NCBI RefSeq assembly: GCF_900101265.1
Contig: NZ_FMZS01000010.1
Location: forward strand, 248,001-312,000
From: Massilia sp. PDC64
Lineage (GTDB): Bacteria > Pseudomonadota > Gammaproteobacteria > Burkholderiales > Burkholderiaceae_D
Direction of reading: 5' to 3'
Length of the DNA stretch: 64,000 nt
The notes below the pieces were generated by a model. That model was not told the DNA's origin and did no database searches. It saw only the letters and a list, made by a program, of their open reading frames with translations. Both the position numbers and the translations under genes were made by a program. Below are positions 1-64,000 of this stretch, piece after piece. Within the stretch, counting starts at the first letter, position 1, and each line of letters begins with the position of its first letter.

Positions 1-1853
1 TCGTCGTCGCGCAGCACGGCGCCCAGCGAGATGGTGCGCGAGCGTTCCGGCGCCAGCGGCCTCGCGCCGAAGGCCGCGGCGGCCGGATCGGCCGGGCGGA
101 ACTGGCGGGTCTGGCCCGGGGTCAGCGTGCCGGTACCCGTGTTCGACCAGTTGCTCGTCGTGCCCGTGCTCTGGTAACCCAGCGCGGCCAGGCTCGGGGC
201 GTGGAAGCCCGAGCTCAGCGTGCCGCGCAGCGCGGCCCACGGCGCCAGCTCGTAGCGGCTGGTCAGGCGGAAGTTGCGGGTCGCGCCGAAGTCCGAGTAA
301 TGCTCGTAGCGCGCGGTGGCGCCCACCTGCCAGTCGCGCGTCACGCGCGCGTCCGCGCCCGCGTAGGCGCCCAGCACGTTGCGCGTGATGTCGGTCGCGT
401 CCTGGGGCTTGATGCCTGACGTGGACGAGCCGCTGGTCGGGATACGCGACGTGTCCGATGCGTAGACCGTGCCCGGGTAGAGGGAACCGACCGTCCGGCC
501 GGCCAGCGGACCGCCCGCGTAGCCCGCCACGTCGCCGAAGTCGCCCGTGCGCCACCGCTCGTGGCGGCCCAGGAGGCCCGCCGTGACGGCGAGCGGCTCG
601 GCCAGGCCGGCGTCGACGTTCCTGACCCAGTCCGCCGTCAGGCTCGCCGTGTCGCTCTTCCAGGAGCCGAGGTAGAAATGGGTCGGGCTGGCGGCGCCGT
701 AGGCGGGATTGGCCGTGTTGTAGGTGTCGCGCTTCGTCTCGTTGTCGCCCCAGGACAGGCCGACGTCGAGCTTGCCGAATGCGGCATCGTCGACGCGCAG
801 GCCGGCCGCCGCGGCCACGTCGACGGCGCGGTAGCGCATCCAGGGCTGGTAGCCGTCCGGGTACAGCGCCAGCACGTCGTTTTCGCCGAGCCGGGTGCCG
901 TCCGTGACGGTCGGGTTGTTCGTGACGGCCTTCACGACGCGTTCCGGATTGACCCAGTTCGAACTTTCCTTGTTCGCGTAGTTGACCCAGCCATAGGCGG
1001 TGACGGCGCCGGTCAGCGGCAGCTCGGCATTCGCCAGGGCGACCTTGTCGTCGCGCTCGGCCTGGCCCCACTGGCCGTACTTCTTGTCGAACGTCGCGTT
1101 GCGGGCATCGCCGTTCGGGAACAGCTGGCGCCAGTCCGCTTCGGAGCGGTCGACGTTGGTGTTCTTCAGGCGCTGCGCGGACAGCGTCAGGAAGCCGGCT
1201 TCGCCCAGCGGCACGCCTTTCCAGGCACTGGCGTCCGTCGTGTGGCCGCCGCCGTCCGTGTAGCCGCCTGCGTGCAGGTTCGCCTCGCCGCCGCCGCTCG
1301 CGTCGCGCAGCACGATGTTGATGACGCCCGCGATGGCGTCCGACCCGTATTGCGCGGCCGCGCCGTCGCGCAGCACCTCGATGCGCGCCACGGCCGTGAC
1401 GGGAATCGTGTTCAGGTCGACGACGGTGGCCGCGGGCCACGGGTCGGTGCCCGTCAGCTGGGCCGAGGCGTTGCGGCGCTTGCCGTTCACCAGCACCAGC
1501 GTGTAGGCGGGGCTGACGCCGCGCAGCGAGGCCGAGCGCACGCCCTGGCCCTTGACGGCGTTCTGTCCCTGCGGGAAGTTGAACGAGGGATGCAGCTGGG
1601 CCAGCGCCTGGTTCAGGGTGACGGCGCCCGTTTCTTTCAGCTGGGCGGGCGTGATGACGTCGACGGGGGCGGAGCTGGTGAGCACCGTGGCATCGTGGCG
1701 GGCAGAGCCCAGCACGACGACGCTGTCGATCTGGTCGGCCGCGGCGGGGTTCGGGCCCTGCTGGGCAACCGCGGGGCCGAAGCTCGCGGCCAGCGCCAGC
1801 ACGAGCAGGCGCGGTGCCGGCGCATGGCGCAGGCGGGGAAGTTCTGGTTTCAT
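1..1853 (-). CDS. TonB-dependent outer-membrane receptor, partial at the window edge
   Basis: Energised outer-membrane uptake channel. The first 617 codons are in the window; the C-terminal barrel runs off the left edge. An N-terminal signal peptide (hydrophobic LLVLALAASFGPAVAQ) is followed by a plug domain with the hallmarks VVLGSARHD, GVRSASLRGVSPAYTLVLVN and IEVLRDGAAAQYGSDAIAGV, then barrel strands. The ATG at 1853 is the only plausible start before the signal peptide. It lies 20 bases after the upstream gene on the same strand, so it is probably the last gene of the operon that starts at 4173. The substrate cannot be read from sequence. Location behind a sigma-54 promoter shared with an organosulfur regulon suggests a sulfur-containing ligand (inference). 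Confidence 0.93.
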   Translation of the reverse strand, partial: MKPELPRLRHAPAPRLLVLALAASFGPAVAQQGPNPAAADQIDSVVVLGSARHDATVLTSSAPVDVITPAQLKETGAVTLNQALAQLHPSFNFPQGQNAVKGQGVRSASLRGVSPAYTLVLVNGKRRNASAQLTGTDPWPAATVVDLNTIPVTAVARIEVLRDGAAAQYGSDAIAGVINIVLRDASGGGEANLHAGGYTDGGGHTTDASAWKGVPLGEAGFLTLSAQRLKNTNVDRSEADWRQLFPNGDARNATFDKKYGQWGQAERDDKVALANAELPLTGAVTAYGWVNYANKESSNWVNPERVVKAVTNNPTVTDGTRLGENDVLALYPDGYQPWMRYRAVDVAAAAGLRVDDAAFGKLDVGLSWGDNETKRDTYNTANPAYGAASPTHFYLGSWKSDTASLTADWVRNVDAGLAEPLAVTAGLLGRHERWRTGDFGDVAGYAGGPLAGRTVGSLYPGTVYASDTSRIPTSGSSTSGIKPQDATDITRNVLGAYAGADARVTRDWQVGATARYEHYSDFGATRNFRLTSRYELAPWAALRGTLSSGFHAPSLAALGYQSTGTTSNWSNTGTGTLTPGQTRQFRPADPAAAAFGARPLAPERSRTISLGAVLRDD

Positions 1854-1873
1854 GGGGGTCTTCCAGGGTTGTT

Positions 1874-2929
1874 TCAAGGTGCGGGCGCCGCCGGCTTGGT
1901 GATGGCAACGTGGCCGAAGCCGATGTTGTTTTCCGTGCAGATGCGCTCGTCGCGTTCGATCACGGGCCTGCCTTTGTCGTCGTAGTTCAGCGCCACCTCG
2001 TAGTGCCAGCCGTCGACGGCGTCTTTTTCCGTGCGGCGGCGCGCGGGGATCGTGGCCGTCCACGTGCGCGTGTAGACCGTCGGATCGTCGAAGGTGGCCA
2101 CGTAGTTGTAGCGCTGGCCATCGGGGGCGAAAATGTACTTCTCGACGATGTGCACGTTCTCGCTCGCGAACTCGCCGGTGCGGCCGAACAGCGCCTTGCC
2201 GTTGTTGTTGGTGACGTCGACGACGAGCGTATTGCCTTCCCAATGGCCGCGCGAATCGGCGTTCCACAGCTTGATGTTGGCCGGCAGGTGAGGCTTGTTG
2301 TCCAGGTGGATGATGCGTGTGCCCGAGTTGAACAGGAACAGCACGTAGCCGGGATACTGGCGGATCTCGTAGCCGTGCCAGATCAGCGACTTCGGCACGC
2401 CCGCCGGCGCGCAGCGCGCCAGCGGCTCGATGTACTGTGGCTTGGTCGGATTGTGGAAGTTCTTCAGGAAGTCTTCCTGGGCTGCCTTGGCCCACGGCTG
2501 GAACGGCACCTGGCCGTCGGCCGGGTCGGTCACGCGGCTGGGCGCGCGCTGGTCGCGCGGCGGGCGCACGCGGCGCGGCGGATTCGGGTCGCCCGGGATG
2601 CCGCCCTGCGGATCGGTCCAGTTGTCGTGGTTCGCCACCGTGTTCGACCAGTGACCCTGCACGTCCGGCTGGCCGTCCGGCGTGCGCGGTCCGGTCCACT
2701 TGCCCTGTGCGATCTGGGTATAGGTCGGCTCGAACGTGATCCGGTCGGACTGCTTGAGCTGGCCCTTGGCGGGCGCCCTGGCGGCTTGCTCGGCGGCCGT
2801 CCGCGCGGCGGCGGCGGCCGTTTCGGGAAAGGATCCCGGCGGCGGGGTCTGCGCGTGCGCGGCCGATGCGGCCAGCACGCCGGCGCCGAGGACCACGCGG
2901 GCAATCGTTTGCTTGCGAACGGCGATCAT
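1874..2929 (-). CDS. Secreted protein of unknown function, paralogue of the next gene upstream
   Basis: 351 residues with an N-terminal signal peptide ending near AASAAHAQ. The middle carries a block, roughly SRGHWEGNTLVVDVTN followed by HIVEKYIFAPDG, that recurs in the neighbouring protein (SRGRWEGDTLVVDVTD and HVVERWRYLDPN). The two are therefore diverged paralogues. I know this block only from uncharacterised secreted proteins, often near TonB receptors, and no catalytic motif is evident. The start overlaps the end of the upstream gene by four bases (ATGA), implying translational coupling. This copy is longer, with an extra proline- and basic-rich stretch near residues 100-125. Function unknown. 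Confidence 0.8.
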   Translation of the reverse strand: MIAVRKQTIARVVLGAGVLAASAAHAQTPPPGSFPETAAAAARTAAEQAARAPAKGQLKQSDRITFEPTYTQIAQGKWTGPRTPDGQPDVQGHWSNTVANHDNWTDPQGGIPGDPNPPRRVRPPRDQRAPSRVTDPADGQVPFQPWAKAAQEDFLKNFHNPTKPQYIEPLARCAPAGVPKSLIWHGYEIRQYPGYVLFLFNSGTRIIHLDNKPHLPANIKLWNADSRGHWEGNTLVVDVTNNNGKALFGRTGEFASENVHIVEKYIFAPDGQRYNYVATFDDPTVYTRTWTATIPARRRTEKDAVDGWHYEVALNYDDKGRPVIERDERICTENNIGFGHVAITKPAAPAP

Positions 2930-3723
2930 TGTTGGGCTCCTTGTGCCTGGGCCGGCGGCTTCGGCGGATAGAACTGGTCGTATTCCTGCGTGAAGCGGTA
3001 GTCCTCGATCAGCTGGAAATTCTTCTCGCGGTGGCGGTGCAGCAGCACGGACAGCGTCCACGGGCGGCTGTACACGTCGGGGTCTTCCAGCGTGGCCTTG
3101 TACTCGATCGTGTTCGGATCGAGGTAGCGCCAGCGTTCGACGACGTGCAGCTTCTCGCCGTGGAAGTTGCCGGCCCGGTCCAGCCAGGTCTCGTCGTTGA
3201 AGTCGGTCACGTCCACGACGAGCGTGTCGCCCTCCCAGCGGCCGCGCGAATCGCCGAGCCAGAACTCGTTGCGGTCGCCGCCTGGATGCTTCGTGCCGTT
3301 GGTGTGGATGGTCCGCACCGAGTGGCCGAACTGGTGGACGATGGTCAAATCGCGCGGGCGCTGGAATACCTGGAACGGTGCCGGGTAATAAATCCCGCGC
3401 GGCACACCCAGCGTCCAGCCCTTGACGCGCGGGTCTTCCGTCGCGCGCGCCGCGAAGTTCTTCTTTTTCTGCTCGAGGGCGGCCGGCAGGTACGGGATGT
3501 TGCCGCCTTCGACGATGCCCGCCCCGGGCGGCGCGTCGGCACGCGCGGCATGCGGTTCCAGGTCGTAGTCGGCGGAGGTCGTCGCTTCCCAGATGCCCGA
3601 AAAGTCCGGCTTGCCGTTCTGGCGGGGGATCTTGCCGTCGGCCCCGTGGGCCGCGCCCAGCCACAGGGCCAGGCCGGCGGCGAGGAGGGCACGGGCGACG
3701 CGGTGTGTCGTTTCCTTGTTCAT
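2926..3723 (-). CDS. Secreted protein of unknown function with WEGDTLVVDVTD block
   Basis: 265 residues: a signal peptide (ALLAAGLALWLGAAHGAD), then an N-terminal NGKPDFSGIWE segment and the shared core WEGDTLVVDVTDFNDETWLD. A putative ribosome-binding site AAGGA precedes the ATG. It lies between a DUF6152-like gene (9-base gap) and its longer paralogue (4-base overlap), so it is mid-operon. I know the family only as hypothetical proteins; no cofactor or active-site motif stands out. Tight packing with a TonB receptor and control by the promoter at 4228-4243 suggest an exported accessory role in the use of some compound, but that is inference. Confidence 0.8.
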   Translation of the reverse strand: MNKETTHRVARALLAAGLALWLGAAHGADGKIPRQNGKPDFSGIWEATTSADYDLEPHAARADAPPGAGIVEGGNIPYLPAALEQKKKNFAARATEDPRVKGWTLGVPRGIYYPAPFQVFQRPRDLTIVHQFGHSVRTIHTNGTKHPGGDRNEFWLGDSRGRWEGDTLVVDVTDFNDETWLDRAGNFHGEKLHVVERWRYLDPNTIEYKATLEDPDVYSRPWTLSVLLHRHREKNFQLIEDYRFTQEYDQFYPPKPPAQAQGAQQ

Positions 3724-3732
3724 GCAGGTCCT

Positions 3733-4173
3733 TTACTGGGCCGCGCCGGGCACGGGCGCGTCCTGCGCGCCGCCGGTCTGGAAGGTGCGGCCATCCGCCA
3801 GCGTCACGTACACGCTGTAGCCGAGCGCCTCGCCGTTCTTCGAGCGGAAGCCCTGGATATGCACGGGCTGCCCCACTTTCAGGTCGGACTTCGACAGGCC
3901 CTTGTTGGCCAGTGAGTTCGGCGCGCCGAATTCGACGCCCCAGTTGGTGACCTTGCCGTCCGGGCCCGTGACGTCGAAGTACAGCCAGCTGTGCGGGTTG
4001 ACCCACTTGGCCTTGGTGATGGTGCCTTTCAGGTCGATCGGTTGCTTGGCATCGAATTCGGCCGCGAACGCGTGGTGGGCCTGGACGCCGGAAGACGACA
4101 GCAGCAGGCCGAGGCCGGCGGCGCCGAACAGCAGGGGCAGGGCGCGCGTACGCAACAGGTTCTGGATTTTCAT
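3733..4173 (-). CDS. DUF6152-like small secreted protein
   Basis: 146 residues. A signal peptide (LLFGAAGLGLLLSSSGVQA) is followed immediately by HHAFAAEFDA, then GTITKAKWVNPHSW, the two conserved blocks I associate with DUF6152. The ATG at 4173 is chosen over an in-frame upstream one because GGGAG lies just before it and the signal peptide begins there. It is the first gene of a four-gene minus-strand operon that ends in a TonB receptor. A near-consensus sigma-54 promoter lies 55 bases upstream. The paired N-terminal His and later NPH suggest metal binding, which is unproven. Confidence 0.8.
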   Translation of the reverse strand: MKIQNLLRTRALPLLFGAAGLGLLLSSSGVQAHHAFAAEFDAKQPIDLKGTITKAKWVNPHSWLYFDVTGPDGKVTNWGVEFGAPNSLANKGLSKSDLKVGQPVHIQGFRSKNGEALGYSVYVTLADGRTFQTGGAQDAPVPGAAQ

Positions 4174-4227
4174 GATGACTCCCGTAGTTATGGAGCGCTC
4201 GGTCGCGCACTCCTTCATACGGGCTTC

Positions 4228-4243
4228 TGCAAACGCCATGCCA
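4228..4243 (-). promoter_or_regulatory. Sigma-54 (-24/-12) promoter, leftward
   Basis: Read on the minus strand the site is TGGCATGGCGTTTGCA, which fits TGGCAYGR-N3-TTGCW with correct spacing. It lies 55 bases upstream of the DUF6152-like gene and 74 bases from the palindrome at 4317-4332, a normal enhancer distance for sigma-54 activation. Confidence 0.75.
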
Positions 4244-4316
4244 GAAGGGCAGGCCAGGCCAAGTGCCTGTCGCTAAAGGGCTTTTCCAACGGGGCTGCGG
4301 GCCACGGGCAGTGCGG

Positions 4317-4332
4317 TGGTGCGCTGCCACCA
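4317..4332. promoter_or_regulatory. Candidate enhancer (UAS) palindrome for the SfnR-like activator
   Basis: TGGTGCGCTGCCACCA, an inverted repeat TGGTGC-N4-CCACCA lying between two divergent sigma-54 promoters. The same 16-base design occurs at 20313, 20337 and 16640, each 50-90 bases from a sigma-54 promoter. This makes it a strong candidate binding site for the enhancer-binding protein encoded at 21487-22596. Confidence 0.65.
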
Positions 4333-4405
4333 GGCGGCAACCACAGGCTGCTGCGTTCGCAACAGCGCCTGCCCGCTTGCACGCGGTTTTCCCCGTGTGA
4401 TGGGT

Positions 4406-4421
4406 TGGCATGCTTCGTGCA
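4406..4421 (+). promoter_or_regulatory. Sigma-54 (-24/-12) promoter, rightward
   Basis: TGGCATGCTTCGTGCA fits the -24/-12 consensus with one change (G for T at the first base of the -12 element). It ends 34 bases before the ATG at 4455. The same 34-base gap recurs between the -12 element and the ATG at 20428 and at 16541. Confidence 0.72.
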
Positions 4422-4454
4422 CAAAGGCCGATACCACCACCACTGGAATACCGC

Positions 4455-4943
4455 ATGCATGTTTACGACCTGATCCTGCGCCTGCAGGACACCGACTTCA
4501 GCACCTGGCTGCGCGAGTCGCAATACGCCTTTCCCCTGATCGAAGCCGCGCACCTGCTGGGGCTCGCGCTGTCGTTCGGCCTGATCCTGGTGACGGACCT
4601 GCGCCTCACGGGACTGCTGCTGCGCCGGATTCCGCTGGCCGACCTGCTGGACCAGCTGCGCCGGTACGTGTTCGGCGGCTTCGCGCTGACCTTCGCGACC
4701 GGCATCCTGCTGTTCGTGGCCGAACCCGAGACGCTCGTGAACAACCTGCCGTTCTGGCTGAAGGTCGCCTGCATGGTCCTCGCCTGCATCAACGCGCTCG
4801 TGTTCGAGGTGCGCTTCGGCCACCGCGCGCAGCAATGGGCCAACGGTCCCGTCCTGCCGGCCGGCGCCACGCTGGCCGGCTGGGTGTCCCTCGTGTTCTG
4901 GACGCTGGCGACGATCTTCGGCCGTTCCATCCCTTACTACTGA
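4455..4943 (+). CDS. Small integral membrane protein, DUF6644-like
   Basis: 162 residues with about four to five membrane segments. The opening ESQYAFPLIEAAHLLGLALS resembles the DUF6644-type family of bacterial membrane proteins, and the next gene shares that architecture. The start at 4455 is preferred over an in-frame ATG at 4410 because 4410 lies inside the sigma-54 promoter. It is first in an operon with a second membrane protein and a haem-c-motif lipoprotein, which suggests a membrane redox or quinone-linked unit. No cofactor ligand is certain, although a few buried His (AAHLLG) could bind haem (inference). Confidence 0.8.
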   Translation: MHVYDLILRLQDTDFSTWLRESQYAFPLIEAAHLLGLALSFGLILVTDLRLTGLLLRRIPLADLLDQLRRYVFGGFALTFATGILLFVAEPETLVNNLPFWLKVACMVLACINALVFEVRFGHRAQQWANGPVLPAGATLAGWVSLVFWTLATIFGRSIPYY

Positions 4944-4949
4944 CATCGC

Positions 4950-5429
4950 ATGACCATGAATCCTGTCCAATTCCTCGGCTGGCTGCAGGAAAGCCCGCCG
5001 ATCCTGCTGCTGCGCGGCGCCAATCACCTCGTCATCGAAGTCACGGAAGTGGCGCACGTACTGGGCCTCGTGTCCTTCCTGGCGGCGCTGCTGCTCGTGA
5101 ACCTGCGCCTGTTGGGCCTCGGCTTGCGGCGCCAGAGCGTCCCCGAGGTCGCCGCCGCCGCCGCGCCCCTGCTGTGGACCGGCCTGGGGCTGACCCTGGC
5201 GACGGGGACGATCCTGTTCCTGTCCGGTCCCGTGCGCTACTACCTGAACAGCGCGTTCCAGCCCAAGATGGCGCTGCTCGCGCTGGCGCTGGTCGTGCAG
5301 GTCGCGCTGTACCGGCGCGTGGTGCGCCTGCAGGCGCCGTCCGCGGCGCTGGGCCGCGCCGTCGGCGGCGCGTCGCTGTTGTTGTGGCTCGGCGTGGGCC
5401 TGTGCGGCCGCGCCATCGGCTATGTGTGA
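4950..5429 (+). CDS. Small integral membrane protein, partner of the upstream gene
   Basis: 159 residues, four to five hydrophobic helices, with IEVTEVAHVLGLVSFLAALL matching the EAAHLLGLALS region of its neighbour, so the two are paralogues that may form a heterodimer. It starts six bases after the upstream stop; a second ATG two codons in (4956) is possible, and neither has a strong ribosome-binding site, suggesting coupled translation. No enzymatic motif seen. The context points to an electron-transfer membrane module with the CxxCH lipoprotein that follows. Confidence 0.78.
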   Translation: MTMNPVQFLGWLQESPPILLLRGANHLVIEVTEVAHVLGLVSFLAALLLVNLRLLGLGLRRQSVPEVAAAAAPLLWTGLGLTLATGTILFLSGPVRYYLNSAFQPKMALLALALVVQVALYRRVVRLQAPSAALGRAVGGASLLLWLGVGLCGRAIGYV

Positions 5430-5436
5430 GGCGGGC

Positions 5437-6015
5437 ATGCGCAACCGGATTCTTGCCGCATGCTTGCTGCTCGCGACCCTGGGCGGCTGCGCGCGCGACG
5501 GGGCGCCCACGGCCGCCGTGTCCCCGTTCGAGCCGCGGGCGTCGATCCAGGAAGTGATGCAGTCGATCGTCGACCCGTCGGCCGACGCGTTGTGGGAAGC
5601 CGTCAGTACGGACGTGGGCCCGAACGGCACGGAAGAGCACCAGCCGCGCACGGACGCGGAATGGCTGGCCGTACGGCGTTACGCCATCGCCCTGGCCGAA
5701 GGCGCCAACCTGCTGTCGCAGCCGCGCGCCGTCGCCCATGGCGCCGCGACGCTCGAGGATGCGCACGTGGAAGGCATCAACGACGCCGCGCAGGTGCGGG
5801 CCGCCATCGACGCCGACCCGGCCGCCTTCACGGCCCACGCGCAGGCGCTGCACGCGGCCGCGCGCGAGGCCGTGAACGCGATCGACGCGCGCGACGCCAG
5901 GCGCCTGCTGGACGCCGGCGAGCGCGTGGACGCGGCGTGCGAAGCCTGCCATACGCGCTACTGGTATCCGCACGATGTCAAGCCGGTGTGGCCGGCGAAG
6001 CTCGGCAAACCCTGA
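5437..6015 (+). CDS. Lipoprotein with a single CxxCH haem-c motif
   Basis: 192 residues. The lipobox LATLGGC predicts lipidation of Cys near residue 17, after a short hydrophobic signal. The C-terminal CEACHTRYWYP provides one CxxCH haem attachment site in a helical protein, resembling the cytochrome c' (four-helix) type with haem at the C-terminus. The ATG at 5437 is chosen over one at 5422 because it opens the signal peptide. As a membrane-anchored periplasmic cytochrome it could pass electrons to or from the two membrane proteins encoded just upstream (inference). No second haem or Met ligand is obvious. Confidence 0.82.
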   Translation: MRNRILAACLLLATLGGCARDGAPTAAVSPFEPRASIQEVMQSIVDPSADALWEAVSTDVGPNGTEEHQPRTDAEWLAVRRYAIALAEGANLLSQPRAVAHGAATLEDAHVEGINDAAQVRAAIDADPAAFTAHAQALHAAAREAVNAIDARDARRLLDAGERVDAACEACHTRYWYPHDVKPVWPAKLGKP

Positions 6016-7524
6016 ATGAAGAGCGTCCTGCCCGCAGCCAGGACCGTGATCGGGCTGGCTGCCGACGGCACCCCGATAACGGCACTCGTGGGCGACGACG
6101 CAACGGGGTATGCGACGCACCGGCTGCGCGTCCTGCTGATCGGGACGTCGGAGCAGCACCTGGCCCGCATCTTCGACTGGTTTCATTCCGCCGCGTCCGG
6201 GTTGGCGCGGTTCACACTGACCGTCGTGCGCGATCCGGTGCCGGCCGCGAGTTACCCGCCGCAAGGCGAGGCGTATGCCGCCGCGCCGGAGGCGCACTGC
6301 CTGTGGCGCTGGACGGGTATCCACGCGCCGGACGTGGTCCTGATCGAGGGAACGGCAACGCGTCCCGACGACCTCGGGTCGCAGCTGGGCCGCGTTGCGG
6401 CGGCCGGCGTCGGCATCATCCCCGTCATCCGGCTGGCGCGGCTGTCGGAAGCGACGCTCGCGGCGGCGCTGAACGGCTGGCAGGGCGGACCGTCACCCGC
6501 GCGCCTGGAAATGTGGCGCCGCCTCGCGCGCACGCCGGGCGAGATTGCCGGACAACTCAGCGCGCGTTATGCGAACCGGCTCGACGAGGCCGTGTATATC
6601 CCCGCCATGGCGCTGGTCGGCCGTCTTCGCCTGGGCGAGACGGCTGCCGTGGAGGCGATCGTCGCTCCCTATCTGGACGGACGAAAACAGGCGCTGGCGG
6701 GCTTGACCAGCAGCCATTTCGGCGGCCATCTGCTGTTTGCGGAACTGGCCGCCATCACGGGAAAAACGGCCTACCTGGATTTGGCCCGCGCCGCGGCCGA
6801 TCTCGCGTTCGACGAGCATGGCCGTGCGCGCGAGGCGATGCCGTTGCACGACGAGATGAGCGATTCGCTGTTTCTCGTGTGCCCTCTGCTCGCCCAGGTC
6901 GGCGCGTTGACCGGGAACGGGGATTACGTGGCCATGTGCGGACGGCACATGCGGTTCATCCGGCAGCGCACCTGGCGCGACGATGGACTGTACCGGCACT
7001 CACCGCTGAACGACGCGGCCTGGGGGCGCGGCAACGGCTTCGCCGCACTGGGCCTGGCATGGAGTCTGGACCACCTGCCGGCGGGCGACCAGGTGCGCAC
7101 CGAGGCGCTGGACGCGTTCCGGGCCCATATGAAGGCGCTCCTGGCCCATCAGGATACGGCGGGCATGTGGCATCAGGTGATCGACGTCCCGGGCAGCTAC
7201 CGGGAGCTGAGTGCCACCTGCATGATCGCGGCGGCGCTGGCCCGGGGGCTGCGCAATGGATGGCTGCCCGCGGCGCCGTACGGCGCGGCACTCGCCCGGG
7301 CCTGGTACGCGATTCGCTCCCGTATTTCCGGCGCGGGCGAGCTGGTGGACGTCTGCGCCGGCACCGGCAAGCAGGACAGCCTGCGGGCCTATCTCGCACG
7401 GCCGGCACTGCTCGGCATGGACCCCAGGGGCGGGGCCATGGCGCTGCTGATCGCGACCGAGTTGATGGCGGACGGGCGCCACTGCCGCACAGGTCAGCCC
7501 CCGGTGGTGCGGGGGAGCGCGTGA
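6016..7524 (+). CDS. GH88/GH105-like glycoside hydrolase with an unusual N-terminal domain
   Basis: 502 residues. The C-terminal two thirds look like an (alpha/alpha)6 unsaturated-uronyl hydrolase: MPLHDEMSDSLFLVCPLLAQ, then WGRGNGFAALGLAW, then MWHQVIDVPGS, matching the GH88/105 order. The first ~180 residues (RVLLIGTSEQH, YPPQGEAYA, LWRWTGIHAPDVVLIEG) look like a separate alpha/beta domain, perhaps a degenerate M14/aspartoacylase-like fold, but this is uncertain. There is no signal peptide, so it is probably cytoplasmic. It begins directly after the upstream TGA without a clear ribosome-binding site. Its 3' end overlaps the convergent flavin reductase gene by 31 bases. Its link to the sulfur regulon is only positional. 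Confidence 0.75.
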   Translation: MKSVLPAARTVIGLAADGTPITALVGDDATGYATHRLRVLLIGTSEQHLARIFDWFHSAASGLARFTLTVVRDPVPAASYPPQGEAYAAAPEAHCLWRWTGIHAPDVVLIEGTATRPDDLGSQLGRVAAAGVGIIPVIRLARLSEATLAAALNGWQGGPSPARLEMWRRLARTPGEIAGQLSARYANRLDEAVYIPAMALVGRLRLGETAAVEAIVAPYLDGRKQALAGLTSSHFGGHLLFAELAAITGKTAYLDLARAAADLAFDEHGRAREAMPLHDEMSDSLFLVCPLLAQVGALTGNGDYVAMCGRHMRFIRQRTWRDDGLYRHSPLNDAAWGRGNGFAALGLAWSLDHLPAGDQVRTEALDAFRAHMKALLAHQDTAGMWHQVIDVPGSYRELSATCMIAAALARGLRNGWLPAAPYGAALARAWYAIRSRISGAGELVDVCAGTGKQDSLRAYLARPALLGMDPRGGAMALLIATELMADGRHCRTGQPPVVRGSA

Positions 7525-8033
7525 AAGGCCTTGTTCATGTAGACGAGCGGATCCACCCGGTCGGCGGGCGCCAGATGGATACCGGTGACTTCCCCGAGGA
7601 ACAGCGTATGCGTCCCGTACGAGAACGCTTCCACGACCTTGCACTCGATCGCCGCCAGCGCGGTCGCCAGCCGTAGCGGACCGGACCCCGTCCGTTCGAA
7701 CGCACCGACCTTGAACCGCTCGTTGCGCCGGGCGGAGCTGCCGAAGATGTCGACGAGGCCGCGATCCTGCGCGGCGAGCAGGTTGACGCAGAACGCGCCG
7801 CACGCATCGATGACGGGATGCGCGGAACTCGACTGGTTCACGCAGACGAGCAGCGTCGGCGGGTCCATGCTGACCGAGACGACGGATGTCGCGATCAGGC
7901 CGGCGTGGCCATGGTCCGGGCTCCCGCTCGTCACCAGCGACACGCCCGACGCGAGCCGCCGCATGGCGTCCTTGAACAGCGATACGCGCTGTTCCAGATC
8001 GACGATGTCGGCCGGGGGATGGATGGCGTTCAT
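7494..8033 (-). CDS. Flavin reductase (FMN reductase partner of monooxygenases)
   Basis: 179 residues of the flavin-reductase-like family: LASGVSLVTSG at the N-terminus, LIATSVVSVSMDPPTLLVCV, then FCVNLLAA. These enzymes reduce FMN with NAD(P)H and hand FMNH2 to two-component monooxygenases. Here the obvious client is the SsuD-type enzyme at 15378-16541. It is the last gene of the long minus-strand operon, one base after the aldolase stop. The start at 8033 is the Met before the conserved N-terminus; upstream in-frame sequence is a shadow of the aldolase gene. The family also includes HpaC/RutF-type reductases, so the exact partner is inferred. Confidence 0.88.
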   Translation of the reverse strand: MNAIHPPADIVDLEQRVSLFKDAMRRLASGVSLVTSGSPDHGHAGLIATSVVSVSMDPPTLLVCVNQSSSAHPVIDACGAFCVNLLAAQDRGLVDIFGSSARRNERFKVGAFERTGSGPLRLATALAAIECKVVEAFSYGTHTLFLGEVTGIHLAPADRVDPLVYMNKAFHALPRTTGG

Positions 8034-8034
8034 G

Positions 8035-8718
8035 TCAACCCCGGATGGCCTTGGCCAGCTGCCACTGCTGTTCCAGCACGCCCGGTCCGAATTCCTGCGA
8101 TCCGCCGATGGTCTCGGCCAGTGCCGTGAAGTACGCGGCTTCCTCGAACAGCAGGATGTTCTTCGACACGTCGGTGATGCTGGCGCCCCAGAACGTGGCG
8201 CCGCCGTTCGCTTCCAGGATGGCGAAGTGGCCGGCATCCTCCGCCAGACGGTCGAGGATGAAGCTCGCCTCGCTCGGGCGGCGGTCGATGTAGACGGGCA
8301 GTTCGCGGATCTGCGTGAAGCGCTGCGCGGGTGCGTAGCGGATCGGCAGCACGCGGTGCGCGCCGGCCCAGGCGCCCAGGTAGGGCGTGTGCACGTGGAT
8401 CACAGCCTGCACTTCCGGGCGCTGTTTGAATACGTCGATGTAGCGTCCGCCGCCGGCCGCAACGCGCGGCGGACCTTGCAGCACCTTGCCGTCGAAGCCG
8501 AGCAGGCCTGGCTTCGCTTCCTGGTCCGGATTGAACGGATCGGCCGCGGACAGCACGACGAGCTGTTCCTGCCCAGGCACGCGCACGATGGCCTGGAACG
8601 TGTTGGTGGCGGACAGCGTACGCGTGTCCTTCAATACGCGGGCCGCGTGCGCGAATTCGCGGGCGATCGCGTCGATGGCTTCGGTGGCCGCGGCGGCGGG
8701 GAGGGTGAGGTCGGTCAT
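8035..8718 (-). CDS. Class II aldolase/adducin-family protein
   Basis: 227 residues. It carries the zinc-binding VIHVHTPYLGAWAG motif (near residue 110), an N-terminal RTLSATNTF segment and the ANGGATFWGAS region near residue 170 typical of class II aldolases. Members cleave or dehydrate phosphorylated sugars or keto acids, and several act in sulfur salvage (for example MtnB in methionine salvage). Its place in a sulfur-scavenging operon suggests processing of the carbon skeleton left after desulfurisation, but the substrate cannot be deduced. The stop lies one base before the flavin reductase start. Confidence 0.85.
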   Translation of the reverse strand: MTDLTLPAAAATEAIDAIAREFAHAARVLKDTRTLSATNTFQAIVRVPGQEQLVVLSAADPFNPDQEAKPGLLGFDGKVLQGPPRVAAGGGRYIDVFKQRPEVQAVIHVHTPYLGAWAGAHRVLPIRYAPAQRFTQIRELPVYIDRRPSEASFILDRLAEDAGHFAILEANGGATFWGASITDVSKNILLFEEAAYFTALAETIGGSQEFGPGVLEQQWQLAKAIRG

Positions 8719-8742
8719 GGTCTTCCTTTCGTTGGGGGGATG

Positions 8743-9501
8743 TCAGGCGGCGCGGGCCAGGTCGTCCTGGAACTCGGCCATCAGGCGGTCGTGGACGGCC
8801 CCGAACGCGGGGTCGCCGCGCCGGCGGGGGTACGGTAGCGGCACGTCGTGCACGCGGCGGATGCGGCCGGGGTGCTGGTCCAGCACGACGACGCGGCCGG
8901 CCAGCAGGGCCGCTTCCTCGATGTCGTGGGTGACGATCACCACTGTCAGGCCCTCGGCCTGCCACAGCGCCAGCAGCTCCTGCTGCAGGTGGGTGCGGGT
9001 GATGGCGTCGAGGGCGCCGAACGGTTCGTCCAGCAGCAGCACGGAGGGGCGGTTGACGAGCGCGCGCGCGAACGCGACGCGCTGCGCCATGCCGCCCGAG
9101 ATGGCTTTCGGGTAGGCGTCGAGGTAGTCGCCCAGGCCGAACGCGGCCAGCCGGGCGCGTACCCGTTCGCGTTTTTCCGCCGCGGGCAGCGGCAGGTCGG
9201 CGAGGGCCAGCCCGACGTTGTCGGCGAGCGTCAGCCAGGGAAACAGGCGGTGGTCCTGGAACACGATGCCGCGCCGCAGGTCGGTGCCCGCGATCGGAGC
9301 GCCGTCGTGCAGCAGGGTGCCGTCGTAGTCGGCGTCGAGGCCGGCCAGCAGGCGCAGCAGGGTCGATTTGCCGCAGCCGCTGCGGCCGACGATGGCGACG
9401 CATTCGCCGGCGGCGACCGTCAGGTCGATGCCGTCCAGGATGGTACGCGCGGCGGTGCCGCGGCCATAGGTCTTGCGCAGGTTCCGGATGGTGAGTGTCA
9501 T
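8743..9501 (-). CDS. ABC transporter ATP-binding protein, sulfonate/nitrate/taurine type
   Basis: 252 residues. Walker A GRSGCGKSTL, Q-loop FQDHRLFPWLTLADN, signature SGGMAQRVAFARAL, Walker B VLLLDEPFGALD and the switch His in VTHDIEEA are all present. It closely fits the SsuB/TauB type. It powers the two adjacent permeases (9515-10273 and the ABC half of 10270-12216) with the binding protein at 12213-13271. The gaps in this part of the operon are short, and its cytoplasmic location follows from the lack of membrane segments. Confidence 0.95.
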   Translation of the reverse strand: MTLTIRNLRKTYGRGTAARTILDGIDLTVAAGECVAIVGRSGCGKSTLLRLLAGLDADYDGTLLHDGAPIAGTDLRRGIVFQDHRLFPWLTLADNVGLALADLPLPAAEKRERVRARLAAFGLGDYLDAYPKAISGGMAQRVAFARALVNRPSVLLLDEPFGALDAITRTHLQQELLALWQAEGLTVVIVTHDIEEAALLAGRVVVLDQHPGRIRRVHDVPLPYPRRRGDPAFGAVHDRLMAEFQDDLARAA

Positions 9502-9514
9502 GGTGGTCCTTCGT

Positions 9515-10273
9515 TCATTGGTCGCGGGTATCGCGCCAGCGCAGCAGCCAGGCGCCGGCCCGTGCGGCCGCGTGGTTCATCGCATAGCCCAGCAGGCCGA
9601 TCGCGGCGACGCAGACGAGCACCGTGTCCATGCGCGCGCCGGCTTCCGCCATCAGCATGCTGTTGCCCAGGCCGGGGCCCGACGCGAACAGCAGTTCGCT
9701 GGCGACGGCGGCGATCCACGCCACGGCCAGCGCCTGCGACACGCCGCTCAGGATCGCCGGCATCGCGGCCGGCAGCGCCAGTTTCAGCAGGCGCGTGCGC
9801 GCCGACAGTCGCAGCACCTGCGCCACCTCGAGGTAACGCCGTTCCAGCTTCGCGGCACCTTCGTGGGCCTGCAGCAGGCAGGGCATGAACGCGGCCAGCT
9901 GCACGACGAACAGGCGCGCCGTCTCGCCCCGGCCCAGCCACAGGCCGATCAGCGGGATCCAGGCGAACAGCGGCACCTGGCGCAGCGCGTGGAACAGCGG
10001 ACCGAGGATGCGGTCGACGGGGCGGCACAGCGCCAGCAGCAGGCCGACGGCGATGCCGATCAGGGATCCGCTCAGCCAGCCGAAGGCCGCGCGGCCCAGG
10101 CTCGCGCCGACGGCGCCCGTGAGTTCGCCGCTGTCCCACAGCTCACGCGCGGCGGCGCCGATCTGTTGCAGCGGCGGGAAGATGCTGGCGTACAGGTCGC
10201 CCCGCTGCGATTGCAGCTGCCACGCGGCCAGCAGCAGCACGGGCAGCACCCAGCCTTTCCAGCGCGCGCTCAT
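9515..10273 (-). CDS. ABC transporter permease, SsuC/TauC type
   Basis: 252 residues with about six membrane helices. The cytoplasmic loop LKLALPAAMPAILSGVSQAL is the EAA-type coupling motif for the ATPase. The start at 10273 overlaps the stop of the upstream MFS-permease fusion (ATGA). In-frame sequence further upstream is only a shadow of that gene. SsuC-type permeases usually homodimerise; here a second permease is fused to an MFS protein, so the transporter may be a heterodimer of two different permeases. Confidence 0.92.
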   Translation of the reverse strand: MSARWKGWVLPVLLLAAWQLQSQRGDLYASIFPPLQQIGAAARELWDSGELTGAVGASLGRAAFGWLSGSLIGIAVGLLLALCRPVDRILGPLFHALRQVPLFAWIPLIGLWLGRGETARLFVVQLAAFMPCLLQAHEGAAKLERRYLEVAQVLRLSARTRLLKLALPAAMPAILSGVSQALAVAWIAAVASELLFASGPGLGNSMLMAEAGARMDTVLVCVAAIGLLGYAMNHAAARAGAWLLRWRDTRDQ

Positions 10274-12216
10274 GCCGGCCTCCACGCGAGCAGGCGGCGC
10301 TCGGCCAGTTGCAGCAGCCGGTCGAGCGCGTAGCCGATCAGCGCGGTCAGCACGATGCAGAGCATGACCTGGTCCATGCGGAACATCTGGCGGCCGAATT
10401 CCATCAACTGGCCCAGGCCCTGTTCGGCCGCGATCTCCTCGGTCAGCACGAGCAGCATCCACGAGCGCGCGAGGCCCACGCGCAGGCCCGTCAGCAGCGC
10501 GGGCGTCGCGGCCGGCAGCACGAGGCTGCGCAACAGGCGCACGGGCCGCAGGCGGTACATGGCGCCCACCTCGAACCAGGCGCCGGGGATGTTCAGCACG
10601 CCGTCGCGCACGGCCAGCGCCACCGTGAAGAACACGCCCTTCGCGACGACGAGGATCTTGAGCGTCTCGCCCACGCCGAAGAACAGGATGAACACGGGGA
10701 TCAGGGCCACGGTCGGCAGGTGGCGCAGGATCTCGAACAAGGTGCCGCAATAGTCGCGCACGTTGCGCGACAGGGCCAGCGCGATGCCGAACGCGATGCC
10801 GGCCGCCGCGCCGGCCGTGAAGCCCCCGCCCAGGCGCACGAGGGACAATTGCAGGTGTTGCTGCAGTTCGCCGTTGTCCCATAAATCCACGCCGGCCTGC
10901 CACACGGCCTGCGGCGTGGGCAGCATCTGCGGCGGCACCCAGCCGGAACGCGCGAGCGCTTCCCAGCCGGCCAGCAACAGCGCGGCCGGGACGAGGGCGG
11001 ACAGCGCGACGCGTGTCGTATCCGCATCTCCTGCGCGCGCCAGCTGGCGCCGGCGGCAGAACAGGGCCAGTGCGATCACGACGGGAATCGCGAGCAGGAA
11101 CGCCTGCTGCAGCGCGATCCAGTGCGACAGCGCGCTGCCGGCCATCGCACCGGCGAAGAAGCCCGCCATCGACGCCGTGTTGAACAGGCTGGAGATCTTG
11201 CTCTTCGCGACCGGGTGGCGGCTCAGCTGCTCCATGTTGATCAGGTGGATCAGCGCGCAGCCGGCACCCAGCAGCACGGCGCCCAGCGCGAACGGCCAGA
11301 AGCCGTCCGCCAGGCCGAGCACCGCGAGGCCGGCCACCGCCAGCGCGACGCTGGCGCCGTAGCGCTGCCCGGACGTCAGGCCGCGCACGAGGTAGCCGAG
11401 CCCCAGCAGCGCCGCGACGGACGCGACGCCGTCGATCATGACGAGCTGCACGGCGTCGCCCCGGTCCAGGTGCAGCACCTGCAGCGCGATCACGACGACG
11501 AACGCGCCGTACAGCGCGCGCACGGCGGCGGACACGAATTCGACGAGGCAGCTTTCGCCGATCTCCACGTTGGCCAGCATGGCGCGAATCTCGCGCAGCG
11601 CCGTCGTGCGCGCGCCGCCCGCGGCCGGCGCCGGCTCGTCCGGCAGGAAAGTCTGGGCGAACACGCCCATCGCGCCGAAGCTGGCGGCGACGAGCACGAA
11701 GCTCCAGCCATAGCCCAGCAGGCTGCTGAGGGCATTGGCTGCGAACGGGCCTGCCAGCCCCATGCCGACCGACAGCGCGGCGCGGTACCAGCCCGCCTTG
11801 GCGACGCCGATGCGCGGCAGCTGGTCGAGGAAGGCACTGTTCATCGATACGACGCGGAACGGGATGCACAGGCCGATCAGGAGCTGCGTGAGCGCGATCC
11901 AGTACCAGGCTTCGGTCAGCGGCAGCACGAGGTTCAGCAGCAGCGGGCCGATGCTGGCAAGGCCGTACACGCGGCGCGCGCCGAAGCGGGCGATGAGGAA
12001 ACCCGCCGGCAGGGTCAGGAGGGCCATGCCGAGCGATTCCATCGCCGAGATGATCCCGACCTGGGCCGCGCTGGCGCCGACGTGCAGGGCGTACAGCGTC
12101 GTCACCAGCTTGGCCATGCCGATGGTCGCGCCGCTGACCACGGCCAGCAGCACGAACGACAGGAGGAAGCGCACGGTGCCCGATGCCGGGCGGCGGGCCA
12201 GGACCACGGTATTCAT
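10270..12216 (-). CDS. MFS transporter fused to an ABC permease (single polypeptide)
   Basis: 648 residues in one uninterrupted frame. Residues 1 to about 392 form a 12-helix major-facilitator domain (MESLGMALLTLPAGFLIARF near 60; GAGCALIHLINMEQLSRHPV near 320). After a short basic linker (RRRQLARAGDADTTR, near 388-402), residues 403-648 form an SsuC/TauC-type ABC permease with the EAA loop RSLVLPAATPALLTGLRVGL. No start codon with a ribosome-binding site is evident at the junction, and both ends overlap neighbours by ATGA, so the fusion looks genuine. I know of no characterised protein with this order. The MFS half may export a product or sulfite while the ABC half imports (inference). Confidence 0.9.
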   Translation of the reverse strand: MNTVVLARRPASGTVRFLLSFVLLAVVSGATIGMAKLVTTLYALHVGASAAQVGIISAMESLGMALLTLPAGFLIARFGARRVYGLASIGPLLLNLVLPLTEAWYWIALTQLLIGLCIPFRVVSMNSAFLDQLPRIGVAKAGWYRAALSVGMGLAGPFAANALSSLLGYGWSFVLVAASFGAMGVFAQTFLPDEPAPAAGGARTTALREIRAMLANVEIGESCLVEFVSAAVRALYGAFVVVIALQVLHLDRGDAVQLVMIDGVASVAALLGLGYLVRGLTSGQRYGASVALAVAGLAVLGLADGFWPFALGAVLLGAGCALIHLINMEQLSRHPVAKSKISSLFNTASMAGFFAGAMAGSALSHWIALQQAFLLAIPVVIALALFCRRRQLARAGDADTTRVALSALVPAALLLAGWEALARSGWVPPQMLPTPQAVWQAGVDLWDNGELQQHLQLSLVRLGGGFTAGAAAGIAFGIALALSRNVRDYCGTLFEILRHLPTVALIPVFILFFGVGETLKILVVAKGVFFTVALAVRDGVLNIPGAWFEVGAMYRLRPVRLLRSLVLPAATPALLTGLRVGLARSWMLLVLTEEIAAEQGLGQLMEFGRQMFRMDQVMLCIVLTALIGYALDRLLQLAERRLLAWRPA

Positions 12217-13271
12217 TGCGCGGCGCCGTTCCAGTACGTTTTCAGGCCGAAGCGGTCCAGCGCCGACTGCACGTAGCGCGGCTCGAACGTGCCCACGATG
12301 TCGACGTCCTTGGCGACGAGGCCGGACCTGCGCGCGTACGCGGCCAGGTCGCGGTAATGGTCGGCCAGCGCCGGCGTGAACAGGGGCGACGCGCGTTCCT
12401 TCCAGCTGCCGGCCGTGCCCTCGTAGTCGCGCCGGATCACGCTCTCGGGAATGCCGGCCGCAGCGCCAATGCGGATCACCTGCTCGCGGTTCGCCTCGTC
12501 GGACGACCAGCGCGCGTTCTTGACGAAGGCGTCGACGACGAGCTGCGTCAGTTCCGGATTGGCCGCGATGAACGCCTTGTCGCCCCACAGCTCGGCGCGC
12601 ATCTGCCAGCTGCGCGGCGCCTGCTTGCTGTCCCAGACGATCTTGCCGAGGCCCTTGTCGACGAGGAGCCACGCGTCCGACAGCGTGAAGAACGCGTCCA
12701 CGCCACCGGCGCCCAGCGCCGCCGCGCCGGCCTGCGGGTTCAGGTTCACCACCTTCACGTCCGACAGCTTCATGCCGTTCGCCTCCAGCAGCTTGACGAA
12801 CGGGTATTCCCACGGCCGGCCGCGCATCAGCGCGACGCGCTTGCCCTTCAGGTCCTTCACGCTCTTCACGGTGGACTTGGCCGGCACGACGAGGTAGGTG
12901 TTCGAGCTGGCGGACGGCACGAGCAGCCGCGTGGGCACACCGGCCGCGTTCAGGATGATCGAGGGCAGGTCGCCGTAGGCGGCGAAGTCGATGCTGTGGT
13001 TCGAGAACGCCTCGTTGACCTGCGGGCCCACGGCGGTCGTCGACACCGGCACCCACGTCAGCTTGACGCCGCGCTTCGCGAGCTCGCGTTGCAGCTCGCC
13101 GTCCTGGTTGATGACGCCGGCGCCGCCGGCGAAGCTCTGCTTGCCCGCCGTCGTGTAGGCGACGACGGCGATGCGCACTTCGCGCGGCGCCGCCAGGGCC
13201 GCGTTGGCGAACGCGAGGCTGGCGAACAGCAGGGCCGCGAACGGACGGGCGAAACGGGTAAGTAAAGTCAT
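12213..13271 (-). CDS. Periplasmic substrate-binding protein of the sulfonate-type ABC transporter
   Basis: 352 residues. A clear signal peptide (ALLFASLAFANAALAAP) precedes REVRIAVVAYTT, then IDFAAYGDLPSIILNAAGVP and VKDLKGKRVALMRGRPWEYP, the layout of SsuA/TauA-like binding proteins. It starts at 13271, just before the signal sequence, and overlaps the next gene by four bases. It is the only exported member among the binding-protein-like genes here, which helps to show that the two following homologues (13282 and 14331) are cytoplasmic enzymes rather than binding proteins. Ligand unknown; an organosulfur compound is expected from context. Confidence 0.92.
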   Translation of the reverse strand: MTLLTRFARPFAALLFASLAFANAALAAPREVRIAVVAYTTAGKQSFAGGAGVINQDGELQRELAKRGVKLTWVPVSTTAVGPQVNEAFSNHSIDFAAYGDLPSIILNAAGVPTRLLVPSASSNTYLVVPAKSTVKSVKDLKGKRVALMRGRPWEYPFVKLLEANGMKLSDVKVVNLNPQAGAAALGAGGVDAFFTLSDAWLLVDKGLGKIVWDSKQAPRSWQMRAELWGDKAFIAANPELTQLVVDAFVKNARWSSDEANREQVIRIGAAAGIPESVIRRDYEGTAGSWKERASPLFTPALADHYRDLAAYARRSGLVAKDVDIVGTFEPRYVQSALDRFGLKTYWNGAAQ

Positions 13272-13281
13272 GCGCGGTCCT

Positions 13282-14328
13282 TTATGCGGCGATGGCGAGG
13301 CGGTCGAGCACCGTGTGGTCGACCCAGGCGGCGACGTCGAAGTCGTGCGGCAGGAAGCCCCAGGCGAGGAGGAAATCCTTGAAGTCGGCGAGCGCCGCGA
13401 TCGCATCCGGCGCGAGGCCGGTCACGAGCTTGCGATGCACGTCCTTGCCGTAGGCGAGGCGCAGCCACTCGTGCGTGGAACCGGTCTCGCGGCCCAGGAA
13501 GTCGAGCACGTCGTGCGGGTGCTCGCGGCCCCAGTCGTCCACGTCGGCCACGCGGCGCAGGAAGCGCGCGACGAGGTCAGGGCGCGCATTGATGAAGGCG
13601 CGGTCGACCGTCAGCGGGCGCGGCGAGCCGTTGTTGACGCGGACCTTCGGGTCGGGGTGAAAGCCGATGTCGGTGACGACGCGGGCGCCGATCAGGTGCG
13701 CGAGTTCGAGGCCCAGCGAGCCCTTGGCATAGATGGCGTCGACGTCGCCGCGCAGCAGGGCGCGCGTCTCGGCCGCGTACAGCGCTCGGCTCGTGGCGCT
13801 GGCCGGGTTGCTGAAGAACTGGCGCAGCTGCGGGCTGGCCGCGGCGCCGACGTCCTGCGCCGGCACGTCGACGATCTCGACGTCGCGTGCGCCGAGGCCT
13901 TCCAGGCCCAGCGCGCCGAGGAAGCCGCGCAGCGCGGCGGCGCGGAAGATGTCGATCCGCTGGCCGGGGCGGCTCGGCAGGCCGATGCGCCGGCCGCGCA
14001 GGTCGCGTACGGTACGGATGCCGGATTGGGGCAGGGCCAGGATCAGCTGGCTTTCGTCGATCCACGTCAGGCCGATCACGCGCGTGTCCGCGCCCTGCGA
14101 ACGGGCCCACAGCGCGGGGATGCTGCCGCCCTGGCGGAACGAGTGCTGCAGCGTGTGGTCGATGTGCGACGCGCGCAGGCCGGCGTTGCGGCCGTCCTGC
14201 AGCGTCTCGATGGCGATGCCGTCCGGTCCGAATTCCTGTTCGAACCAGCCCAGGTGGGCGGCGATGCCGACCGGCGTCGGCACCGGGCAGCGCGTGTACC
14301 AGATGGTTTCTACGATGGGCGTCGTCAT
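13282..14328 (-). CDS. DszB-like sulfinate desulfinase candidate (copy A)
   Basis: 348 residues with no signal peptide, opening with IWYTRCPVPTPVGIA. Against DszB (2-(2'-hydroxyphenyl)benzenesulfinate desulfinase) the catalytic residues align: Cys27, His60, Arg70 and Gly73 of DszB correspond to Cys14, His55, Arg65 and Gly68 here, and the His-to-Arg spacing of ten residues is identical. The fold is shared with sulfonate-binding proteins, so automatic annotation would call it an ABC binding protein. The absence of an export signal argues against that. It would cleave C-S of a sulfinate to release sulfite. Two bases separate it from copy B. Confidence 0.8.
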   Translation of the reverse strand: MTTPIVETIWYTRCPVPTPVGIAAHLGWFEQEFGPDGIAIETLQDGRNAGLRASHIDHTLQHSFRQGGSIPALWARSQGADTRVIGLTWIDESQLILALPQSGIRTVRDLRGRRIGLPSRPGQRIDIFRAAALRGFLGALGLEGLGARDVEIVDVPAQDVGAAASPQLRQFFSNPASATSRALYAAETRALLRGDVDAIYAKGSLGLELAHLIGARVVTDIGFHPDPKVRVNNGSPRPLTVDRAFINARPDLVARFLRRVADVDDWGREHPHDVLDFLGRETGSTHEWLRLAYGKDVHRKLVTGLAPDAIAALADFKDFLLAWGFLPHDFDVAAWVDHTVLDRLAIAA

Positions 14329-14330
14329 GG

Positions 14331-15368
14331 TCAGGTTCCGGTGCGTTGGTGGAGCGGCGCGTCCAGCGCCGCCAGCGGGGTCGGGTCGATCCAGTCGTCG
14401 ACGCTGAAGTCGGCCGCGAGGAAGCCGTGGCGCAGCAGGAAGTCCTTGTAGGCCTTCAGGCCGGCGATCGAAGCCGCGTCCAGGTTCGTCTGCAGGCGCT
14501 CGTGCACGTCGGCGCCGTAGCCGTAGCGCACCCATTCGCTCGACGCGTCCGTCTCGCGGCCGATGTAGGCCACCGTCTCGCGCGGGTGCGCGGTGGCCCA
14601 GCGGCCGGCTGCGACGACCTGCCCGAGGAAGCGCGCGACGAGGTCGGGGCGCTGCTCGATGAAGTGCTGGTCGACGGTCAGGGTGCGCGGCGTGCCGTTG
14701 CCGTTGCGGACGAGCGGGTCCGGGTGCGCGCCCAGGTCGACGACGAGGTGCGCCGCCAGCATGTGCAGGGTCTGCACACCCAGCACGCCCTTGACGAAGA
14801 TGGCGTCGACGTCGCCGCGCAGCAGGGCCGCGACTTCGCTTTCGTAATGGTGGCGCCGCGGTCCGCCGAACGGGTTCGGATACGCCGGCGTGGCATCGTC
14901 GTCGGTGCGGACGGCGTCCGTCACGTCCACCAGTTCCACCTCTGCCAGGCCGATGCCGTCCAGCGCCAGCGCCGATTCGTAGGCCTTCAGCGCGGCCGCG
15001 CGCTTGAAATCGATGCTGACCGCGTGGCGCGTGAGACCCAGCCGGCGGCCGCGCAGGTCACGCGAGGCTTCGATGCCGGAGCCGGGCAGGGTGATGATGC
15101 CCTGGAATTCGTCCGTCCACGACAGGCCGATGACGCGCGTGGCGCGGCCGCGCGAGCGGGCCCAGATCGCCGGGATGTTGCCGCCCTGGCGGAACGAGTG
15201 CGCCAGGTGGTGGTCGAAGTGCGATTCGCGCACCTCGGCTTCCACGTTGTCCTGCAGCGATTTCAACTGGATGCCGTCCGGCGCGAACTCGCGCGCCAGC
15301 CAGCCTTCCTGTACGGCGATGCCCAGCGGCGTGGGTACGGGGCAGCGGGTGTACCAGATCGTGTCCAT
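14331..15368 (-). CDS. DszB-like sulfinate desulfinase candidate (copy B)
   Basis: 345 residues, no signal peptide, opening with DTIWYTRCPVPTPLGIAV. Cys9, His50, Arg60 and Gly63 match the DszB catalytic Cys27-His60-Arg70-Gly73, with the same ten-residue His-Arg spacing (HFDHHLAHSFRQGG). It shares most motifs with copy A (DLRGRR, LLRGDVDAI, GAHPDPLVRNGNGTPR) but differs in the central loop near residues 150-175, which may shape the substrate pocket. It lies directly downstream of the SsuD-type monooxygenase gene, the order expected if the monooxygenase makes a sulfinate that this enzyme desulfinates (inference). Confidence 0.8.
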   Translation of the reverse strand: MDTIWYTRCPVPTPLGIAVQEGWLAREFAPDGIQLKSLQDNVEAEVRESHFDHHLAHSFRQGGNIPAIWARSRGRATRVIGLSWTDEFQGIITLPGSGIEASRDLRGRRLGLTRHAVSIDFKRAAALKAYESALALDGIGLAEVELVDVTDAVRTDDDATPAYPNPFGGPRRHHYESEVAALLRGDVDAIFVKGVLGVQTLHMLAAHLVVDLGAHPDPLVRNGNGTPRTLTVDQHFIEQRPDLVARFLGQVVAAGRWATAHPRETVAYIGRETDASSEWVRYGYGADVHERLQTNLDAASIAGLKAYKDFLLRHGFLAADFSVDDWIDPTPLAALDAPLHQRTGT

Positions 15369-15377
15369 GCCGTCTCC

Positions 15378-16541
15378 TTACGCGGCGCGTGCGGTGAGCT
15401 GGCGCTTGGCCGCCTGCGGCACGAGCGGCAGCACTTCCTCGCCGACGCGGTAGGCCTCTTCCAGGTGCGAATTGCTGGCCAGGATGAAGTTCGAGACACC
15501 GATGTCGACGTACTCGGCCAGGCGTTCCGCGACCTGTTCATGGCTGCCGACCAGCACGCAGCCCGGGCCGCCCCGGATCGCGGACATGCCGGCCCAGACG
15601 TTGCGGCCGACGACCAGGTCGTCGAACGCGGTCGAGCCGCCCGTCAGGTTGCGCTGGCGCTGGGCGCCGACGGATTCGCTGGCGCCGCGAGCGCGCGCGC
15701 CGCCCGTGAAGCCGAAGTTGCGCGTGGCGTCGTCCACCGTGGCGTACATCTGGCGCAGCTCGGCCCAGGCCTGCTCCTCGGTCTCGCGCGCCAGCACGTC
15801 GATGCGCATGCCGAAGCGGATCTCGCGGTCGACCTTCAGCGCGTCGAAGGCACGGCGGGCGGCGTCGACGACTTCGCGCTGCTTCGCCAGCGGCTCGCCC
15901 CACGTCAGGTGCACGTCGGCGTGGCGCGCGGCCACCCGCATCGACGCGTCGCTGGCGCCGGCCAGGTACACGCGCGGCACGTCCTGGCGCACGAGCGGCT
16001 CGAGCAGGCCGCCGCCCTGCACCTGGTAGTGCCTGCCTTCGTAGTCGAACGGCGCGCCGGCCGTCACGCCGCGCACGACGTCGAGGAATTCCTCGGTGCG
16101 GGCGTAGCGCTCGTCGTGGCCGTTGAAGTCGCCGTAGCCGCGCTGGGCGTTCGGGTCGCCGCCGGAAATCACGTTCCACTCGACGCGGCCGCGCGAGATG
16201 CGCTGCAGGCTGGCCGCCATCTGCGCCGCGTAGGCGGGCTGGATGAAGTGCGGCTGCAGGGCGATGAGCAGGCGCAGGCGGCGCGTCTCGCGCGCCAGCG
16301 CGGCGGCCGTCACCCACGGCTCGTCGGTGAAGCGGAAGATCGGGATCAGCGCACCGTGGAAGCCGTTGATCTCGGCGGCGCGCGCCACCTGCGACAGGTA
16401 GTCGATGTAGCCGAAGCCGTCGTCGTCCACGCGCGGGGCGACGCGCGCGCGGGACGTGTTCCATTCGCCGCGGGTGTGTTTGTCGTGGGCCTTGCGGCCG
16501 TCGCCATGCATCGGCAGGCGCCAGAGGAATTCGATGCTCAT
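15378..16541 (-). CDS. ssuD: FMNH2-dependent alkanesulfonate monooxygenase, SsuD-like
   Basis: 387 residues of the bacterial-luciferase-like family, close to SsuD in length (381 in E. coli) and motifs: EFLWRLPMHGDG at the N-terminus, LRLLIALQPHFIQPAYAAQM, VEWNVISGGDP, VHLTWGEP, ALVGS-type GCVLVGSHEQVAERLAEY and SNSHLEEAYRVGE near the end. SsuD-type enzymes use FMNH2 and O2 to release sulfite from sulfonates; relatives act on sulfones. The first ~40 residues hold a basic insertion (HTRGEWNTSRARV) not typical of SsuD. It is first in the segment controlled by the internal sigma-54 promoter at 16575-16590, with GGATCC-type Shine-Dalgarno AAGGAT before the ATG. Confidence 0.88.
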   Translation of the reverse strand: MSIEFLWRLPMHGDGRKAHDKHTRGEWNTSRARVAPRVDDDGFGYIDYLSQVARAAEINGFHGALIPIFRFTDEPWVTAAALARETRRLRLLIALQPHFIQPAYAAQMAASLQRISRGRVEWNVISGGDPNAQRGYGDFNGHDERYARTEEFLDVVRGVTAGAPFDYEGRHYQVQGGGLLEPLVRQDVPRVYLAGASDASMRVAARHADVHLTWGEPLAKQREVVDAARRAFDALKVDREIRFGMRIDVLARETEEQAWAELRQMYATVDDATRNFGFTGGARARGASESVGAQRQRNLTGGSTAFDDLVVGRNVWAGMSAIRGGPGCVLVGSHEQVAERLAEYVDIGVSNFILASNSHLEEAYRVGEEVLPLVPQAAKRQLTARAA

Positions 16542-16570
16542 TGTGGATCCTTCGTGATCGGGTGATGGTT

Positions 16571-17980
16571 CTATCGCAGGTTTCGTGCCAGCGCGGAGGC
16601 GGCATCTGGTGGTGCTGCGGCAGCAGTGCGTGGGGTCGCTGGTGCTCCAGCACCACCCCCGGCGCCGAACTGGTGGCTCACGACCACGTGCAGCAGCGCG
16701 CGGGCGCCGACGGGCAGCGCGGCGTCGTCCACGACGAATTGCGGCGAATGGTTCGGCGCCGCCTGGCCGGCCGGGATGCTAGGCGGCGTCACGCCCAGGC
16801 CAAAGAAGAAGCCGGGGACGGCGCGCGAGTAGTAGGCGAAATCGTCGGCGGCATAGCTGCCGTTGGCGTCGACCCGTACGGGGCGCTCGCCCGCCACGTC
16901 GCGCAGCACGGGCAGCAGGCGGTCCACGAGCGCCGGGTCGTTGGCGCCGGGCGGATAGCCTTCTTCCCACGTGAAGCTCACGGTCGCGCCGCTGGCGGCC
17001 GCGATCGACGTGGCCGTGCGTTCCATGCGCTCGATCGTGTCCGCCCGCTGCGCCACGGCCGGCGTGCGCAGCGTGCCTTCGAGCAGCACGCTGTCGGGCA
17101 GGATGTTCGTACGTACGCCGCCGGCGATCTTGCCGATGGTGATGACGGGTGCGGGGTGGCGTCCCAGGTCGGCCTGGCGGCTCGGGATCGTCTGCCAGGC
17201 CAGCGCGATCTGCGCGGCCACCGTCACCGGGTCGACGCCATACCATGGCATCGCCGCATGCGACTGGCGGCCCTGTACCTTGACGTGGAACGTGTCGCTG
17301 CCCGCGGTGACGCGTTCGCGGCTGACGGACAGGCTGCCCGACGGTCCCGGCCCCACGTGCAGGCCGAAGAACGCGTCCGGTTTCGGGTCGAGCAGGCCCT
17401 GCTTGACGAGCAGCGCGGCGCCGCCTTCCTCGCCCGCCGGCGCGCCTTCCTCGGCGGGCTGGAACACGAAGACGACCGTGCCGGGCAGGCTCTCCTGCGC
17501 CTGCGCCAGCAGCTGCGCCACGCCCAGCAGGATCGCCACGTGGGCGTCGTGGCCGCAGGCGTGCATGACGCCGACCTCGCGGCCTTCGTACGTCGCCTTC
17601 GCCGTGGAGGCGTACGGCAGGCCCGCGGGCTCGGTCACGGGCAGCGCGTCCAGCTCGGCGCGCAGCGCGACGCGCGGTCCCGGCAGGCCGCCGCGCAGCA
17701 CGCCGACGACGGCCGTGTGCGCGAGGCCCGTCCTCACCTCCAGGCCGAAGCGGCGCAGCGCGTCCGCCACGAGGGCGCTCGTGCGGAATTCGCGGTTGCC
17801 CAGTTCCGGATGCTGGTGGATGTCGTGGCGCCAGGCCGTCAGCGCGGGGGTGACGGCGGGCAGGGCGACATCGAGCCGGGCCAGCAGGGCGTCGCGCGGG
17901 CTGTCGGCCGCGTGGACGGCGCCGCCGGCCAACAGCGCCAGCGCGCAGGCCAGCCGGCGCAGGGTCGGCATCGGCGTCAT
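16571..17980 (-). CDS. Exported M20-family amidohydrolase (peptidase D)
   Basis: 469 residues. A signal peptide (LACALALLAGGAVHAAD) is followed by an M20D amidohydrolase: WRHDIHQHPELGNREF, LRAELDALPV, MHACGHDAHVAILLG, FQPAEEGAPAGEEGGAALL and NHSPQF near the end, giving the usual metal ligands. The family hydrolyses N-acyl or amide bonds of amino-acid conjugates. Export suggests it frees an amide-linked part of a substrate in the periplasm before uptake. The family normally ends shortly after LLHVVVSHQF; here about 35 extra low-complexity residues (Ala/Gly/Pro) are encoded by DNA that also contains promoter and enhancer sites. The start overlaps the TonB receptor stop (ATGA). Confidence 0.9.
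   Translation of the reverse strand: MTPMPTLRRLACALALLAGGAVHAADSPRDALLARLDVALPAVTPALTAWRHDIHQHPELGNREFRTSALVADALRRFGLEVRTGLAHTAVVGVLRGGLPGPRVALRAELDALPVTEPAGLPYASTAKATYEGREVGVMHACGHDAHVAILLGVAQLLAQAQESLPGTVVFVFQPAEEGAPAGEEGGAALLVKQGLLDPKPDAFFGLHVGPGPSGSLSVSRERVTAGSDTFHVKVQGRQSHAAMPWYGVDPVTVAAQIALAWQTIPSRQADLGRHPAPVITIGKIAGGVRTNILPDSVLLEGTLRTPAVAQRADTIERMERTATSIAAASGATVSFTWEEGYPPGANDPALVDRLLPVLRDVAGERPVRVDANGSYAADDFAYYSRAVPGFFFGLGVTPPSIPAGQAAPNHSPQFVVDDAALPVGARALLHVVVSHQFGAGGGAGAPATPRTAAAAPPDAASALARNLR
16575..16590 (-). promoter_or_regulatory. Internal sigma-54 promoter for the monooxygenase-desulfinase-ABC segment
   Basis: On the minus strand TGGCACGAAACCTGCG. The -24 element is perfect and the -12 element is CTGCG at exact spacing. 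It ends 34 bases before the ssuD-like ATG, the same gap as at the 4455 and 20428 starts. It lies inside the last codons of the M20 hydrolase gene. Confidence 0.68.
16640..16686. promoter_or_regulatory. Paired enhancer-like palindromes upstream of the internal promoter
   Basis: TGGTGCTCCAGCACCA (16640-16655) is a perfect instance of TGGTGS-N4-SCACCA. TGGTGGCTCACGACCA (16671-16686) matches with one mismatch. They lie 50-100 bases upstream of the sigma-54 promoter at 16575-16590 and within the 3' end of the M20 gene. Confidence 0.55.
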
Positions 17981-20157
17981 CAGAACTTCACGCTGGCCGT
18001 GAGACCGAAGCTGCGGCCGTCGCCGAACAGTTGCGGCGTGTTGCCGTAGGCCGGGATCAGCGACAGTTTCAGGTACGTCTTGTCGAATGCGTTGTGGACG
18101 TACGCCGTGACGCTGTACTTGTCCCCGGCCGGCACCCACACGACGCTCGCGTTGGCCAGCGTATAGCCGTTCTGCCACAGCAGGGGGCTGGTCTGGCGCG
18201 TGGCGCTGAAGTATTCGCGGCTGCGGTAGGTGAGGTCGCCGCGCAGGTCGACCGAGCCGCCGCCGACGGCGAAGCGGTAGTCGGCGCCCACGTTCGCGGT
18301 GCGGCGCGGCGCGCGCGCGAAGGCATTGCCGACGGCCGTCGGGACGTTGGCGAATTCGTCGAAACGGGTGCGCAGCAGGCCGACGTTCGCATAGGCGCCG
18401 AAGTTGTCGGTGAACTGGCTCTTGAGTTCCAGTTCCAGGCCGTCCGACTTGCCCTGGCCCGCGTTCGACAAGGTGGACACGGTGCCGCTGCCCGTGGCGG
18501 CCGGCGCCAGCGCGAACACCTGGATGTCCTTGTAGTCGTAGTGGAAGGCGGTCGCGTTGAACACGAGCGCGCGGTTCAGCCATTCGCTCTTGAGGCCCGC
18601 CTCGTACGACGTCAGGTATTCCGGCGTGACGGTGCGGAACGCGGCGTCGGTGAGGGCCTGCGTGTTGTAGCCGCCCGAGCGGAAGCCGCGCGCCACGCGG
18701 GCGAACACGCGGGCGTTGCGGTTGATGCGCCACACGGGCGAGATGTCCCACGTGGGCGCGTGCCACGTGTTCGACAGGTGCTGGTTCAGGTTGCGCGTGA
18801 GGCCCACGACCGGCTGCGTCCACCACGCGGCCGTGTTGGCGAACGCGAGACCCGTGCCCGTGTAGCCGACGAGGTCCAGTTCCTTCTTCTCCTGCGTCCA
18901 GCGCAGGCCGCCCGTCAGGTCGAACTGGTCGCTGACCTGCCACGTGACGCTGCCGAACAGCGCGCCGCTCGTCGTCTTCTGCGTGAAGGTGGTGGTCTCG
19001 TAGGCCGTCGTCGCGCGGCCCGGCAGCGTCGCTTCCTGGCCGGACGAGCCGAGGTTTTCGCGGAACAGGTGCAGGCCCGCGATCCAGCTGACCTGCTGCT
19101 GCGGGGACGACGTCAGGCGCAGCTCCTGCGACCACTGGCCGCTGGACAGGCGATTCCGCGTGCGGTCGAGTTCCTGCGCCGTGTAGTCGCCGTCGCCGAA
19201 CAGGGTGCGCTCGACGTGTTCGTACGCGGTGATCGACGTCAGTCCGATGCCGCCGCCCAGTGCCCAGTTGCCCGTGAGGCCCGCGCCGGCGGTCTGGATC
19301 GCATCGCTGTTGTCCGCGTTCAGCGCCACCGAGCGGCGGTCGCCGCCGGCCACGCTCCACGGGTTGCCGCCGCCGTTGTAGTGGCGGCCGTGCACGTTCA
19401 GCAGCACGTCGCCGTCCGCCGACGTCTTGACCAGCAACTGGGCGCGCACGGCGTTGTCCTCGGTGCTGCGGAAGCGCTTGCCCGTGGCCCGGTTCGTGAC
19501 CTCGCTGTCGGTCTCCTCATGGTAGACCGAGAGGCGGCCCGCCACGGTGTCCGGCACGAGCGCGCCGCCGCCGGCCGCTTCGACGAGGCGGCTGCCGTGG
19601 TTGCCGAAGCCGGCGCGGGCATAGCCGCCGTTCTGGAAGTCCGGGCGGCGCGACAGGATGTTGATGGCGCCGCCGATCGTGTTCTTGCCCCACAGGGTGC
19701 CCTGCGGGCCGCGCAGCACTTCCACGCGCTGCAGGTCGAACAGCGGCGTGCCCTGGCCGAACACGCTGTTGATATAGACGTCGTCGACGTAGAAGCCGAT
19801 GGGGCTGAGGGACGTCGTCGACGGATCGTTGCTGCCGATGCCGCGCAGGAACCAGCGCGGACGCTCGCGGCCCTCGGTCGACTGGCCGGTGAAGTTCGGG
19901 ACGTAGTGCGTGATGTCGTTGATGACCCGCAGCTCGTCGGCCTGCACGGTATCGCCGCCGATGACGCTGACGGCGACCGGTGCCTGCTGGATGCCGACGG
20001 CGCGCCGCGTGGCCGTCACGACGACCTGCTGCACTTCGGCGCCTTCCGCCGCCGCGGCATCCGCCGGGGCCGGTGCATCGTCCGGCGCGGCCGCGTGCGC
20101 GGTCAGGTTGAAAGCCAGGGCGATCCCCAGTACGATCTTGTTCTTCTTGAATGCCAT
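17980..20157 (-). CDS. TonB-dependent receptor of the organosulfur operon
   Basis: 725 residues. Signal peptide (KIVLGIALAFNLTAHAA), a TonB-box-like EVQQVVVTATRR, plug with PVAVSVIGGD, WFLRGIGSNDP, GFYVDDVYINS and VEVLRGPQGTLWGKNTIGGA, then a barrel ending in an aromatic Phe (SFGLTASVKF). The style is that of FecA/CirA-type iron-unrelated receptors common in compound uptake clusters. The ATG at 20157 is chosen because the signal peptide starts there. It is first in the eleven-gene operon ending at 7494, with a sigma-54 promoter 57 bases upstream, so it probably carries the sulfur-containing substrate across the outer membrane. Confidence 0.93.
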   Translation of the reverse strand: MAFKKNKIVLGIALAFNLTAHAAAPDDAPAPADAAAAEGAEVQQVVVTATRRAVGIQQAPVAVSVIGGDTVQADELRVINDITHYVPNFTGQSTEGRERPRWFLRGIGSNDPSTTSLSPIGFYVDDVYINSVFGQGTPLFDLQRVEVLRGPQGTLWGKNTIGGAINILSRRPDFQNGGYARAGFGNHGSRLVEAAGGGALVPDTVAGRLSVYHEETDSEVTNRATGKRFRSTEDNAVRAQLLVKTSADGDVLLNVHGRHYNGGGNPWSVAGGDRRSVALNADNSDAIQTAGAGLTGNWALGGGIGLTSITAYEHVERTLFGDGDYTAQELDRTRNRLSSGQWSQELRLTSSPQQQVSWIAGLHLFRENLGSSGQEATLPGRATTAYETTTFTQKTTSGALFGSVTWQVSDQFDLTGGLRWTQEKKELDLVGYTGTGLAFANTAAWWTQPVVGLTRNLNQHLSNTWHAPTWDISPVWRINRNARVFARVARGFRSGGYNTQALTDAAFRTVTPEYLTSYEAGLKSEWLNRALVFNATAFHYDYKDIQVFALAPAATGSGTVSTLSNAGQGKSDGLELELKSQFTDNFGAYANVGLLRTRFDEFANVPTAVGNAFARAPRRTANVGADYRFAVGGGSVDLRGDLTYRSREYFSATRQTSPLLWQNGYTLANASVVWVPAGDKYSVTAYVHNAFDKTYLKLSLIPAYGNTPQLFGDGRSFGLTASVKF

Positions 20158-20213
20158 GCGCGAATGCTCCTTCAGTGATGGTGACCGTCGGCGACGGTTG
20201 TCGTTCACTGTTT

Positions 20214-20229
20214 AGCAATCGGCATGCCA
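20214..20229 (-). promoter_or_regulatory. Sigma-54 promoter for the long organosulfur operon
   Basis: Minus-strand TGGCATGCCGATTGCT fits TGGCAYGN-N3-TTGCW with correct spacing, 57 bases upstream of the TonB receptor start and 84 bases from the nearest palindrome at 20313. Confidence 0.73.
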
Positions 20230-20312
20230 AACGGCATTGGCCCGTGAAATCAAGGGGTTGGCGCGCTTGCGCCGCGCGGCGGCCCTGGCGCACCAGCCGA
20301 TTGGTGGCGGGG

Positions 20313-20352
20313 TGGTGCCGTGCCACCACCGGCCGCTGGTGGCGGACCACCA
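20313..20352. promoter_or_regulatory. Two enhancer-like palindromes shared by divergent sigma-54 promoters
   Basis: TGGTGCCGTGCCACCA (20313-20328) and TGGTGGCGGACCACCA (20337-20352), start-to-start 24 bases. Both fit TGGTGS-N4-CCACCA, as does 4317-4332. They lie between leftward (20214-20229) and rightward (20379-20394) sigma-54 promoters, so one set of sites could activate both directions. Confidence 0.68.
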
Positions 20353-20378
20353 CGGCGTGCCCAAGGGTGTCCTGGCGC

Positions 20379-20394
20379 TGGCCTGGAATTTGCA
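20379..20394 (+). promoter_or_regulatory. Sigma-54 promoter for the Cys-to-Ser DszB homologue
   Basis: TGGCCTGGAATTTGCA fits TGGC-N8-TTGCA at exact spacing, with a perfect -12 element. It ends 34 bases before the ATG at 20428. Confidence 0.72.
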
Positions 20395-20427
20395 ATACCC
20401 CGTGTATTCCAACTCCCGACGATCCGC

Positions 20428-21465
20428 ATGATGAAGCCGCACACGATTTCCTTCGCCCGCTCGCCCGTTCCCACGCCGCTGGGAATCGCCGTCCACCTGG
20501 GTTGGCTGAGCGGGGAGACGTCCTCCGACGGGGTCGCGATCAAGTCGCTGCACGAACTGCATCCGGGCGAACGCGCGCACAGCGACTACACGCTGCGCAA
20601 TTCGCTGCGCCAGGGCGGCAGCGTGCCCGCCATCTGGGCCAGGGCGCGCCAGGCGTCTACGCGCGTGATCGGCCTGTCGTGGGTCGACGAATCGCAGCTC
20701 CTGATCACGCGGCCCGAGTCGGGAATCGCGCGCGTGACGGACCTGCGCGGGCGCCGCATCGGCCTGCCCGCACGGCCCTACGAGGTGATCGACATCTTCC
20801 GCGCCACAGCGCTGCGCGGCATCCTGAACATCCTGGCATCGGAGAACCTCGCCTTGTCCGAGGTGGAACTCGTCGACATCGCGGCCGCGCGCGTGCCGGT
20901 GTCCGACCCGGGCCAGTCGCCGGCACCCGATGCGCGCGCGCTGGCGCCGCTGCTGTGGAACGAGTACGCGGCCGAATGCGCGGCGCTGCTGCGCGGCGAG
21001 GTCGACGCGATCTACGTGAAGGGCGCGCACGGGCTCGAGGCGGCGCACCTGATCCGCGCGCGGACGGTCGTCGACATCGGCTTCCACCCCGACCCGCTCC
21101 TGCGCAACAACAACGGCACGCCGCGGCCGCTGACCGTGAATGCCGAGGTGCTGGCGCAGCATCCGGATCTCGTCGCCGGCTTCCTGCAGCTGGTGGCGCA
21201 GGCGGGCGACTGGGCGCGCGGCCATCCGGACGAAACGCTGCGCTACGTCAGCGAAGAGACGGCGTGCGCGGAGGAGTGGGTCCACCTGGCGTATGGGGAA
21301 AAGCTGCACCGCCACCTCGGTCTCGACCTGCATCCGCAGTCGATCCAGGCGCTGGCCGCGTTCAAGGACTTCCTGCTGGAGTGGAAGTTCATCGACCAGG
21401 ATTTCGACGTGTGGGACTGGATCGATCCGGCGCCGTACCGGCTGGTCACGTCGCGCGCGCGCTGA
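20428..21465 (+). CDS. DszB homologue with Ser in place of the catalytic Cys
   Basis: 345 residues without a signal peptide. It aligns along its length with the two desulfinase candidates (SPVPTPLGIAVHLGW, HSDYTLRNSLRQGG, DLRGRRIGLPARP, LLRGEVDAIYVKGAHGLE, DIGFHPDPLLRNNNGTPR). His51, Arg61 and Gly64 are kept, but the position of DszB Cys27 is Ser12 (FARSPVP). A Cys27Ser change inactivates DszB but leaves substrate binding, so this protein may bind the sulfinate without cleaving it, for example as a sensor or carrier. It has its own sigma-54 promoter and faces the SfnR-like regulator gene tail to tail, 21 bases apart. An alternative is that Ser acts as nucleophile on another substrate. Confidence 0.8.
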   Translation: MMKPHTISFARSPVPTPLGIAVHLGWLSGETSSDGVAIKSLHELHPGERAHSDYTLRNSLRQGGSVPAIWARARQASTRVIGLSWVDESQLLITRPESGIARVTDLRGRRIGLPARPYEVIDIFRATALRGILNILASENLALSEVELVDIAAARVPVSDPGQSPAPDARALAPLLWNEYAAECAALLRGEVDAIYVKGAHGLEAAHLIRARTVVDIGFHPDPLLRNNNGTPRPLTVNAEVLAQHPDLVAGFLQLVAQAGDWARGHPDETLRYVSEETACAEEWVHLAYGEKLHRHLGLDLHPQSIQALAAFKDFLLEWKFIDQDFDVWDWIDPAPYRLVTSRAR

Positions 21466-21486
21466 CGCGGCGCGCCGGGGACGGCG

Positions 21487-22596
<1,110 letters not shown>

Positions 22597-22817
22597 GGGG
22601 CGAGTCTAGCAGTGCCTCGCGGCGGTGCGAACGACCGATTTCGCATATTCATAGAATGGAAGTTGCCTGTCGTCGGTCGACAGCGTTGGCGCCTGAACCG
22701 CCGTGCGCATCGTCGAAAGTGCGCCCGCGACTGGCACGGAGTGATCAAAATTTTTGTTGTATTGCGTCCGCGTGCAATTCAATCAGCCGATTGATTCTTT
22801 CCTACTCGCTATTTCAT

Positions 22818-22848
22818 TGGTCTGACCACTATCCTAGAAGGTCGGACC
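22818..22848. promoter_or_regulatory. Paired GntR (FadR-type) operator-like palindromes
   Basis: TGGTCTGACCA (22818-22828) is a perfect odd palindrome of the TGGT-N-ACCA kind bound by FadR-subfamily GntR repressors. GGTCGGACC (22840-22848) repeats it about two helical turns later. They lie 45-75 bases upstream of the TonB receptor at 22893 in an AT-rich promoter stretch. No GntR gene is in the window, so the regulator must be elsewhere. Confidence 0.5.
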
Positions 22849-22892
22849 AAACCTGCAACACAGCAGACAATATTGCGATCATGGAGACAATC

Positions 22893-25800
22893 ATGAACAT
22901 AACTGACAAGCATCCCGGAATCATTCGTCTATCCCGTTGTGCCAGCGCAGTAGCCACTGCCCTGGCCCTGCTGTCGACGCAGGGCGCCCTGGCGCAGGAA
23001 GTCGCGCCGGCTGCCAACCTGCCGGTGCAGCCCGCAGCGGATTCGTCTCCTTCGCCGGCACCTGCCGTGGACGGCAGCATCAGCGTTGTCCGCATCGCCG
23101 GCACGCGCCAGTCGGTCGCCTCGGCGATCGACCGCAAGCTGCGCGCCAGCACCGTGGTCGATTCGATCGTGGCCGAGGACATCGGCCAGTTCCCGGACAA
23201 GAACGTGGGCGAGGCCCTGTCGCGCATCACCGGTGTGCAGCTGACGCGCGATTTCGGCGAAGGCTCGCAGGTTTCGATCCGCGGCGTCGAGCCCAATCTG
23301 AATCGTATCGAGGTCAACGGCATGTCCATGCTGGGCACGGACGGCACGGCCGGCCGCGGCGCCGAATTGCGCGAGCTCGCTTCGGAGCTGGTCGGCTCGA
23401 TCGACGTCTACAAAGGCATTACCGCAGACATGACAGAGGGCGGCGTCGGTGGCACCGTCGTGATCCGCACTCGCAAGCCGCTCGAGTTCAAGAAACCGAC
23501 CCTCGGCACCACGCTGTCGGGCGAGCATTCGACCTCACGCGGCGGCGTGCAGCCGCGCGGCAACGTGTACTGGGCCGACAAGTACCTGGACGGCAAGCTG
23601 GGCCTGATGGCGAATGTCGTGTACGACAAGGTGTTGACTCAGAACGACTATGCACGCAATACGTCGTGGTACTTCTTGCGTGACTGGGACAATTCGGCCG
23701 AGAAGACGGTGACCAGTACCGATCCGGCTGTTGCCGCGGTCACCAGCGTGGAGGGCTGCTCGTCCAGCACCCTGACCTCGGCGCAGCAGGCCGCCTGTAA
23801 AAAGCAGTGGTACGACTACAACCCGGGCACCTCGCGCTATGGTCTGTGGACCCGTGACCACCGGCGCTCATCGGCCGAACTGACCGCTCAGTACCAATTC
23901 AGCAAAGCGCTGTCCGCCTGGATCAGCTACCAGGGCAACGTTCAGCACCAGCGCCTGAATGACCGGAACTTCGGCACGACGTTCACGAACGCCAGCCGGC
24001 TGGCCAACGGCTCCACCAGCTGCACGACGCCGACCACGACGCCGGACAGCATGGACATCACCGACCACGTCGTGACGTCGTATACCGCCGGCAATTGCCT
24101 GGCCACGTCGGGCTCAGGGGGGCAGGGCGCGTTCAGCACATCGGCGCGCGACTTCAGGCTCGACGTCAATTCCGGCTACAAGACGGGCGGCTTCAACTTC
24201 AAGCGCGACCGCCTCGAGATCGAGGGCCTGTTCGGCACCTCGCGCTCCACGTACCACAATGAAACCAACAACATCGTGCTGACGCAGAACGCTCCGGGCC
24301 TGAACGTTACGCTCGATGACCATGGCATTCCCCACTTCACCTTCCCGTCGCGCTACGATCCGGCCAATCCAGCTTCCTATACCCAGATCGACCTGCAATA
24401 CCGCCCGTACGAAACCCGGAACAGCGAGGACCAGGCCAAGCTGGATTTCAAGTATCGGCTGAGCACGCCGTTCTTTACCAAGGTGTGGTTCGGCGTCCAG
24501 GGACGCAACTCCGGCGCCAGGCGGTACGGCGGAGGCGGCTACGTGGCCAGCGGCGGCGCCAACGCGGGCTCGACGGCGGACGACGTGAGCGTGATGTCCG
24601 GGAACGTCAACCAAACCATCGTCTACAACCCGTTGAGCACGACCGTGGCCGCTCCCAGCAGTTCGCCGTATGCTGCCACGGCCGCCTACACCCGCTACGT
24701 CGACGCTGCGACCATGGCGTCCATGGTCGGCTCGATGCTGGGTACGACGCCGGGCAGTTTCTTCAGCGGTTACAGCGGCGTGTCCGGCCTGCCGAAGGGC
24801 TGGCCCATGCCGGTGTACGCAAATGCCTTGCAGTATTTCGACCCGTCGCTGTTCAAGTTCGGCAACATCTACGCCGCGCCGGGCAGCGACGGCAAAATCT
24901 ACGCCCAGATTCCGGCCTACGACCTGAGCGAGAAGATTGCCGCGACCTACCTGCGACTGGACTATGCCACCGAGCTGTTCGGCTTCGACGTCGACGGCAA
25001 CTTCGGCCTGCGCTATACCGCCACCCGCAACAGGTCATCCGGCCTGTCCCAGTACAAGGTGCGGGTCGAAAAGTCCCCGAATTCGACGACCTACACCGAC
25101 TATACGATCTCCAGCTCGCAAGCCTCGATCGCGAAGAATTACCATGACGTGCTGCCGAGTTTCAACGGCACGGTCTGGTTCATCGACAACAAGCTTCTGG
25201 CCCGCGTCGGCTGGGCCAAGGCCATGGCGCGCCCGAACATCGACCTGTTGGCGCCGACGGTGAGCTGCACCCTGAACAGCGGCAAGGCACAGTTCGGCGG
25301 CGACGGCGTCGACGACTGCACCGCGGGCAACCCGAACCTGAAACCGTACCGTTCGACCAATACCGACCTGAGCTTCGAATACTATCCGGGCAAGGACACC
25401 CAGCTGTCGCTGGCGCTGTTCCAGAAGGATATCTCGACCTATATCCGGACGGGCGTCGTGACGAGGAACGTCGACGTCTTCAACAACGGCACGCTGTTCG
25501 ACGTCACGCAGGCGGTGAACGGCAAGGGCGCGACGACCCGCGGTGTCGAGCTCACGGCCCGCACGGCGCTGACGTTCCTTCCGGGGTGGCTCAGCGGCTT
25601 TGGTGTCGACACGAACTACACCCGCATGGGCCACAAGTACTCGTCCGGCAACGAGTTGATCAATTCGCTCGATGGCAGCGTTCTGTCGTATCCGGGCATG
25701 TCGAAGAATGCCTATAACGCATCGATCTGGTACGACCGCGGTCCGATCAACGCGCGCGTGTCCTATACCTACCGGGACCGCTTCTACACGGGCGGCACCG

Positions 25801-26009
25801 ACGTATCCGGCAATCCGACCTACCAGGAAAAGACGGGCTTCCTGGACGCGAAGATCCAGTACCGCTACAACGACCACATTACGTTCTCGCTGGAAGGTAA
25901 AAACCTGAGCAACCAGGCACAGACCACCGACTCCGGCAGCACGGCTCTCATCAATGAGATCGCGTGGCCGGGTCGTCGCTATTTCTTCAGCGTGTCGGTT
26001 GCTCGGTAA
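22893..26009 (+). CDS. Large TonB-dependent receptor, carbohydrate-utilisation type
   Basis: 1038 residues. Signal peptide (TALALLSTQGALAQE), then a plug beginning SVASAIDRKLRASTVVDSIV and AEDIGQFPDKNVGEALSRIT, the signature of the large proteobacterial receptors first noted in Xanthomonas and Caulobacter and often linked to plant-polysaccharide uptake. The barrel ends with an aromatic-rich strand (RRYFFSVSVAR). The ATG at 22893 is preferred because GGAGA lies eight bases upstream and the signal sequence follows. Its base composition is slightly less GC-extreme than the neighbours. It is monocistronic, ending in a hairpin. Control by a GntR-type repressor at 22818-22848 is inferred. Confidence 0.93.
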   Translation: MNITDKHPGIIRLSRCASAVATALALLSTQGALAQEVAPAANLPVQPAADSSPSPAPAVDGSISVVRIAGTRQSVASAIDRKLRASTVVDSIVAEDIGQFPDKNVGEALSRITGVQLTRDFGEGSQVSIRGVEPNLNRIEVNGMSMLGTDGTAGRGAELRELASELVGSIDVYKGITADMTEGGVGGTVVIRTRKPLEFKKPTLGTTLSGEHSTSRGGVQPRGNVYWADKYLDGKLGLMANVVYDKVLTQNDYARNTSWYFLRDWDNSAEKTVTSTDPAVAAVTSVEGCSSSTLTSAQQAACKKQWYDYNPGTSRYGLWTRDHRRSSAELTAQYQFSKALSAWISYQGNVQHQRLNDRNFGTTFTNASRLANGSTSCTTPTTTPDSMDITDHVVTSYTAGNCLATSGSGGQGAFSTSARDFRLDVNSGYKTGGFNFKRDRLEIEGLFGTSRSTYHNETNNIVLTQNAPGLNVTLDDHGIPHFTFPSRYDPANPASYTQIDLQYRPYETRNSEDQAKLDFKYRLSTPFFTKVWFGVQGRNSGARRYGGGGYVASGGANAGSTADDVSVMSGNVNQTIVYNPLSTTVAAPSSSPYAATAAYTRYVDAATMASMVGSMLGTTPGSFFSGYSGVSGLPKGWPMPVYANALQYFDPSLFKFGNIYAAPGSDGKIYAQIPAYDLSEKIAATYLRLDYATELFGFDVDGNFGLRYTATRNRSSGLSQYKVRVEKSPNSTTYTDYTISSSQASIAKNYHDVLPSFNGTVWFIDNKLLARVGWAKAMARPNIDLLAPTVSCTLNSGKAQFGGDGVDDCTAGNPNLKPYRSTNTDLSFEYYPGKDTQLSLALFQKDISTYIRTGVVTRNVDVFNNGTLFDVTQAVNGKGATTRGVELTARTALTFLPGWLSGFGVDTNYTRMGHKYSSGNELINSLDGSVLSYPGMSKNAYNASIWYDRGPINARVSYTYRDRFYTGGTDVSGNPTYQEKTGFLDAKIQYRYNDHITFSLEGKNLSNQAQTTDSGSTALINEIAWPGRRYFFSVSVAR

Positions 26010-26036
26010 GCGGTGGAGGGCGACCTGGCCAGTCCC

Positions 26037-26060
26037 GCCTCACGATGGTAAGCGTGAGGC
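26037..26060. terminator. Hairpin between convergent genes
   Basis: GCCTCACG-N8-CGTGAGGC, a perfect 8-base stem, lies 28 bases after the TonB receptor stop and 20 bases beyond the stop of the convergent gene. There is no T-run, so it may be a bidirectional, weak or Rho-assisted terminator. Confidence 0.5.
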
Positions 26061-26080
26061 CGTACACCGGGTTCCTTTCC

Positions 26081-28024
26081 TCACTCGACGAGGCGTAGCG
26101 CCGTGGGCGGCAGGACGCCTTCACGCGACGCCCGCACCGCTTCCAGTTTGCTGTTGGCAACCCCATAGTTCAACGCGGGCAGCCGGACGCCGGCGCTTGC
26201 CGGTTTCGTGTCCTCGATGCGCACCGTCAGCCGGTCCGTCCCGGGCGCACCGCCATGCTGGCCATCCGTGGCGTCGACGCTGAAGCGGTAGCCCGGCCGT
26301 CCGTCGAGCGTGCCGCTGCCTTCCAGGTGAACCGTATTGCCGTTGCGGCTGACACGTTCGAGCCGTTCGCCCTTGAACGCAACCCTGCCTTGCAGCTCGA
26401 ACGTGAACGGCTGGGTATTGCGGCAGGCGGACTCCAGGGGGGCCGCCAGCCGGAAGACCAGCGTCGCCTGCGGGCCGCGCTGCGCCACGGCCGGCAGGCT
26501 GCCTTCGCCGACGATGCCCGGCGCGCACAACAGATCGAAGAAGCGGAGATAGCGGGTTTGCGCGGTCGTCCTGCCGGTGGAATCGGTGACGCGCACGACG
26601 ATGTCGTAACCGCCGGCCCTGGCATAGGTATGGCTCGCGCTCAACTCGCCGCGGCCCCCGAGCTCGCTGATGGCGGCCGGTTGCGGTCCGCCGCCGTCGC
26701 CCCAGTCCACTGTCGCGCTGTGGACGTCCCCTGCGTTGCGGTCGCGGAAGGACAACGTGAGAGCGACTGGCTCGCCCGCACGCACAATGTCCGGGATTTG
26801 AATCGGCCCCAGTACAGGGGCGTCCGTGCCGCCGCTGCGGCGCAACAGCACCAGGCCGGCGTTCGAGTTGGCGATGATATCGCCCCTCGGGGAAATCCTG
26901 ATCGCCTGGGTCACGACCAGGCCGCCCGGGGGATCGACCAGGCGCGTGTTCAGGTCAACCGCTTCGCCGCTGCGTGACCACCGGAAGGCGCGGCGCGTGA
27001 CTGCCCCAGGGATGTCGCTCGACATCTCGCCGACCACGGTTCCCCTGTCGTCGATGTGGAAAGCCTCGGAGGACGTAAATGGCGCGCGGTGCAAATCCAC
27101 CAGCCCCCGGGCGCGGGAAAACACATACGCATGGTTGACGCTGGTGTCGGGATTGTAAATGCGCCCGACCAGTTCGCCGAGATTGTTCATTTCGGCAGGC
27201 AGCGCATGCAGGCCGACGCGCGTTACGCCCTTGCCCGGGCTCCACAGGAACGACTGAAAATCCGGTGAATACAGATCCAGCCATCCGGCAACATCGCCTC
27301 GTTTGTTGTTGAGCAGCGCGACCGCCGCTGTGGCCCCGAATGTGCCGAGGTCGGTTGGGACGCCGGCGGTGTCCCAAACAAATGCATGGAACGCGCCGGT
27401 AGCATCGGTGGCGGAGCCCACGTTGACGCCATGCTCGTTGATCTCGCCCGCGTAGGACTCGCCGAAGCCGGGCGGCGTTTGCAGCCTCAGCAGATTGTTT
27501 GTCGCGCTCCAGCGCACGGCGTGGTAGCTGTCCCCGAGATAGGACTCGCCCGCGATCACCCCGCGATCGTTGATGGCGCTGGGGTAGGTGGTGTCACTGT
27601 TGCCCAGAACGGGCAATTCAGTCCAGCCTGCAGCGGGACACCAGCGGAACGGCACCCGCGCTGCCCCGTCATTGATGAGTAGGAGGCCATACTCGGCAAC
27701 TTCACCCTTCTCGTTCATGTCGCCCAATGCGCTGGCATCCGACCCGGGCGGGCTGATATCGCTCACCCGGTCGCCATCGAAGAAGCCGACACGCAGCCTG
27801 TTGGCGAGGTTGGTGTATTCGAACGCCGCCTGTCCGCGCGTATTGATGCGCGACCTGTATCCCATTCCCGGCGCCAGGTTGATCACGGCGTACGCGTCCC
27901 TGGTGCCGTAACCGTTGCCGGTCGCGCGCTCTGCGCCGTAACCGGGTGCGCCCGCCATGCATAGTGCTGCTCCCAGTGCAATGCTCGTCACTCGGGGGAC
28001 CTGCCTCATCCGCAAGATTCTCAT
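26081..28024 (-). CDS. Secreted HAF-repeat protein with a PKD domain
   Basis: 647 residues: signal peptide, then about seven repeats with the NxxGxxxG pattern seen in HAF-family extracellular proteins (GDMNEKGEVAEYG, SAINDRGVIAGES, GEINEHGVNVGSA, EMNNLGELVGRIY, FHIDDRGTVVGEM and others). A PKD-like domain (ATVDWGDGGG, then ASHTYARAGGYDIVVRVTD, near residues 440-500) and a C-terminal beta-rich region follow. The repeats probably form a beta-propeller. The family's function is not established; secretion and an Ig-like domain suggest a surface or extracellular binding role. GGAGAG precedes the chosen ATG. It is a single gene divergent from the GH43 gene. Confidence 0.82.
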   Translation of the reverse strand: MRILRMRQVPRVTSIALGAALCMAGAPGYGAERATGNGYGTRDAYAVINLAPGMGYRSRINTRGQAAFEYTNLANRLRVGFFDGDRVSDISPPGSDASALGDMNEKGEVAEYGLLLINDGAARVPFRWCPAAGWTELPVLGNSDTTYPSAINDRGVIAGESYLGDSYHAVRWSATNNLLRLQTPPGFGESYAGEINEHGVNVGSATDATGAFHAFVWDTAGVPTDLGTFGATAAVALLNNKRGDVAGWLDLYSPDFQSFLWSPGKGVTRVGLHALPAEMNNLGELVGRIYNPDTSVNHAYVFSRARGLVDLHRAPFTSSEAFHIDDRGTVVGEMSSDIPGAVTRRAFRWSRSGEAVDLNTRLVDPPGGLVVTQAIRISPRGDIIANSNAGLVLLRRSGGTDAPVLGPIQIPDIVRAGEPVALTLSFRDRNAGDVHSATVDWGDGGGPQPAAISELGGRGELSASHTYARAGGYDIVVRVTDSTGRTTAQTRYLRFFDLLCAPGIVGEGSLPAVAQRGPQATLVFRLAAPLESACRNTQPFTFELQGRVAFKGERLERVSRNGNTVHLEGSGTLDGRPGYRFSVDATDGQHGGAPGTDRLTVRIEDTKPASAGVRLPALNYGVANSKLEAVRASREGVLPPTALRLVE

Positions 28025-28238
28025 CGTTGCTCTCCACAGTCGCTCATGCGTTGTGCATGCGCGGCTACAGTAGAGTGCCTGCGACCGGAGAGGGGTGAGT
28101 TAACGCAAGGTTCGTCGATGAACGCGCGTGCTCGCACCGGCGATACCATTTATGAATCAATGGATATAAACAAAACATTGGTTCCAGTTACTAATTGGCA
28201 TAGAGTGGCTGCCACGCAAAACCGAGGTCGAATCCGAC

Positions 28239-29921
28239 ATGAAAAACCATTCCGTCCGGTCCATGGTCCTGTGGGGCGTCCTCGCCCTGGGCGCTGCTTC
28301 GTCCATGGCGGCAGCAGACGACCGGAGCGCCACCGTCGCGCGCTTCGAGCGCTTCTCCTATCAGGGACAGGCCCAGGAAACCGTCCGGCCCCGTGACGGC
28401 GAGTTCGTCAATCCGATCTTGAGCGGCTATTACCCGGACCCGTCGATCACGCGCGTCGGCGACGATTACTACCTGGTGAATTCCTCGTTCACGAATTTCC
28501 CGGGCCTGCCCGTATTCCGGTCCAGGGATCTCGTCAACTGGACGCAGGTCGGCAATGCGCTCGACCGGCCCGGCCAGGTCGATTTCACCGGCGTGCGCGC
28601 ATCGCAGGGCATCTATGCCCCGGATATCTCGTACCACGACGGCACGTACTACATCGTCACCACGTGTTCGAGCTGCCCGGGCGGCACGGGGAATTTCGTC
28701 ATCACGGCGAAGGATCCGGCCGGCCCGTGGTCGCAGCCGGTCACGATCCGGGGCCTGCAGGGCATCGATCCGTCCCTCGTCTGGGAGGACGACAAGCTCT
28801 ATGTCGTGTACAACAATGCCCCGGAAGGCCAGCCGCGCTACGAAGGGCACCGGGCGATCTGGATGGCGGAGCTGGATCCGCGCACGCTGCAGTTTGCCGG
28901 CAAGCCGAAGGTCATCGTCGATGGTGGCGTGGTACCCGCGAACCGGCCGATCTGGATCGAGGGACCGCACATCTTCAGGAAGGACGGCCACTACTACCTC
29001 ATTTGCGCCGAAGGCGGGACTGCCGACAACCACTCGGAAGTGGTGTTCCGCGCCGACGCCGTCACGGGCCCCTACGTGCCGGGTCCCGTCAATCCGATCC
29101 TGACGCAGCGCGACCTGGATCCGAAGCGCGCCCATCCCGTCACCACGGCGGGCCACGCCGATTTCGTCCAGACGCAGAACGGGCAATGGTGGGCCGTCTT
29201 CCTGGCGACGCGGCCCTATCCGGGGAATTTCTATAACATCGGGCGCGAGACGTTCATGCTGCCCGTCGACTGGAAGGATGGCTGGCCGCAGATCCTGGAG
29301 CAGGGCAAGACGGTACCGTATGCCGTCGCGAAGCCCGCATTGCCGGCGCAACCGCCTGCGCCGCTGCCCACGAGCGGCAACTTCGCGTATGTCGACGAAT
29401 TCGACGGTCCGCTGTCCTCCGCCTGGATCGGCATCCGCATTCCCCGCACCCCGCTGTACACGGTCGAACGCGGCGACCTGGTGCTGCGTTCCGGCGCGCC
29501 GCTGGGCGACCTGCGCGGCGTGCCCGGCTTCGTGGGCCGGCGCCAGCAGCACCACGTCGCCACTGCATCGACCGTCGTCGACTTCGTGCCGCAGCGCGAT
29601 GGCGACCGTGCGGGCCTCGTCGCCATGCAGAACGACGACAACCACATGTTCCTCGGCGTGACGCGCAGCGGCGGGAAGAACGTGGTGGCGCTCTACAAGA
29701 CGGAGGGTGGCAAGGAGACCCTGGTGGCAAGCAGGCCCACCGCGTCCGGGCGGATCGAGCTCGTCATGGACATGAAGGGCGGCGAGGCCACCTACCGCTA
29801 CCGCGACGGGGATGCGACGGCGACCCTGGCCGACAAGGTCGATATCCGCTTCCTGTCGACGCAGAAAGCGGGCGGCTTCGTGGGCGTCGTGATCGGCCCC
29901 TATGCAGCCGCCGGACGCTGA
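28239..29921 (+). CDS. Exported GH43-family glycosidase (xylosidase/arabinofuranosidase type)
   Basis: 560 residues. After a signal peptide, a five-bladed propeller GH43 domain shows the three acidic residues in context: NPILSGYYPDPSITRV (catalytic base Asp), GIDPSLVWEDD (pKa-setting Asp) and WIEGPHIFRKDGHYYL (acid Glu). The C-terminal ~190 residues (FAYVDEFDGPLSSAWI) form the concanavalin-like beta-sandwich seen in GH43 beta-xylosidases. Likely it trims xylose or arabinose from plant oligosaccharides in the periplasm. It starts at 28239 without a close neighbour on its strand and ends five bases from a convergent hydrolase gene. Exact specificity is not readable. Confidence 0.9.
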   Translation: MKNHSVRSMVLWGVLALGAASSMAAADDRSATVARFERFSYQGQAQETVRPRDGEFVNPILSGYYPDPSITRVGDDYYLVNSSFTNFPGLPVFRSRDLVNWTQVGNALDRPGQVDFTGVRASQGIYAPDISYHDGTYYIVTTCSSCPGGTGNFVITAKDPAGPWSQPVTIRGLQGIDPSLVWEDDKLYVVYNNAPEGQPRYEGHRAIWMAELDPRTLQFAGKPKVIVDGGVVPANRPIWIEGPHIFRKDGHYYLICAEGGTADNHSEVVFRADAVTGPYVPGPVNPILTQRDLDPKRAHPVTTAGHADFVQTQNGQWWAVFLATRPYPGNFYNIGRETFMLPVDWKDGWPQILEQGKTVPYAVAKPALPAQPPAPLPTSGNFAYVDEFDGPLSSAWIGIRIPRTPLYTVERGDLVLRSGAPLGDLRGVPGFVGRRQQHHVATASTVVDFVPQRDGDRAGLVAMQNDDNHMFLGVTRSGGKNVVALYKTEGGKETLVASRPTASGRIELVMDMKGGEATYRYRDGDATATLADKVDIRFLSTQKAGGFVGVVIGPYAAAGR

Positions 29922-29926
29922 CGTCG

Positions 29927-30862
29927 TCAGAACCCCTTGCTCTGCACATGCCACTCCGGCCGGGTGCACAGGCCGCAGCCGGCGCCCACGAACTGGCGCC
30001 CGGCGTCCTGGTCCCCCTTGAGCTGCCAGTCGAGCCACGCCACGACCACCGCGCCGAAGGCGCCGCCATGCTCTTCGCGGTACGTGCCCATGTGCGGCGT
30101 GTTCTCGCGCCAGAGCCGCACGGCGGGGATGTGGTTCGTCCGCGCGTAGTTGTCCTCCGACTGCGGGAAGGCGGCGTCCTGCGGGTCGCCCGTCAGGTAC
30201 AGCACGCTGCCGTGCAGAGTCGCCAGGTCCGCGATATCCGCGTGCGCGGCCGCGATCTCCCAACTGCGTCCGTTGTCGGGAAAGATGCCGCTGTTCAGCA
30301 CCGCGAGCGTGCGCACGCGCGGATCGTGCGCCGCGTCGATCGCCTGCAGGCCGCCGCAGGACTGTCCCATCACGGCGACACGGGAAGGATCGAGCTTGCC
30401 GTGATACGGGCTGCCGGGACGGGCGTTTTCCGCGATGGCCCAGTCGATCGCCTGGATCAGCTGGGCCGCGTAGGTGGGTGACGGCCGGGTCGACCCCGGC
30501 GCCAGCGACGTGCTGCCCGCCAGTTCCGGATGCGCGGCGGCCGGCGATCCCGGCGCCGGCGCGACGCTTGCCTGGCCCGCCGGCACGATGGGCCCGATCG
30601 CGACCACCAGGTAGCCATGCGACGCGATCTCCGTCAGGAACGGACGAAACCGGTTGCCGGCATTCTCGCAGCCGCCGTTGGCGAAGGCGACGATCGGCAG
30701 CGCGGCGGCGGGCAGGCTGGCCGGCCGGTAGACCGTGTGCGTCGGCAGGCGGGCGTCTGCTTCCATGACGGCCGGCCACTGGCCGGTGCCCGCCGGCGCG
30801 GCGAGCACGGCGCCGGCGCCGAGGGTGAGCGTAAGTGCGAAGGTGTGTAGCGGATTGCGCAT
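29927..30862 (-). CDS. Exported alpha/beta hydrolase
   Basis: 311 residues with a signal peptide (LTLTLGAGAVLAAPAG). The nucleophile elbow is GQSCGG (MGQSCGGLQAI), preceded by an oxyanion-region FANGGCENAG and followed by GIFPDNGRSW and TGDPQDAAF. Its His is probably in the EEHGGAFG segment near residue 265. The fold is that of dienelactone-hydrolase/acetyl-xylan-esterase-like proteins. It is the last gene of the P450 operon, 24 bases after the previous gene, and could remove ester decorations from a plant-derived substrate. Family membership is firm; substrate is not. Confidence 0.82.
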   Translation of the reverse strand: MRNPLHTFALTLTLGAGAVLAAPAGTGQWPAVMEADARLPTHTVYRPASLPAAALPIVAFANGGCENAGNRFRPFLTEIASHGYLVVAIGPIVPAGQASVAPAPGSPAAAHPELAGSTSLAPGSTRPSPTYAAQLIQAIDWAIAENARPGSPYHGKLDPSRVAVMGQSCGGLQAIDAAHDPRVRTLAVLNSGIFPDNGRSWEIAAAHADIADLATLHGSVLYLTGDPQDAAFPQSEDNYARTNHIPAVRLWRENTPHMGTYREEHGGAFGAVVVAWLDWQLKGDQDAGRQFVGAGCGLCTRPEWHVQSKGF

Positions 30863-30886
30863 GCATGTCTCCTCGTGGGTGATCGA

Positions 30887-32137
30887 TCAGTCGGGCCAGT
30901 GGCGCAGGAACGGGGCCGGGCGGTAGTCGACCTGGCGCGGCAGCGCCACGTGCCACTGGCCGCCTTCGCTGCGCCGTACCAACGCGTCGATCGCGCCGAG
31001 CGTCTGGTCCTGTGTGAAATTGCAATGGCCGGTCTGGCCCAGATAGGCCGCGCGCACCATGCCGTCGCCGCTGCGCGCACGCACGCGTTGCGCGTAGTCG
31101 CCCGTCATCTCGACGAGCGTCACCGGGTCATTCGCCGCCTGCAGCAGCAGGACCGGCGCGGTGACCTTTCCCGTCGGCGCGTAGTACCGGCGCATGTATT
31201 CCACCGCATGGTCGTCGGCCGCGATGCGCGGCGCCCTGGCCAGCCGGGCCAGGTCCGCGGCGAGGTCCAGCCCGGCGTCGGCGTACATCCTGCGCACGAA
31301 GTCCGACTGCCCCGAGCGTTCCAGCAGGGCGGCATAATCGATCCCCGTATTCCACGACGCGTTGCCGCCCGCGCGCTGCGTCTGCTCCTCGCGCGGCAGC
31401 ATGGTCGCGGGCAGGAAGCCCTCGGCCAGCAGGCGCACGCGCGCGGCGTCGTCGGCGGGCTCCGGCGTCCATCCCGGCACCTGCGCCAGCGTCGCCGCCA
31501 GCGCGATGCGCGCGCGTCCCGCGGGCGTGGCCTGTTGCGCGTCGAGCAGCGCGCGCCACGCGGCCAGGTCCTTGCGCATCTGCTCGCCCGAGCTCGTCAA
31601 CATCACGGGCAGCGGCGCATCCGGCGCGGCCAGGGACCGCAGCACCCACGGGCCGTCGAGCGCCGCGTTCATCATGCCGACCGTGCCGCCGGCCGAGGCG
31701 CACATCACGAGCGCGCCGTCGAAACGTGCCGGCGCGCGCTCGACGAGGGCGATGGTGACGAGGCCGCCCATGGAACTGCCCCAGGCATACGTGCGCCTGG
31801 GTTTGCCGACGGCGGCGGCGAAGGCGTCGAGCGTCGCCAGCTGGTCCGGGATCGCCTCCTCCACGGCCCAGCCGGTGCGCGCGTACGAGGAACCGGCCAG
31901 GGCGTAGCCGGCGGCCAGCAACGCCTCCTTCTCGTCGCCGGCGACGTTGCGGGCCGGGTTGTCCGGGCCGCGCGCATAGCCGTGGCTGTACAACAGGAGC
32001 TTGCCGTTCCATGCGGCCGGCACGTCGACCACCCAGGTCGCGCCGCTGGACAGGCGCCCTTCGAGATGGCGCGGCGCCTCGGCCGCGCCCGGTGCCAGCG
32101 GCACGGCCGCCAGCAGGAGAGTCAGGAGTCGCTTCAT
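30887..32137 (-). CDS. Exported alpha/beta hydrolase, tannase/feruloyl-esterase-like
   Basis: 416 residues. Signal peptide (LLTLLLAAVPLAPGAAEAP), YSHGYARGPDNPARN, nucleophile elbow WGSSMGG near residue 119, and a C-terminal GQTGHCNFT with the likely catalytic His. The GHC-F ending is shared by several secreted esterases that act on aromatic or oligomeric esters. It overlaps the upstream permease gene by four bases (ATGA), so the two are translationally coupled. With a P450, a permease and a second hydrolase it suggests catabolism of an esterified, perhaps methoxylated, compound (inference). Confidence 0.82.
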   Translation of the reverse strand: MKRLLTLLLAAVPLAPGAAEAPRHLEGRLSSGATWVVDVPAAWNGKLLLYSHGYARGPDNPARNVAGDEKEALLAAGYALAGSSYARTGWAVEEAIPDQLATLDAFAAAVGKPRRTYAWGSSMGGLVTIALVERAPARFDGALVMCASAGGTVGMMNAALDGPWVLRSLAAPDAPLPVMLTSSGEQMRKDLAAWRALLDAQQATPAGRARIALAATLAQVPGWTPEPADDAARVRLLAEGFLPATMLPREEQTQRAGGNASWNTGIDYAALLERSGQSDFVRRMYADAGLDLAADLARLARAPRIAADDHAVEYMRRYYAPTGKVTAPVLLLQAANDPVTLVEMTGDYAQRVRARSGDGMVRAAYLGQTGHCNFTQDQTLGAIDALVRRSEGGQWHVALPRQVDYRPAPFLRHWPD

Positions 32138-33159
32138 GATCTGGAATCCGGTTGGTTCACGAACAACACGCGCGGCTGGCCGAGTCGCGGGCCGAGGGAG
32201 AGCACGACGACGGCGATCGCCAGCAGCGCGGCACCGAGCAGTTCGGCCCTGGTCGGGTAGGGCAGTCCGAAACCGAGCGCCAGCACATACGAGGCGACGA
32301 CGCCCGCGATGATCGATGCCGACCGTTCGAGGGGAACGCAGTACGTGTTCTCGTGCTTGTCGAGCAGGATCAGCGCGGACACGACGGAGATGACGAAGAG
32401 CGCCAGCGACTGCACGACCAGCAGCCAGATGGCGTCGGACGACCATGCGCGCGTGAATCCGGCATATACCTGTTCGCCCTGCGGGCCGGGGACGGCGAGG
32501 GCGATCACGCCCAGCAGCAGCAGGGACAGGGGAATCGACACGACCCGCTCTTCGACGAAATAGCGCTGGGTCGCCGCCGGGTCGGCGTTCTTCGCGATGC
32601 GGGTCATGACGAACAGGCGGATGAAGTAGCCGATCGTGTACAGGACGATGATCAGCACGAGCAGGGGCGGGATATGGAAACCGTCCCGCGCCGTCACGTT
32701 GATCGCAAGGCCCGTCAACACGAGCGCGAACGCGACCCACGAGTACCAGCGGACCTTGCGGCCGCACAGGATGTCGACGATGGGCGCGATGATGATGATG
32801 TCCCCCCGCATCAGCAGCTGCACGAACGGGATGCTCACGCCCGCGAAGGTGTACGACAGCGGCACCGACACGAGCAGCAGCGTGGCGCCGACCCCGGCGA
32901 GGGCGGTCGCGCCCGTCGCGCCGGGAAATCCGCCCAGCCAGCGCACCGGGGTCGCGGCGCGCCACCAGCCGGAGCGCCAGATGAACACGACGAGCAGGGC
33001 GCTGCTGATCGTCAGCGCGACCGGCAGCGTTTCGAGACCGGACAGCGGACGGCCTACCACGCCGCTTTTCGGACTGGTGATCAGCTTCGTCAACACGGCA
33101 TACGGCGCGTACGCGAGAAAGTAAATCAGCAGGAGCCACTCGATCGACAAGCGTTTCAT
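32134..33159 (-). CDS. DMT-superfamily (EamA-like) membrane transporter
   Basis: 341 residues with about ten hydrophobic helices (for example IEWLLLIYFLAYAPYAVLTK, LLVLIIVLYTIGYFIRLFVM, IAVVVLSLGP). The order resembles drug/metabolite transporters, although the repeat signature is diverged. It overlaps both the P450 gene and the following hydrolase gene by four bases. Probably it moves the substrate or product of the P450 pathway across the inner membrane. Direction and ligand are unknown. Confidence 0.75.
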   Translation of the reverse strand: MKRLSIEWLLLIYFLAYAPYAVLTKLITSPKSGVVGRPLSGLETLPVALTISSALLVVFIWRSGWWRAATPVRWLGGFPGATGATALAGVGATLLLVSVPLSYTFAGVSIPFVQLLMRGDIIIIAPIVDILCGRKVRWYSWVAFALVLTGLAINVTARDGFHIPPLLVLIIVLYTIGYFIRLFVMTRIAKNADPAATQRYFVEERVVSIPLSLLLLGVIALAVPGPQGEQVYAGFTRAWSSDAIWLLVVQSLALFVISVVSALILLDKHENTYCVPLERSASIIAGVVASYVLALGFGLPYPTRAELLGAALLAIAVVVLSLGPRLGQPRVLFVNQPDSRS

Positions 33160-34334
33160 GCGGTCCTCCTAGCGAATGCGACCGGCACGGCCACGGGACC
33201 GATTTCCGGCATGCGGGCCGGCACGACCGGTCCGGCGAGCGTGAAGCGGGTCGTGCGGTCGAGCAGCGCTTCCAGCGCGACGGCAAGCTGCAGCCGCGCG
33301 AGGCCCGCACCGGGGCACATGTGGGGCCCGCGCCCGAAGGCCAGCGAATCCTTCATGTTCGGGCGGTCGAGCCGGAACGCCTCCGCGTCGTCGAACACGG
33401 CGGCGTCGCGATTGGCCGACGCATAGACGAGCGCGATCGCTTCGCCTGCGGGAATGGTCACGCCATGCAGGGTGACGTCGCGCGTGGCGGTCCGTGCGAA
33501 GCCGCGGTAGGGCGTGTACAGGCGCAGGAACTCCTCGACCGCCGGCGCGATCGCGTCCCGGTCCGCGCGCAGGCGATCCTGCAGTGCCTGGTCGTTCGCC
33601 AGGTGCACCACCATCGCACCGAACACGATCTGCGGAGCGATGATGCCGACCACCAGCACCTGGCGGATGGTCCCGACGATCATCTCGTCGGGAAGGGCCG
33701 CGCCGTCCACCCGCACGGCCAGCAGCGCGGCCGTCACGTCCTCCGCCGGGTCGCGCGGATGCGTCTTGCGGTCGTTCAGCAGGTGGACGGCCAGGTCGTA
33801 GAGCAGCGCACTGTTGTCCTTCGTCGCTTCCGCGTCGGACATCCCGACGGCCCGGGCATACTTGCGCGCGACGTCCGCCAGCCATTCGGCCTGTTCGAGC
33901 GGCAGGTTCATCCACTCGGCGAAGACGCGGATCGGCACGACGGACGCGTAGTCGCCGCACATGTCGCCGCCGCCCTGCGCCACGAGCGGATCGAGCAGCT
34001 CGTTGCAGAGGCGTTCGATGTAGGGCCGCAGGCGGTCGACGCGCCTGCCGGCGAGGAGCGGCGTGATCGCCTTGCGGTAGGGCGTGTGGTCGGGCGGATC
34101 CAGGTGGAGGGGCGGGAGCCGTCCGGACGCCGCGACCCTGGGCACGACGTTCTGGATCGTGGTCGTATAGGTCGCGTAGTCGGCGGCGGCCCGGGCGACG
34201 TCCTCGTGCCGGGTCAACGCCCAGAAGCCGCCCATTTCGTCCGTATGGGCGACGGGGCAGCGGGCCCGGAGCTCGCGGTACAGGTCGTACGGCGTCTCCA
34301 GGGTTTCGGGCAGGGTGGGATCGAAATCGTTCAT
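33156..34334 (-). CDS. Cytochrome P450 with an atypical oxygen-activation helix
   Basis: 392 residues, soluble bacterial class I type. The haem-binding loop FGRGPHMCPGAGLARLQL holds the ligand Cys near residue 340; the K-helix ExxR is EFLR; HLDPPDHTPYRK matches the C-helix region. In the I-helix, where (A/G)GxxT normally supplies the acid-alcohol pair for O-O cleavage, this protein reads VVGIIAPQIVFG: neither the acid nor the Thr is present. Some bacterial P450s use other residues here. The ATG at 34334 follows AAGGAAAAG. It lies second in the TonB receptor operon; ferredoxin and reductase genes are not nearby. Confidence 0.92.
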   Translation of the reverse strand: MNDFDPTLPETLETPYDLYRELRARCPVAHTDEMGGFWALTRHEDVARAAADYATYTTTIQNVVPRVAASGRLPPLHLDPPDHTPYRKAITPLLAGRRVDRLRPYIERLCNELLDPLVAQGGGDMCGDYASVVPIRVFAEWMNLPLEQAEWLADVARKYARAVGMSDAEATKDNSALLYDLAVHLLNDRKTHPRDPAEDVTAALLAVRVDGAALPDEMIVGTIRQVLVVGIIAPQIVFGAMVVHLANDQALQDRLRADRDAIAPAVEEFLRLYTPYRGFARTATRDVTLHGVTIPAGEAIALVYASANRDAAVFDDAEAFRLDRPNMKDSLAFGRGPHMCPGAGLARLQLAVALEALLDRTTRFTLAGPVVPARMPEIGPVAVPVAFARRTA

Positions 34335-34344
34335 GCGCTTTTCC

Positions 34345-36978
34345 TTACCATGCCTTGTCGACCGTGACGGCCAGGACACGCCCCAGGGCGCTCGCTTTCG
34401 ACGGGTCGTAGCCGTTGCCGTAGTCGGCCACCGGCGGCGCCTTGTCGAACAGGTTGCGGGCGTTCAGGGACACGCGGATGCCTTCCATCGCCGTGCCGCT
34501 CGCGAAGCTGTAGGCCAGATCCATGTCCACCGTCGTATAGGCACCGACCGTCGGCACCAGGGTGGACAGGTTGTTGCGGTAGCTGTTCGTGTAATTGGCG
34601 GCCAGCTGCGCCGACAGGCCGCCGCGCTTCCACGCGCCGCTGACGCGACCGGAATTTTTTGCCGGATAAGCGATCAGGTTGTTACGGTCGAGGAAGACCC
34701 TGGCGTTCGGCGCTTCGTCGTACTTGAGGTAGTGCGTGAAATTGCCGCGCAGGGTGAACGTCGCCGCATCGTCGAGGCGCCACACGTTGCTCAACTGGAG
34801 ATCGAGACCATCGACCTTCACCGCGGCCGTATTGGTGCGCCTTGCATCCATGATCGCGGCATTGGTGTAGTTGATCGTGCCGGGCGTCGTGAAGCGGGAG
34901 GTCTCGACGAGATTCTTCAGCGCGTCGTAATTGGGCGCGCCAGGGTAGGCGACATACTTCGCGTAGGTGACGGGATCGAGCAGGTAGTTCCCCTGCAGGC
35001 CGAATCCGTCGACGATCTGGTTGTCGTACGAAATATCGAAATACGTCAGGCCGGCCTTCAGGCCCCGCATCGACGACGGGGAAAAGTCGATGCCGAGCGA
35101 CTTGGTCCGCGCTTTTTCCGGCTGCAGGTCGGGATTGCCGCCACCCAGGGTCACGGTCGGCACGAGGCCGCGCCCCGGGACCGTCTGCTGGCCGATATAG
35201 ACGCCGGACCCGGATGCGTTCGGATTGGATTCGGACAGCCACGGCGCGCGGAACGACGTGCCGTACGACGCATGCACGAGCACGTCGTCGTGGGGCTTCC
35301 AGTTCACGCCCACTTTCGGATTGGTGGTCGTGCCGACGTCGCTGTACTTTTCCCAGCGGCCGGCGAGCGACAGGTCGAGCTGCGCGACCAACGGCAGCCG
35401 GTTGCGTGCCCCGAACACGGGCACGAGCACCTCGCCGTAGACCGCCTTGATCGTGCGCGCGATCTCACTGGCCAGGACCACGGGCGTCGTGCTCGTCCGG
35501 CTGTTGGCGTTGTTCGAGAAATAGGCGTCGGACGCTTCCCTGCGCACTTCGGCGCCGACGGCCGCACGCACGTCGCCGCCGGGCAGCGAGAACAACGGTC
35601 CGTCGACACCCGCGACGAGCGTGCGCAAATGGGTATTGCCGCGAATGATGGACTGGCCCGTCGCCAGCTGCTGCACGAGCGCGCGCGGGTTGGCCTGCGG
35701 TCCGCCGAACACGTTCAATGCGGTCGCCGGATTGGAACTGGCCATGGCCTGGGCGAGGGCGTAATTGCTCAGGGCCGCGAGGTTTTCTTCCTTGTCGCCG
35801 CCCATGCCCGTGGAGGCCGAGACCTTGTAATGATAGTTGCCGAGATCGCCGTCGATACCGGTCATGAACTGCATGACCTTGCTCGTCACCTTCGCGAAGT
35901 CCGGGCCCAGGAGGTCGCTGAAGGAATAGCTGGCCAGCAGCGGGGCGGTGCCCGCGTCGGCCGGATAGAACGCATTGGTCCTCGGGACCGTGTAGTTCGT
36001 GATCGTGTACAGCGCCCGGGCCGATTCCGACCGGCGGGAATAATAGAAGGCCTGGGCATACACCTTCATCGACTCCGTCAGCTTCTGTTCCGCGTAACCG
36101 AAGACGCTGCCGCGATCCGTTTCGGGGATCAGCGTCGTGTAGGGCGTGGTGTCGCACCGGTTCGCCGGGCCGGCCGCCAGGTTGGCGAGGCGTATGCCCT
36201 GGCCGGCGCCGTTGCTCAGGGGGTAGGTGGTGCCGCCGTAGGAAAGCGTGCCGGGCGCGCAGGTGCTCGGGCGCGCGTCCGCGCCGCCGAAACGGCGCCG
36301 GTCGGCCGAGATGAAATCCCGGCCATTGCTCTGCATCCCGCTGTTGTGCGCGACGTCGAACGACACGAACACCGAACCGTCGCCCCAGGCCTCGCCCGCG
36401 ATCGCCCCGGCCTGGGCATCGTGGTAACCGTCCGCATGGCCCGCGCGGACCATCGTTTCCAGGCCCTGGAAGCGCTTGCGGGGGATCAGGTTGATGACGC
36501 CGGCCACGGCGTCCGAACCGTACACCGCGGAGGCGCCGTCCGCGACGACTTCGATCCGCTGCAAGGTGAGGGGCGGCAGGAACGACGGATCCACGATGTT
36601 GCCCATCGTGCCCGCGGCGGGGACGCGTTGGCCGTCCAGCAGCGTCAGGGTGGCCTGGGGACCGATGCCGCGCAGGTTCGGGGCCGTGGCGCGCGTGATG
36701 TTCGCGGCCGCGGCGGCACCGAGCGAACCCTCCGCGTTGAAACCCATCGACGTGACTTGCGGGATCTCCTTGAGGAGGTCGGCCGTCGTCATCGCACCGG
36801 ACTTCTTGATGTCTTCGATCCCGACCTGGATCAGGCTCGAGCCGACCGGCGCCACGCCCCGGATGCGGCTGCCCGTCACGACCACCTTGTTCGGATCCTG
36901 GTCCTGCGCATTGACGGCCGATACCGACGAGGCAACCAGCACGGCCAGCGACGACGCCTGGAACGACAATTTTTTCAT
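34345..36978 (-). CDS. TonB-dependent receptor leading the P450 operon
   Basis: 877 residues. Signal peptide (SFQASSLAVLVASSVSAVNA), plug with KVVVTGSRIRG, LKEIPQVTSMGF, NLRGIGPQATLTLLDGQRVP and IEVVADGASAVYGSDAVAGV, then a barrel with several aromatic-rich strands. This plug style (GSRIRG, DGASAVYGSDA) is that of oligosaccharide- and plant-compound-uptake receptors. AGGAGA lies upstream; a GTG one codon earlier is a possible start. It is first of five minus-strand genes (receptor, P450, permease, two hydrolases) and is divergent from the LacI-type regulator across the operator at 37033-37046. Confidence 0.93.
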   Translation of the reverse strand: MKKLSFQASSLAVLVASSVSAVNAQDQDPNKVVVTGSRIRGVAPVGSSLIQVGIEDIKKSGAMTTADLLKEIPQVTSMGFNAEGSLGAAAAANITRATAPNLRGIGPQATLTLLDGQRVPAAGTMGNIVDPSFLPPLTLQRIEVVADGASAVYGSDAVAGVINLIPRKRFQGLETMVRAGHADGYHDAQAGAIAGEAWGDGSVFVSFDVAHNSGMQSNGRDFISADRRRFGGADARPSTCAPGTLSYGGTTYPLSNGAGQGIRLANLAAGPANRCDTTPYTTLIPETDRGSVFGYAEQKLTESMKVYAQAFYYSRRSESARALYTITNYTVPRTNAFYPADAGTAPLLASYSFSDLLGPDFAKVTSKVMQFMTGIDGDLGNYHYKVSASTGMGGDKEENLAALSNYALAQAMASSNPATALNVFGGPQANPRALVQQLATGQSIIRGNTHLRTLVAGVDGPLFSLPGGDVRAAVGAEVRREASDAYFSNNANSRTSTTPVVLASEIARTIKAVYGEVLVPVFGARNRLPLVAQLDLSLAGRWEKYSDVGTTTNPKVGVNWKPHDDVLVHASYGTSFRAPWLSESNPNASGSGVYIGQQTVPGRGLVPTVTLGGGNPDLQPEKARTKSLGIDFSPSSMRGLKAGLTYFDISYDNQIVDGFGLQGNYLLDPVTYAKYVAYPGAPNYDALKNLVETSRFTTPGTINYTNAAIMDARRTNTAAVKVDGLDLQLSNVWRLDDAATFTLRGNFTHYLKYDEAPNARVFLDRNNLIAYPAKNSGRVSGAWKRGGLSAQLAANYTNSYRNNLSTLVPTVGAYTTVDMDLAYSFASGTAMEGIRVSLNARNLFDKAPPVADYGNGYDPSKASALGRVLAVTVDKAW

Positions 36979-37032
36979 CACATGTCTCCTTGTATTGTTT
37001 TATTGCAAACAAGCCATTTGTCGGCCATAGTT

Positions 37033-37046
37033 GGAAAGCGCTTTCC
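37033..37046. promoter_or_regulatory. LacI/GalR-family operator
   Basis: GGAAAGCGCTTTCC, a perfect 14-base palindrome with the central CG step typical of LacI/GalR/CcpA-type operators, lies 55 bases upstream of the TonB receptor and 110 bases upstream of the LacI-type gene it probably serves. An AT-rich stretch with TAAGTATA repeats (about 37057-37090) separates it from the regulator and likely contains the promoters. Confidence 0.7.
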
Positions 37047-37156
37047 GTTGTTTATGTAAGTATATCTATTATTTTTTATAAGTATACTTTTTTGATGAGG
37101 CAGGTCGGGCGGGGGCAAATGCGCTAGACTGCTGCCGACACGCCGGAACGGAACCC

Positions 37157-38191
37157 ATGAACGATCAATCAGACACTCACCCGAGAAAGCGCCGCCCGAC
37201 CGGCGGTGTGTCCACGCTGGAGCGCGTGGCGCAGGAGGCGGGCGTGTCGATGGCGTCCGCGTCCCGCGCGTTCAGCAACCCCGGACGCGTGAGCCTGCAG
37301 ACGGCGCAGCGTGTGAAAGAGGCGGCGGCGCGCCTCGGCTATTACCCGAACCTGATCGCGGGCGGCCTCGCGTCGCAGAAAAGCCGGATCATCGGGCTGC
37401 TGGTGCCGACGATCGAGCAATCCATCTTTTCCGCCACCATCCAGGCCCTGACGGACAAGCTGGCGGCCGAAGGCTTTCATGTGATGATCGGCCAGACCGG
37501 CCTGCACGACGAACACCTGGCGGACCTGGTCGGGTCGATGGTCGGGCACCGGCCCTCCGGCGTGATCGTGACCGGCGTGATCGAGTCGGACGACCTGCGC
37601 GACATTTTGTCGAAGAGCCATATCCCGATCATCGAAACGTGGGATCTGCCGGCGCAGCCGATCGACATGGCCGTCGGGTTTTCGCACGAGGCCGTCGGTC
37701 GCGAGATAGGCCGGTTCCTGATCGAATCCCGCTATCGCAGGCCGTTCGTCGCCACGGCGACCGGGATCCGGGCCTCCGCCCGGCACCGGGGACTGGCGGC
37801 CTGTTTTCTCGAATCGGGGCGGGAGGCGCCGCCGTTCGCATGCTACGAACCGCCGACGAGCATCACGCAAGGGCGTGCGGCGCTCGCGCACGTTCTTGAA
37901 TCGGAACGGGACACGGATGTCATCGTGTGTTCCTCGGACTGGATGGCCCTCGGCGTCATCGCCGAAGCGGGGAAGCGCAATCTCCGGGTGCCGCAGGATA
38001 TCGCCGTGATCGGGTTCGGCAATTCGAGCCTGGTGAGTGAACTCGAACCCGCGCTGACGACCATCGGCATCGACGGCGGCGCAATCGCCACGGAGGCGGT
38101 GTCCCTGTTACTGAAAAAGGCACGGGGGGAAACGTCCGACACGCCTGTCGTCGACGTGGGTTATGCGCTGCTCCGGCGGGGCAGCGCATGA
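37157..38191 (+). CDS. LacI-family transcriptional regulator
   Basis: 344 residues. N-terminal helix-turn-helix STLERVAQEAGVSMASASRA and hinge ARLGYYPNLIAGGLASQKSR, then a periplasmic-binding-like effector domain (IGLLVPTIEQSIFSATIQAL; VIVCSSDWMALGVIAEA; IAVIGFGNSSLVSELEP). The style is closest to GntR/gluconate-type LacI proteins (sensing a sugar or sugar acid). Divergent from the P450/TonB operon with a perfect operator in between, it most likely represses that operon and itself until the ligand appears. Confidence 0.92.
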   Translation: MNDQSDTHPRKRRPTGGVSTLERVAQEAGVSMASASRAFSNPGRVSLQTAQRVKEAAARLGYYPNLIAGGLASQKSRIIGLLVPTIEQSIFSATIQALTDKLAAEGFHVMIGQTGLHDEHLADLVGSMVGHRPSGVIVTGVIESDDLRDILSKSHIPIIETWDLPAQPIDMAVGFSHEAVGREIGRFLIESRYRRPFVATATGIRASARHRGLAACFLESGREAPPFACYEPPTSITQGRAALAHVLESERDTDVIVCSSDWMALGVIAEAGKRNLRVPQDIAVIGFGNSSLVSELEPALTTIGIDGGAIATEAVSLLLKKARGETSDTPVVDVGYALLRRGSA

Positions 38192-38222
38192 GGTATCGGA
38201 CATCCCTTCCGGCGCCGGCACC

Positions 38223-38981
38223 ATGCTGATCGCCGACCCGTTGTTCTATGCCGTCGCCGTGCCGGCCGTCCTGCTGACCGGCATCTCGAAAGGGGGCTTC
38301 GGCGGCGTGCTGGGCGGCGTGGGCGTGCCCCTGATGGCGCTCGCGATCTCGCCCGTCCAGGCGGCCGCGATCCTGCTGCCGGTGCTGTGCCTGATGGACC
38401 TCGTGGGGCTGGGTGCCTATTTCGGCAAGTGGGACAAGCCGACCTTGCGCATCATGTTGCCGGGCGCCTTGCTCGGCATCGTCGCGGGCTTCCTCACGTT
38501 CGGCATGCTGGGCGAGGACGTCATCCGCATCCTGATCGGCAGCATTGCGGTGGCCTTCACCGTCAACAACGTGCTGGGCCTGGCCGCGCACCAGCGCCAG
38601 GCCGGGCCTTCAGTGGCGAAAGGCACGTTCTGGTCCGCGCTGTCGGGCCTGACCAGCTTCCTCGCCCATGCCGGCGGACCGCCCGCGATGGTCTACCTGC
38701 TGCCGCAGCGCATGGACAAGGTGCGCTACGTCGCCACCATCAGCGTGTTCTTCGCGGTCGTCAACGCCGTCAAGCTGGTCCCGTACGCATGGCTGGGCCA
38801 GCTGTCGCTCGACAACCTGGGCACCAGCTTCGTCCTCGCGCCGCTCGTGCCGCTGGGCGTGCGGCTGGGCATCTGGCTGCAGGACCGGATCAACCTCGTG
38901 TGGTTCTACCGGATTTCACAGGCCTGCCTGCTCGTGACGGGGCTCCAGCTGGTCTGGCAGGGCGGCGCGCATTATCTCTAG
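38223..38981 (+). CDS. TSUP (TauE/SafE) family membrane protein
   Basis: 252 residues with about eight helices. The conserved GISKGGFGGVLGGVGVPLMA loop near residue 20 and SFLAHAGGPPAMVYLLP near 145 mark the TauE/SafE sulfite-exporter family. Some members export sulfite or sulfoacetate; others have unrelated anions. It starts 31 bases after the LacI-type gene and probably follows it in one transcript, which ties it to the plant-compound locus rather than to the organosulfur regulon 16 kb away. Substrate unknown. Confidence 0.85.
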   Translation: MLIADPLFYAVAVPAVLLTGISKGGFGGVLGGVGVPLMALAISPVQAAAILLPVLCLMDLVGLGAYFGKWDKPTLRIMLPGALLGIVAGFLTFGMLGEDVIRILIGSIAVAFTVNNVLGLAAHQRQAGPSVAKGTFWSALSGLTSFLAHAGGPPAMVYLLPQRMDKVRYVATISVFFAVVNAVKLVPYAWLGQLSLDNLGTSFVLAPLVPLGVRLGIWLQDRINLVWFYRISQACLLVTGLQLVWQGGAHYL

Positions 38982-38987
38982 GCCGCT

Positions 38988-39107
38988 CTAACGCATGCCG
39001 GCGGCATGCATGACCAGGCGGATGAGACCGGCGACGGCGGCCAGCGTGGCCACGCCGCCCGCCCACAGGACCACCATCCACCCGAGACGGCGCAGCCACC
39101 GTTCCAT
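38988..39107 (-). CDS. DUF2474-type small subunit of cytochrome bd oxidase
   Basis: 39 residues with one membrane helix (LGWMVVLWAGGVATLAAVAG) after a basic start MERWLRRL. Small one-helix proteins of this kind follow cydB in many bacteria and stabilise the oxidase, as CydX does. The start overlaps the cydB stop by four bases (ATGA), which is the main reason for accepting so short a gene. Confidence 0.8.
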   Translation of the reverse strand: MERWLRRLGWMVVLWAGGVATLAAVAGLIRLVMHAAGMR

Positions 39108-40114
39108 CAGTGGTACCCCGCGTCGGCCTTGACCTTGCCGCGGAACACCCAGTACGACCAGATCGTGTACATCAGGATGATCGGCAGGATGAACAGCGTA
39201 CCCACCAGCGCGAAGCCCTGGCTGGCGGGCGGCGATGCCGCTTCCCAGATCGTGATCGTCGGGGGCACGATGTGCGGCCAGATGCTGATGGCCATGCCCG
39301 TATAGCCGAGGAAGACGATCGCCAGCGCGGCCACGAACGGCCAGCGATGGGGATCGCGCTTGAGCGCGCGCAGCAGCACGGTGAGGAACAGCAGCACCAG
39401 CACGGGCACGGGCGCCAGGAACAACATGTTCGGAAACGAGAACCAGCGTTGGGCGACGGCCGGGTCGCGTAGCGGCGTCCAGATGCTGACCACGACGATC
39501 GCACCCAGCAGCATCAGTGCGAACGGGCGCGCCACCTGCACCATGCGCCGGTGCAGGTCGCCTTCGGTCTTCATGATCAGCCAGGTGCTGCCGAGCAGCG
39601 TGTAGGCGATCATCACGCCGAAGCCCGCAAGCAGCGGGAACGGGGCGATCCAGTCGAGCAGCCGGCCGGCGTAGCTGCGGCCCGAAACCGCGATCCCGTC
39701 GAGGAAGGCGCCGAGCGAGACGCCCTGGAAAAACGCGGCGGTGACCGATCCGCCGATGAACGCCTTGTCCCACAGGTGGCGCTCGTGCTCTTTGGCCTTG
39801 AAGCGGAATTCGAACGCGACGCCGCGAAACACGAGGCCGATCAGCATGAAGATCAGCGGCAGGTATAGGCCCGACAGGATGATCGAATAGGCCAGCGGGA
39901 AGGCCGCCAGCAGGCCTTCTCCGCCCAGTACCAGCCAGGTCTCGTTGCCGTCCCAGACCGGGGCCACGGTGTTCATCATGGTGTCGCGGTCGCGCTTGTC
40001 CCTGGCGAACGGGAACAGCATGCCGATGCCGAGGTCGAAGCCGTCCAGCAGCACGTACATGAACACCGCAAAATAAATGATGACGGCCCAGATGGCCGAG
40101 GTGTCGATGCCCAT
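39107..40114 (-). CDS. cydB: Cytochrome bd quinol oxidase subunit II
   Basis: 335 residues, eight to nine helices. MYVLLDGFDLGIGMLFPFAR and NTVAPVWDGNETWLVLGGEG near the N-terminus are diagnostic for CydB, and the length is as expected. It pairs with CydA to oxidise ubiquinol and reduce O2 at low oxygen, generating a proton gradient without pumping. It begins three bases after the cydA stop and overlaps the small DUF2474 gene. Confidence 0.95.
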   Translation of the reverse strand: MGIDTSAIWAVIIYFAVFMYVLLDGFDLGIGMLFPFARDKRDRDTMMNTVAPVWDGNETWLVLGGEGLLAAFPLAYSIILSGLYLPLIFMLIGLVFRGVAFEFRFKAKEHERHLWDKAFIGGSVTAAFFQGVSLGAFLDGIAVSGRSYAGRLLDWIAPFPLLAGFGVMIAYTLLGSTWLIMKTEGDLHRRMVQVARPFALMLLGAIVVVSIWTPLRDPAVAQRWFSFPNMLFLAPVPVLVLLFLTVLLRALKRDPHRWPFVAALAIVFLGYTGMAISIWPHIVPPTITIWEAASPPASQGFALVGTLFILPIILMYTIWSYWVFRGKVKADAGYH

Positions 40115-40117
40115 GGG

Positions 40118-41548
40118 TCAGCTCCGCGTCGTGTCGTCGTCGTCGTCGGTGCCCACGTCGGCAGCCGAGAGCGGCCGCATCGGCGTGCGGCCTTCACCCG
40201 GTCCGCCCGCGGGCGCGCGGTGCAGCGCGAAGGTCAGCGGTCCCTTGCGCATCAGGCGCAGGACATAGGCGGTGCCGGTGCCGAACACGAACAGGTAGGC
40301 GATCACGAACAGGCCCAGCGTCAGCGCCACGGCGCCGGCGGCATGGGGCGACGCGGCGTCGGCCGTGCGCAGCACGCCGTACACGACCCAGGGCTGGCGC
40401 CCGACTTCCGTCGTGACCCAGCCCGCCAGGATCGCGACGAGGCCGGCCGGCCCCATCCAGCGCGCGGCGTGAAGGAACGGCCGCGCGACGAACAGGCGTC
40501 CGCTCCGCCGCAGCAGGAGGCTCCACAGGCCGAGGGCGATCATCATGAGGCCCAGGCCCACCATGAGGCGGAAACTCCAGAACACGATCAGCGAGTTGGG
40601 CCGGTCCTGCTTCGGAAATGCCTTCAGGCCCGGGAACTGGCCGTCCCAGGAGTGCGTGAGGATAACGCTGCCCAGGTGCGGCACGTCGACGGCATAACGG
40701 GTCGTTTCCGCTTCCATGTCCGGGATGCCGAACAGCGTCAACGGCACCGCTTCGCCGGGCGTGTTCTGCCAATGGCCTTCCATGGCGGCGATCTTCGCGG
40801 GCTGGTGCTCGAGCGTGTTCAGGCCGTGGAAGTCGCCGACCACGGCCTGGATCGGAGCGACGATCAGGATCATCCACATCGCCATCGACAGCATCTTGCG
40901 GACCGCCGGGTTGTCGCGCCCGTGCAGCAATTGCCAGGCACCGGTCGCCCCGACGATGAGCGCGGTGGTCAGGTACGCGGCCACCACCATGTGCATGAAC
41001 CGCCAGGGCAGGGAGGGATTGAAGACGATGGCGAGCCAGTCCGCCGGCACGAGCCGGCCGCCTTCGACGGCATAGCCTTGCGGCGTCTGCATCCAGCTGT
41101 TCGCGGCGAGGATCCACGTGGCGGAGATGAGGGTGCCGATCGCGACCATGCAGGTGGCGAGGAAGTGCAGGCCCGGGCCCACGCGCGTCCAGCCGAACAG
41201 CATCACGCCGAGGAAGCCGGCTTCGAGGAAAAATGCCGTGAGCACCTCGTACGACAGTACCGGGCCCAGGATGCCGCCCGCGACCTCGGACATGCGGCTC
41301 CAGTTGGTGCCGATCTGGTAGGCCATCACGATGCCCGACACGACCCCCATGCCGAACATGACGGCGAAGATCTTGAGCCAGAAATGGTAGAGGTCGACGT
41401 ACACCTGGCGCCGCGTCCGCAGCCACGACAGTTCGAGGACGGCCAGGTAGCTGGCGAGCCCGATGCTCACTGCCGGGAACAGGATATGGAACGACATCGT
41501 GAACGCGAACTGGGCACGGGCGAGATCCAAAGCCGATAAGGCAAGCAT
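40118..41548 (-). CDS. cydA: Cytochrome bd quinol oxidase subunit I, CIO (short Q-loop) type
   Basis: 476 residues. ARAQFAFTMSFHILFPAVSI holds the first haem ligand His; TTEVGRQPWVVYGVLRTAD is the conserved quinol-side motif; the stretch between PLTLFGIPDMEAETTRY and FWSFRLMVG is the short Q-loop found in the cyanide-insensitive (CIO) branch. AGGAG sits before the ATG at 41548; upstream in-frame codons are not conserved. The C-terminus has a charged GTDDDDDTT tail. First gene of the cydA-cydB-DUF2474 operon. Confidence 0.95.
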   Translation of the reverse strand: MLALSALDLARAQFAFTMSFHILFPAVSIGLASYLAVLELSWLRTRRQVYVDLYHFWLKIFAVMFGMGVVSGIVMAYQIGTNWSRMSEVAGGILGPVLSYEVLTAFFLEAGFLGVMLFGWTRVGPGLHFLATCMVAIGTLISATWILAANSWMQTPQGYAVEGGRLVPADWLAIVFNPSLPWRFMHMVVAAYLTTALIVGATGAWQLLHGRDNPAVRKMLSMAMWMILIVAPIQAVVGDFHGLNTLEHQPAKIAAMEGHWQNTPGEAVPLTLFGIPDMEAETTRYAVDVPHLGSVILTHSWDGQFPGLKAFPKQDRPNSLIVFWSFRLMVGLGLMMIALGLWSLLLRRSGRLFVARPFLHAARWMGPAGLVAILAGWVTTEVGRQPWVVYGVLRTADAASPHAAGAVALTLGLFVIAYLFVFGTGTAYVLRLMRKGPLTFALHRAPAGGPGEGRTPMRPLSAADVGTDDDDDTTRS

Positions 41549-41639
41549 GTCAGGACTCCTGATTCGCGTTTCGAGCAGCCTAGCACGGGATGTCGCGCGC
41601 ACGATTGGATGACCGGCGCGGGCCCGTTGGGCTTGCTTG

Positions 41640-41667
41640 TTGTAAAAAAGCGATGCATGCATATAAG
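41640..41667 (+). promoter_or_regulatory. Candidate sigma-70 promoter of the GGDEF-EAL gene
   Basis: TTGTAA and TATAAG separated by 16 bases, in an AT-rich island (41640-41700) that is the only such stretch between two divergent genes, about 68 bases upstream of the ATG at 41735. A TATAAT at 41683-41688 could be an alternative -10. Confidence 0.35.
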
Positions 41668-41734
41668 GTTGATTGATGACATTATAATTGCTACAAAAAA
41701 CATACTAATCGGTGCCCGCAGCCCGCCCTTGCCC

Positions 41735-43879
41735 ATGCCATTCGATCACCGATATGAGCTGAACCGCCTCGCCGCATTGCGTGCGTACGACATTCTCGAT
41801 ACCGCTCCCGAGGATTGTTTCGACCGCCTCGTCTGCCTGGCAACGCTGGTCGCCGGCACGCCCATGGCCGCGCTCACCTTCGTCGACGCGGCGCGCGCCT
41901 GGCGCAAGGCGGCGGTCGGGCTGGACGCCGGCGAGGTGGTCCGGCCCGACGCGACTTGCGGCCGGGTGGTCGCCGGCGGGTGCGACGTGGTCAGCATCGA
42001 CCCGTGCGGGCAGGACGGCTGGCGGCTCTATGCGGGCGCGCCGGTCGCGACGTCCGACGGTTTCGTGCTGGGCGTACTGGCCGTGATGGATGACGTGCCC
42101 CGCGAGCTGACGGCCGCGCAGCTGGACGGGCTGCGCACGCTGGCCGCCGCGGCGATGGCGCAGCTGGAGTCGAGACGGTCCAGGCGCGCCGTCGCCGGAC
42201 CGCAGGACGACCGGTTCCGCCAGCTGGCCGACGCGCTGCCCTACATCGTCTGGACCGCGACGCCCGACGGCACGGTCGATTTCGCCAACCAGTCGGTGGT
42301 CGACTATGCGGGCCTGGCGGACGTGCGGTGCATCAGCGAGCAGTGGATCGGGCTGCTGCATCCGGACGACGTCGAGTGCACGCTGGCCACCTGGGCCGAG
42401 GCCGTCCGCACGGGGTCGGTCTTCTCGTGCGAATACCGGTTGCGCCGCGCTGCGGACAACGTCTACCGCTGGCATCTCGCCAAGGGGATGCCGATCCGGG
42501 ACGGGGAAGGGCGCATCACCAAATGGTACGGGACGACGACCGACATCCACGACATGAAGGTGGCGCACGAGGCGATCGACAGCCTCGCGTTCTACGACAC
42601 GCTGACCGGACTGCCGAACCGGCGCCTGCTGATGGATCGTCTCGCGCACGCCGTGGCGGAACATGCGCGCCTGGGCCGGGTCGGTGCCGTGCTGCTGCTC
42701 GACCTCGACAATTTCAAGAGCATCAACGACACGCTGGGCCACGACAATGGCGACCTGTTGCTCGATCTCGTCGCGGAGCGCCTGCTGGCGAGCGTCGCGG
42801 CGTCCGACGTGGTGGCGCGGCTCGGCGGCGATGAATTCGTCGTCGTGCTGGAAGACCTCGGCATGGACGAAGAGGCCGCGGCGCAGCGCGCCGGCGACGT
42901 CGCGCGCCGGATCCTGGCCGCGCTCGGCTCGCCGTTCGATCTCGACGGGTACGAGCGCCATGTCACGCCCAGTATCGGCGTCGCGCTGTTCGGCGCGGAG
43001 GCGCCGGCCGTGTCGGAAGTGCTCAAGCACGCCGACCTGGCGATGTACCAGGCCAAGGCGGCGGGCCGCAACACGTTCTGCTTCTTCGAGGCCGCGACCG
43101 GGACGGCCGCCGTCGCGCGGGTCCGGCTCGAGGCCGAATTGCGCCAGGGCCTGGCGCGCGGCGAATTCCTGCTCCACTATCAGCCGCAACTGGGCGCCGA
43201 CGGCACGGTCGCCGGAGTCGAAGCGCTGTTGCGCTGGCAGAATCCGCAACGCGGCATGGTGTTCCCGGCCGAGTTCATTCCGGTGGCCGAGCAGACCGGC
43301 CTGATCCTGCCGTTGGGGCAGTGGGTCATGGAGGAGGCGTGCCGGCAGCTGGGGCGCCTCGGGGCCGGGGCGGCGACCCGCCACCTGCACGTGTCGGTCA
43401 ACGTCAGCGCGCACCAGTTCCGCCAGCCCGGCTTCGTCGCCGACGCGCTGGCCGCGCTGTCCGGCGCCGGGGCCGATCCGGGCCGCCTCACGATCGAACT
43501 GACCGAGTCCGTGCTGGTGGAAGACATCGACGGTGTCATCGCGAAGATGGAGACCCTGAAGCGCCACGGCGTGCGTTTCGCGCTCGACGACTTCGGCACC
43601 GGTTACTCGTCGCTGACCTGCCTGAAGCGGCTGCCGCTCGACCAGCTGAACATCGACCGCTCGTTCGTGGCCAACGTCCTGCACGATACGCGCGACTACG
43701 CGATCGTCAACGGCATCGCGGTACTGGGACGGTCGCTGGGCATCGACGTGATCGCCGAGGGCGTGGAGACGCCCGCGCAGCGCGACCTGCTGCTCGATTG
43801 CGGATGCACGGCGCTCCAGGGCTATCTGTTCGGCCGGCCGGTGCCGGCGGCGCAGCTGGACGGGTCGCCGGGCGGCTGA
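41735..43879 (+). CDS. GAF-PAS-GGDEF-EAL cyclic-di-GMP signalling protein
   Basis: 714 residues, no membrane segment. GAF domain about 15-150 (RLAALRAYDILDTAPE opening), PAS with PAC about 160-285 (LPYIVWTATPDGTVDFANQS), GGDEF about 290-455 (motif RLGGDEFVVVLE intact) and EAL about 465-705 (VAGVEALLRWQ, ELTESVLVEDI, DDFGTGYSS, ALQGYLFGRP). Both catalytic motifs are complete, so it may make and degrade c-di-GMP depending on the sensory input. The start at 41735 is the Met just before the GAF domain. The first insertion sequence begins 31 bases after its stop. Confidence 0.93.
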   Translation: MPFDHRYELNRLAALRAYDILDTAPEDCFDRLVCLATLVAGTPMAALTFVDAARAWRKAAVGLDAGEVVRPDATCGRVVAGGCDVVSIDPCGQDGWRLYAGAPVATSDGFVLGVLAVMDDVPRELTAAQLDGLRTLAAAAMAQLESRRSRRAVAGPQDDRFRQLADALPYIVWTATPDGTVDFANQSVVDYAGLADVRCISEQWIGLLHPDDVECTLATWAEAVRTGSVFSCEYRLRRAADNVYRWHLAKGMPIRDGEGRITKWYGTTTDIHDMKVAHEAIDSLAFYDTLTGLPNRRLLMDRLAHAVAEHARLGRVGAVLLLDLDNFKSINDTLGHDNGDLLLDLVAERLLASVAASDVVARLGGDEFVVVLEDLGMDEEAAAQRAGDVARRILAALGSPFDLDGYERHVTPSIGVALFGAEAPAVSEVLKHADLAMYQAKAAGRNTFCFFEAATGTAAVARVRLEAELRQGLARGEFLLHYQPQLGADGTVAGVEALLRWQNPQRGMVFPAEFIPVAEQTGLILPLGQWVMEEACRQLGRLGAGAATRHLHVSVNVSAHQFRQPGFVADALAALSGAGADPGRLTIELTESVLVEDIDGVIAKMETLKRHGVRFALDDFGTGYSSLTCLKRLPLDQLNIDRSFVANVLHDTRDYAIVNGIAVLGRSLGIDVIAEGVETPAQRDLLLDCGCTALQGYLFGRPVPAAQLDGSPGG

Positions 43880-43901
43880 CTGTCTCGCCCGGTACGCCCC
43901 C

Positions 43902-43909
43902 ATTCGAAG
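43902..43909. repeat. Target-site duplication, left copy (ATTCGAAG)
   Basis: Eight bases ATTCGAAG directly before the left end of insertion sequence copy 1. The same eight bases follow its right end at 44979-44986. Eight-base duplications are usual for IS1595-family elements. Confidence 0.8.
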
Positions 43910-44978
43910 GGCTGTGTTCGCGTTGATTCGGTAACCCCCGTGCTAGCCGGGCTCGGCCGCCGCGCGCAGAAGCTGGCCGGGCGTGGTCAGCCTGCGCGCA
44001 TCCAATATGCGCTGCCATCCGGAGTAATTGATCAGGTAGCGGCTGGCCACGCCACGGAACCTGACGAGCCAGCTTTTGAAACGGCTGTGCCAGCCATTCA
44101 CGTTCTGGATGTGGATGGCGCCGCGGGCCCGTTGTCCCGCCTGCACGTTGACGGCCTCGTGCGTGATACCGGCCTGCGCCGCGAAACGGCGATACGATAC
44201 GGCGCCATCACTGATGAGCAACACATCGGTCGGCAGCACGGGCTTGAGGTACTTGTGTAATTGCCCCACCGTCACCTGACCGCGCCCCGTATAGAAATCG
44301 AGTGTCTGCCCGCTGCGGTCCCGCGCGACGAGCAGGCAGTCGTGCTCCCGATTGATGCCGCGCCGCTTCGCCACGCCGCCGCGCTTCCTCGGCCGCCGCG
44401 TCAGGCTGCGCGATCCCTTCTGCGATTCCAGCCGGTAGGTTTCGTCCGCTTCGACAATGGCCGACAGCGTCTTCGGCCGGTCGCGCATGGCACCAGGCAC
44501 GAACCGGTGCCGCCATCTGAAGCTGGTTGTCCTATGTACGCCGACCACCTGTGCGGCATCGCGGACCGTACGCGATTCGAGCACGCACTGCAGATACGGT
44601 AGCCAGCACTCTTTCTTGCGCAACCTTGCCAGGGGCGTTCCCGTCAATGCATTAAAGCTGCGCCGACACGCGAGGCAGCGAAAACGCTGCAGTCCGCTCG
44701 CCTGGCCGCAACGGTGTTTGCGGGCGCAGCCGCAGTGTGGACACGGCCGTCCAGCCGCCGCCTGCTCGATGAGGGCGATGCACTCGGCCGGATGTGCGAT
44801 GCTGGCGAGCCATGCCCGCAGCCGGGCGAGATCGCCTGGAGACAACTGCACGGCCAGCAACATGGCGAACAACTCGTCGAACGTCAGGCTGCGCATCGTC
44901 ACTCCTCATGAGTTAACTCGACGATGCGTGAGACCGCTACAACGAATTCCAGTTCACACAACTACCGCGAACACAGCC
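43910..44978 (-). mobile_element. IS1595-family insertion sequence, copy 1
   Basis: 1069 bases bounded by 13-base inverted repeats GGCTGTGTTCGCG (43910-43922) and its complement (44966-44978), flanked by an 8-base target duplication. It carries one transposase gene. A second element of the same length and orientation starts eight bases further on. Confidence 0.9.
43943..44896 (-). CDS. IS1595-family transposase (ISXO2-like), copy 1
   Basis: 317 residues. N-terminal zinc ribbon CPHCG and CLAC (residues ~52-80), helix-turn-helix TVRDAAQVVGVHRTTSFRWR, then an ISXO2-type DDE domain: IVEADETYRL, LLISDGAVSYRRF, and WHSRFKSWLVRFRGVASRYL. The ATG at 44896 follows AGGAG by five bases; a GTG two codons earlier is weaker. 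Full length and intact motifs suggest it is functional. It differs from copy 2 at 13 residues, 11 of them in the middle of the protein. Confidence 0.92.
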   Translation of the reverse strand: MRSLTFDELFAMLLAVQLSPGDLARLRAWLASIAHPAECIALIEQAAAGRPCPHCGCARKHRCGQASGLQRFRCLACRRSFNALTGTPLARLRKKECWLPYLQCVLESRTVRDAAQVVGVHRTTSFRWRHRFVPGAMRDRPKTLSAIVEADETYRLESQKGSRSLTRRPRKRGGVAKRRGINREHDCLLVARDRSGQTLDFYTGRGQVTVGQLHKYLKPVLPTDVLLISDGAVSYRRFAAQAGITHEAVNVQAGQRARGAIHIQNVNGWHSRFKSWLVRFRGVASRYLINYSGWQRILDARRLTTPGQLLRAAAEPG

Positions 44979-44986
44979 ATTCGAAG
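44979..44986. repeat. Target-site duplication, right copy (ATTCGAAG)
   Basis: Identical to 43902-43909. It forms the whole 8-base spacer between the two insertion sequences. The right end of copy 2 is followed by TTTTTTTA instead, so copy 2 has no matching duplication. Confidence 0.8.
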
Positions 44987-46055
44987 GGCTGTGTTCGCGT
45001 TGATTCGGTAACCCCCGTGCTAGCCGGGCTCGGCCGCCGCGCGCAGAAGCTGGCCGGGCGTGGTCAGCCTGCGCGCATCCAATATGCGCTGCCATCCGGA
45101 GTAATTGATCAGGTAGCGGCTGGCCACGCCACGGAACCTGACGAGCCAGCTTTTGAAACGGCTGTGCCAGCCATTCACGTTCTGGATGTGGATGGCGCCG
45201 CGGGCCCGTTGTCCCGCCTGCACGTTGACGGCCTCGTGCGTGATACCGGCCTGCGCCGCGAAACGGCGATACGATACGGCGCCATCGCTGATGAGTAACA
45301 CATCGATGGGCAGCACCGGCTTGAGGCACTTGTGCAATTGCTCTACCGTCACCTGGCCACATCCAGTATGAAAGTCGAGCGTCTGCCCGTTGCGATCGCG
45401 CGCGACGAGCAGGCAATCATGTTCCCGACTGATGCCGCGCCGCTTTGCCACACCGCCGCGCTTGCGCGCCCGCCGGGTCAGGCTGCGCGAGCCCTTCTGG
45501 GATTCCAGCCGGTATGTCTCGTCGGCTTCGACGACGGCCGACAGCGTCTGCGGGCGGTCGCGCATGGCACCGGGCACGAACCGGTGGCGCCAGCGGAAGC
45601 TGGTCGTACGGTGCACGCCGACGACCTGCGCGGCATCGCGGACCGTGCGCGATTCCAGCACGCATTGCAGATAGGGCAGCCAGCGCTCTTTCTTGCGCAA
45701 CCTTGCCAGGGGCGTTCCCGTCAATGCATTAAAGCTGCGCCGACACGCGAGGCAGCGAAAACGCTGCAGTCCGCTCGCCTGGCCGCAACGGTGTTTGCGG
45801 GCGCAGCCGCAGTGTGGACACGGCCGTCCAGCCGCCGCCTCCTCGATGAGGGCGATGCACTCGGCCGGATGTGCGATGCTGGCGAGCCATGCCCGCAGCC
45901 GGGCGAGATCGCCTGGAGACAACTGCACGGCCAGCAACATGGCGAACAACTCGTCGAACGTCAGGCCGCGCATCGTCACTCCTCATGAGTTAACTCGACG
46001 ATGCGTGAGACCGCTACAACGAATTCCAGTTCACACAACTACCGCGAACACAGCC
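44987..46055 (-). mobile_element. IS1595-family insertion sequence, copy 2
   Basis: 1069 bases with the same 13-base inverted repeats (44987-44999 and 46043-46055) and the same orientation as copy 1. It lacks a target duplication at its right end. About the first 300 and last 370 bases are nearly identical to copy 1, while the central ~400 bases carry many substitutions. Confidence 0.9.
45020..45973 (-). CDS. IS1595-family transposase (ISXO2-like), copy 2
   Basis: 317 residues with the same layout as copy 1: zinc ribbon, helix-turn-helix, and the DDE-type domain (VVEADETYRL, LLISDGAVSYRRF). The frame is intact. Substitutions relative to copy 1 include R for C in KKERWLP, S for N in RGISREHD and H for Y in LDFHTGCGQ. 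It sits 132 bases upstream of the D-peptide operon, transcribed away from it. Confidence 0.92.
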   Translation of the reverse strand: MRGLTFDELFAMLLAVQLSPGDLARLRAWLASIAHPAECIALIEEAAAGRPCPHCGCARKHRCGQASGLQRFRCLACRRSFNALTGTPLARLRKKERWLPYLQCVLESRTVRDAAQVVGVHRTTSFRWRHRFVPGAMRDRPQTLSAVVEADETYRLESQKGSRSLTRRARKRGGVAKRRGISREHDCLLVARDRNGQTLDFHTGCGQVTVEQLHKCLKPVLPIDVLLISDGAVSYRRFAAQAGITHEAVNVQAGQRARGAIHIQNVNGWHSRFKSWLVRFRGVASRYLINYSGWQRILDARRLTTPGQLLRAAAEPG

Positions 46056-46187
46056 TTTTTTTATGTGCTCTCCGATCCGCGCCATGCGCCACATATGCAT
46101 GCATATTTCGATTACTGAAAAAATTTTCTAAATAAGAAAAATGTGTGCTAATCTTTTTTCCGCATCGTCAAACGGAGCGCAAACGAC

Positions 46188-47804
46188 ATGGCAACCAATC
46201 CTGCTGTCCCGGAGTTCGTGGAAGAGCGCCTCGACGCGCTGTTCGCGCCCTATGCGCGCACGGACGCGCCGGGCTATTGCGTCGGCGTGCGCCAGCATGG
46301 CCGGCTGATCTACCGGAAGGCGTTCGGCATGGCGAGCCTGGAACTGGGCGTCGCGAACACCCCGCGCACGCGCATGCGCATCGGCTCGACGACCAAGCAT
46401 TTCGTCGCGCTGCTCGCGCTGATGCTGGAGGCGGAAGGGCGCCTGAGGCTGGACGACACGGTGCGCCTGCACATCCCAGAGCTGCCGCCCCGCAGCGTCG
46501 AGCCGACGCTGCGCCAGCTCGTCACGCACACGAGCGGCCTGCGCTGCTACATCGACCTGTCGTTCCTCGCGCGCGGCATGGCCATGATGGCGGCGGACGA
46601 CGTGTTGCCGCTGCAGGCCCGCCAGAGCCGCGGCAACTACCCGCCGGGCGAGCGCATGATCTACTGCAACAGCGGCTACATGCTGCTGTCGAAAGTCGTC
46701 GAGCGCGCGACCGGCCAGGCGCTGCCCGACCTGCTGCGCGAACGCGTCTTCGCGCCGATGGGCATGCACGACACGGTCGCGATCACCACCGACTACGCGC
46801 TGCTGCCGGGCGCCGCCACCCTGCACGTGAAACTCGCGGACGGCAGCTACCGGCGCGGCATCTTTCCCCAGGAAGCCTTTTCCGGCGACGGCAACATTGT
46901 CTCCACGCTCGACGACATGCTGGACTGGCTGGCCCACCTGCGTGCGCCCGGCCGTGTCGGCACGCCGGCGATGTTCGAACGCATGACGACCCCGTGCCGC
47001 CTGGACAACGGCACGCTGCACCGTTATTGCCTGGGCCTGCAGCGCACGCCCTACCGCGGCGTCGAGACGATCCAGCACGCGGGTGCCGTCATCGGCGGCT
47101 CGGCGCAGATGCAGACCGTCCCCGCGCACGCGCTCGACATCGTCATCATGAGCAACGGCGGCCCGCTGAGTCCCACGAAGCTGGCGCTGCACGTCATCGA
47201 CGCGGTGCTGGGCGATGCCGTGCTCGGGCCGCGCGCGACGATGGCCCGCACGGCCGACTTCGGGGACCTCGTCGGCCGGCGTTACCGCACCCGCGGCGGC
47301 ATCGTGTTCGGCTTCGCGGACGCGAAGGGCGAGCTCGGGCTGTCGCTGTTCGGCCACGATGCCGTTCCGCTGCGCCTGGAGGGATCGACGCTCCGTCTCG
47401 AATTCGAGGACGCGGCCGTCGGCCCGCTCGCCATCGAAGCCGGCGCCGGCGCGCCCGACGTGCTGCAGTTCGGCGAATGCGGCAATGTCGAACCGGCCCG
47501 CCGCATCCCCGACCCGTACGACCGCGGCGCGACGACGCTCGCCGCCCTGGCCGGCCGCTACGACGTGCCCGATCTCGACGCCACCGCCACGCTGGAGGCG
47601 ACGGCGGACGGCGGCCGCTTGCACATCCACGCGGCCGGCGGCGAAACGACGCTGGCGCTCGAGCCCATCGCCGACGACGTCCTGCTGTGGAAGAACGTCG
47701 ATCCCCTCGTCCCGTTCGTCGGCGCCTTCGTGGTGCGCGACGACGGTGCGCTGGTCCTCAATTCCGTACGCACGCGCGCGCTGCTGTTCCTGCGCCGCAC
47801 CTGA
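46188..47804 (+). CDS. DAP-type serine hydrolase A (D-aminopeptidase/beta-lactamase fold)
   Basis: 538 residues with no signal peptide. The penicillin-binding fold motifs are present: SxxK as STTK (67-70), YxN as YCN (159-161) and a HAG near residue 300. The C-terminal ~190 residues form a beta-rich extension (GRRYRTRGGIVFGFADAKGE onward), as in D-amino-acid-specific aminopeptidases (DAP) with their lipocalin-like domains. It probably releases N-terminal D-residues from peptides or hydrolyses D-amino-acid amides in the cytoplasm. GGAG precedes the ATG. It opens a ten-gene operon; the 130 bases before it are AT-rich and follow an insertion sequence. Confidence 0.85.
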   Translation: MATNPAVPEFVEERLDALFAPYARTDAPGYCVGVRQHGRLIYRKAFGMASLELGVANTPRTRMRIGSTTKHFVALLALMLEAEGRLRLDDTVRLHIPELPPRSVEPTLRQLVTHTSGLRCYIDLSFLARGMAMMAADDVLPLQARQSRGNYPPGERMIYCNSGYMLLSKVVERATGQALPDLLRERVFAPMGMHDTVAITTDYALLPGAATLHVKLADGSYRRGIFPQEAFSGDGNIVSTLDDMLDWLAHLRAPGRVGTPAMFERMTTPCRLDNGTLHRYCLGLQRTPYRGVETIQHAGAVIGGSAQMQTVPAHALDIVIMSNGGPLSPTKLALHVIDAVLGDAVLGPRATMARTADFGDLVGRRYRTRGGIVFGFADAKGELGLSLFGHDAVPLRLEGSTLRLEFEDAAVGPLAIEAGAGAPDVLQFGECGNVEPARRIPDPYDRGATTLAALAGRYDVPDLDATATLEATADGGRLHIHAAGGETTLALEPIADDVLLWKNVDPLVPFVGAFVVRDDGALVLNSVRTRALLFLRRT

Positions 47805-47817
47805 TCTGGAGCCCGAC

Positions 47818-49467
47818 ATGGCAGATACACACACGAATTCCGTCGACGAGCGCCTGCGCGCGCTGTTCGATCCCTATGCGCGGACCGGCCAGCCCGGCAT
47901 GGTGGTCGGCGTCGCGCACAAGGGCCGCATCCTCGTGCGGCGCGGGCTCGGCATGGCGAGCCTGGAACAGTCGACGGCGAATACGCCGTGGACACGCATG
48001 AACCTCGGCTCCACGGCCAAGCACATGACGTCGATCGCCGTGCTGCTGCTGGCGGAACAGGGCAAGCTCGACATCGACCAGCCCGTGCGCACGTGGATCC
48101 CGGAGCTGCAGCCGGACGGTCCGCAACCGACGTTGCGCCAGCTGATGAATCACACGAGCGGCCTGCGCTGCTACCTCGACCTGAGCTTTTTCTGCGACGG
48201 CATGAGCATGAAGCCGGTCGGGTATGCGCTCGCCGTGCAGAGCCGCCAGAGGGACCGCAACTTCGCGCCCGGCGACCAGATGTTGTATTGCAACGGCGGC
48301 TACTTCCTGCTGTCGCTCGTCGTCGAGCGCGCGGGCGGCATGCCGTTCCGCGACTTCCTGCGCACGCACCTGTTCGAACCGCTGGGCATGCACGACACCG
48401 TGCAGGTCGGCAGCGACATGGAACTGCATGAAGGCATGGCGACGCTGCACGTGCGCCAGCCGGACGGCGGCTGGCAGCGCGGCATCTTCCCGACGAAGGA
48501 GGCGCGCGGCGACGGCGCCGTCATCACGACCATCGACGACATGCTGCGCTGGCTCGCGCACCTGCGCGCGCCCGGCCGCGTGGGCCGTCCGGAGACGTGG
48601 GCGCAGTTGTCGCAGCGCTCGCGCCTGAACAACGGCCTCGAACTCGACTACGGCCTCGGGCTCGTGCGCTCCGACTACCGCGGCGTCGAGACGATCCACC
48701 ACGCCGGCGGCATCATCGGCGGCAGCTGCCAGATGCTGACCGTGCCCGCGCACGAGCTGGACATCATCATCATGACGAACGGCGTGCCCGTCGACCCGTC
48801 CGCACTGGCGAACCAGGTCGTCGACGCGGTGCTCGGCGACGCGGTGCTGGGCCCGCCGCGCGCGACCCGTCATGCGGAGGCGGCGCAGTACGCGCCGCTC
48901 GTCGGCCGCCGTTACCACAGCCCGGAGACGGGCCTCTTGATCGGCTTCGGCGACGCGGACGGCAAACTCGGGTTCTCCCTCGTCGGCAACTACCTGATGC
49001 CGCTGGCGCAGGCCGACGGCCGGCTGCACCTCGGCTATGCGGAATCGGGCGTCGGCCCGTTCGACGTCGACGTGGCGCCGCTGCCGCATGGCGCCGCCGC
49101 GCCGGCCGAACTGCGCGTGGCCGAATGCGGCCAGTACGCCCGCTTCACCCTGTTGCCCGACACGGCGGGGCCCGACGCGGAAGCCGGCCTCGAAGGCGAT
49201 TACGTCTCGCCCGACATGGCGGCGACCATGACCATCGCCCGCGCCGACGGCGCCCTCGTCATGCACGTGCGGGACGATTATGGCCGCGCGCAGATGGACC
49301 TCACGCCGCTGGCGCCGCAGGTCGCGCTGTGGCGCGTGCGCTCGCACGTCCTGCCGATTCCCGGCGCCCTCAACATCGAACGCGATGCGACCGGCCGCGT
49401 CACCGGCCTGCGCATGGACGGCGCCCGCACGCGCCACGTGTGGTTCCGCCGCACCGGCCACGCCTGA
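47818..49467 (+). CDS. DAP-type serine hydrolase B
   Basis: 549 residues, paralogue of the preceding gene. SxxK is STAK (65-68), YxN is YCN (157-159), with HAG in TIHHAGGIIGGSCQ. The C-terminal beta-rich extension is conserved (GRRYHSPETGLLIGFGDADG). No signal peptide. It starts 13 bases after gene A with GGAG upstream; longer in-frame sequence upstream is a shadow of gene A. Two adjacent, clearly diverged copies suggest different peptide specificities. Confidence 0.85.
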   Translation: MADTHTNSVDERLRALFDPYARTGQPGMVVGVAHKGRILVRRGLGMASLEQSTANTPWTRMNLGSTAKHMTSIAVLLLAEQGKLDIDQPVRTWIPELQPDGPQPTLRQLMNHTSGLRCYLDLSFFCDGMSMKPVGYALAVQSRQRDRNFAPGDQMLYCNGGYFLLSLVVERAGGMPFRDFLRTHLFEPLGMHDTVQVGSDMELHEGMATLHVRQPDGGWQRGIFPTKEARGDGAVITTIDDMLRWLAHLRAPGRVGRPETWAQLSQRSRLNNGLELDYGLGLVRSDYRGVETIHHAGGIIGGSCQMLTVPAHELDIIIMTNGVPVDPSALANQVVDAVLGDAVLGPPRATRHAEAAQYAPLVGRRYHSPETGLLIGFGDADGKLGFSLVGNYLMPLAQADGRLHLGYAESGVGPFDVDVAPLPHGAAAPAELRVAECGQYARFTLLPDTAGPDAEAGLEGDYVSPDMAATMTIARADGALVMHVRDDYGRAQMDLTPLAPQVALWRVRSHVLPIPGALNIERDATGRVTGLRMDGARTRHVWFRRTGHA

Positions 49468-49483
49468 CAGAACGGAGTCCCCG

Positions 49484-50971
49484 ATGCACATCTTTGCCGC
49501 CCAGCTGCTTACCGAGACGAACACGCTGACGTCGACGCCCACCGGCTGGCCCGCGTACGAGGAATTCGGCCTGTTCCACGGCGACGGTTCGCGCCGTGCG
49601 CCGGACGCCAACGGGGCCTTTCTCGCCGCGCTGCGCAACTGGTGCGAGGCCGACGGCCATCGCATGACGGAGAGCCTGTGCGCGGCCGCCCAGCCGAACG
49701 GCGTCACCGTGCGCCCCGTGTACGAGGCGCTGCGCGCCGAGATCCTCGCCGACCTGCGCGCCGCGCTGCCCGTGGACGCGGTCGTACTGCACCTGCACGG
49801 CGCCATGGTGGCCGATGGCTGCGACGACTGCGAGGGCGAGATCCTCGACGAGGTCCGCCGGATCGTCGGCCCGCACGTTCCGGTGGCGGTGGAACTCGAC
49901 CTGCACTGCCACCTCACGCGCCGCATGCTGCGCGCCGCCGACATCCTCGCCGCGTACCAGGAATACCCGCACGACGACATCCTGCGCCGCGCGCGCCACG
50001 TGTACGACCTGGCCGTGGCCGCGGCCGCGCGCCGCGTGCATCCGGTGACGGCGGCCGTGGACTGCCGCATGTCCGGCCTGTGGCACACGACGCGCGAACC
50101 GATGAAAAGCTTCGTCGCGGAGATGCAGGCGCTGGAAGGCCGCGACGGCGTGCTGTCGGTCTCGCTCGGTCACGGATTCCCGTGGGGCGACGTGGCGGAG
50201 GAGGGCGCGCGCCTGTGGGTGGTGGCCGACGGCGACCGCGCACTGGCCGAAGCGACGGCGCTGCGCCTCGCGCGCCGCTTCGTGGCCTTGCGCGACGCCA
50301 CGCTGCCGCCGCTGACGGCGCTGGACGACGCGCTCGACGCGGCCGCGCGCGCGGACGGCCTGACCGTGCTGGCCGACGTCGCCGACAACGCGGGCGGCGG
50401 CGCACCCGGCGACAGCACGTTCATCCTGCGCCGCATGCTGGAGCGGGGCGTTCGCAACGCCGCCATCGGCGCGTTCTGGGACCTCGGCGCCGTGCACATC
50501 TGCCGCGACGCCGGCGTGGGCGCGCGGCTCGACCTGCGCCTGGGCGGCAAATGCGGCCCGTATTCCGGCGACCCGCTCGACCTGAGCGTCACGGTGACGG
50601 GCGTCGTGGAGGACTTGTGGCAGCGGGGGCTGGACGCCGACGAACGCTTCGGCCCGGCCGTCGCGCTGCGCACGGAAAACGGCATCGACATCCTCGTCTG
50701 CTCCGTGCGCTGCCAGGTGTTCAGCCCCAGCGCGTTCACCAACGCCGGCATCGCGCTGGCAGACAAGCAGCTCGTGGTGGTGAAATCCACGCAGCACTTC
50801 TACACCGCGTTCGCGCCGCTGGCCGCGCGCACGTTCTATGTATCGACTCCCGGCGCGCTGCGCCAGGACTTCGGCGCGATCCCGTACCGGCATCGCGACC
50901 CCGTCTACTGGCCCCGGATTACCCATCCGGAGCCGGTCCTCCTCAACTTCGCATCCGAAGGTTCAGAATGA
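49484..50971 (+). CDS. M81-family metallopeptidase (microcystinase C/MlrC-like)
   Basis: 495 residues. IFAAQLLTETNTLTSTPTGW at the N-terminus, VVLHLHGAMVADG, AVELDLHCHLT, SVSLGHGFPWGDV and VADNAGGGAPGDST match the MlrC family, supplying Asp and His zinc ligands. MlrC completes breakdown of the cyclic peptide microcystin, which contains D-amino acids; relatives are widespread with unknown substrates. No signal peptide, so cytoplasmic. It overlaps the epimerase gene by four bases (ATGA). Confidence 0.88.
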   Translation: MHIFAAQLLTETNTLTSTPTGWPAYEEFGLFHGDGSRRAPDANGAFLAALRNWCEADGHRMTESLCAAAQPNGVTVRPVYEALRAEILADLRAALPVDAVVLHLHGAMVADGCDDCEGEILDEVRRIVGPHVPVAVELDLHCHLTRRMLRAADILAAYQEYPHDDILRRARHVYDLAVAAAARRVHPVTAAVDCRMSGLWHTTREPMKSFVAEMQALEGRDGVLSVSLGHGFPWGDVAEEGARLWVVADGDRALAEATALRLARRFVALRDATLPPLTALDDALDAAARADGLTVLADVADNAGGGAPGDSTFILRRMLERGVRNAAIGAFWDLGAVHICRDAGVGARLDLRLGGKCGPYSGDPLDLSVTVTGVVEDLWQRGLDADERFGPAVALRTENGIDILVCSVRCQVFSPSAFTNAGIALADKQLVVVKSTQHFYTAFAPLAARTFYVSTPGALRQDFGAIPYRHRDPVYWPRITHPEPVLLNFASEGSE

Positions 50972-51978
50972 GTACAGCGGCACCTGTCCGCGTGGAGATC
51001 GCGCACGAAACCTGGGACCTGGACCGTCCCTTCACCATCACCGGCCACACGCACACGTTCTTCGACGGCGTCGTCCTCACCCTGCGCGACGGGCACTACG
51101 CCGGACGCGGCGAGGCGCTCGGCGTGCCGTACAAGGGCGAGACGGCCCAGTCCATCCGCGCGCAGCTGGAAGCGCTGCGCGGCGACATCGAGGCGGGCCA
51201 CGGCCGCGCGCTCACGACGTCGATGCCGGTGGGCGGTGCGCGCAATGCGCTCGACTGCGCCTTGTGGGAACTGGAGGCGCAGCGGGCCGGCCGGCCCGTG
51301 TGGCAGCTGCTCGGGCTCCCCCGGCCGCGCAACCTGCCGACCACGTACACCATCGGCGCCAACCCGCCCGACGTGATGGCGGCGCAGGCGCGGGAATGGC
51401 GCGCCGCGCGCGCGCTGAAGCTCAAGCTGACCGGCGAACCGGTCGACGCCGCCCGCGTGCGCGCCGTGCGCGCGGCCCGGCCGGACGCGTGGATCGGCGT
51501 GGACGGCAACCGCGGCTTCACGCCGGCGGCGCTGGACGAACTGATGCCCGTGCTGGTGGACGCCCGTGTGCAGCTGATCGAGCAACCGTTCGACATGGCG
51601 GACGACGGCGCCATCGACGCGCTGGACACGCCGATCCCGCTGGCGGCCGACGAAAGCATCCAGGACCTCGCCGACCTCGAGGCGTCCGGGCGGCGCTGGG
51701 ACGTCGTCAACATCAAGCTCGACAAGTGCGGCGGCCTCACCGAAGGCATGCTGATGGCGCACACGGCCCGCCGCATGGGATTGAAGGTGATGGTCGGGTC
51801 GATGGGCGGCACGTCGCTGTCGATGGCGCCCGCGTTCCAGGTGGGGCAGCTGTGCGACATCGTCGACCTGGACGCGCCGATCCTGCTGCGCCGCGACCGC
51901 GACCCCGGCGTCGTCTACCGCGACGGCGCGATCTGGTGCGGCGACGAAGTCTGGGGCGGCGCCCCCGCGCGCGCATGA
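50968..51978 (+). CDS. Enolase-superfamily dipeptide epimerase
   Basis: 336 residues of the L-Ala-D/L-Glu epimerase type. Catalytic lysines Lys151/Lys153 (LKLKLTG) and Lys250/Lys253 (NIKLDKCGG), metal ligands Asp179 (GVDGN), Glu205 (IEQP) and Asp228 (AADES). These enzymes epimerise the second residue of dipeptides, converting between L-D and L-L forms so that ordinary peptidases can act. The exact dipeptide is not evident. Coupled to the upstream M81 gene and followed by a TonB receptor. Confidence 0.9.
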   Translation: MSTAAPVRVEIAHETWDLDRPFTITGHTHTFFDGVVLTLRDGHYAGRGEALGVPYKGETAQSIRAQLEALRGDIEAGHGRALTTSMPVGGARNALDCALWELEAQRAGRPVWQLLGLPRPRNLPTTYTIGANPPDVMAAQAREWRAARALKLKLTGEPVDAARVRAVRAARPDAWIGVDGNRGFTPAALDELMPVLVDARVQLIEQPFDMADDGAIDALDTPIPLAADESIQDLADLEASGRRWDVVNIKLDKCGGLTEGMLMAHTARRMGLKVMVGSMGGTSLSMAPAFQVGQLCDIVDLDAPILLRRDRDPGVVYRDGAIWCGDEVWGGAPARA

Positions 51979-52013
51979 CAACGATAACGACATACCCATT
52001 CAGGAGATCACCC

Positions 52014-54254
52014 ATGAGCTTTCCGCAACGACCCACGCCGCGCCTGTCAGCCGTCCTCGTCGCTTCCGCGTTCGGACTGACGGTCCACGCGCACGCCCAG
52101 GACGGCGCCGCCGTCGCATCCACGCCGCCCGCCGGCGCGCAGGCGCAAGCCGGCGACGACGCCCACGTCGTGCTGGTCACCGGCACGCGCCGGCGCACCC
52201 CGGTGCGCGAAGTTCCGATGGCCGTCAACGCCATCAGCGCCGAGGAGCTCGAACGCCGCGGCGCCGAGCAGCTGCGCGACTACGTCGAGTCGCTGCCCGG
52301 CGTCACGCTGAACGGCGGCGGCGGGCGCGGCATGGGACAGATCTCCATCCGCGGCATCACGGTGGGCGGCGACATCAACCCGCCCACCAGCACCTACCTG
52401 GACGACATCCCGTACGGCGGCAGCGACCACAATGGCGCCAAGCTGTCGCTGGACCTCGGGACGCTCGACCTGCACCACATCGAGATCTACCGGGGTCCGC
52501 AGGGCACGCTGTACGGCGCGAACGCGCTGGGCGGCGTCGTCAAGTACGTGTTCAACGAACCGGATCCGAACCAGACGTCCGGCCATGTGCGCGGCGAGCT
52601 GTCTTCCACCCGCAACGGTTCGCTCAACTACACGGCGAGCGCGGTGGCGAACGTGCCGCTGTCGCCCGGCGTGGCCGCGCTGCGCTTCGGCACCGCCCGC
52701 ACCCGCGACGCGGGCCACATGGACGCCGTCGGCCCGCTGCCCGGCGAACGCGTCGACCGCAGCGATGCCACGAGCTACCGCATCGCCGCGCTGTTCACGC
52801 CGAACCGCGACCTGTCGTTCAAGGTCACGGCGATGCAGCAAAAGCTCGCGCGCGACGGCAACGACGCCACCGACTACACGATGACGGGGCAGCCCGTGCA
52901 GGGCGAATTCCAGCACCAGCGCTACGTGCCCGAACCGTTCGAGCAGACCGTGCGCGTCGGCAGCTTCGAGCTCGATTACGACCTGCGCTGGGCGCGCCTG
53001 AACGCGGTGCTGTCGTACCAGACGAGCGACAACCGGGTGATCGACGACGCCTCCGGCGCCTACGTGGCGGCCTATAGCCAGCTGATTCCCGGCATCAAGA
53101 CCGCATGGGTCGACACGACCGTCAATACCCGCAAGAAGACGGCGGAAGTGCGCCTGACGTCGCCGCGCAGCGACCGGTTCGAATGGCTGGCAGGCGTCTT
53201 TGCCAACCGCGAGGACAACGACTTGTCCGTGCTTAACGACTCGACGAACGCCAACGGCCCGAACCTGCGCCTCGCCAGCGTGACGATGCCGGCCACGTTC
53301 CGCGAAGTGGCGGCGTTCGGCGACGTGACGTTCTATCCCCTGCCGGCGCTCGGCCTCACGCTGGGCGCGCGGGCGAGCCGCAACAAGCAGCACTCGAGCC
53401 AGACGGTCGAATCGCCGCTCATTCCCAGCGCCAAGGACGTGCCGACGGAAGCCAGCGACAACAGCCATACGTGGCTGGCCACGGCCCGCTACACGATCGC
53501 GCCGAAGAGCAGCGTCTACGTACGCTTCGCCACCGGCTACAATCCCGGCGGTGTGAATTCGGCCAAGCTCAGTCTTTCCGGCGCCACGTTGACGGTGCAT
53601 CCGAGCTATACCGCCAACACGCTGCTCAGCAGCGAAGTCGGGTACAAGGCCGATCTGCTGGACAATCGCCTGTCGGTCGAGGCGTCGCTGTACCGCCTGG
53701 ACTGGAAGGACCTCCAGGTCGTATCGCGCGACGGCACCGGCGGCGAGATCGTCAACGGCGGCAAGGCGCGCGTGAACGGTGCGGAATTCGCGGCCACTGT
53801 CCGTCCGGCGGACGGATGGACCATCGAATCCAGCGTCGCCTGGATCGACGGCAAGACGCGCGACGACATCGTCGAGTTGGGCGCCAGGGCGGGCGACCGC
53901 CTGCCGCTGTCGCCGAAGTGGGCGGCGGCGCTGCGCGCGGGCCGCGAATTCACGGTCGGAGACCATACTGCGCATGCGGCGCTCGCGTGGCGCTACGTGG
54001 GCGAGCGCGATTCCAACTTCCAGCATACCGCCGTCGACCAGGCGCCCGCCTACAAGCTGCCGTCGTACTCGACGTTCGCGTTCAATGCCGGCGTCGAACT
54101 GGGCGCCGCCACCGTCAACGTCTTCGTGCGCAACCTGGCCGACAAGCGGGGCCAGGCCGCGGCCAACACGGGCTACGTCCCTTACGGCCAGCCCGCCCTG
54201 GTCTCGCTGATCGAACCGCGCACCGTCGGCGTCAACGTGCAGTATTCCTTCTGA
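52014..54254 (+). CDS. TonB-dependent receptor of the D-peptide operon
   Basis: 746 residues. Signal peptide (AVLVASAFGLTVHAHAQ), TonB-box-like HVVLVTGTRRR, plug with PMAVNAISAEELERRG, ISIRGITVGGDINPPT, YLDDIPYGG and IEIYRGPQGTLYGANALGGV, and a C-terminal strand ending in Phe (VGVNVQYSF). AGGAG precedes the ATG. Sandwiched between the peptide-processing genes and an MFS carrier, it most likely imports a peptide or peptide-like compound too large for porins. Confidence 0.93.
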   Translation: MSFPQRPTPRLSAVLVASAFGLTVHAHAQDGAAVASTPPAGAQAQAGDDAHVVLVTGTRRRTPVREVPMAVNAISAEELERRGAEQLRDYVESLPGVTLNGGGGRGMGQISIRGITVGGDINPPTSTYLDDIPYGGSDHNGAKLSLDLGTLDLHHIEIYRGPQGTLYGANALGGVVKYVFNEPDPNQTSGHVRGELSSTRNGSLNYTASAVANVPLSPGVAALRFGTARTRDAGHMDAVGPLPGERVDRSDATSYRIAALFTPNRDLSFKVTAMQQKLARDGNDATDYTMTGQPVQGEFQHQRYVPEPFEQTVRVGSFELDYDLRWARLNAVLSYQTSDNRVIDDASGAYVAAYSQLIPGIKTAWVDTTVNTRKKTAEVRLTSPRSDRFEWLAGVFANREDNDLSVLNDSTNANGPNLRLASVTMPATFREVAAFGDVTFYPLPALGLTLGARASRNKQHSSQTVESPLIPSAKDVPTEASDNSHTWLATARYTIAPKSSVYVRFATGYNPGGVNSAKLSLSGATLTVHPSYTANTLLSSEVGYKADLLDNRLSVEASLYRLDWKDLQVVSRDGTGGEIVNGGKARVNGAEFAATVRPADGWTIESSVAWIDGKTRDDIVELGARAGDRLPLSPKWAAALRAGREFTVGDHTAHAALAWRYVGERDSNFQHTAVDQAPAYKLPSYSTFAFNAGVELGAATVNVFVRNLADKRGQAAANTGYVPYGQPALVSLIEPRTVGVNVQYSF

Positions 54255-54263
54255 GGACCCGCC

Positions 54264-55649
54264 ATGAGCCAACTGACTTCCGCCACCCTGGCGCCCGAAC
54301 CTGCCGCGTCCCGGGAAGAACCGAAAGCGCCCGTCTCGGCCTGGTACGCGCTCGGCGTATTGATCGTCGCCACGCTGCTGTCGTTCGTCGACCGCGAGAT
54401 CCTGTCGCTCGTCGCCGAGCCGATGCGGCGCGCGCTGCACCTCAACGACACCCAGCTGGGCGTGCTGCAGGGCCTCGGCATGGTGTTCTTCGCCGGCCTC
54501 GCCGCGCTGCCCATCGCCTGGGTCGCGGACCGCTACGGCCGCCGCACCGTGCTGACGGTGTCGGTGCTGATCTGGAGCGCCGCCACGGCCGCCTGCGGCC
54601 TCGCGCGCGACTTCGACGAATTGTTCGCGGCGCTCGTTTTCCTCGGCATCGGCCAGGCGGGGCTCAGTCCCGTCGTGTTCGGCCTGATCCCGCAACTGTT
54701 CCCCGCGCGCCAGCGCGTGCTGGCCAACGCGATCTATTCGATGGTGGCCACGCTCGGCGCCGCGCTGGGCCTGATCGCGGGCGGACCGATGGTGAGCGGC
54801 ATCGACGCGGCGCGCCCGCTGTTGCCGGATGCCCTGCACGGCATGGAAGCATGGCGCCTCGGCTTCGTGCTGGTGGCGCTGCCCGGGCCCGTCATCGCGC
54901 TGCTCGTCGCGCTGATGCGCCTGTCGCGCCAGGCCCCGGACGAGGCGGTGCAAGCGGAAGAGGGGGCCGCGCCGGGTGCGCAGCAGATCAGCATCTTCGA
55001 ATGGAGCCGCGACCACTGGCGCACGGTCGCCGGCCTGTTCGGCAGCATTGGCCTCGTGTCGTTCGGCTTCAACGCGATCGGCGCGTGGAGCCCGATCGTC
55101 GCGGCGCGCAACTTCGGCGCCACGCCGGCGGAAGTCGGGCAGGGCCTCGGCCTGACGATGGCCGTGGGCACCATCCTCGGCGGCGTGCTGGTGTCTCCTG
55201 TCGCGCGCTGGCTCACGCCGCGCTACCACCTCGCCACGCCGCTGCGCGTGATCGAGTTCGGCCTGCTGATCGCCTTGCCCCTGTGCCTCGTGCTCACGTG
55301 GACCACGTCGTCCGCGCAGATGTTCACGGTGATCTGCCTGCAGGTGGCACCCGTCACCATCGGCACCATGCTGTTCAACACGGCGATGCAGGACATTTGC
55401 CCGGACTATCTGCGTTCCCGCGTGCTGGCGGTGGGCCTCGTCGTGGGGCTCGTGTTTTCCACCGCGAGCCCGATCGCCGTCGGCCTCATTTCCGACGCGT
55501 TCAACCCGGCGCCGAAGGCCCTGATGTGGGCGATGGCGATCGTCGCGGCGGTGGGCCTCGGCACGGGCACGGCGCTGATGCGCTGGTCCGAAGACGCCTT
55601 CGTGCGCACCGTGCGCACGTTCGCCAACCACCCGGCCGTGGGAGACTGA
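54264..55649 (+). CDS. MFS transporter of the D-peptide operon
   Basis: 461 residues, twelve helices. The cytoplasmic loop VADRYGRRTVLT is the MFS motif between helices 2 and 3; SFVDREILSLVAEPM near residue 40 is typical of the spinster/glycerol-phosphate-like branch. A 20-residue Ala/Pro/Glu-rich N-terminus precedes the first helix. It follows the receptor by nine bases and probably moves the peptide or released amino acid across the inner membrane. Confidence 0.9.
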   Translation: MSQLTSATLAPEPAASREEPKAPVSAWYALGVLIVATLLSFVDREILSLVAEPMRRALHLNDTQLGVLQGLGMVFFAGLAALPIAWVADRYGRRTVLTVSVLIWSAATAACGLARDFDELFAALVFLGIGQAGLSPVVFGLIPQLFPARQRVLANAIYSMVATLGAALGLIAGGPMVSGIDAARPLLPDALHGMEAWRLGFVLVALPGPVIALLVALMRLSRQAPDEAVQAEEGAAPGAQQISIFEWSRDHWRTVAGLFGSIGLVSFGFNAIGAWSPIVAARNFGATPAEVGQGLGLTMAVGTILGGVLVSPVARWLTPRYHLATPLRVIEFGLLIALPLCLVLTWTTSSAQMFTVICLQVAPVTIGTMLFNTAMQDICPDYLRSRVLAVGLVVGLVFSTASPIAVGLISDAFNPAPKALMWAMAIVAAVGLGTGTALMRWSEDAFVRTVRTFANHPAVGD

Positions 55650-55650
55650 C

Positions 55651-57279
55651 ATGGATGCACGCATTGCCGCGCTGGATGCGCTGTTCGACGGCCACGTCAA
55701 GTCCGACGGACCGGGGCTCGTCGTGGCGGCGGCCGTCGACGGCAGGGTCGTGTACCGCCGCGCCTTCGGCATGGCCTGCGTGGCCCTCGGCCGCGCGCTG
55801 GCGCCGTCGACGCGCATGCGCATCGGCTCGACGAGCAAGCAGTTCACGGCGATGGCCGTGTTGCTGCTCGCGGACGAGGGGCGCGTCGACCTGGACGCGC
55901 CGCTGCGGGACTACCTGCCCGAGCTGCCGCGCTATCCCGTGGAGCCGACCGTGCGCCAGGTCCTGCAACACCTGGGCGGCATCCGCGACCACGTGAGCGA
56001 CGGCATGCTCGTCGACGGTGGACGCAGCGTGAAGCCGGCCGGGTGGGCATGGCGGCACCTCGTGCGCCAGGATGCGCTGAACGGCCTGCCGGGCCAGCGC
56101 TGGATGTACAGCAATGGCGGCTACCACCTGCTGTCGCTGCTGGCGGAACGCGCCGGCGGCCGGCCGTTCGCGGAACTGTTGCGCGACCGCCTGTTCGCGC
56201 CGCTCGGGATGCACGATACGGCGCTGGTGCCGAGCGACCTCGCCATCACGCCCGGCCTGGCGACCTTGCACGTCCCGCAGGCGGACGGCACGTGGCGGCG
56301 CGGCGCGTTCCCGCACGAGGACCTGCTGGGGGAGGGCGGCATCGTGTCCACGGCGGACGACCTGCTGCGCTGGCTCGCGGAACTGCGCGCGCCGCGCGTC
56401 CTCGGTACGCCGGCCGCGTGGCGTACGCTGCTCGAGCCCGCGCGCCTCGCGGACGGCAGTGCGCTCCCGTACCTGATGGGCCTCCTGCGCCTGCCGATGC
56501 GGGGCGAGGTCACGCTGCAGCACGCCGGCGCCGTCGTGGGCGCCAGCTGCCAGGCGCTGACGGTGCCCGCGCGCGGCATCGACATCGTCGTGCTCACGAA
56601 CGGCCTGCCGGTCAGCCCGACCGCCATCGCGGGCCAGGTCCTCGGCGTGCTGCTCGACGCTGCGGACCGCCCGGCGCCGGAACCGGCGCGGCCGAAGACC
56701 CGCGACTACGCGGCGCTGCCGGGCCGGCGCTACCGCACGCCGTCGGGCATGGTGCTGGCCTTCGCGGATGCCGACGGCGTGCTCGCGCTGTCCGTGCTGG
56801 GCAACCGCGCGCAGCCGCTGCGGCTCGCCTCCGACGGGTTCGTGCTGGCGTACGAAGACTGCGGCGCCGGCCCGTTCTTCGTGTCCGGCGTGGCGCACCT
56901 GCCGCCGCGCGCCCCGACCACGCTGCGGGTGGGCGAGGGCGCCGTGTTCGAGACGGCGCGGCTGGTGCCGCCGGCGGATGCGGTGGACTGGGACGAGCTG
57001 GCGGGGGACTGGCGCTGCGCCGACCTCGGCACCGAAGCCGGCCTCGAAGCCGGTTCGGAAGACGCGCTACTGACCGTGCGCGGCGGGGCCAACCGGCTCA
57101 CGCTGCGCCTGGCGCCGTGCGGTCCCGACCTGTTCCAGTGGCACAGCACGGATGCGGCCATGCCGTTGACGGGCATGCTGCACGCCGTGCGCACGGACGG
57201 CCGCGTAACGGCGCTGCAGTGCGACGCCTGGGGCAGCCGCGGCCTGCGCTACGACCGCGCGGACGGCGCCCATGGCTGA
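55651..57279 (+). CDS. DAP-type serine hydrolase C
   Basis: 542 residues, third paralogue. SxxK is STSK (60-63), YxN is YSN (153-155, Ser where the others have Cys), and HAG occurs in LQHAGAVVGASCQ. The C-terminal extension keeps GRRYRTPSGMVLAFADADGV. It starts one base after the MFS stop and overlaps the dehydrogenase gene by eight bases. Greater divergence from A and B, with TSKQF rather than T(T/A)KH, suggests a distinct substrate. Confidence 0.85.
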   Translation: MDARIAALDALFDGHVKSDGPGLVVAAAVDGRVVYRRAFGMACVALGRALAPSTRMRIGSTSKQFTAMAVLLLADEGRVDLDAPLRDYLPELPRYPVEPTVRQVLQHLGGIRDHVSDGMLVDGGRSVKPAGWAWRHLVRQDALNGLPGQRWMYSNGGYHLLSLLAERAGGRPFAELLRDRLFAPLGMHDTALVPSDLAITPGLATLHVPQADGTWRRGAFPHEDLLGEGGIVSTADDLLRWLAELRAPRVLGTPAAWRTLLEPARLADGSALPYLMGLLRLPMRGEVTLQHAGAVVGASCQALTVPARGIDIVVLTNGLPVSPTAIAGQVLGVLLDAADRPAPEPARPKTRDYAALPGRRYRTPSGMVLAFADADGVLALSVLGNRAQPLRLASDGFVLAYEDCGAGPFFVSGVAHLPPRAPTTLRVGEGAVFETARLVPPADAVDWDELAGDWRCADLGTEAGLEAGSEDALLTVRGGANRLTLRLAPCGPDLFQWHSTDAAMPLTGMLHAVRTDGRVTALQCDAWGSRGLRYDRADGAHG

Positions 57280-58423
57280 TCTCGACGCCGACGTCATCGT
57301 CATCGGGGCCGGCATCGCCGGTGCCGCCATCGCCTACTTCCTCGCGCCGCATGCGCGCGTGCTGCTGCTCGAACGCGAGACGCAGCCCGGCTACCACAGC
57401 ACGGGGCGGTCGGCCGCGCTGTTCATGGAAAGCTACGGTCCGCCGCAGGTGCGCGCGCTCACGTGCGCGAGCCGCGCGTTCTTCGACGCGCCGCCGCCCG
57501 GCTTTTGCGACCATCCTCTGCTCGCGCCGCGCGGCGCCCTCGCGTTCGCGCTGGCGGGGGACGAGGCCGCGCTCGACGCGCACGAGGCGCTGGTGCGCAG
57601 CGTGACGGACAACGTCGAGCGCTGGTCTGCGGCGCGCACGCTCGCGTGCGTCCCCGTTCTTCGCCCGGAAGGACTCGTCGGCGCCGTCTACGAACCGGAT
57701 GCGTGCGACATCGACGTGCACGCGCTGCATTACGGCTTCCTGAACGGTGCCCGCGCGGCCGGCTGCCGCTTGCTTGCCGACGCCGAGGTGCGCGGCCTGC
57801 GGCGGGACGGCGCAGGCTGGGAAGTCGACTGCACGCAGGGATGCCTGGGCGCGCGGATCGTCGTCAACGCGGCGGGCGCGTGGGCGGATCGCATCGGCGC
57901 GCTGGCCGGCGCGCGGCCCATCGGCCTGGTCCCCAAGCGGCGCTCAGCCTTCACGTTCGCGCCGCCGGCGGGCGTGGACGGGCGCGCGTGGCCTCTGTTC
58001 ATGGACGTCCGCGAGACGTTCTACGTCAGGCCGGATGCGGGCATGCTGCTCGCGTCGCCGGCCAACGCGGACCCGGTGCCGCCGCACGACGTGCAGGCGG
58101 AGGAACTCGACATCGCCATCGCCATCGATGCGATCGAACGCATGACGACGCTGGCCATTCGCCGGCCGCACCACGTGTGGGCGGGCCTGCGCTCGTTCGT
58201 GCCGGACGGCGAGCTCGTCGCCGGATTCGATCCGGTCGTGCCCGGATTCTTCTGGGCGGCCGGGCAGGGCGGCTACGGGATCCAGAGCGCGCCGGCCGCG
58301 GGTGCCGCGGCGGCCTGCCTGATCCGCGGCGTGCCGCTGCCAGAGGCGCTGCTGCGCCGGGGCGTCGACCCCGCGGCCCTCGCCCCCCGGCCAGAATTTG
58401 CCGTCCCGGATGAACCCCGTTAG
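57272..58423 (+). CDS. dauA: FAD-dependent D-amino-acid dehydrogenase, DauA-like
   Basis: 383 residues. Rossmann FAD motif VIVIGAGIAGAAIAYFL, then QPGYHSTGRSAALFMESYGP, VPKRRSAFTFAPPAGVD, MLLASPANADPV, IRRPHHVWAGLRSFVPDG and AAGQGGYGIQ. These match D-arginine dehydrogenase (DauA) of Pseudomonas aeruginosa block for block. DauA oxidises many D-amino acids, best Arg and Lys, to imino acids that hydrolyse to keto acids plus ammonia. It thus gives the operon a way to use the D-residues released by the hydrolases. Confidence 0.92.
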   Translation: MADLDADVIVIGAGIAGAAIAYFLAPHARVLLLERETQPGYHSTGRSAALFMESYGPPQVRALTCASRAFFDAPPPGFCDHPLLAPRGALAFALAGDEAALDAHEALVRSVTDNVERWSAARTLACVPVLRPEGLVGAVYEPDACDIDVHALHYGFLNGARAAGCRLLADAEVRGLRRDGAGWEVDCTQGCLGARIVVNAAGAWADRIGALAGARPIGLVPKRRSAFTFAPPAGVDGRAWPLFMDVRETFYVRPDAGMLLASPANADPVPPHDVQAEELDIAIAIDAIERMTTLAIRRPHHVWAGLRSFVPDGELVAGFDPVVPGFFWAAGQGGYGIQSAPAAGAAAACLIRGVPLPEALLRRGVDPAALAPRPEFAVPDEPR

Positions 58424-58432
58424 AATGAGACC

Positions 58433-59188
58433 ATGAGCAAGCGCCCATCTGAGCCGGAAAGCGCCGCCTCGCCTGGGCAAGTCATCCGAGCGCTGCGCCA
58501 GCAACTCGGATTCACCCTCGGCGACGTCAGCGCCCGCACCGGCATGTCCGTCCCCACCCTGTCCAAGCTGGAGCAGGGCAAAGCCTCCCTTTCCTACGAC
58601 AAGCTCCTGGCCCTGTCCAAGGGCCTCGGCGTCGACATGGCGCAGTTGCTGGAGCCGACCGCCGCGCCGCTGGCCGTGCCCGGCCGCAGCGCCGGCCGCC
58701 GCATCGTCCAGCGCGCCGGCGAAGGCCAGCTGGTCGAGACGAAGTCGTACCGCCAGCACTATCTCGCCACCGAGCTGTTGAACAAGATGTTTACGCCGCT
58801 GGTCGTGGAGGTGCGTGCGCGTACCCTGGACGAGTTCGTGGCCGAATTCGGCGGCCTGATCCACCATCCGGGCCAGGAATTCTGTCTCGTCCTGGAAGGC
58901 GAAATCGAGTTCCACACGGAGTTCTACGCCCCAGTGAGGCTCGGCGTCGGCGATTCCATCTACTTCGACAGCGACATGGGCCACGCCTACCTGGCCGCCG
59001 CGCCGGGAACGTGCCGCATCCTCGGGGTATGCGCGGGTGTCGGCCACGGTACGCCGATGCTCGACGACTTCATCGCCGTGTCCAACGACAGCCGGCCCGC
59101 AGCGCCCGCCGTGCCTTCGGTGCCGCTGGCGCGCGGCGAGCGGCCCGCCCCCGCCCGGACGAAGCGGCGCGGGACCGGTTCGGCATGA
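58433..59188 (+). CDS. XRE-family regulator with cupin domain
   Basis: 251 residues: helix-turn-helix at 14-70 (VIRALRQQLGFTLGDVSART, GMSVPTLSKLEQGKASLSYD) and a cupin near 140-215 (GLIHHPGQEFCLVLEGEIEF, LGVGDSIYFDSDMGHAY), in the PuuR style. The cupin may bind an amino-acid-derived ligand. As the only regulator in the operon it is the natural candidate to control it. The inverted repeat TTTTCT-N5-AGAAAA at 46124-46140, upstream of the first gene, is a possible but unproven target. Confidence 0.9.
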   Translation: MSKRPSEPESAASPGQVIRALRQQLGFTLGDVSARTGMSVPTLSKLEQGKASLSYDKLLALSKGLGVDMAQLLEPTAAPLAVPGRSAGRRIVQRAGEGQLVETKSYRQHYLATELLNKMFTPLVVEVRARTLDEFVAEFGGLIHHPGQEFCLVLEGEIEFHTEFYAPVRLGVGDSIYFDSDMGHAYLAAAPGTCRILGVCAGVGHGTPMLDDFIAVSNDSRPAAPAVPSVPLARGERPAPARTKRRGTGSA

Positions 59189-59592
59189 AGCTCGACCATT
59201 TTGCCCATCGCCTGCAGGCGTCGCATTTCGACACGATCGTCGACATGCTCGTGACCCGGCTCGGCTTCGTCGTGCTACGCGCCAGTGCATCGTCGGTCTG
59301 GCTGCGCCAGCATGGCGCGAACGTGGATGTGCAATTCACCCGCAGCGCGACCACGCACCGCGACGCCGACAAGCGCGGTTCGCAATTGTCGTTCACGTCG
59401 GCTACGCCGCGCGCGGACCTCGAGTCGCTGGCCGCATGGCTCGCGGAGCGCGGCGTGGCGGCCTCAGTCGGCAGCTGGTCGGAGCGCGAGTTCTACCTCG
59501 ATGCGCCTGACGCTTTCGTCGATTTCGTGCTGGAGGCGATGACGCCCGACCTGGCGCGCTATCCGGGGCACGCCGACAAGGACGCGTACTGA
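59185..59592 (+). CDS. Small VOC/glyoxalase-like protein
   Basis: 135 residues starting MKLDHFAHRL, with VDMLVTRLGFVVLRAS, LSFTSATPRADLESLAAWL and WSEREFYLDAPDAFVDFVLE, the beta-alpha-beta layout of the vicinal-oxygen-chelate fold. Metal ligands are probably His5 and late Glu or Asp residues. It overlaps the regulator stop by four bases and is last in the operon. Substrate unknown. Confidence 0.75.
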   Translation: MKLDHFAHRLQASHFDTIVDMLVTRLGFVVLRASASSVWLRQHGANVDVQFTRSATTHRDADKRGSQLSFTSATPRADLESLAAWLAERGVAASVGSWSEREFYLDAPDAFVDFVLEAMTPDLARYPGHADKDAY

Positions 59593-59605
59593 CAACCGGC
59601 CGGGA

Positions 59606-60784
59606 TCAGGCGGCCGCCAGCGCCTGCCCCACGGGTTCCAGCCGGCGCAGCCGCAGCGCGATCAGGAGGGCGGCGCCGAGCAATACGCCCAGCAGCGCCA
59701 CGACGCCGCCCCAGCCGCCGTGTTCCCACAGCACGCCGCACAGCCAGCCGACGAGGCTGGAGCCGAGGTAGTAGAAGCACAGGTATAGCGCGGACGCGAG
59801 CGCCTGCTGCGCGCGGGCGCGCCGGCCCACCCAGCTGCTGGCGATCGAGTGCGACGCGAAGAAGCCGAACGTAAAGATTGCCATGCCGGCCACGATGACG
59901 GGGACGTTGTGGGCCAGGGTCAGCAGCAGGCCCGCCAGCATCGTGCCCATCACGGTCCACAGCACGTGGCGCCGGCCCAGGCGGTCGGCGCGGCGGCCGG
60001 CCCACACGGAGCTGAAGATGCCCAGCAAATACAGCAGCGAGATTCCGCCGACCACGCTCTGGCGCAGCCCGAACGGCGCGCCCAGCAGCCTGAACCCGAT
60101 CACGTTGTAGGCGCTGACGAAACACCCCATCAGCAGGAACGACAGCGCGAACAGCCAGGGCAGGCCGGCGTCGCCGAAATGGCCGCGCAGGCCGTGCAGC
60201 AGTGCGGGCACGCCGCCGGACGACGGCCGGAAGTTGCGCGACGCGGGCAGGCTGCGCCAGAATTCCCACGCCGCGAGCAGGCCCGCGACGCCCATCACGG
60301 CGAACGCGGCGCGCCACGACACGAAGTCCGACAGCACGGCCGCCAGCACCCGTCCGACCATGCCGCCGAACGCGTTGCCGCTGATGTAAAGACCCATCGA
60401 TACGCCCAGCGACGCCGGCTCGATCTCCTCGCTCAGGTAAGCCATCGCGACGGCCGGCATGCCGCCCAGCGCGAAGCCCAGCAGCGTGCGCGCCGCCAGC
60501 AATTGTGGATACGTGCGCGCAAAGGCCGCCAGCACGGTCATGAGCGCCGCCACGACCAGCGCCACGACCATCATGCTCTTGCGTCCCAGCCGGTCGGACA
60601 GGACGGAGGAAAACAGCAGCGAGACGGCCAGTGCGCCCGTCGACAGGGACAGCGACAGGCTGCTCTGCGCGGGCGTGAGCCCGAAATCGTGCGCGAGCAG
60701 GGGCATCAGCGGCTGTACGCAATACAGCAGGGCGAAACAGGAAAAGCCGCCGAAGAACAGGGCGCGGTTGGTACGATTGGTCAT
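59606..60784 (-). CDS. MFS transporter, YnfM-like
   Basis: 392 residues, twelve helices. DRLGRKSMMVVALVVAALMT holds the loop 2-3 motif, repeated as ADRLGRRHVLWTVMG after helix 8; QPLMPLLAHDFGLTPAQSSL at the start and YLSEEIEPASLGVSMGLYIS are typical of the YnfM/arabinose-efflux branch. Divergent from a LysR-type regulator with a 90-base gap, the classic arrangement for an exporter controlled by its neighbour. It converges on the VOC gene, 13 bases away. Confidence 0.9.
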   Translation of the reverse strand: MTNRTNRALFFGGFSCFALLYCVQPLMPLLAHDFGLTPAQSSLSLSLSTGALAVSLLFSSVLSDRLGRKSMMVVALVVAALMTVLAAFARTYPQLLAARTLLGFALGGMPAVAMAYLSEEIEPASLGVSMGLYISGNAFGGMVGRVLAAVLSDFVSWRAAFAVMGVAGLLAAWEFWRSLPASRNFRPSSGGVPALLHGLRGHFGDAGLPWLFALSFLLMGCFVSAYNVIGFRLLGAPFGLRQSVVGGISLLYLLGIFSSVWAGRRADRLGRRHVLWTVMGTMLAGLLLTLAHNVPVIVAGMAIFTFGFFASHSIASSWVGRRARAQQALASALYLCFYYLGSSLVGWLCGVLWEHGGWGGVVALLGVLLGAALLIALRLRRLEPVGQALAAA

Positions 60785-60839
60785 GGCTTAATCCTAGGAT
60801 TGCCGGATACGATCGTCCAATATATATTTGTGGCGTTAC

Positions 60840-60858
60840 TTATCTCTTTTACAGATAA
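60840..60858. promoter_or_regulatory. LysR-type operator candidate
   Basis: TTATCT-N7-AGATAA, an interrupted palindrome with the T-N11-A core expected for LysR-type regulators, between the divergent MFS and LysR genes. A further AGATAA half-site follows at about 60865-60870. Confidence 0.5.
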
Positions 60859-60874
60859 CATGAGCAGATAACCC

Positions 60875-61768
60875 ATGGAACTCAGGCACCTGCGTTACTT
60901 CGTGGCCGTGGCGGAGGAGCTGAGCTTTACGCGCGCCGCCGAGCGGCTGCACATCGGCCAGCCGCCGCTGAGCCAGCAGATCCAGGCGCTGGAACACGAG
61001 ATCGGCGCCCGGCTGTTCGAGCGCAACAAGCGGCGCGTGCTGCTGACGGAAGCGGGGCGGCTGTTCCTCGCCGACGCACGGCGCATGCTGGCGCTGGGCG
61101 AACAGGCCAAGGAGACGGCACGCCGCGCGCACCTGGGCGAAACGGGCGAGCTGCGCGTGGGGTTCACGTTTTCCACGCCGTTCACGCCGCTGTTCGCCCG
61201 GGTCGTGCGGCGCTACCGCCAGCAGTATCCGGGCGTGCGGCTGACGTTTCACGAGATCCCCACGCAGCCGCAGCTCGCGAAGATCGAGGCGCGCGAACTG
61301 GACGTGGGCTTCGTGCGGCCGGGCCCCATGCCGCTGCCGCGCACGGTCGCGCTGACGATGCTGCGCCAGGATCCGCTGCTGCTCGTGCTGCCGGTGGACG
61401 CGCCGCTGGCGCGGAAAAAGAAGATTGCGGTGAAGGACCTGGCCGACCAGGCGTTCGTCGTCTTCCCCGAAAAGACGGGCACGGGCATCTACCACCAGAT
61501 CTTCGACCTGTGCCGTGCCGCCGGCTTCGTGCCGCAGATCGCGATGGAGGCGGGCGAGCCGTCGACGATCATCGGCCTCGTCGCTGCCGGCTGCGGCATT
61601 TCCGTGCTGCCCAGCTCATTCGAAGGCATCCACATGGAAGGCGTCGTCTACCGTCCGCTGCTCGATCCCGACGCCACCACTGCGATGCTGCTCGCGCGCC
61701 ATGCCGAGGGCGGCGGCCCGCTCGTGGATGCGTTCGTGACGCTCGCGCAGGCCGCGGCGGAAGCCTGA
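60875..61768 (+). CDS. LysR-type transcriptional regulator
   Basis: 297 residues. N-terminal winged helix MELRHLRYFVAVAEELSFTR, AAERLHIGQPPLSQQIQALE, then a type-2 periplasmic-binding-like effector domain (LRVGFTFSTPFTPLFARVVR; VAAGCGISVLPSSF). The style resembles BenM/CatM-like aromatic-responsive members, but the ligand cannot be assigned. It probably controls the divergent MFS gene and itself through 60840-60858. Confidence 0.92.
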   Translation: MELRHLRYFVAVAEELSFTRAAERLHIGQPPLSQQIQALEHEIGARLFERNKRRVLLTEAGRLFLADARRMLALGEQAKETARRAHLGETGELRVGFTFSTPFTPLFARVVRRYRQQYPGVRLTFHEIPTQPQLAKIEARELDVGFVRPGPMPLPRTVALTMLRQDPLLLVLPVDAPLARKKKIAVKDLADQAFVVFPEKTGTGIYHQIFDLCRAAGFVPQIAMEAGEPSTIIGLVAAGCGISVLPSSFEGIHMEGVVYRPLLDPDATTAMLLARHAEGGGPLVDAFVTLAQAAAEA

Positions 61769-61773
61769 AGCAT

Positions 61774-64000
61774 TCAGTCGGCGTAGCTGATGCGGTCGCG
61801 GCCTTCGTTCTTCGACCGGTACAGCGCCTCGTCGGCACGGCCGAGCAGGGCGACCGGATCGGGCGGGGTGGCGGGCGTGAAGCCGACGACGCCGAAACTC
61901 GCGGTGACGGCCAGCGTCCGCCCCTCGCCGATGTCGACGGGCTGGCCGCGCACGGTGGCGCGCAGGGCGTCGATGCGGCCCGCGTCGGCCGGCAGGTTCA
62001 GGCCGGGCAAGACCACGACGAACTCCTCCCCGCCGTAGCGGCCGACCGCGTCGTAGGGCCGCACGGCCGCGCGCAGGCGGCGCGCCGTTTCGACCAGCAC
62101 CGCGTCGCCCGCCAGGTGGCCGTGCGTGTCGTTGATGCGCTTGAAGAAATCCAGGTCCAGCAGCACCAGCGCGAAGCTTTCGCCCGAGCGCATGCATTTC
62201 TCGATCTCGCGCTCGACGATCTCCATCATCGCGACCCGGTTCCAGCACTGGGTCAGCCCATCCTTCAGGGCGCGCACCCGCATCTCCTCGCGCGATGCCT
62301 CGAGCTCGCGCGTGCGCTCGCGCACGAGCGCCGTCAGCCGCGCTTCGCGTGTCCGGTGCGCGCGCAGGCGGAGGCGGTGGAAGGCAAGGAACGCACTCGC
62401 GATGGCGACGGCGCACAGCACGTAGAACGGCATGCTGCGCCACCATGGCGGTGCGATCGAAAAAGCCCGTTCGGCCAGCGGGGATGCTTCCCCGGTATCG
62501 CTGTCGACCGCGACGAGCTGGAAGCGGTAATCCCCGCCCGGCAGCGCCCCGTAGCGGACTTCCGGCTGCGTCGTCTCGTACCACCGGTCGTCGGCGCCGA
62601 GCAGGCGGAAGCGATAGAGCAGGCCCTGGCGGTCTTCGTACTGCAGGCTCGCGAGGCGGAACACGACCTGGTCCGGCGCCCACGGCAAGGCCGCGGTCCC
62701 GGCCGGCATGGGACGGTCGCCGCGCAGCGCCTCCTCGATCACCGCGCTGCGCGGGATGGGGTCGAACAGCCGCTCCGGATGCAGCACGTGCGATAGGCCG
62801 TTGCTGGTGATGAGCCACATCGAGCCGTCCTTGTCCTCATAGGTGCCGCGGCCGTTCGAATCGTTCCATGCGAGGCCATGGCTCTGGTCGAGCAGGCGCC
62901 AGCGCGTGCCGTTCCACACGGCGAAGCCCACGTCCAGCGCCGCCCAGATCCAGCCGCGGCTGTCCTTGTCGACGGCGTGGATGGCGCGGCCGCGCAGGAC
63001 CGGCGCGTCGATGCGCTCGGCGCGCGGGGTGCCGTCCGGATGCAGCCGCCACATGCTTTGCTGCGCGGCCGCGAGCAGGGTGCCGTCGCGGGCGCACGCG
63101 ATGCTCCAGATCGGGCCGCCATGCAGGGCCGCGCCGAACGGCACGACGTGCCACGCTCCGCCGTCGTAACGGAAGACGTTGTCGCCGCTCGCGAACCACA
63201 GCCGGCCGTGCGGATCCGCGCAGCCTTCGGCGACGGGCGCGTCCGGGCGGCGGCCGGCGACCGCGGGAAGGGGCGCGGCCTGCGGCGGCGTGCCGGGCGG
63301 CGCGTTCTCGGGCAGGACTCGCAAACCGGTCTTGGTCGAGATCCAGACCTGCCCGCGGTCGGCCAGCACGTGGGTGATCACTGCCTGGCGGCCCATCAGT
63401 GCGGGCGGTCCGCCGTCGTGCCCGCGCCGCAGCAGCGCGCCGCCATACGTGCCGGCCCACAGGCGGTCTTGCGAATCCACGGCCATGCCGGCCCATTGCT
63501 GCCGGGCGTACTCCGGCGCGGGATCGACCCGGAAGCGCCGCTCGCCCGGCACCTTCCAGGCGTGGCCGGAGCGCGTGCCGACGTGCAGGATGCCGTGCGC
63601 GTCGCGCTGCACCGAGATCACGACGTCGTCCGGCAAGCCCTCCGCCGTGGTCCAGTTTTCCAGGTTGCCGTAGCCGAGCCAGTGCACGAGGCCGCGCCCC
63701 ATCGTGCCCAGCCACATGCCGTGCGCGCGGTCCTGCAGGATGGCGGTGACGCCGCCGCCCACGCGCAGTCCCTGTTGCGCGCCGAACGCCTGCCATTGCC
63801 CCCGTTCCCACCGCGCGAGGCCGGCGTCGTCGTTGGTCAGCATGCGGCCATTCGGATCGACGTACAACTCGGTGCGCAACGCGCGTTTGCCGACGCCCGG
63901 CGGGGTACGGTCCTCGAAGCGGTGCGCACCCGCCGGCCTGGCGAACACGCGCGTCGCGCTGCGCACCCACAGCGTGCCTTCCGGATCCCGGGCGATGCTG
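61774..64000 (-). CDS. Two-component-type propeller sensor with GGDEF output, partial
   Basis: The C-terminal 741 residues are in the window; the frame stays open past the right edge, and the last codons read as another propeller repeat (DPEGTLWVRS). Several Reg_prop blades (for example DRAHGMWLGTMGRGLVHW, DSQDRLWAGTYGGALLRR, DKDSRGWIWAALDVGFAVW) are followed by a Y_Y_Y domain, one membrane helix (MPFYVLCAVAIASAFLAF), a short coiled coil and a GGDEF domain with the active motif RYGGEEFVVVLPG. This is a periplasmic-sensing diguanylate cyclase. It ends five bases from the LysR gene, tail to tail. Confidence 0.9.
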   Translation of the reverse strand, partial: SIARDPEGTLWVRSATRVFARPAGAHRFEDRTPPGVGKRALRTELYVDPNGRMLTNDDAGLARWERGQWQAFGAQQGLRVGGGVTAILQDRAHGMWLGTMGRGLVHWLGYGNLENWTTAEGLPDDVVISVQRDAHGILHVGTRSGHAWKVPGERRFRVDPAPEYARQQWAGMAVDSQDRLWAGTYGGALLRRGHDGGPPALMGRQAVITHVLADRGQVWISTKTGLRVLPENAPPGTPPQAAPLPAVAGRRPDAPVAEGCADPHGRLWFASGDNVFRYDGGAWHVVPFGAALHGGPIWSIACARDGTLLAAAQQSMWRLHPDGTPRAERIDAPVLRGRAIHAVDKDSRGWIWAALDVGFAVWNGTRWRLLDQSHGLAWNDSNGRGTYEDKDGSMWLITSNGLSHVLHPERLFDPIPRSAVIEEALRGDRPMPAGTAALPWAPDQVVFRLASLQYEDRQGLLYRFRLLGADDRWYETTQPEVRYGALPGGDYRFQLVAVDSDTGEASPLAERAFSIAPPWWRSMPFYVLCAVAIASAFLAFHRLRLRAHRTREARLTALVRERTRELEASREEMRVRALKDGLTQCWNRVAMMEIVEREIEKCMRSGESFALVLLDLDFFKRINDTHGHLAGDAVLVETARRLRAAVRPYDAVGRYGGEEFVVVLPGLNLPADAGRIDALRATVRGQPVDIGEGRTLAVTASFGVVGFTPATPPDPVALLGRADEALYRSKNEGRDRISYAD

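Follow-up and report, generated by a model that had tools for sequence, protein, structure and literature searches.

Candidate DszB-type sulfinate desulfinases annotated as substrate-binding proteins in a Massilia operon

Gene content of the locus

The window, the whole stretch of DNA that was analysed, comprises 64,000 nucleotides of Massilia sp. PDC64, and the features of the locus are listed in Table 1. Genes for two related proteins, A and B (52-54% identical), were found on the minus strand, where a preliminary description had placed them, and the SsuD-type monooxygenase and flavin reductase that it had assigned to the operon were also found. The same description let both proteins begin at the YTRCPVP motif; the actual starts lie a few residues earlier (MTTPIVETIWYTRCPVP and MDTIWYTRCPVP). 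DszA- or DszC-type monooxygenases were not found in the operon of the window, which encodes the SsuD-like enzyme only. In addition, a third paralogue, protein C, had been overlooked. It is 52-55% identical to A, and its start was set at the ATG at 20428; a longer frame from a GTG at 20320 exists. Pfam found no receiver domain in the sigma-54-dependent activator.

Table 1. Genes and sites of the locus, by position in the window
Feature	Position	Strand	Remarks
Flavin reductase	7494..8033	-	ATG at 8033 taken from a longer frame; searched as 7494-8030
Class II aldolase/adducin family protein	8035..8718	-	
ABC ATPase	8743..9501	-	Best NCBIfam model aliphatic sulfonate ATPase, below cut-off
ABC permease (BPD_transp_1)	9515..10273	-	
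MFS domain fused to ABC permease domain	10270..12216	-	648 aa
SsuA-like binding protein (P0004), hydrophobic leader	12213..13271	-	Domain models, hydropathy
Protein A (P0001), DszB-type desulfinase-like	13282..14328	-	348 aa; homology, residues, predicted fold
Protein B (P0002), DszB-type desulfinase-like	14331..15368	-	345 aa; homology, residues, predicted fold
SsuD-like luciferase-type (LLM) flavin monooxygenase	15378..16541	-	Keeps SsuD W196, R226, R297; T, D, N at C54, H228, Y331
M20 family amidohydrolase, apparent export leader	16571..17980	-	
TonB-dependent outer-membrane receptor	17980..20157	-	
Sigma-54-type -24/-12 site	20214..20229	-	TGGCATG-N4-TTGCT; 57 bp upstream of TonB-receptor start
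Weaker sigma-54-like site	20379..20394	+	One mismatch to pattern; 34 bp upstream of gene C
Protein C (P0003), paralogue of A and B lacking the catalytic cysteine	20428..21465	+	Homology, alignment
Sigma-54-dependent transcriptional activator	21487..22596	-	Convergent with gene C

Over the full window, the sigma-54 pattern showed no enrichment. Nine matches with at most one mismatch were found against 6.4 expected, and nine or more were obtained in 18 of 100 shuffles. Two of the nine matches were exact, one of them inside the divergent gap, and it is only the place of this site that counts. A strong activator hit was present in 24 loci, and in six of them (the window, L036, L068, L053, L056 and L079) such a site lay close to a TonB-receptor frame; the other 18 had none there.

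Active-site residues and predicted fold of proteins A and B

The preliminary description had claimed that both proteins keep Cys27, His60, Arg70 and Gly73 of DszB with the ten-residue spacing of His and Arg unchanged, and the alignment agreed with it on both points. T12, C14, H55, R65 and G67-G68 of protein A correspond to Ser25, Cys27, His60, Arg70 and Gly72-Gly73 of DszB, respectively, and the equivalents in protein B were T7, C9, H50, R60 and G62-G63. Each protein has one cysteine, at the Cys27 equivalent. In DszB, the C27S mutant was reported to be inactive and the activity of H60Q to be about 17-fold lower (PMC6100217).

The top PDB sequence match of both proteins was DszB (2de2), with E-values of 6.5e-16 (A) and 4.1e-21 (B). 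Below the DszB entries, the next matches were the SsuA-type 3e4r for A (E 0.0013) and the Thi5-type 4esw for B (E 0.0019). Because of these E-values, the alignment of the DszB residues in A and B is more than chance. The predicted models were confident (pLDDT 93.2 for A and 92.5 for B) and binding-protein-like, with 2de2/2de3 as the nearest entries. Compared with solved structures, both models lay closest to DszB, with Z of 32.6 (A) and 32.0 (B) versus 25.6 and 25.2 for the best SsuA. The top-ranked chain for both models was 2de3, the sulfinate-bound C27S form of DszB, and the His-bearing helix was present (A 49-57, B 44-52). In the structure alignments, A and B were 26-29% identical to DszB and 13-20% identical to the SsuA rows.

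The lid segments of DszB, residues 130-138 and 151-157, had no counterpart in more than 80% of 164 family members, A and B included, and Tyr63 was replaced by His in 157 of them (counts out of 164 exclude DszB and the mycobacterial plasmid DszB, L111). DszB's own substrate is therefore unlikely for the family, and the substrate of A and B is probably not a biphenyl. The lid segments likely mark the biphenyl-specific enzyme rather than the reaction.

Export leader and family assignment

The hydropathy of the best 12 N-terminal residues, used as a proxy in place of a trained predictor, was 0.42 in A and -0.23 in B, versus 2.33 in the binding protein at 12213-13271. By this measure, A and B carry no visible signal peptide and an exported binding protein is encoded alongside, both as previously described. 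Moreover, a hydrophobic leader was seen in none of 162 family rows, many of them near-copies within one genus, versus 50 of 51 SsuA-like rows from the same loci, which include the window's own protein and re-fetched copies; A, B and C of the window were scored apart.

Proteins A, B and C scored 31-39 bits with Pfam NMT1, above its gathering score of 20.5, which indicates the superfamily only. With the NCBIfam SsuA model TIGR01728 (cut-off 163.5 bits), A, B and C reached 96.2, 75.6 and 70.3 bits, all far below the cut-off; the leader-bearing P0004 was likewise below it, at 124 bits, and the model matched all 55 family members scanned. In a tree of 25 rows of the family and DszB and 14 SsuA-like rows from the same loci, the split between the two sets had 100/100 support. 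By these sequence comparisons, A, B and C belong to a family of Pseudomonadota proteins on the DszB side of that split, distinct from the SsuA-like binding proteins. The assignment of A and B as exported binding proteins was rejected on the missing leader, the TIGR01728 scores and the tree split.

Conservation of the cysteine in the family

The alignment of 166 rows consisted of A, B, C, DszB and 162 rows from 168 profile hits, six fragments having been removed. Its counts leave out loci L001, L002, L003, L018 and L030 (the window itself), L046 (a short contig) and the eight profile hits below 100 bits, and its family rows start as many as 12 residues ahead of the match, possibly including untranslated codons. 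Arg70 was kept in all 166 aligned rows and Cys27 in 139, and the full catalytic set was kept in 134 of 164 aligned members. No further cysteine was present in 109 of the 139 Cys27 rows, and the second most cysteine-rich column held 11 cysteines. Furthermore, in 94 rows the gene was a different one from that through which the motif search had fetched the locus, and 74 of them keep Cys27; these rows were told apart by position only, and, with 80 motif matches merged to 71 loci, a few of them may also carry a pattern match.

The probability that a 347-residue protein has no other cysteine was 0.07, at a rate taken from 15 hand-picked other genes of the window. A single protein thus proves little, and the weight rests on family conservation, on which chance retention of the cysteine was rejected. 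In the family tree with DszB (76 rows below 80% identity), DszB sat on a long branch. The A-type and B-type proteins formed separate groups that coexist in several genera, and a substrate difference between A and B is plausible from the sequences.

Protein C, a paralogue without the cysteine

Protein C has Ser at Cys27 and Ala at Ser25, and retains His60 and Arg70-x-Gly-Gly. Purifying selection acts on its clade, and the remaining Ser27 rows were assigned to a clade through their near-copies. In the C clade, His60 was also lost in 20 of 24 rows, and two or three of the Cys, His and Thr25 positions were altered together, which a catalytic function of these residues would predict. The conservation of C without the cysteine makes a non-catalytic role in the family probable. 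Most likely, C is a non-catalytic relative that would bind a ligand without turnover, as a partner or sensor. Such natural Cys-to-Ser relatives parallel the laboratory C27S mutant and offer ready-made controls.

The monooxygenase and a possible source of sulfinate

The monooxygenase at 15378-16541 scored 309.3 bits with the NCBIfam SsuD equivalog, below the cut-off of 518.2. The sulfonate-binding Trp/Arg/Arg (W195, R225 and R296 of MsuD) was present. Its T, D and N at SsuD C54, H228 and Y331 recurred in the 24 closest relatives, one of which ends before the last place. We take C54, H228 and Y331 of E. coli SsuD to be important; the other SsuD of the same genome (L004) keeps C/R/H/R/Y. The argument that the enzyme cannot be a sulfonate monooxygenase, since these three residues are replaced, is weakened by the retained Trp/Arg/Arg and by the His being described as a second-shell residue (PMC8234197).

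The step from sulfonate to sulfinate in the preliminary description did not fit, since MsuD/SsuD is reported to convert sulfonate directly to sulfite (PMC8234197); therefore, a sulfonate would need no desulfinase. SfnG is reported to turn dimethyl sulfone into sulfinate (PMC8234197), and by analogy a sulfone-like precursor would fit a route through A and B better than a sulfonate. With its Trp/Arg/Arg kept, the monooxygenase of the operon may itself produce sulfite in one step, and A and B would then receive no sulfinate from it.

In relatives, the family gene was found beside enzymes of the sulfone or 4S type. On pSymA of S. meliloti, the family gene lies beside an acyl-CoA-dehydrogenase-type oxidoreductase and an NtaA/DszA-family monooxygenase, and in Robbsia beside SfnB/DszC-like and NtaA family genes. 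The gene directly upstream in Burkholderia (L094) and Paraburkholderia (L098) is of the LLM type, and its best model is the sulfone monooxygenase SfnG, below cut-off. L107 and L104 are among the relatives with a looser version of the DszA/DszC operon arrangement. Among 90 family genes at 61 loci, counted only with 5 kb on both sides and with some seeds drawn from L107 and the window, an LLM or acyl-CoA-dehydrogenase-type gene was within 5 kb in 66 and an ABC ATPase in 43; 41 had the monooxygenase without the ATPase, 18 the ATPase without the monooxygenase, and six neither. Against a binding-protein function this count is weak, because the rows are not independent, binding-protein genes are close by in many Burkholderia loci and L043 has a permease-like frame.

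Proposed function and alternatives

The best explanation, with a probability of about 0.72, makes A and B sulfinate desulfinases of the DszB type, located in the cytoplasm and built on the SsuA/NMT1 fold; their operon would serve sulfur scavenging and the luciferase-type monooxygenase would supply them, with C as a non-catalytic relative. A cytoplasmic DszB-type pair outside the dibenzothiophene system had been suggested before, and homology, predicted fold, lone cysteine, missing leader and phylogeny support it well. The data themselves comprise homology, predicted fold, conserved residues, the missing hydrophobic leader and gene order; from them we infer the reaction, where the sulfinate comes from, what is transported, what C does and that sulfur starvation induces the operon. 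Under sulfur starvation, the TonB receptor, the SsuA-like protein and the ABC transporter would import an organosulfur compound, with the sigma-54 activator governing this step. The flavin reductase would feed the luciferase-type monooxygenase, which would oxygenate the carbon adjoining the sulfonyl group and free a sulfinate (R-SO2-). A or B would bind the sulfinate at Arg/Gly-Gly, the lid would close and the His enter, and the lone cysteine would cut the C-S bond to give sulfite for assimilation. C, with its arginine and glycines, would most likely bind the ligand without turnover. Calculations on DszB gave electrophilic aromatic substitution as the mechanism (PMC6100217), a path closed to alkyl sulfinates, which counts against the proposal.

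Of the alternatives, the one that keeps a modest share of the probability is that A and B are cysteine-dependent enzymes of the same fold that catalyse something else, such as a decarboxylation or the breaking of a C-S bond in a non-sulfinate. Several enzymes among the structure matches re-use the fold, such as Thi5 (HMP synthase), MqnD and 4,5-dihydroxyphthalate decarboxylase, and the family departs from DszB in the lid and the second conserved His. However, all four catalytic residues of DszB occur together in A and B, DszB is clearly the best match, and relatives are encoded next to sulfone- or sulfonate-type monooxygenases. It is improbable that A, B and C are all cytoplasmic sensors or carriers of sulfonate or sulfinate without catalysis: a conserved C without cysteine, encoded next to the sigma-54 activator, would suit this role, but A and B keep the Cys, His and Thr25 that change jointly in the C clade. 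Ordinary ABC-transporter binding proteins, exported by an unrecognised route or otherwise anchored, are very improbable, for despite the NMT1 and SsuA matches and the SsuBC-type transporter in the operon, the relatives lack leaders, a separate leader-bearing binding protein is present, and the cysteine persists although the protein is otherwise poor in cysteine.

Beyond the locus, we tentatively consider, as possible but rather less than an even chance, that the mislabelled family desulfinates natural non-thiophene sulfinates in the cytoplasm of Burkholderiales, sphingomonads, methylotrophs and rhizobia, that the second conserved His may admit non-aromatic sulfinates, and that conserved binding partners or sensors had at least two Cys-to-Ser origins. 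To our knowledge, no desulfinase of this fold other than DszB is well studied, and the work on DszB used a fossil-fuel compound. If A and B are desulfinases, a group of genes that soil and plant-associated bacteria carry under the name ABC transporter substrate-binding protein, some of them on sinorhizobial symbiosis plasmids, would have to be assigned another function. Next to the MsuC/MsuD route, cells would then have desulfination of sulfinates as a direct way to sulfite.

Comparison with known systems

A and B share with DszB the fold, Cys27, His60 and Arg70-x-Gly-Gly, the single cysteine, the lack of a hydrophobic leader and the grouping with flavin monooxygenase genes, and Thr in place of Ser25 keeps the hydroxyl. 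They differ in His for Tyr63, Leu for Gln65 and the absent lid segments; moreover, the partner is SsuD-like instead of DszA and DszC, and there are three paralogues, one without the cysteine. SsuA/NMT1-type binding proteins have the same overall fold (best Z about 25), but they are exported, only 13-20% identical and on the other side of the tree split.

In Gordonia terrae C-6, the benzothiophene operon encodes BdsA, which is described as a desulfinase of low similarity to the 4S enzymes, and the likeness to A and B is by that description; its operon includes an FMNH2-dependent and an alkanesulfonate-type monooxygenase and sulfonate-transport genes lie near, but it is actinobacterial (PMC3868597). 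A DszB-like gene near ssu-type genes, IGTS8_peg4802 of Rhodococcus qingshengii, bears the table label 'SsuA/DszB' among proteins changed in dibenzothiophene culture, apparently in the upregulated part (PMC8557817). The 4S enzymes including DszB were reported from peptide matches in Chelatococcus (PMC4839641), and a sulfolane-degrading Rhodoferax was reported without dszB (PMC6395730). The available parts of PMC5373536, PMC6015842, PMC7661421, PMC11852219 and PMC12168087 held nothing against or beyond the present reading. Among the matches listed, mostly outside subscription journals, this family appeared outside thiophene desulfurisation as labels only.

The dimethyl sulfone route of SfnG, MsuC and MsuD with SfnR likewise has an LLM monooxygenase, a flavin reductase and a sigma-54-type activator gene near (PMC8234197). 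In that route, MsuC is reported to oxidise the sulfinate to sulfonate (PMC8234197), whereas here a desulfinase could free sulfite directly.

Gene Organization and Regulation of the Locus

The locus is listed in the table, where A and B are the adjacent DszB-like paralogues and C is a third paralogue with Ser at the place of Cys27. Beyond these three, the next matches in the genome were at E 7e-5 or weaker, and thus no fourth close copy was found there. Sulfur amino acids made up 0.4–0.9% of A, B, and the aldolase, against roughly 3.0% for 15 further genes of the window, and the flavin reductase was not poor in them (3.9%). The permease fusion was a single open frame, with the MFS domain followed by the ABC permease domain (Pfam), and a frame of Duganella flavida (locus L036, 12051-14015, +) resembled it in length and N-terminal sequence. 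Elsewhere in the window, two adjacent frames (43943-44902 and 45020-45979, both -) had near-identical N-terminal sequences, apparently a tandem duplication.

Genes of the DszB-like locus (window positions)
Feature	Position	Strand	Remarks
Protein A	13282-14328	-	348 residues
Protein B	14331-15368	-	345 residues; adjacent to A
SsuD-like monooxygenase	15378-16541	-	precedes B and A; gaps of few bases
SsuA-like protein with leader	12213-13271	-	downstream of A/B
MFS-ABC permease fusion	10270-12216	-	downstream of A/B
Second permease	9515-10273	-	downstream of A/B
ATPase	8743-9501	-	downstream of A/B
Class II aldolase	8035-8718	-	downstream of A/B
Flavin reductase	7494-8033	-	downstream of A/B
M20 amidohydrolase	16571-17980	-	upstream of A/B
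TonB receptor	17980-20157	-	upstream of A/B
Protein C	20428-21465	+	third family gene; divergent from A/B row
Sigma-54 activator	21487-22596	-	beyond C, convergent with C

An exact sigma-54-type site (20229-20214), one of two in the window, was located in the divergent intergenic gap, 57 bp before the start of the TonB receptor gene, and a weaker site preceded gene C. Dimethyl sulfone use in Pseudomonas is under the sigma-54 activator SfnR, according to reference titles in PMC13352529. The sites and the neighbouring activator gene suggest, rather than demonstrate, SfnR-like control.

Relationship of A and B to DszB

By sequence, DszB was the first PDB match of A (E 6.5e-16) and B (E 4.1e-21), followed after the DszB entries by SsuA- and Thi5-type proteins at E 1e-3 or worse. 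The predicted models were confident (pLDDT 93.2 for A and 92.5 for B). Superposed on DszB with VIA-align, they gave Z of 32.6 (rmsd 3.5, 323 aligned) and 32.0 (rmsd 2.7, 303 aligned), respectively, versus 25.6 and 25.2 for the best SsuA entry, 3uif, making DszB the closest fold. Foldseek, run with the B model only, also ranked DszB first. Furthermore, a tree placed a 100/100 branch between 14 SsuA-like binding proteins from the same loci and 25 rows of the family and DszB.

The preliminary description took A and B for likely cytoplasmic desulfinases without export signals, encoded alongside an exported-type binding protein. Using the best 12-residue hydropathy before the motif (>1.8) in place of signal-peptide prediction, a leader was detected in none of the 162 family rows but in 50 of the 51 SsuA-like rows that these loci supplied, and the neighbouring SsuA-like protein had one; the results agree with the description as regards export signals.

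The active site was compared in 166 aligned proteins from 71 genome loci, genomes of the same taxonomic family, and seven plasmid loci; the 71 loci were fetched by two peptide patterns (the motif with Cys or Ser allowed, and Arg-Gln-Gly-Gly). In DszB numbering, Arg70 and Gly72 were present in all 166, Gly73 in 165, His60 in 143, and Cys27 in 139, being the sole cysteine in 109 of the latter. As previously described, A and B retained the DszB active-site residues, and the full set occurred in 134 of 164 rows (two true DszB rows left out). Among the 94 rows not fetched by pattern, as told by position, 74 had Cys27 and all had Arg70. His60 was replaced despite Cys27 by Tyr in L053 (7446-8615, +) and L056 (7525-8643, +) and by Asp in L109 (5345-6520, +); the L056 and L109 members formed long tree branches.

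Cysteine-Less Relatives

Ser27 was found in 27 rows, 24 of which belonged to a clade with C (support 100/99; 76-row tree, six representatives standing for them). This clade and the A-type proteins formed one 100/99 group. The other three, all from Methylovorus, had a separate origin; these copies (L073 11123-12181, L077 11854-12888, and L078 11874-12896, all -) retained Thr25 and His60, a second, independent cysteine loss. Residues 25/27/60 in the C clade were A/S/I in 19 rows, A/S/H in three (window C, which thus retains His, Duganella, and one MAG), A/S/S in one, and E/S/H in one, so that residues thought to cooperate in DszB change jointly; the Arg was conserved in every row. The dN/dS values among the window, Duganella, and MAG copies were 0.16–0.17 (C), 0.24–0.34 (A), and 0.12–0.21 (B), and those among three Burkholderia copies of C were 0.07–0.13. 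C is under purifying selection, as are A and B. In addition, loci of Duganella, Burkholderia, Paraburkholderia, and Jeongeupia carried C-clade genes close to A- and B-type genes. We favour the view that C is a non-catalytic relative.

Associated Monooxygenases

The window monooxygenase was nearest in the PDB to MsuD (E 6.3e-80) and SsuD (E 2.9e-73) and fell under the SsuD equivalog cut-off (NCBIfam). Its sulfonate-binding residues, one Trp and two Arg, were conserved, and T, D, and N occupied the places of C54, H228, and Y331, as in its 24 closest relatives (one sequence incomplete). The genome has a separate SsuA/SsuD-type locus (L004, contig 16) with a monooxygenase in which the SsuD residues C/R/H/R/Y are intact; the window enzyme is thus a second, divergent type. 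Should it act on sulfonates, A and B would need another sulfinate source, such as imported sulfinate.

In relatives, the neighbours varied. Sinorhizobium meliloti pSymA carries two family genes, both recorded as ABC transporter substrate-binding protein. An acyl-CoA-dehydrogenase-type gene separates the two, and close by is a DszA-type monooxygenase of the NtaA/DmoA family (381 bits versus the curated cut-off of 279.7). "DszC-like" is a loose label for the acyl-CoA-dehydrogenase-type protein, because SfnB was only among its weaker NCBIfam matches and the PDB entries 6u76 (methanesulfinate monooxygenase) and 5xb8 (DszC-type) ranked 22 and 42. In Robbsia (L104), two genes in succession adjoined the family gene, the first SfnB/DszC-like (232 bits, under the cut-off) and the second of the NtaA family (400 bits, over the cut-off). 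The LLM (luciferase-type flavin monooxygenase) gene directly upstream in Burkholderia sp. (L094) and Paraburkholderia (L098) matched SfnG best (199 and 194 bits, not reaching the cut-off of 383), then RutA and NtaA, with SsuD far weaker. SfnG converts sulfone to sulfinate (PMC8234197). Taken together, the family co-occurs with sulfone-type, DszA-type, and SsuD-like enzymes.

On the Sphingobium plasmid pTomTYG65a (L109, 5345-12314), three family genes were clustered with monooxygenases and a Fis-type regulator; its record labels all three family genes monooxygenase, one with the gene name soxB. In a Burkholderia locus (L043), an ExbB/TolQ-type gene (8816-9532, +) separated the B-type gene from the A-type gene and preceded the TonB receptor; this arrangement suggests a dedicated energy supply for uptake.

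Distribution and Comparison with DszB

At E 1e-30, the family occurred in 12 of 195 genomes of the same taxonomic family, 7 of 300 of the order, and 7 of 398 of the phylum (own genome counted in each). The locus was patchy, since it was missing from all 12 other genomes of the genus among the same-family genomes searched, and transfer may explain its presence. The literature search found no study of the family; among the papers covered, DszB relatives near ssu-type genes appeared in PMC8557817, as a label, and in PMC3868597, in benzothiophene desulfurisation.

Sequence and predicted models strongly suggest that A and B would work like DszB. They are not equated with DszB itself because the lid segments and operon partners differ. 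In DszB, the Ser25 hydroxyl bonds His60 (PMC6100217), and 133 rows with Cys27 and His60 had Thr at the Ser25 place. Compared with DszB, most of the family has no counterpart of segments 130-138 and 151-157. The latter contains Trp155, which we take to be a pocket residue. The family also differs from DszB in a second His, at the Tyr63 place, in 157 of 164 rows.
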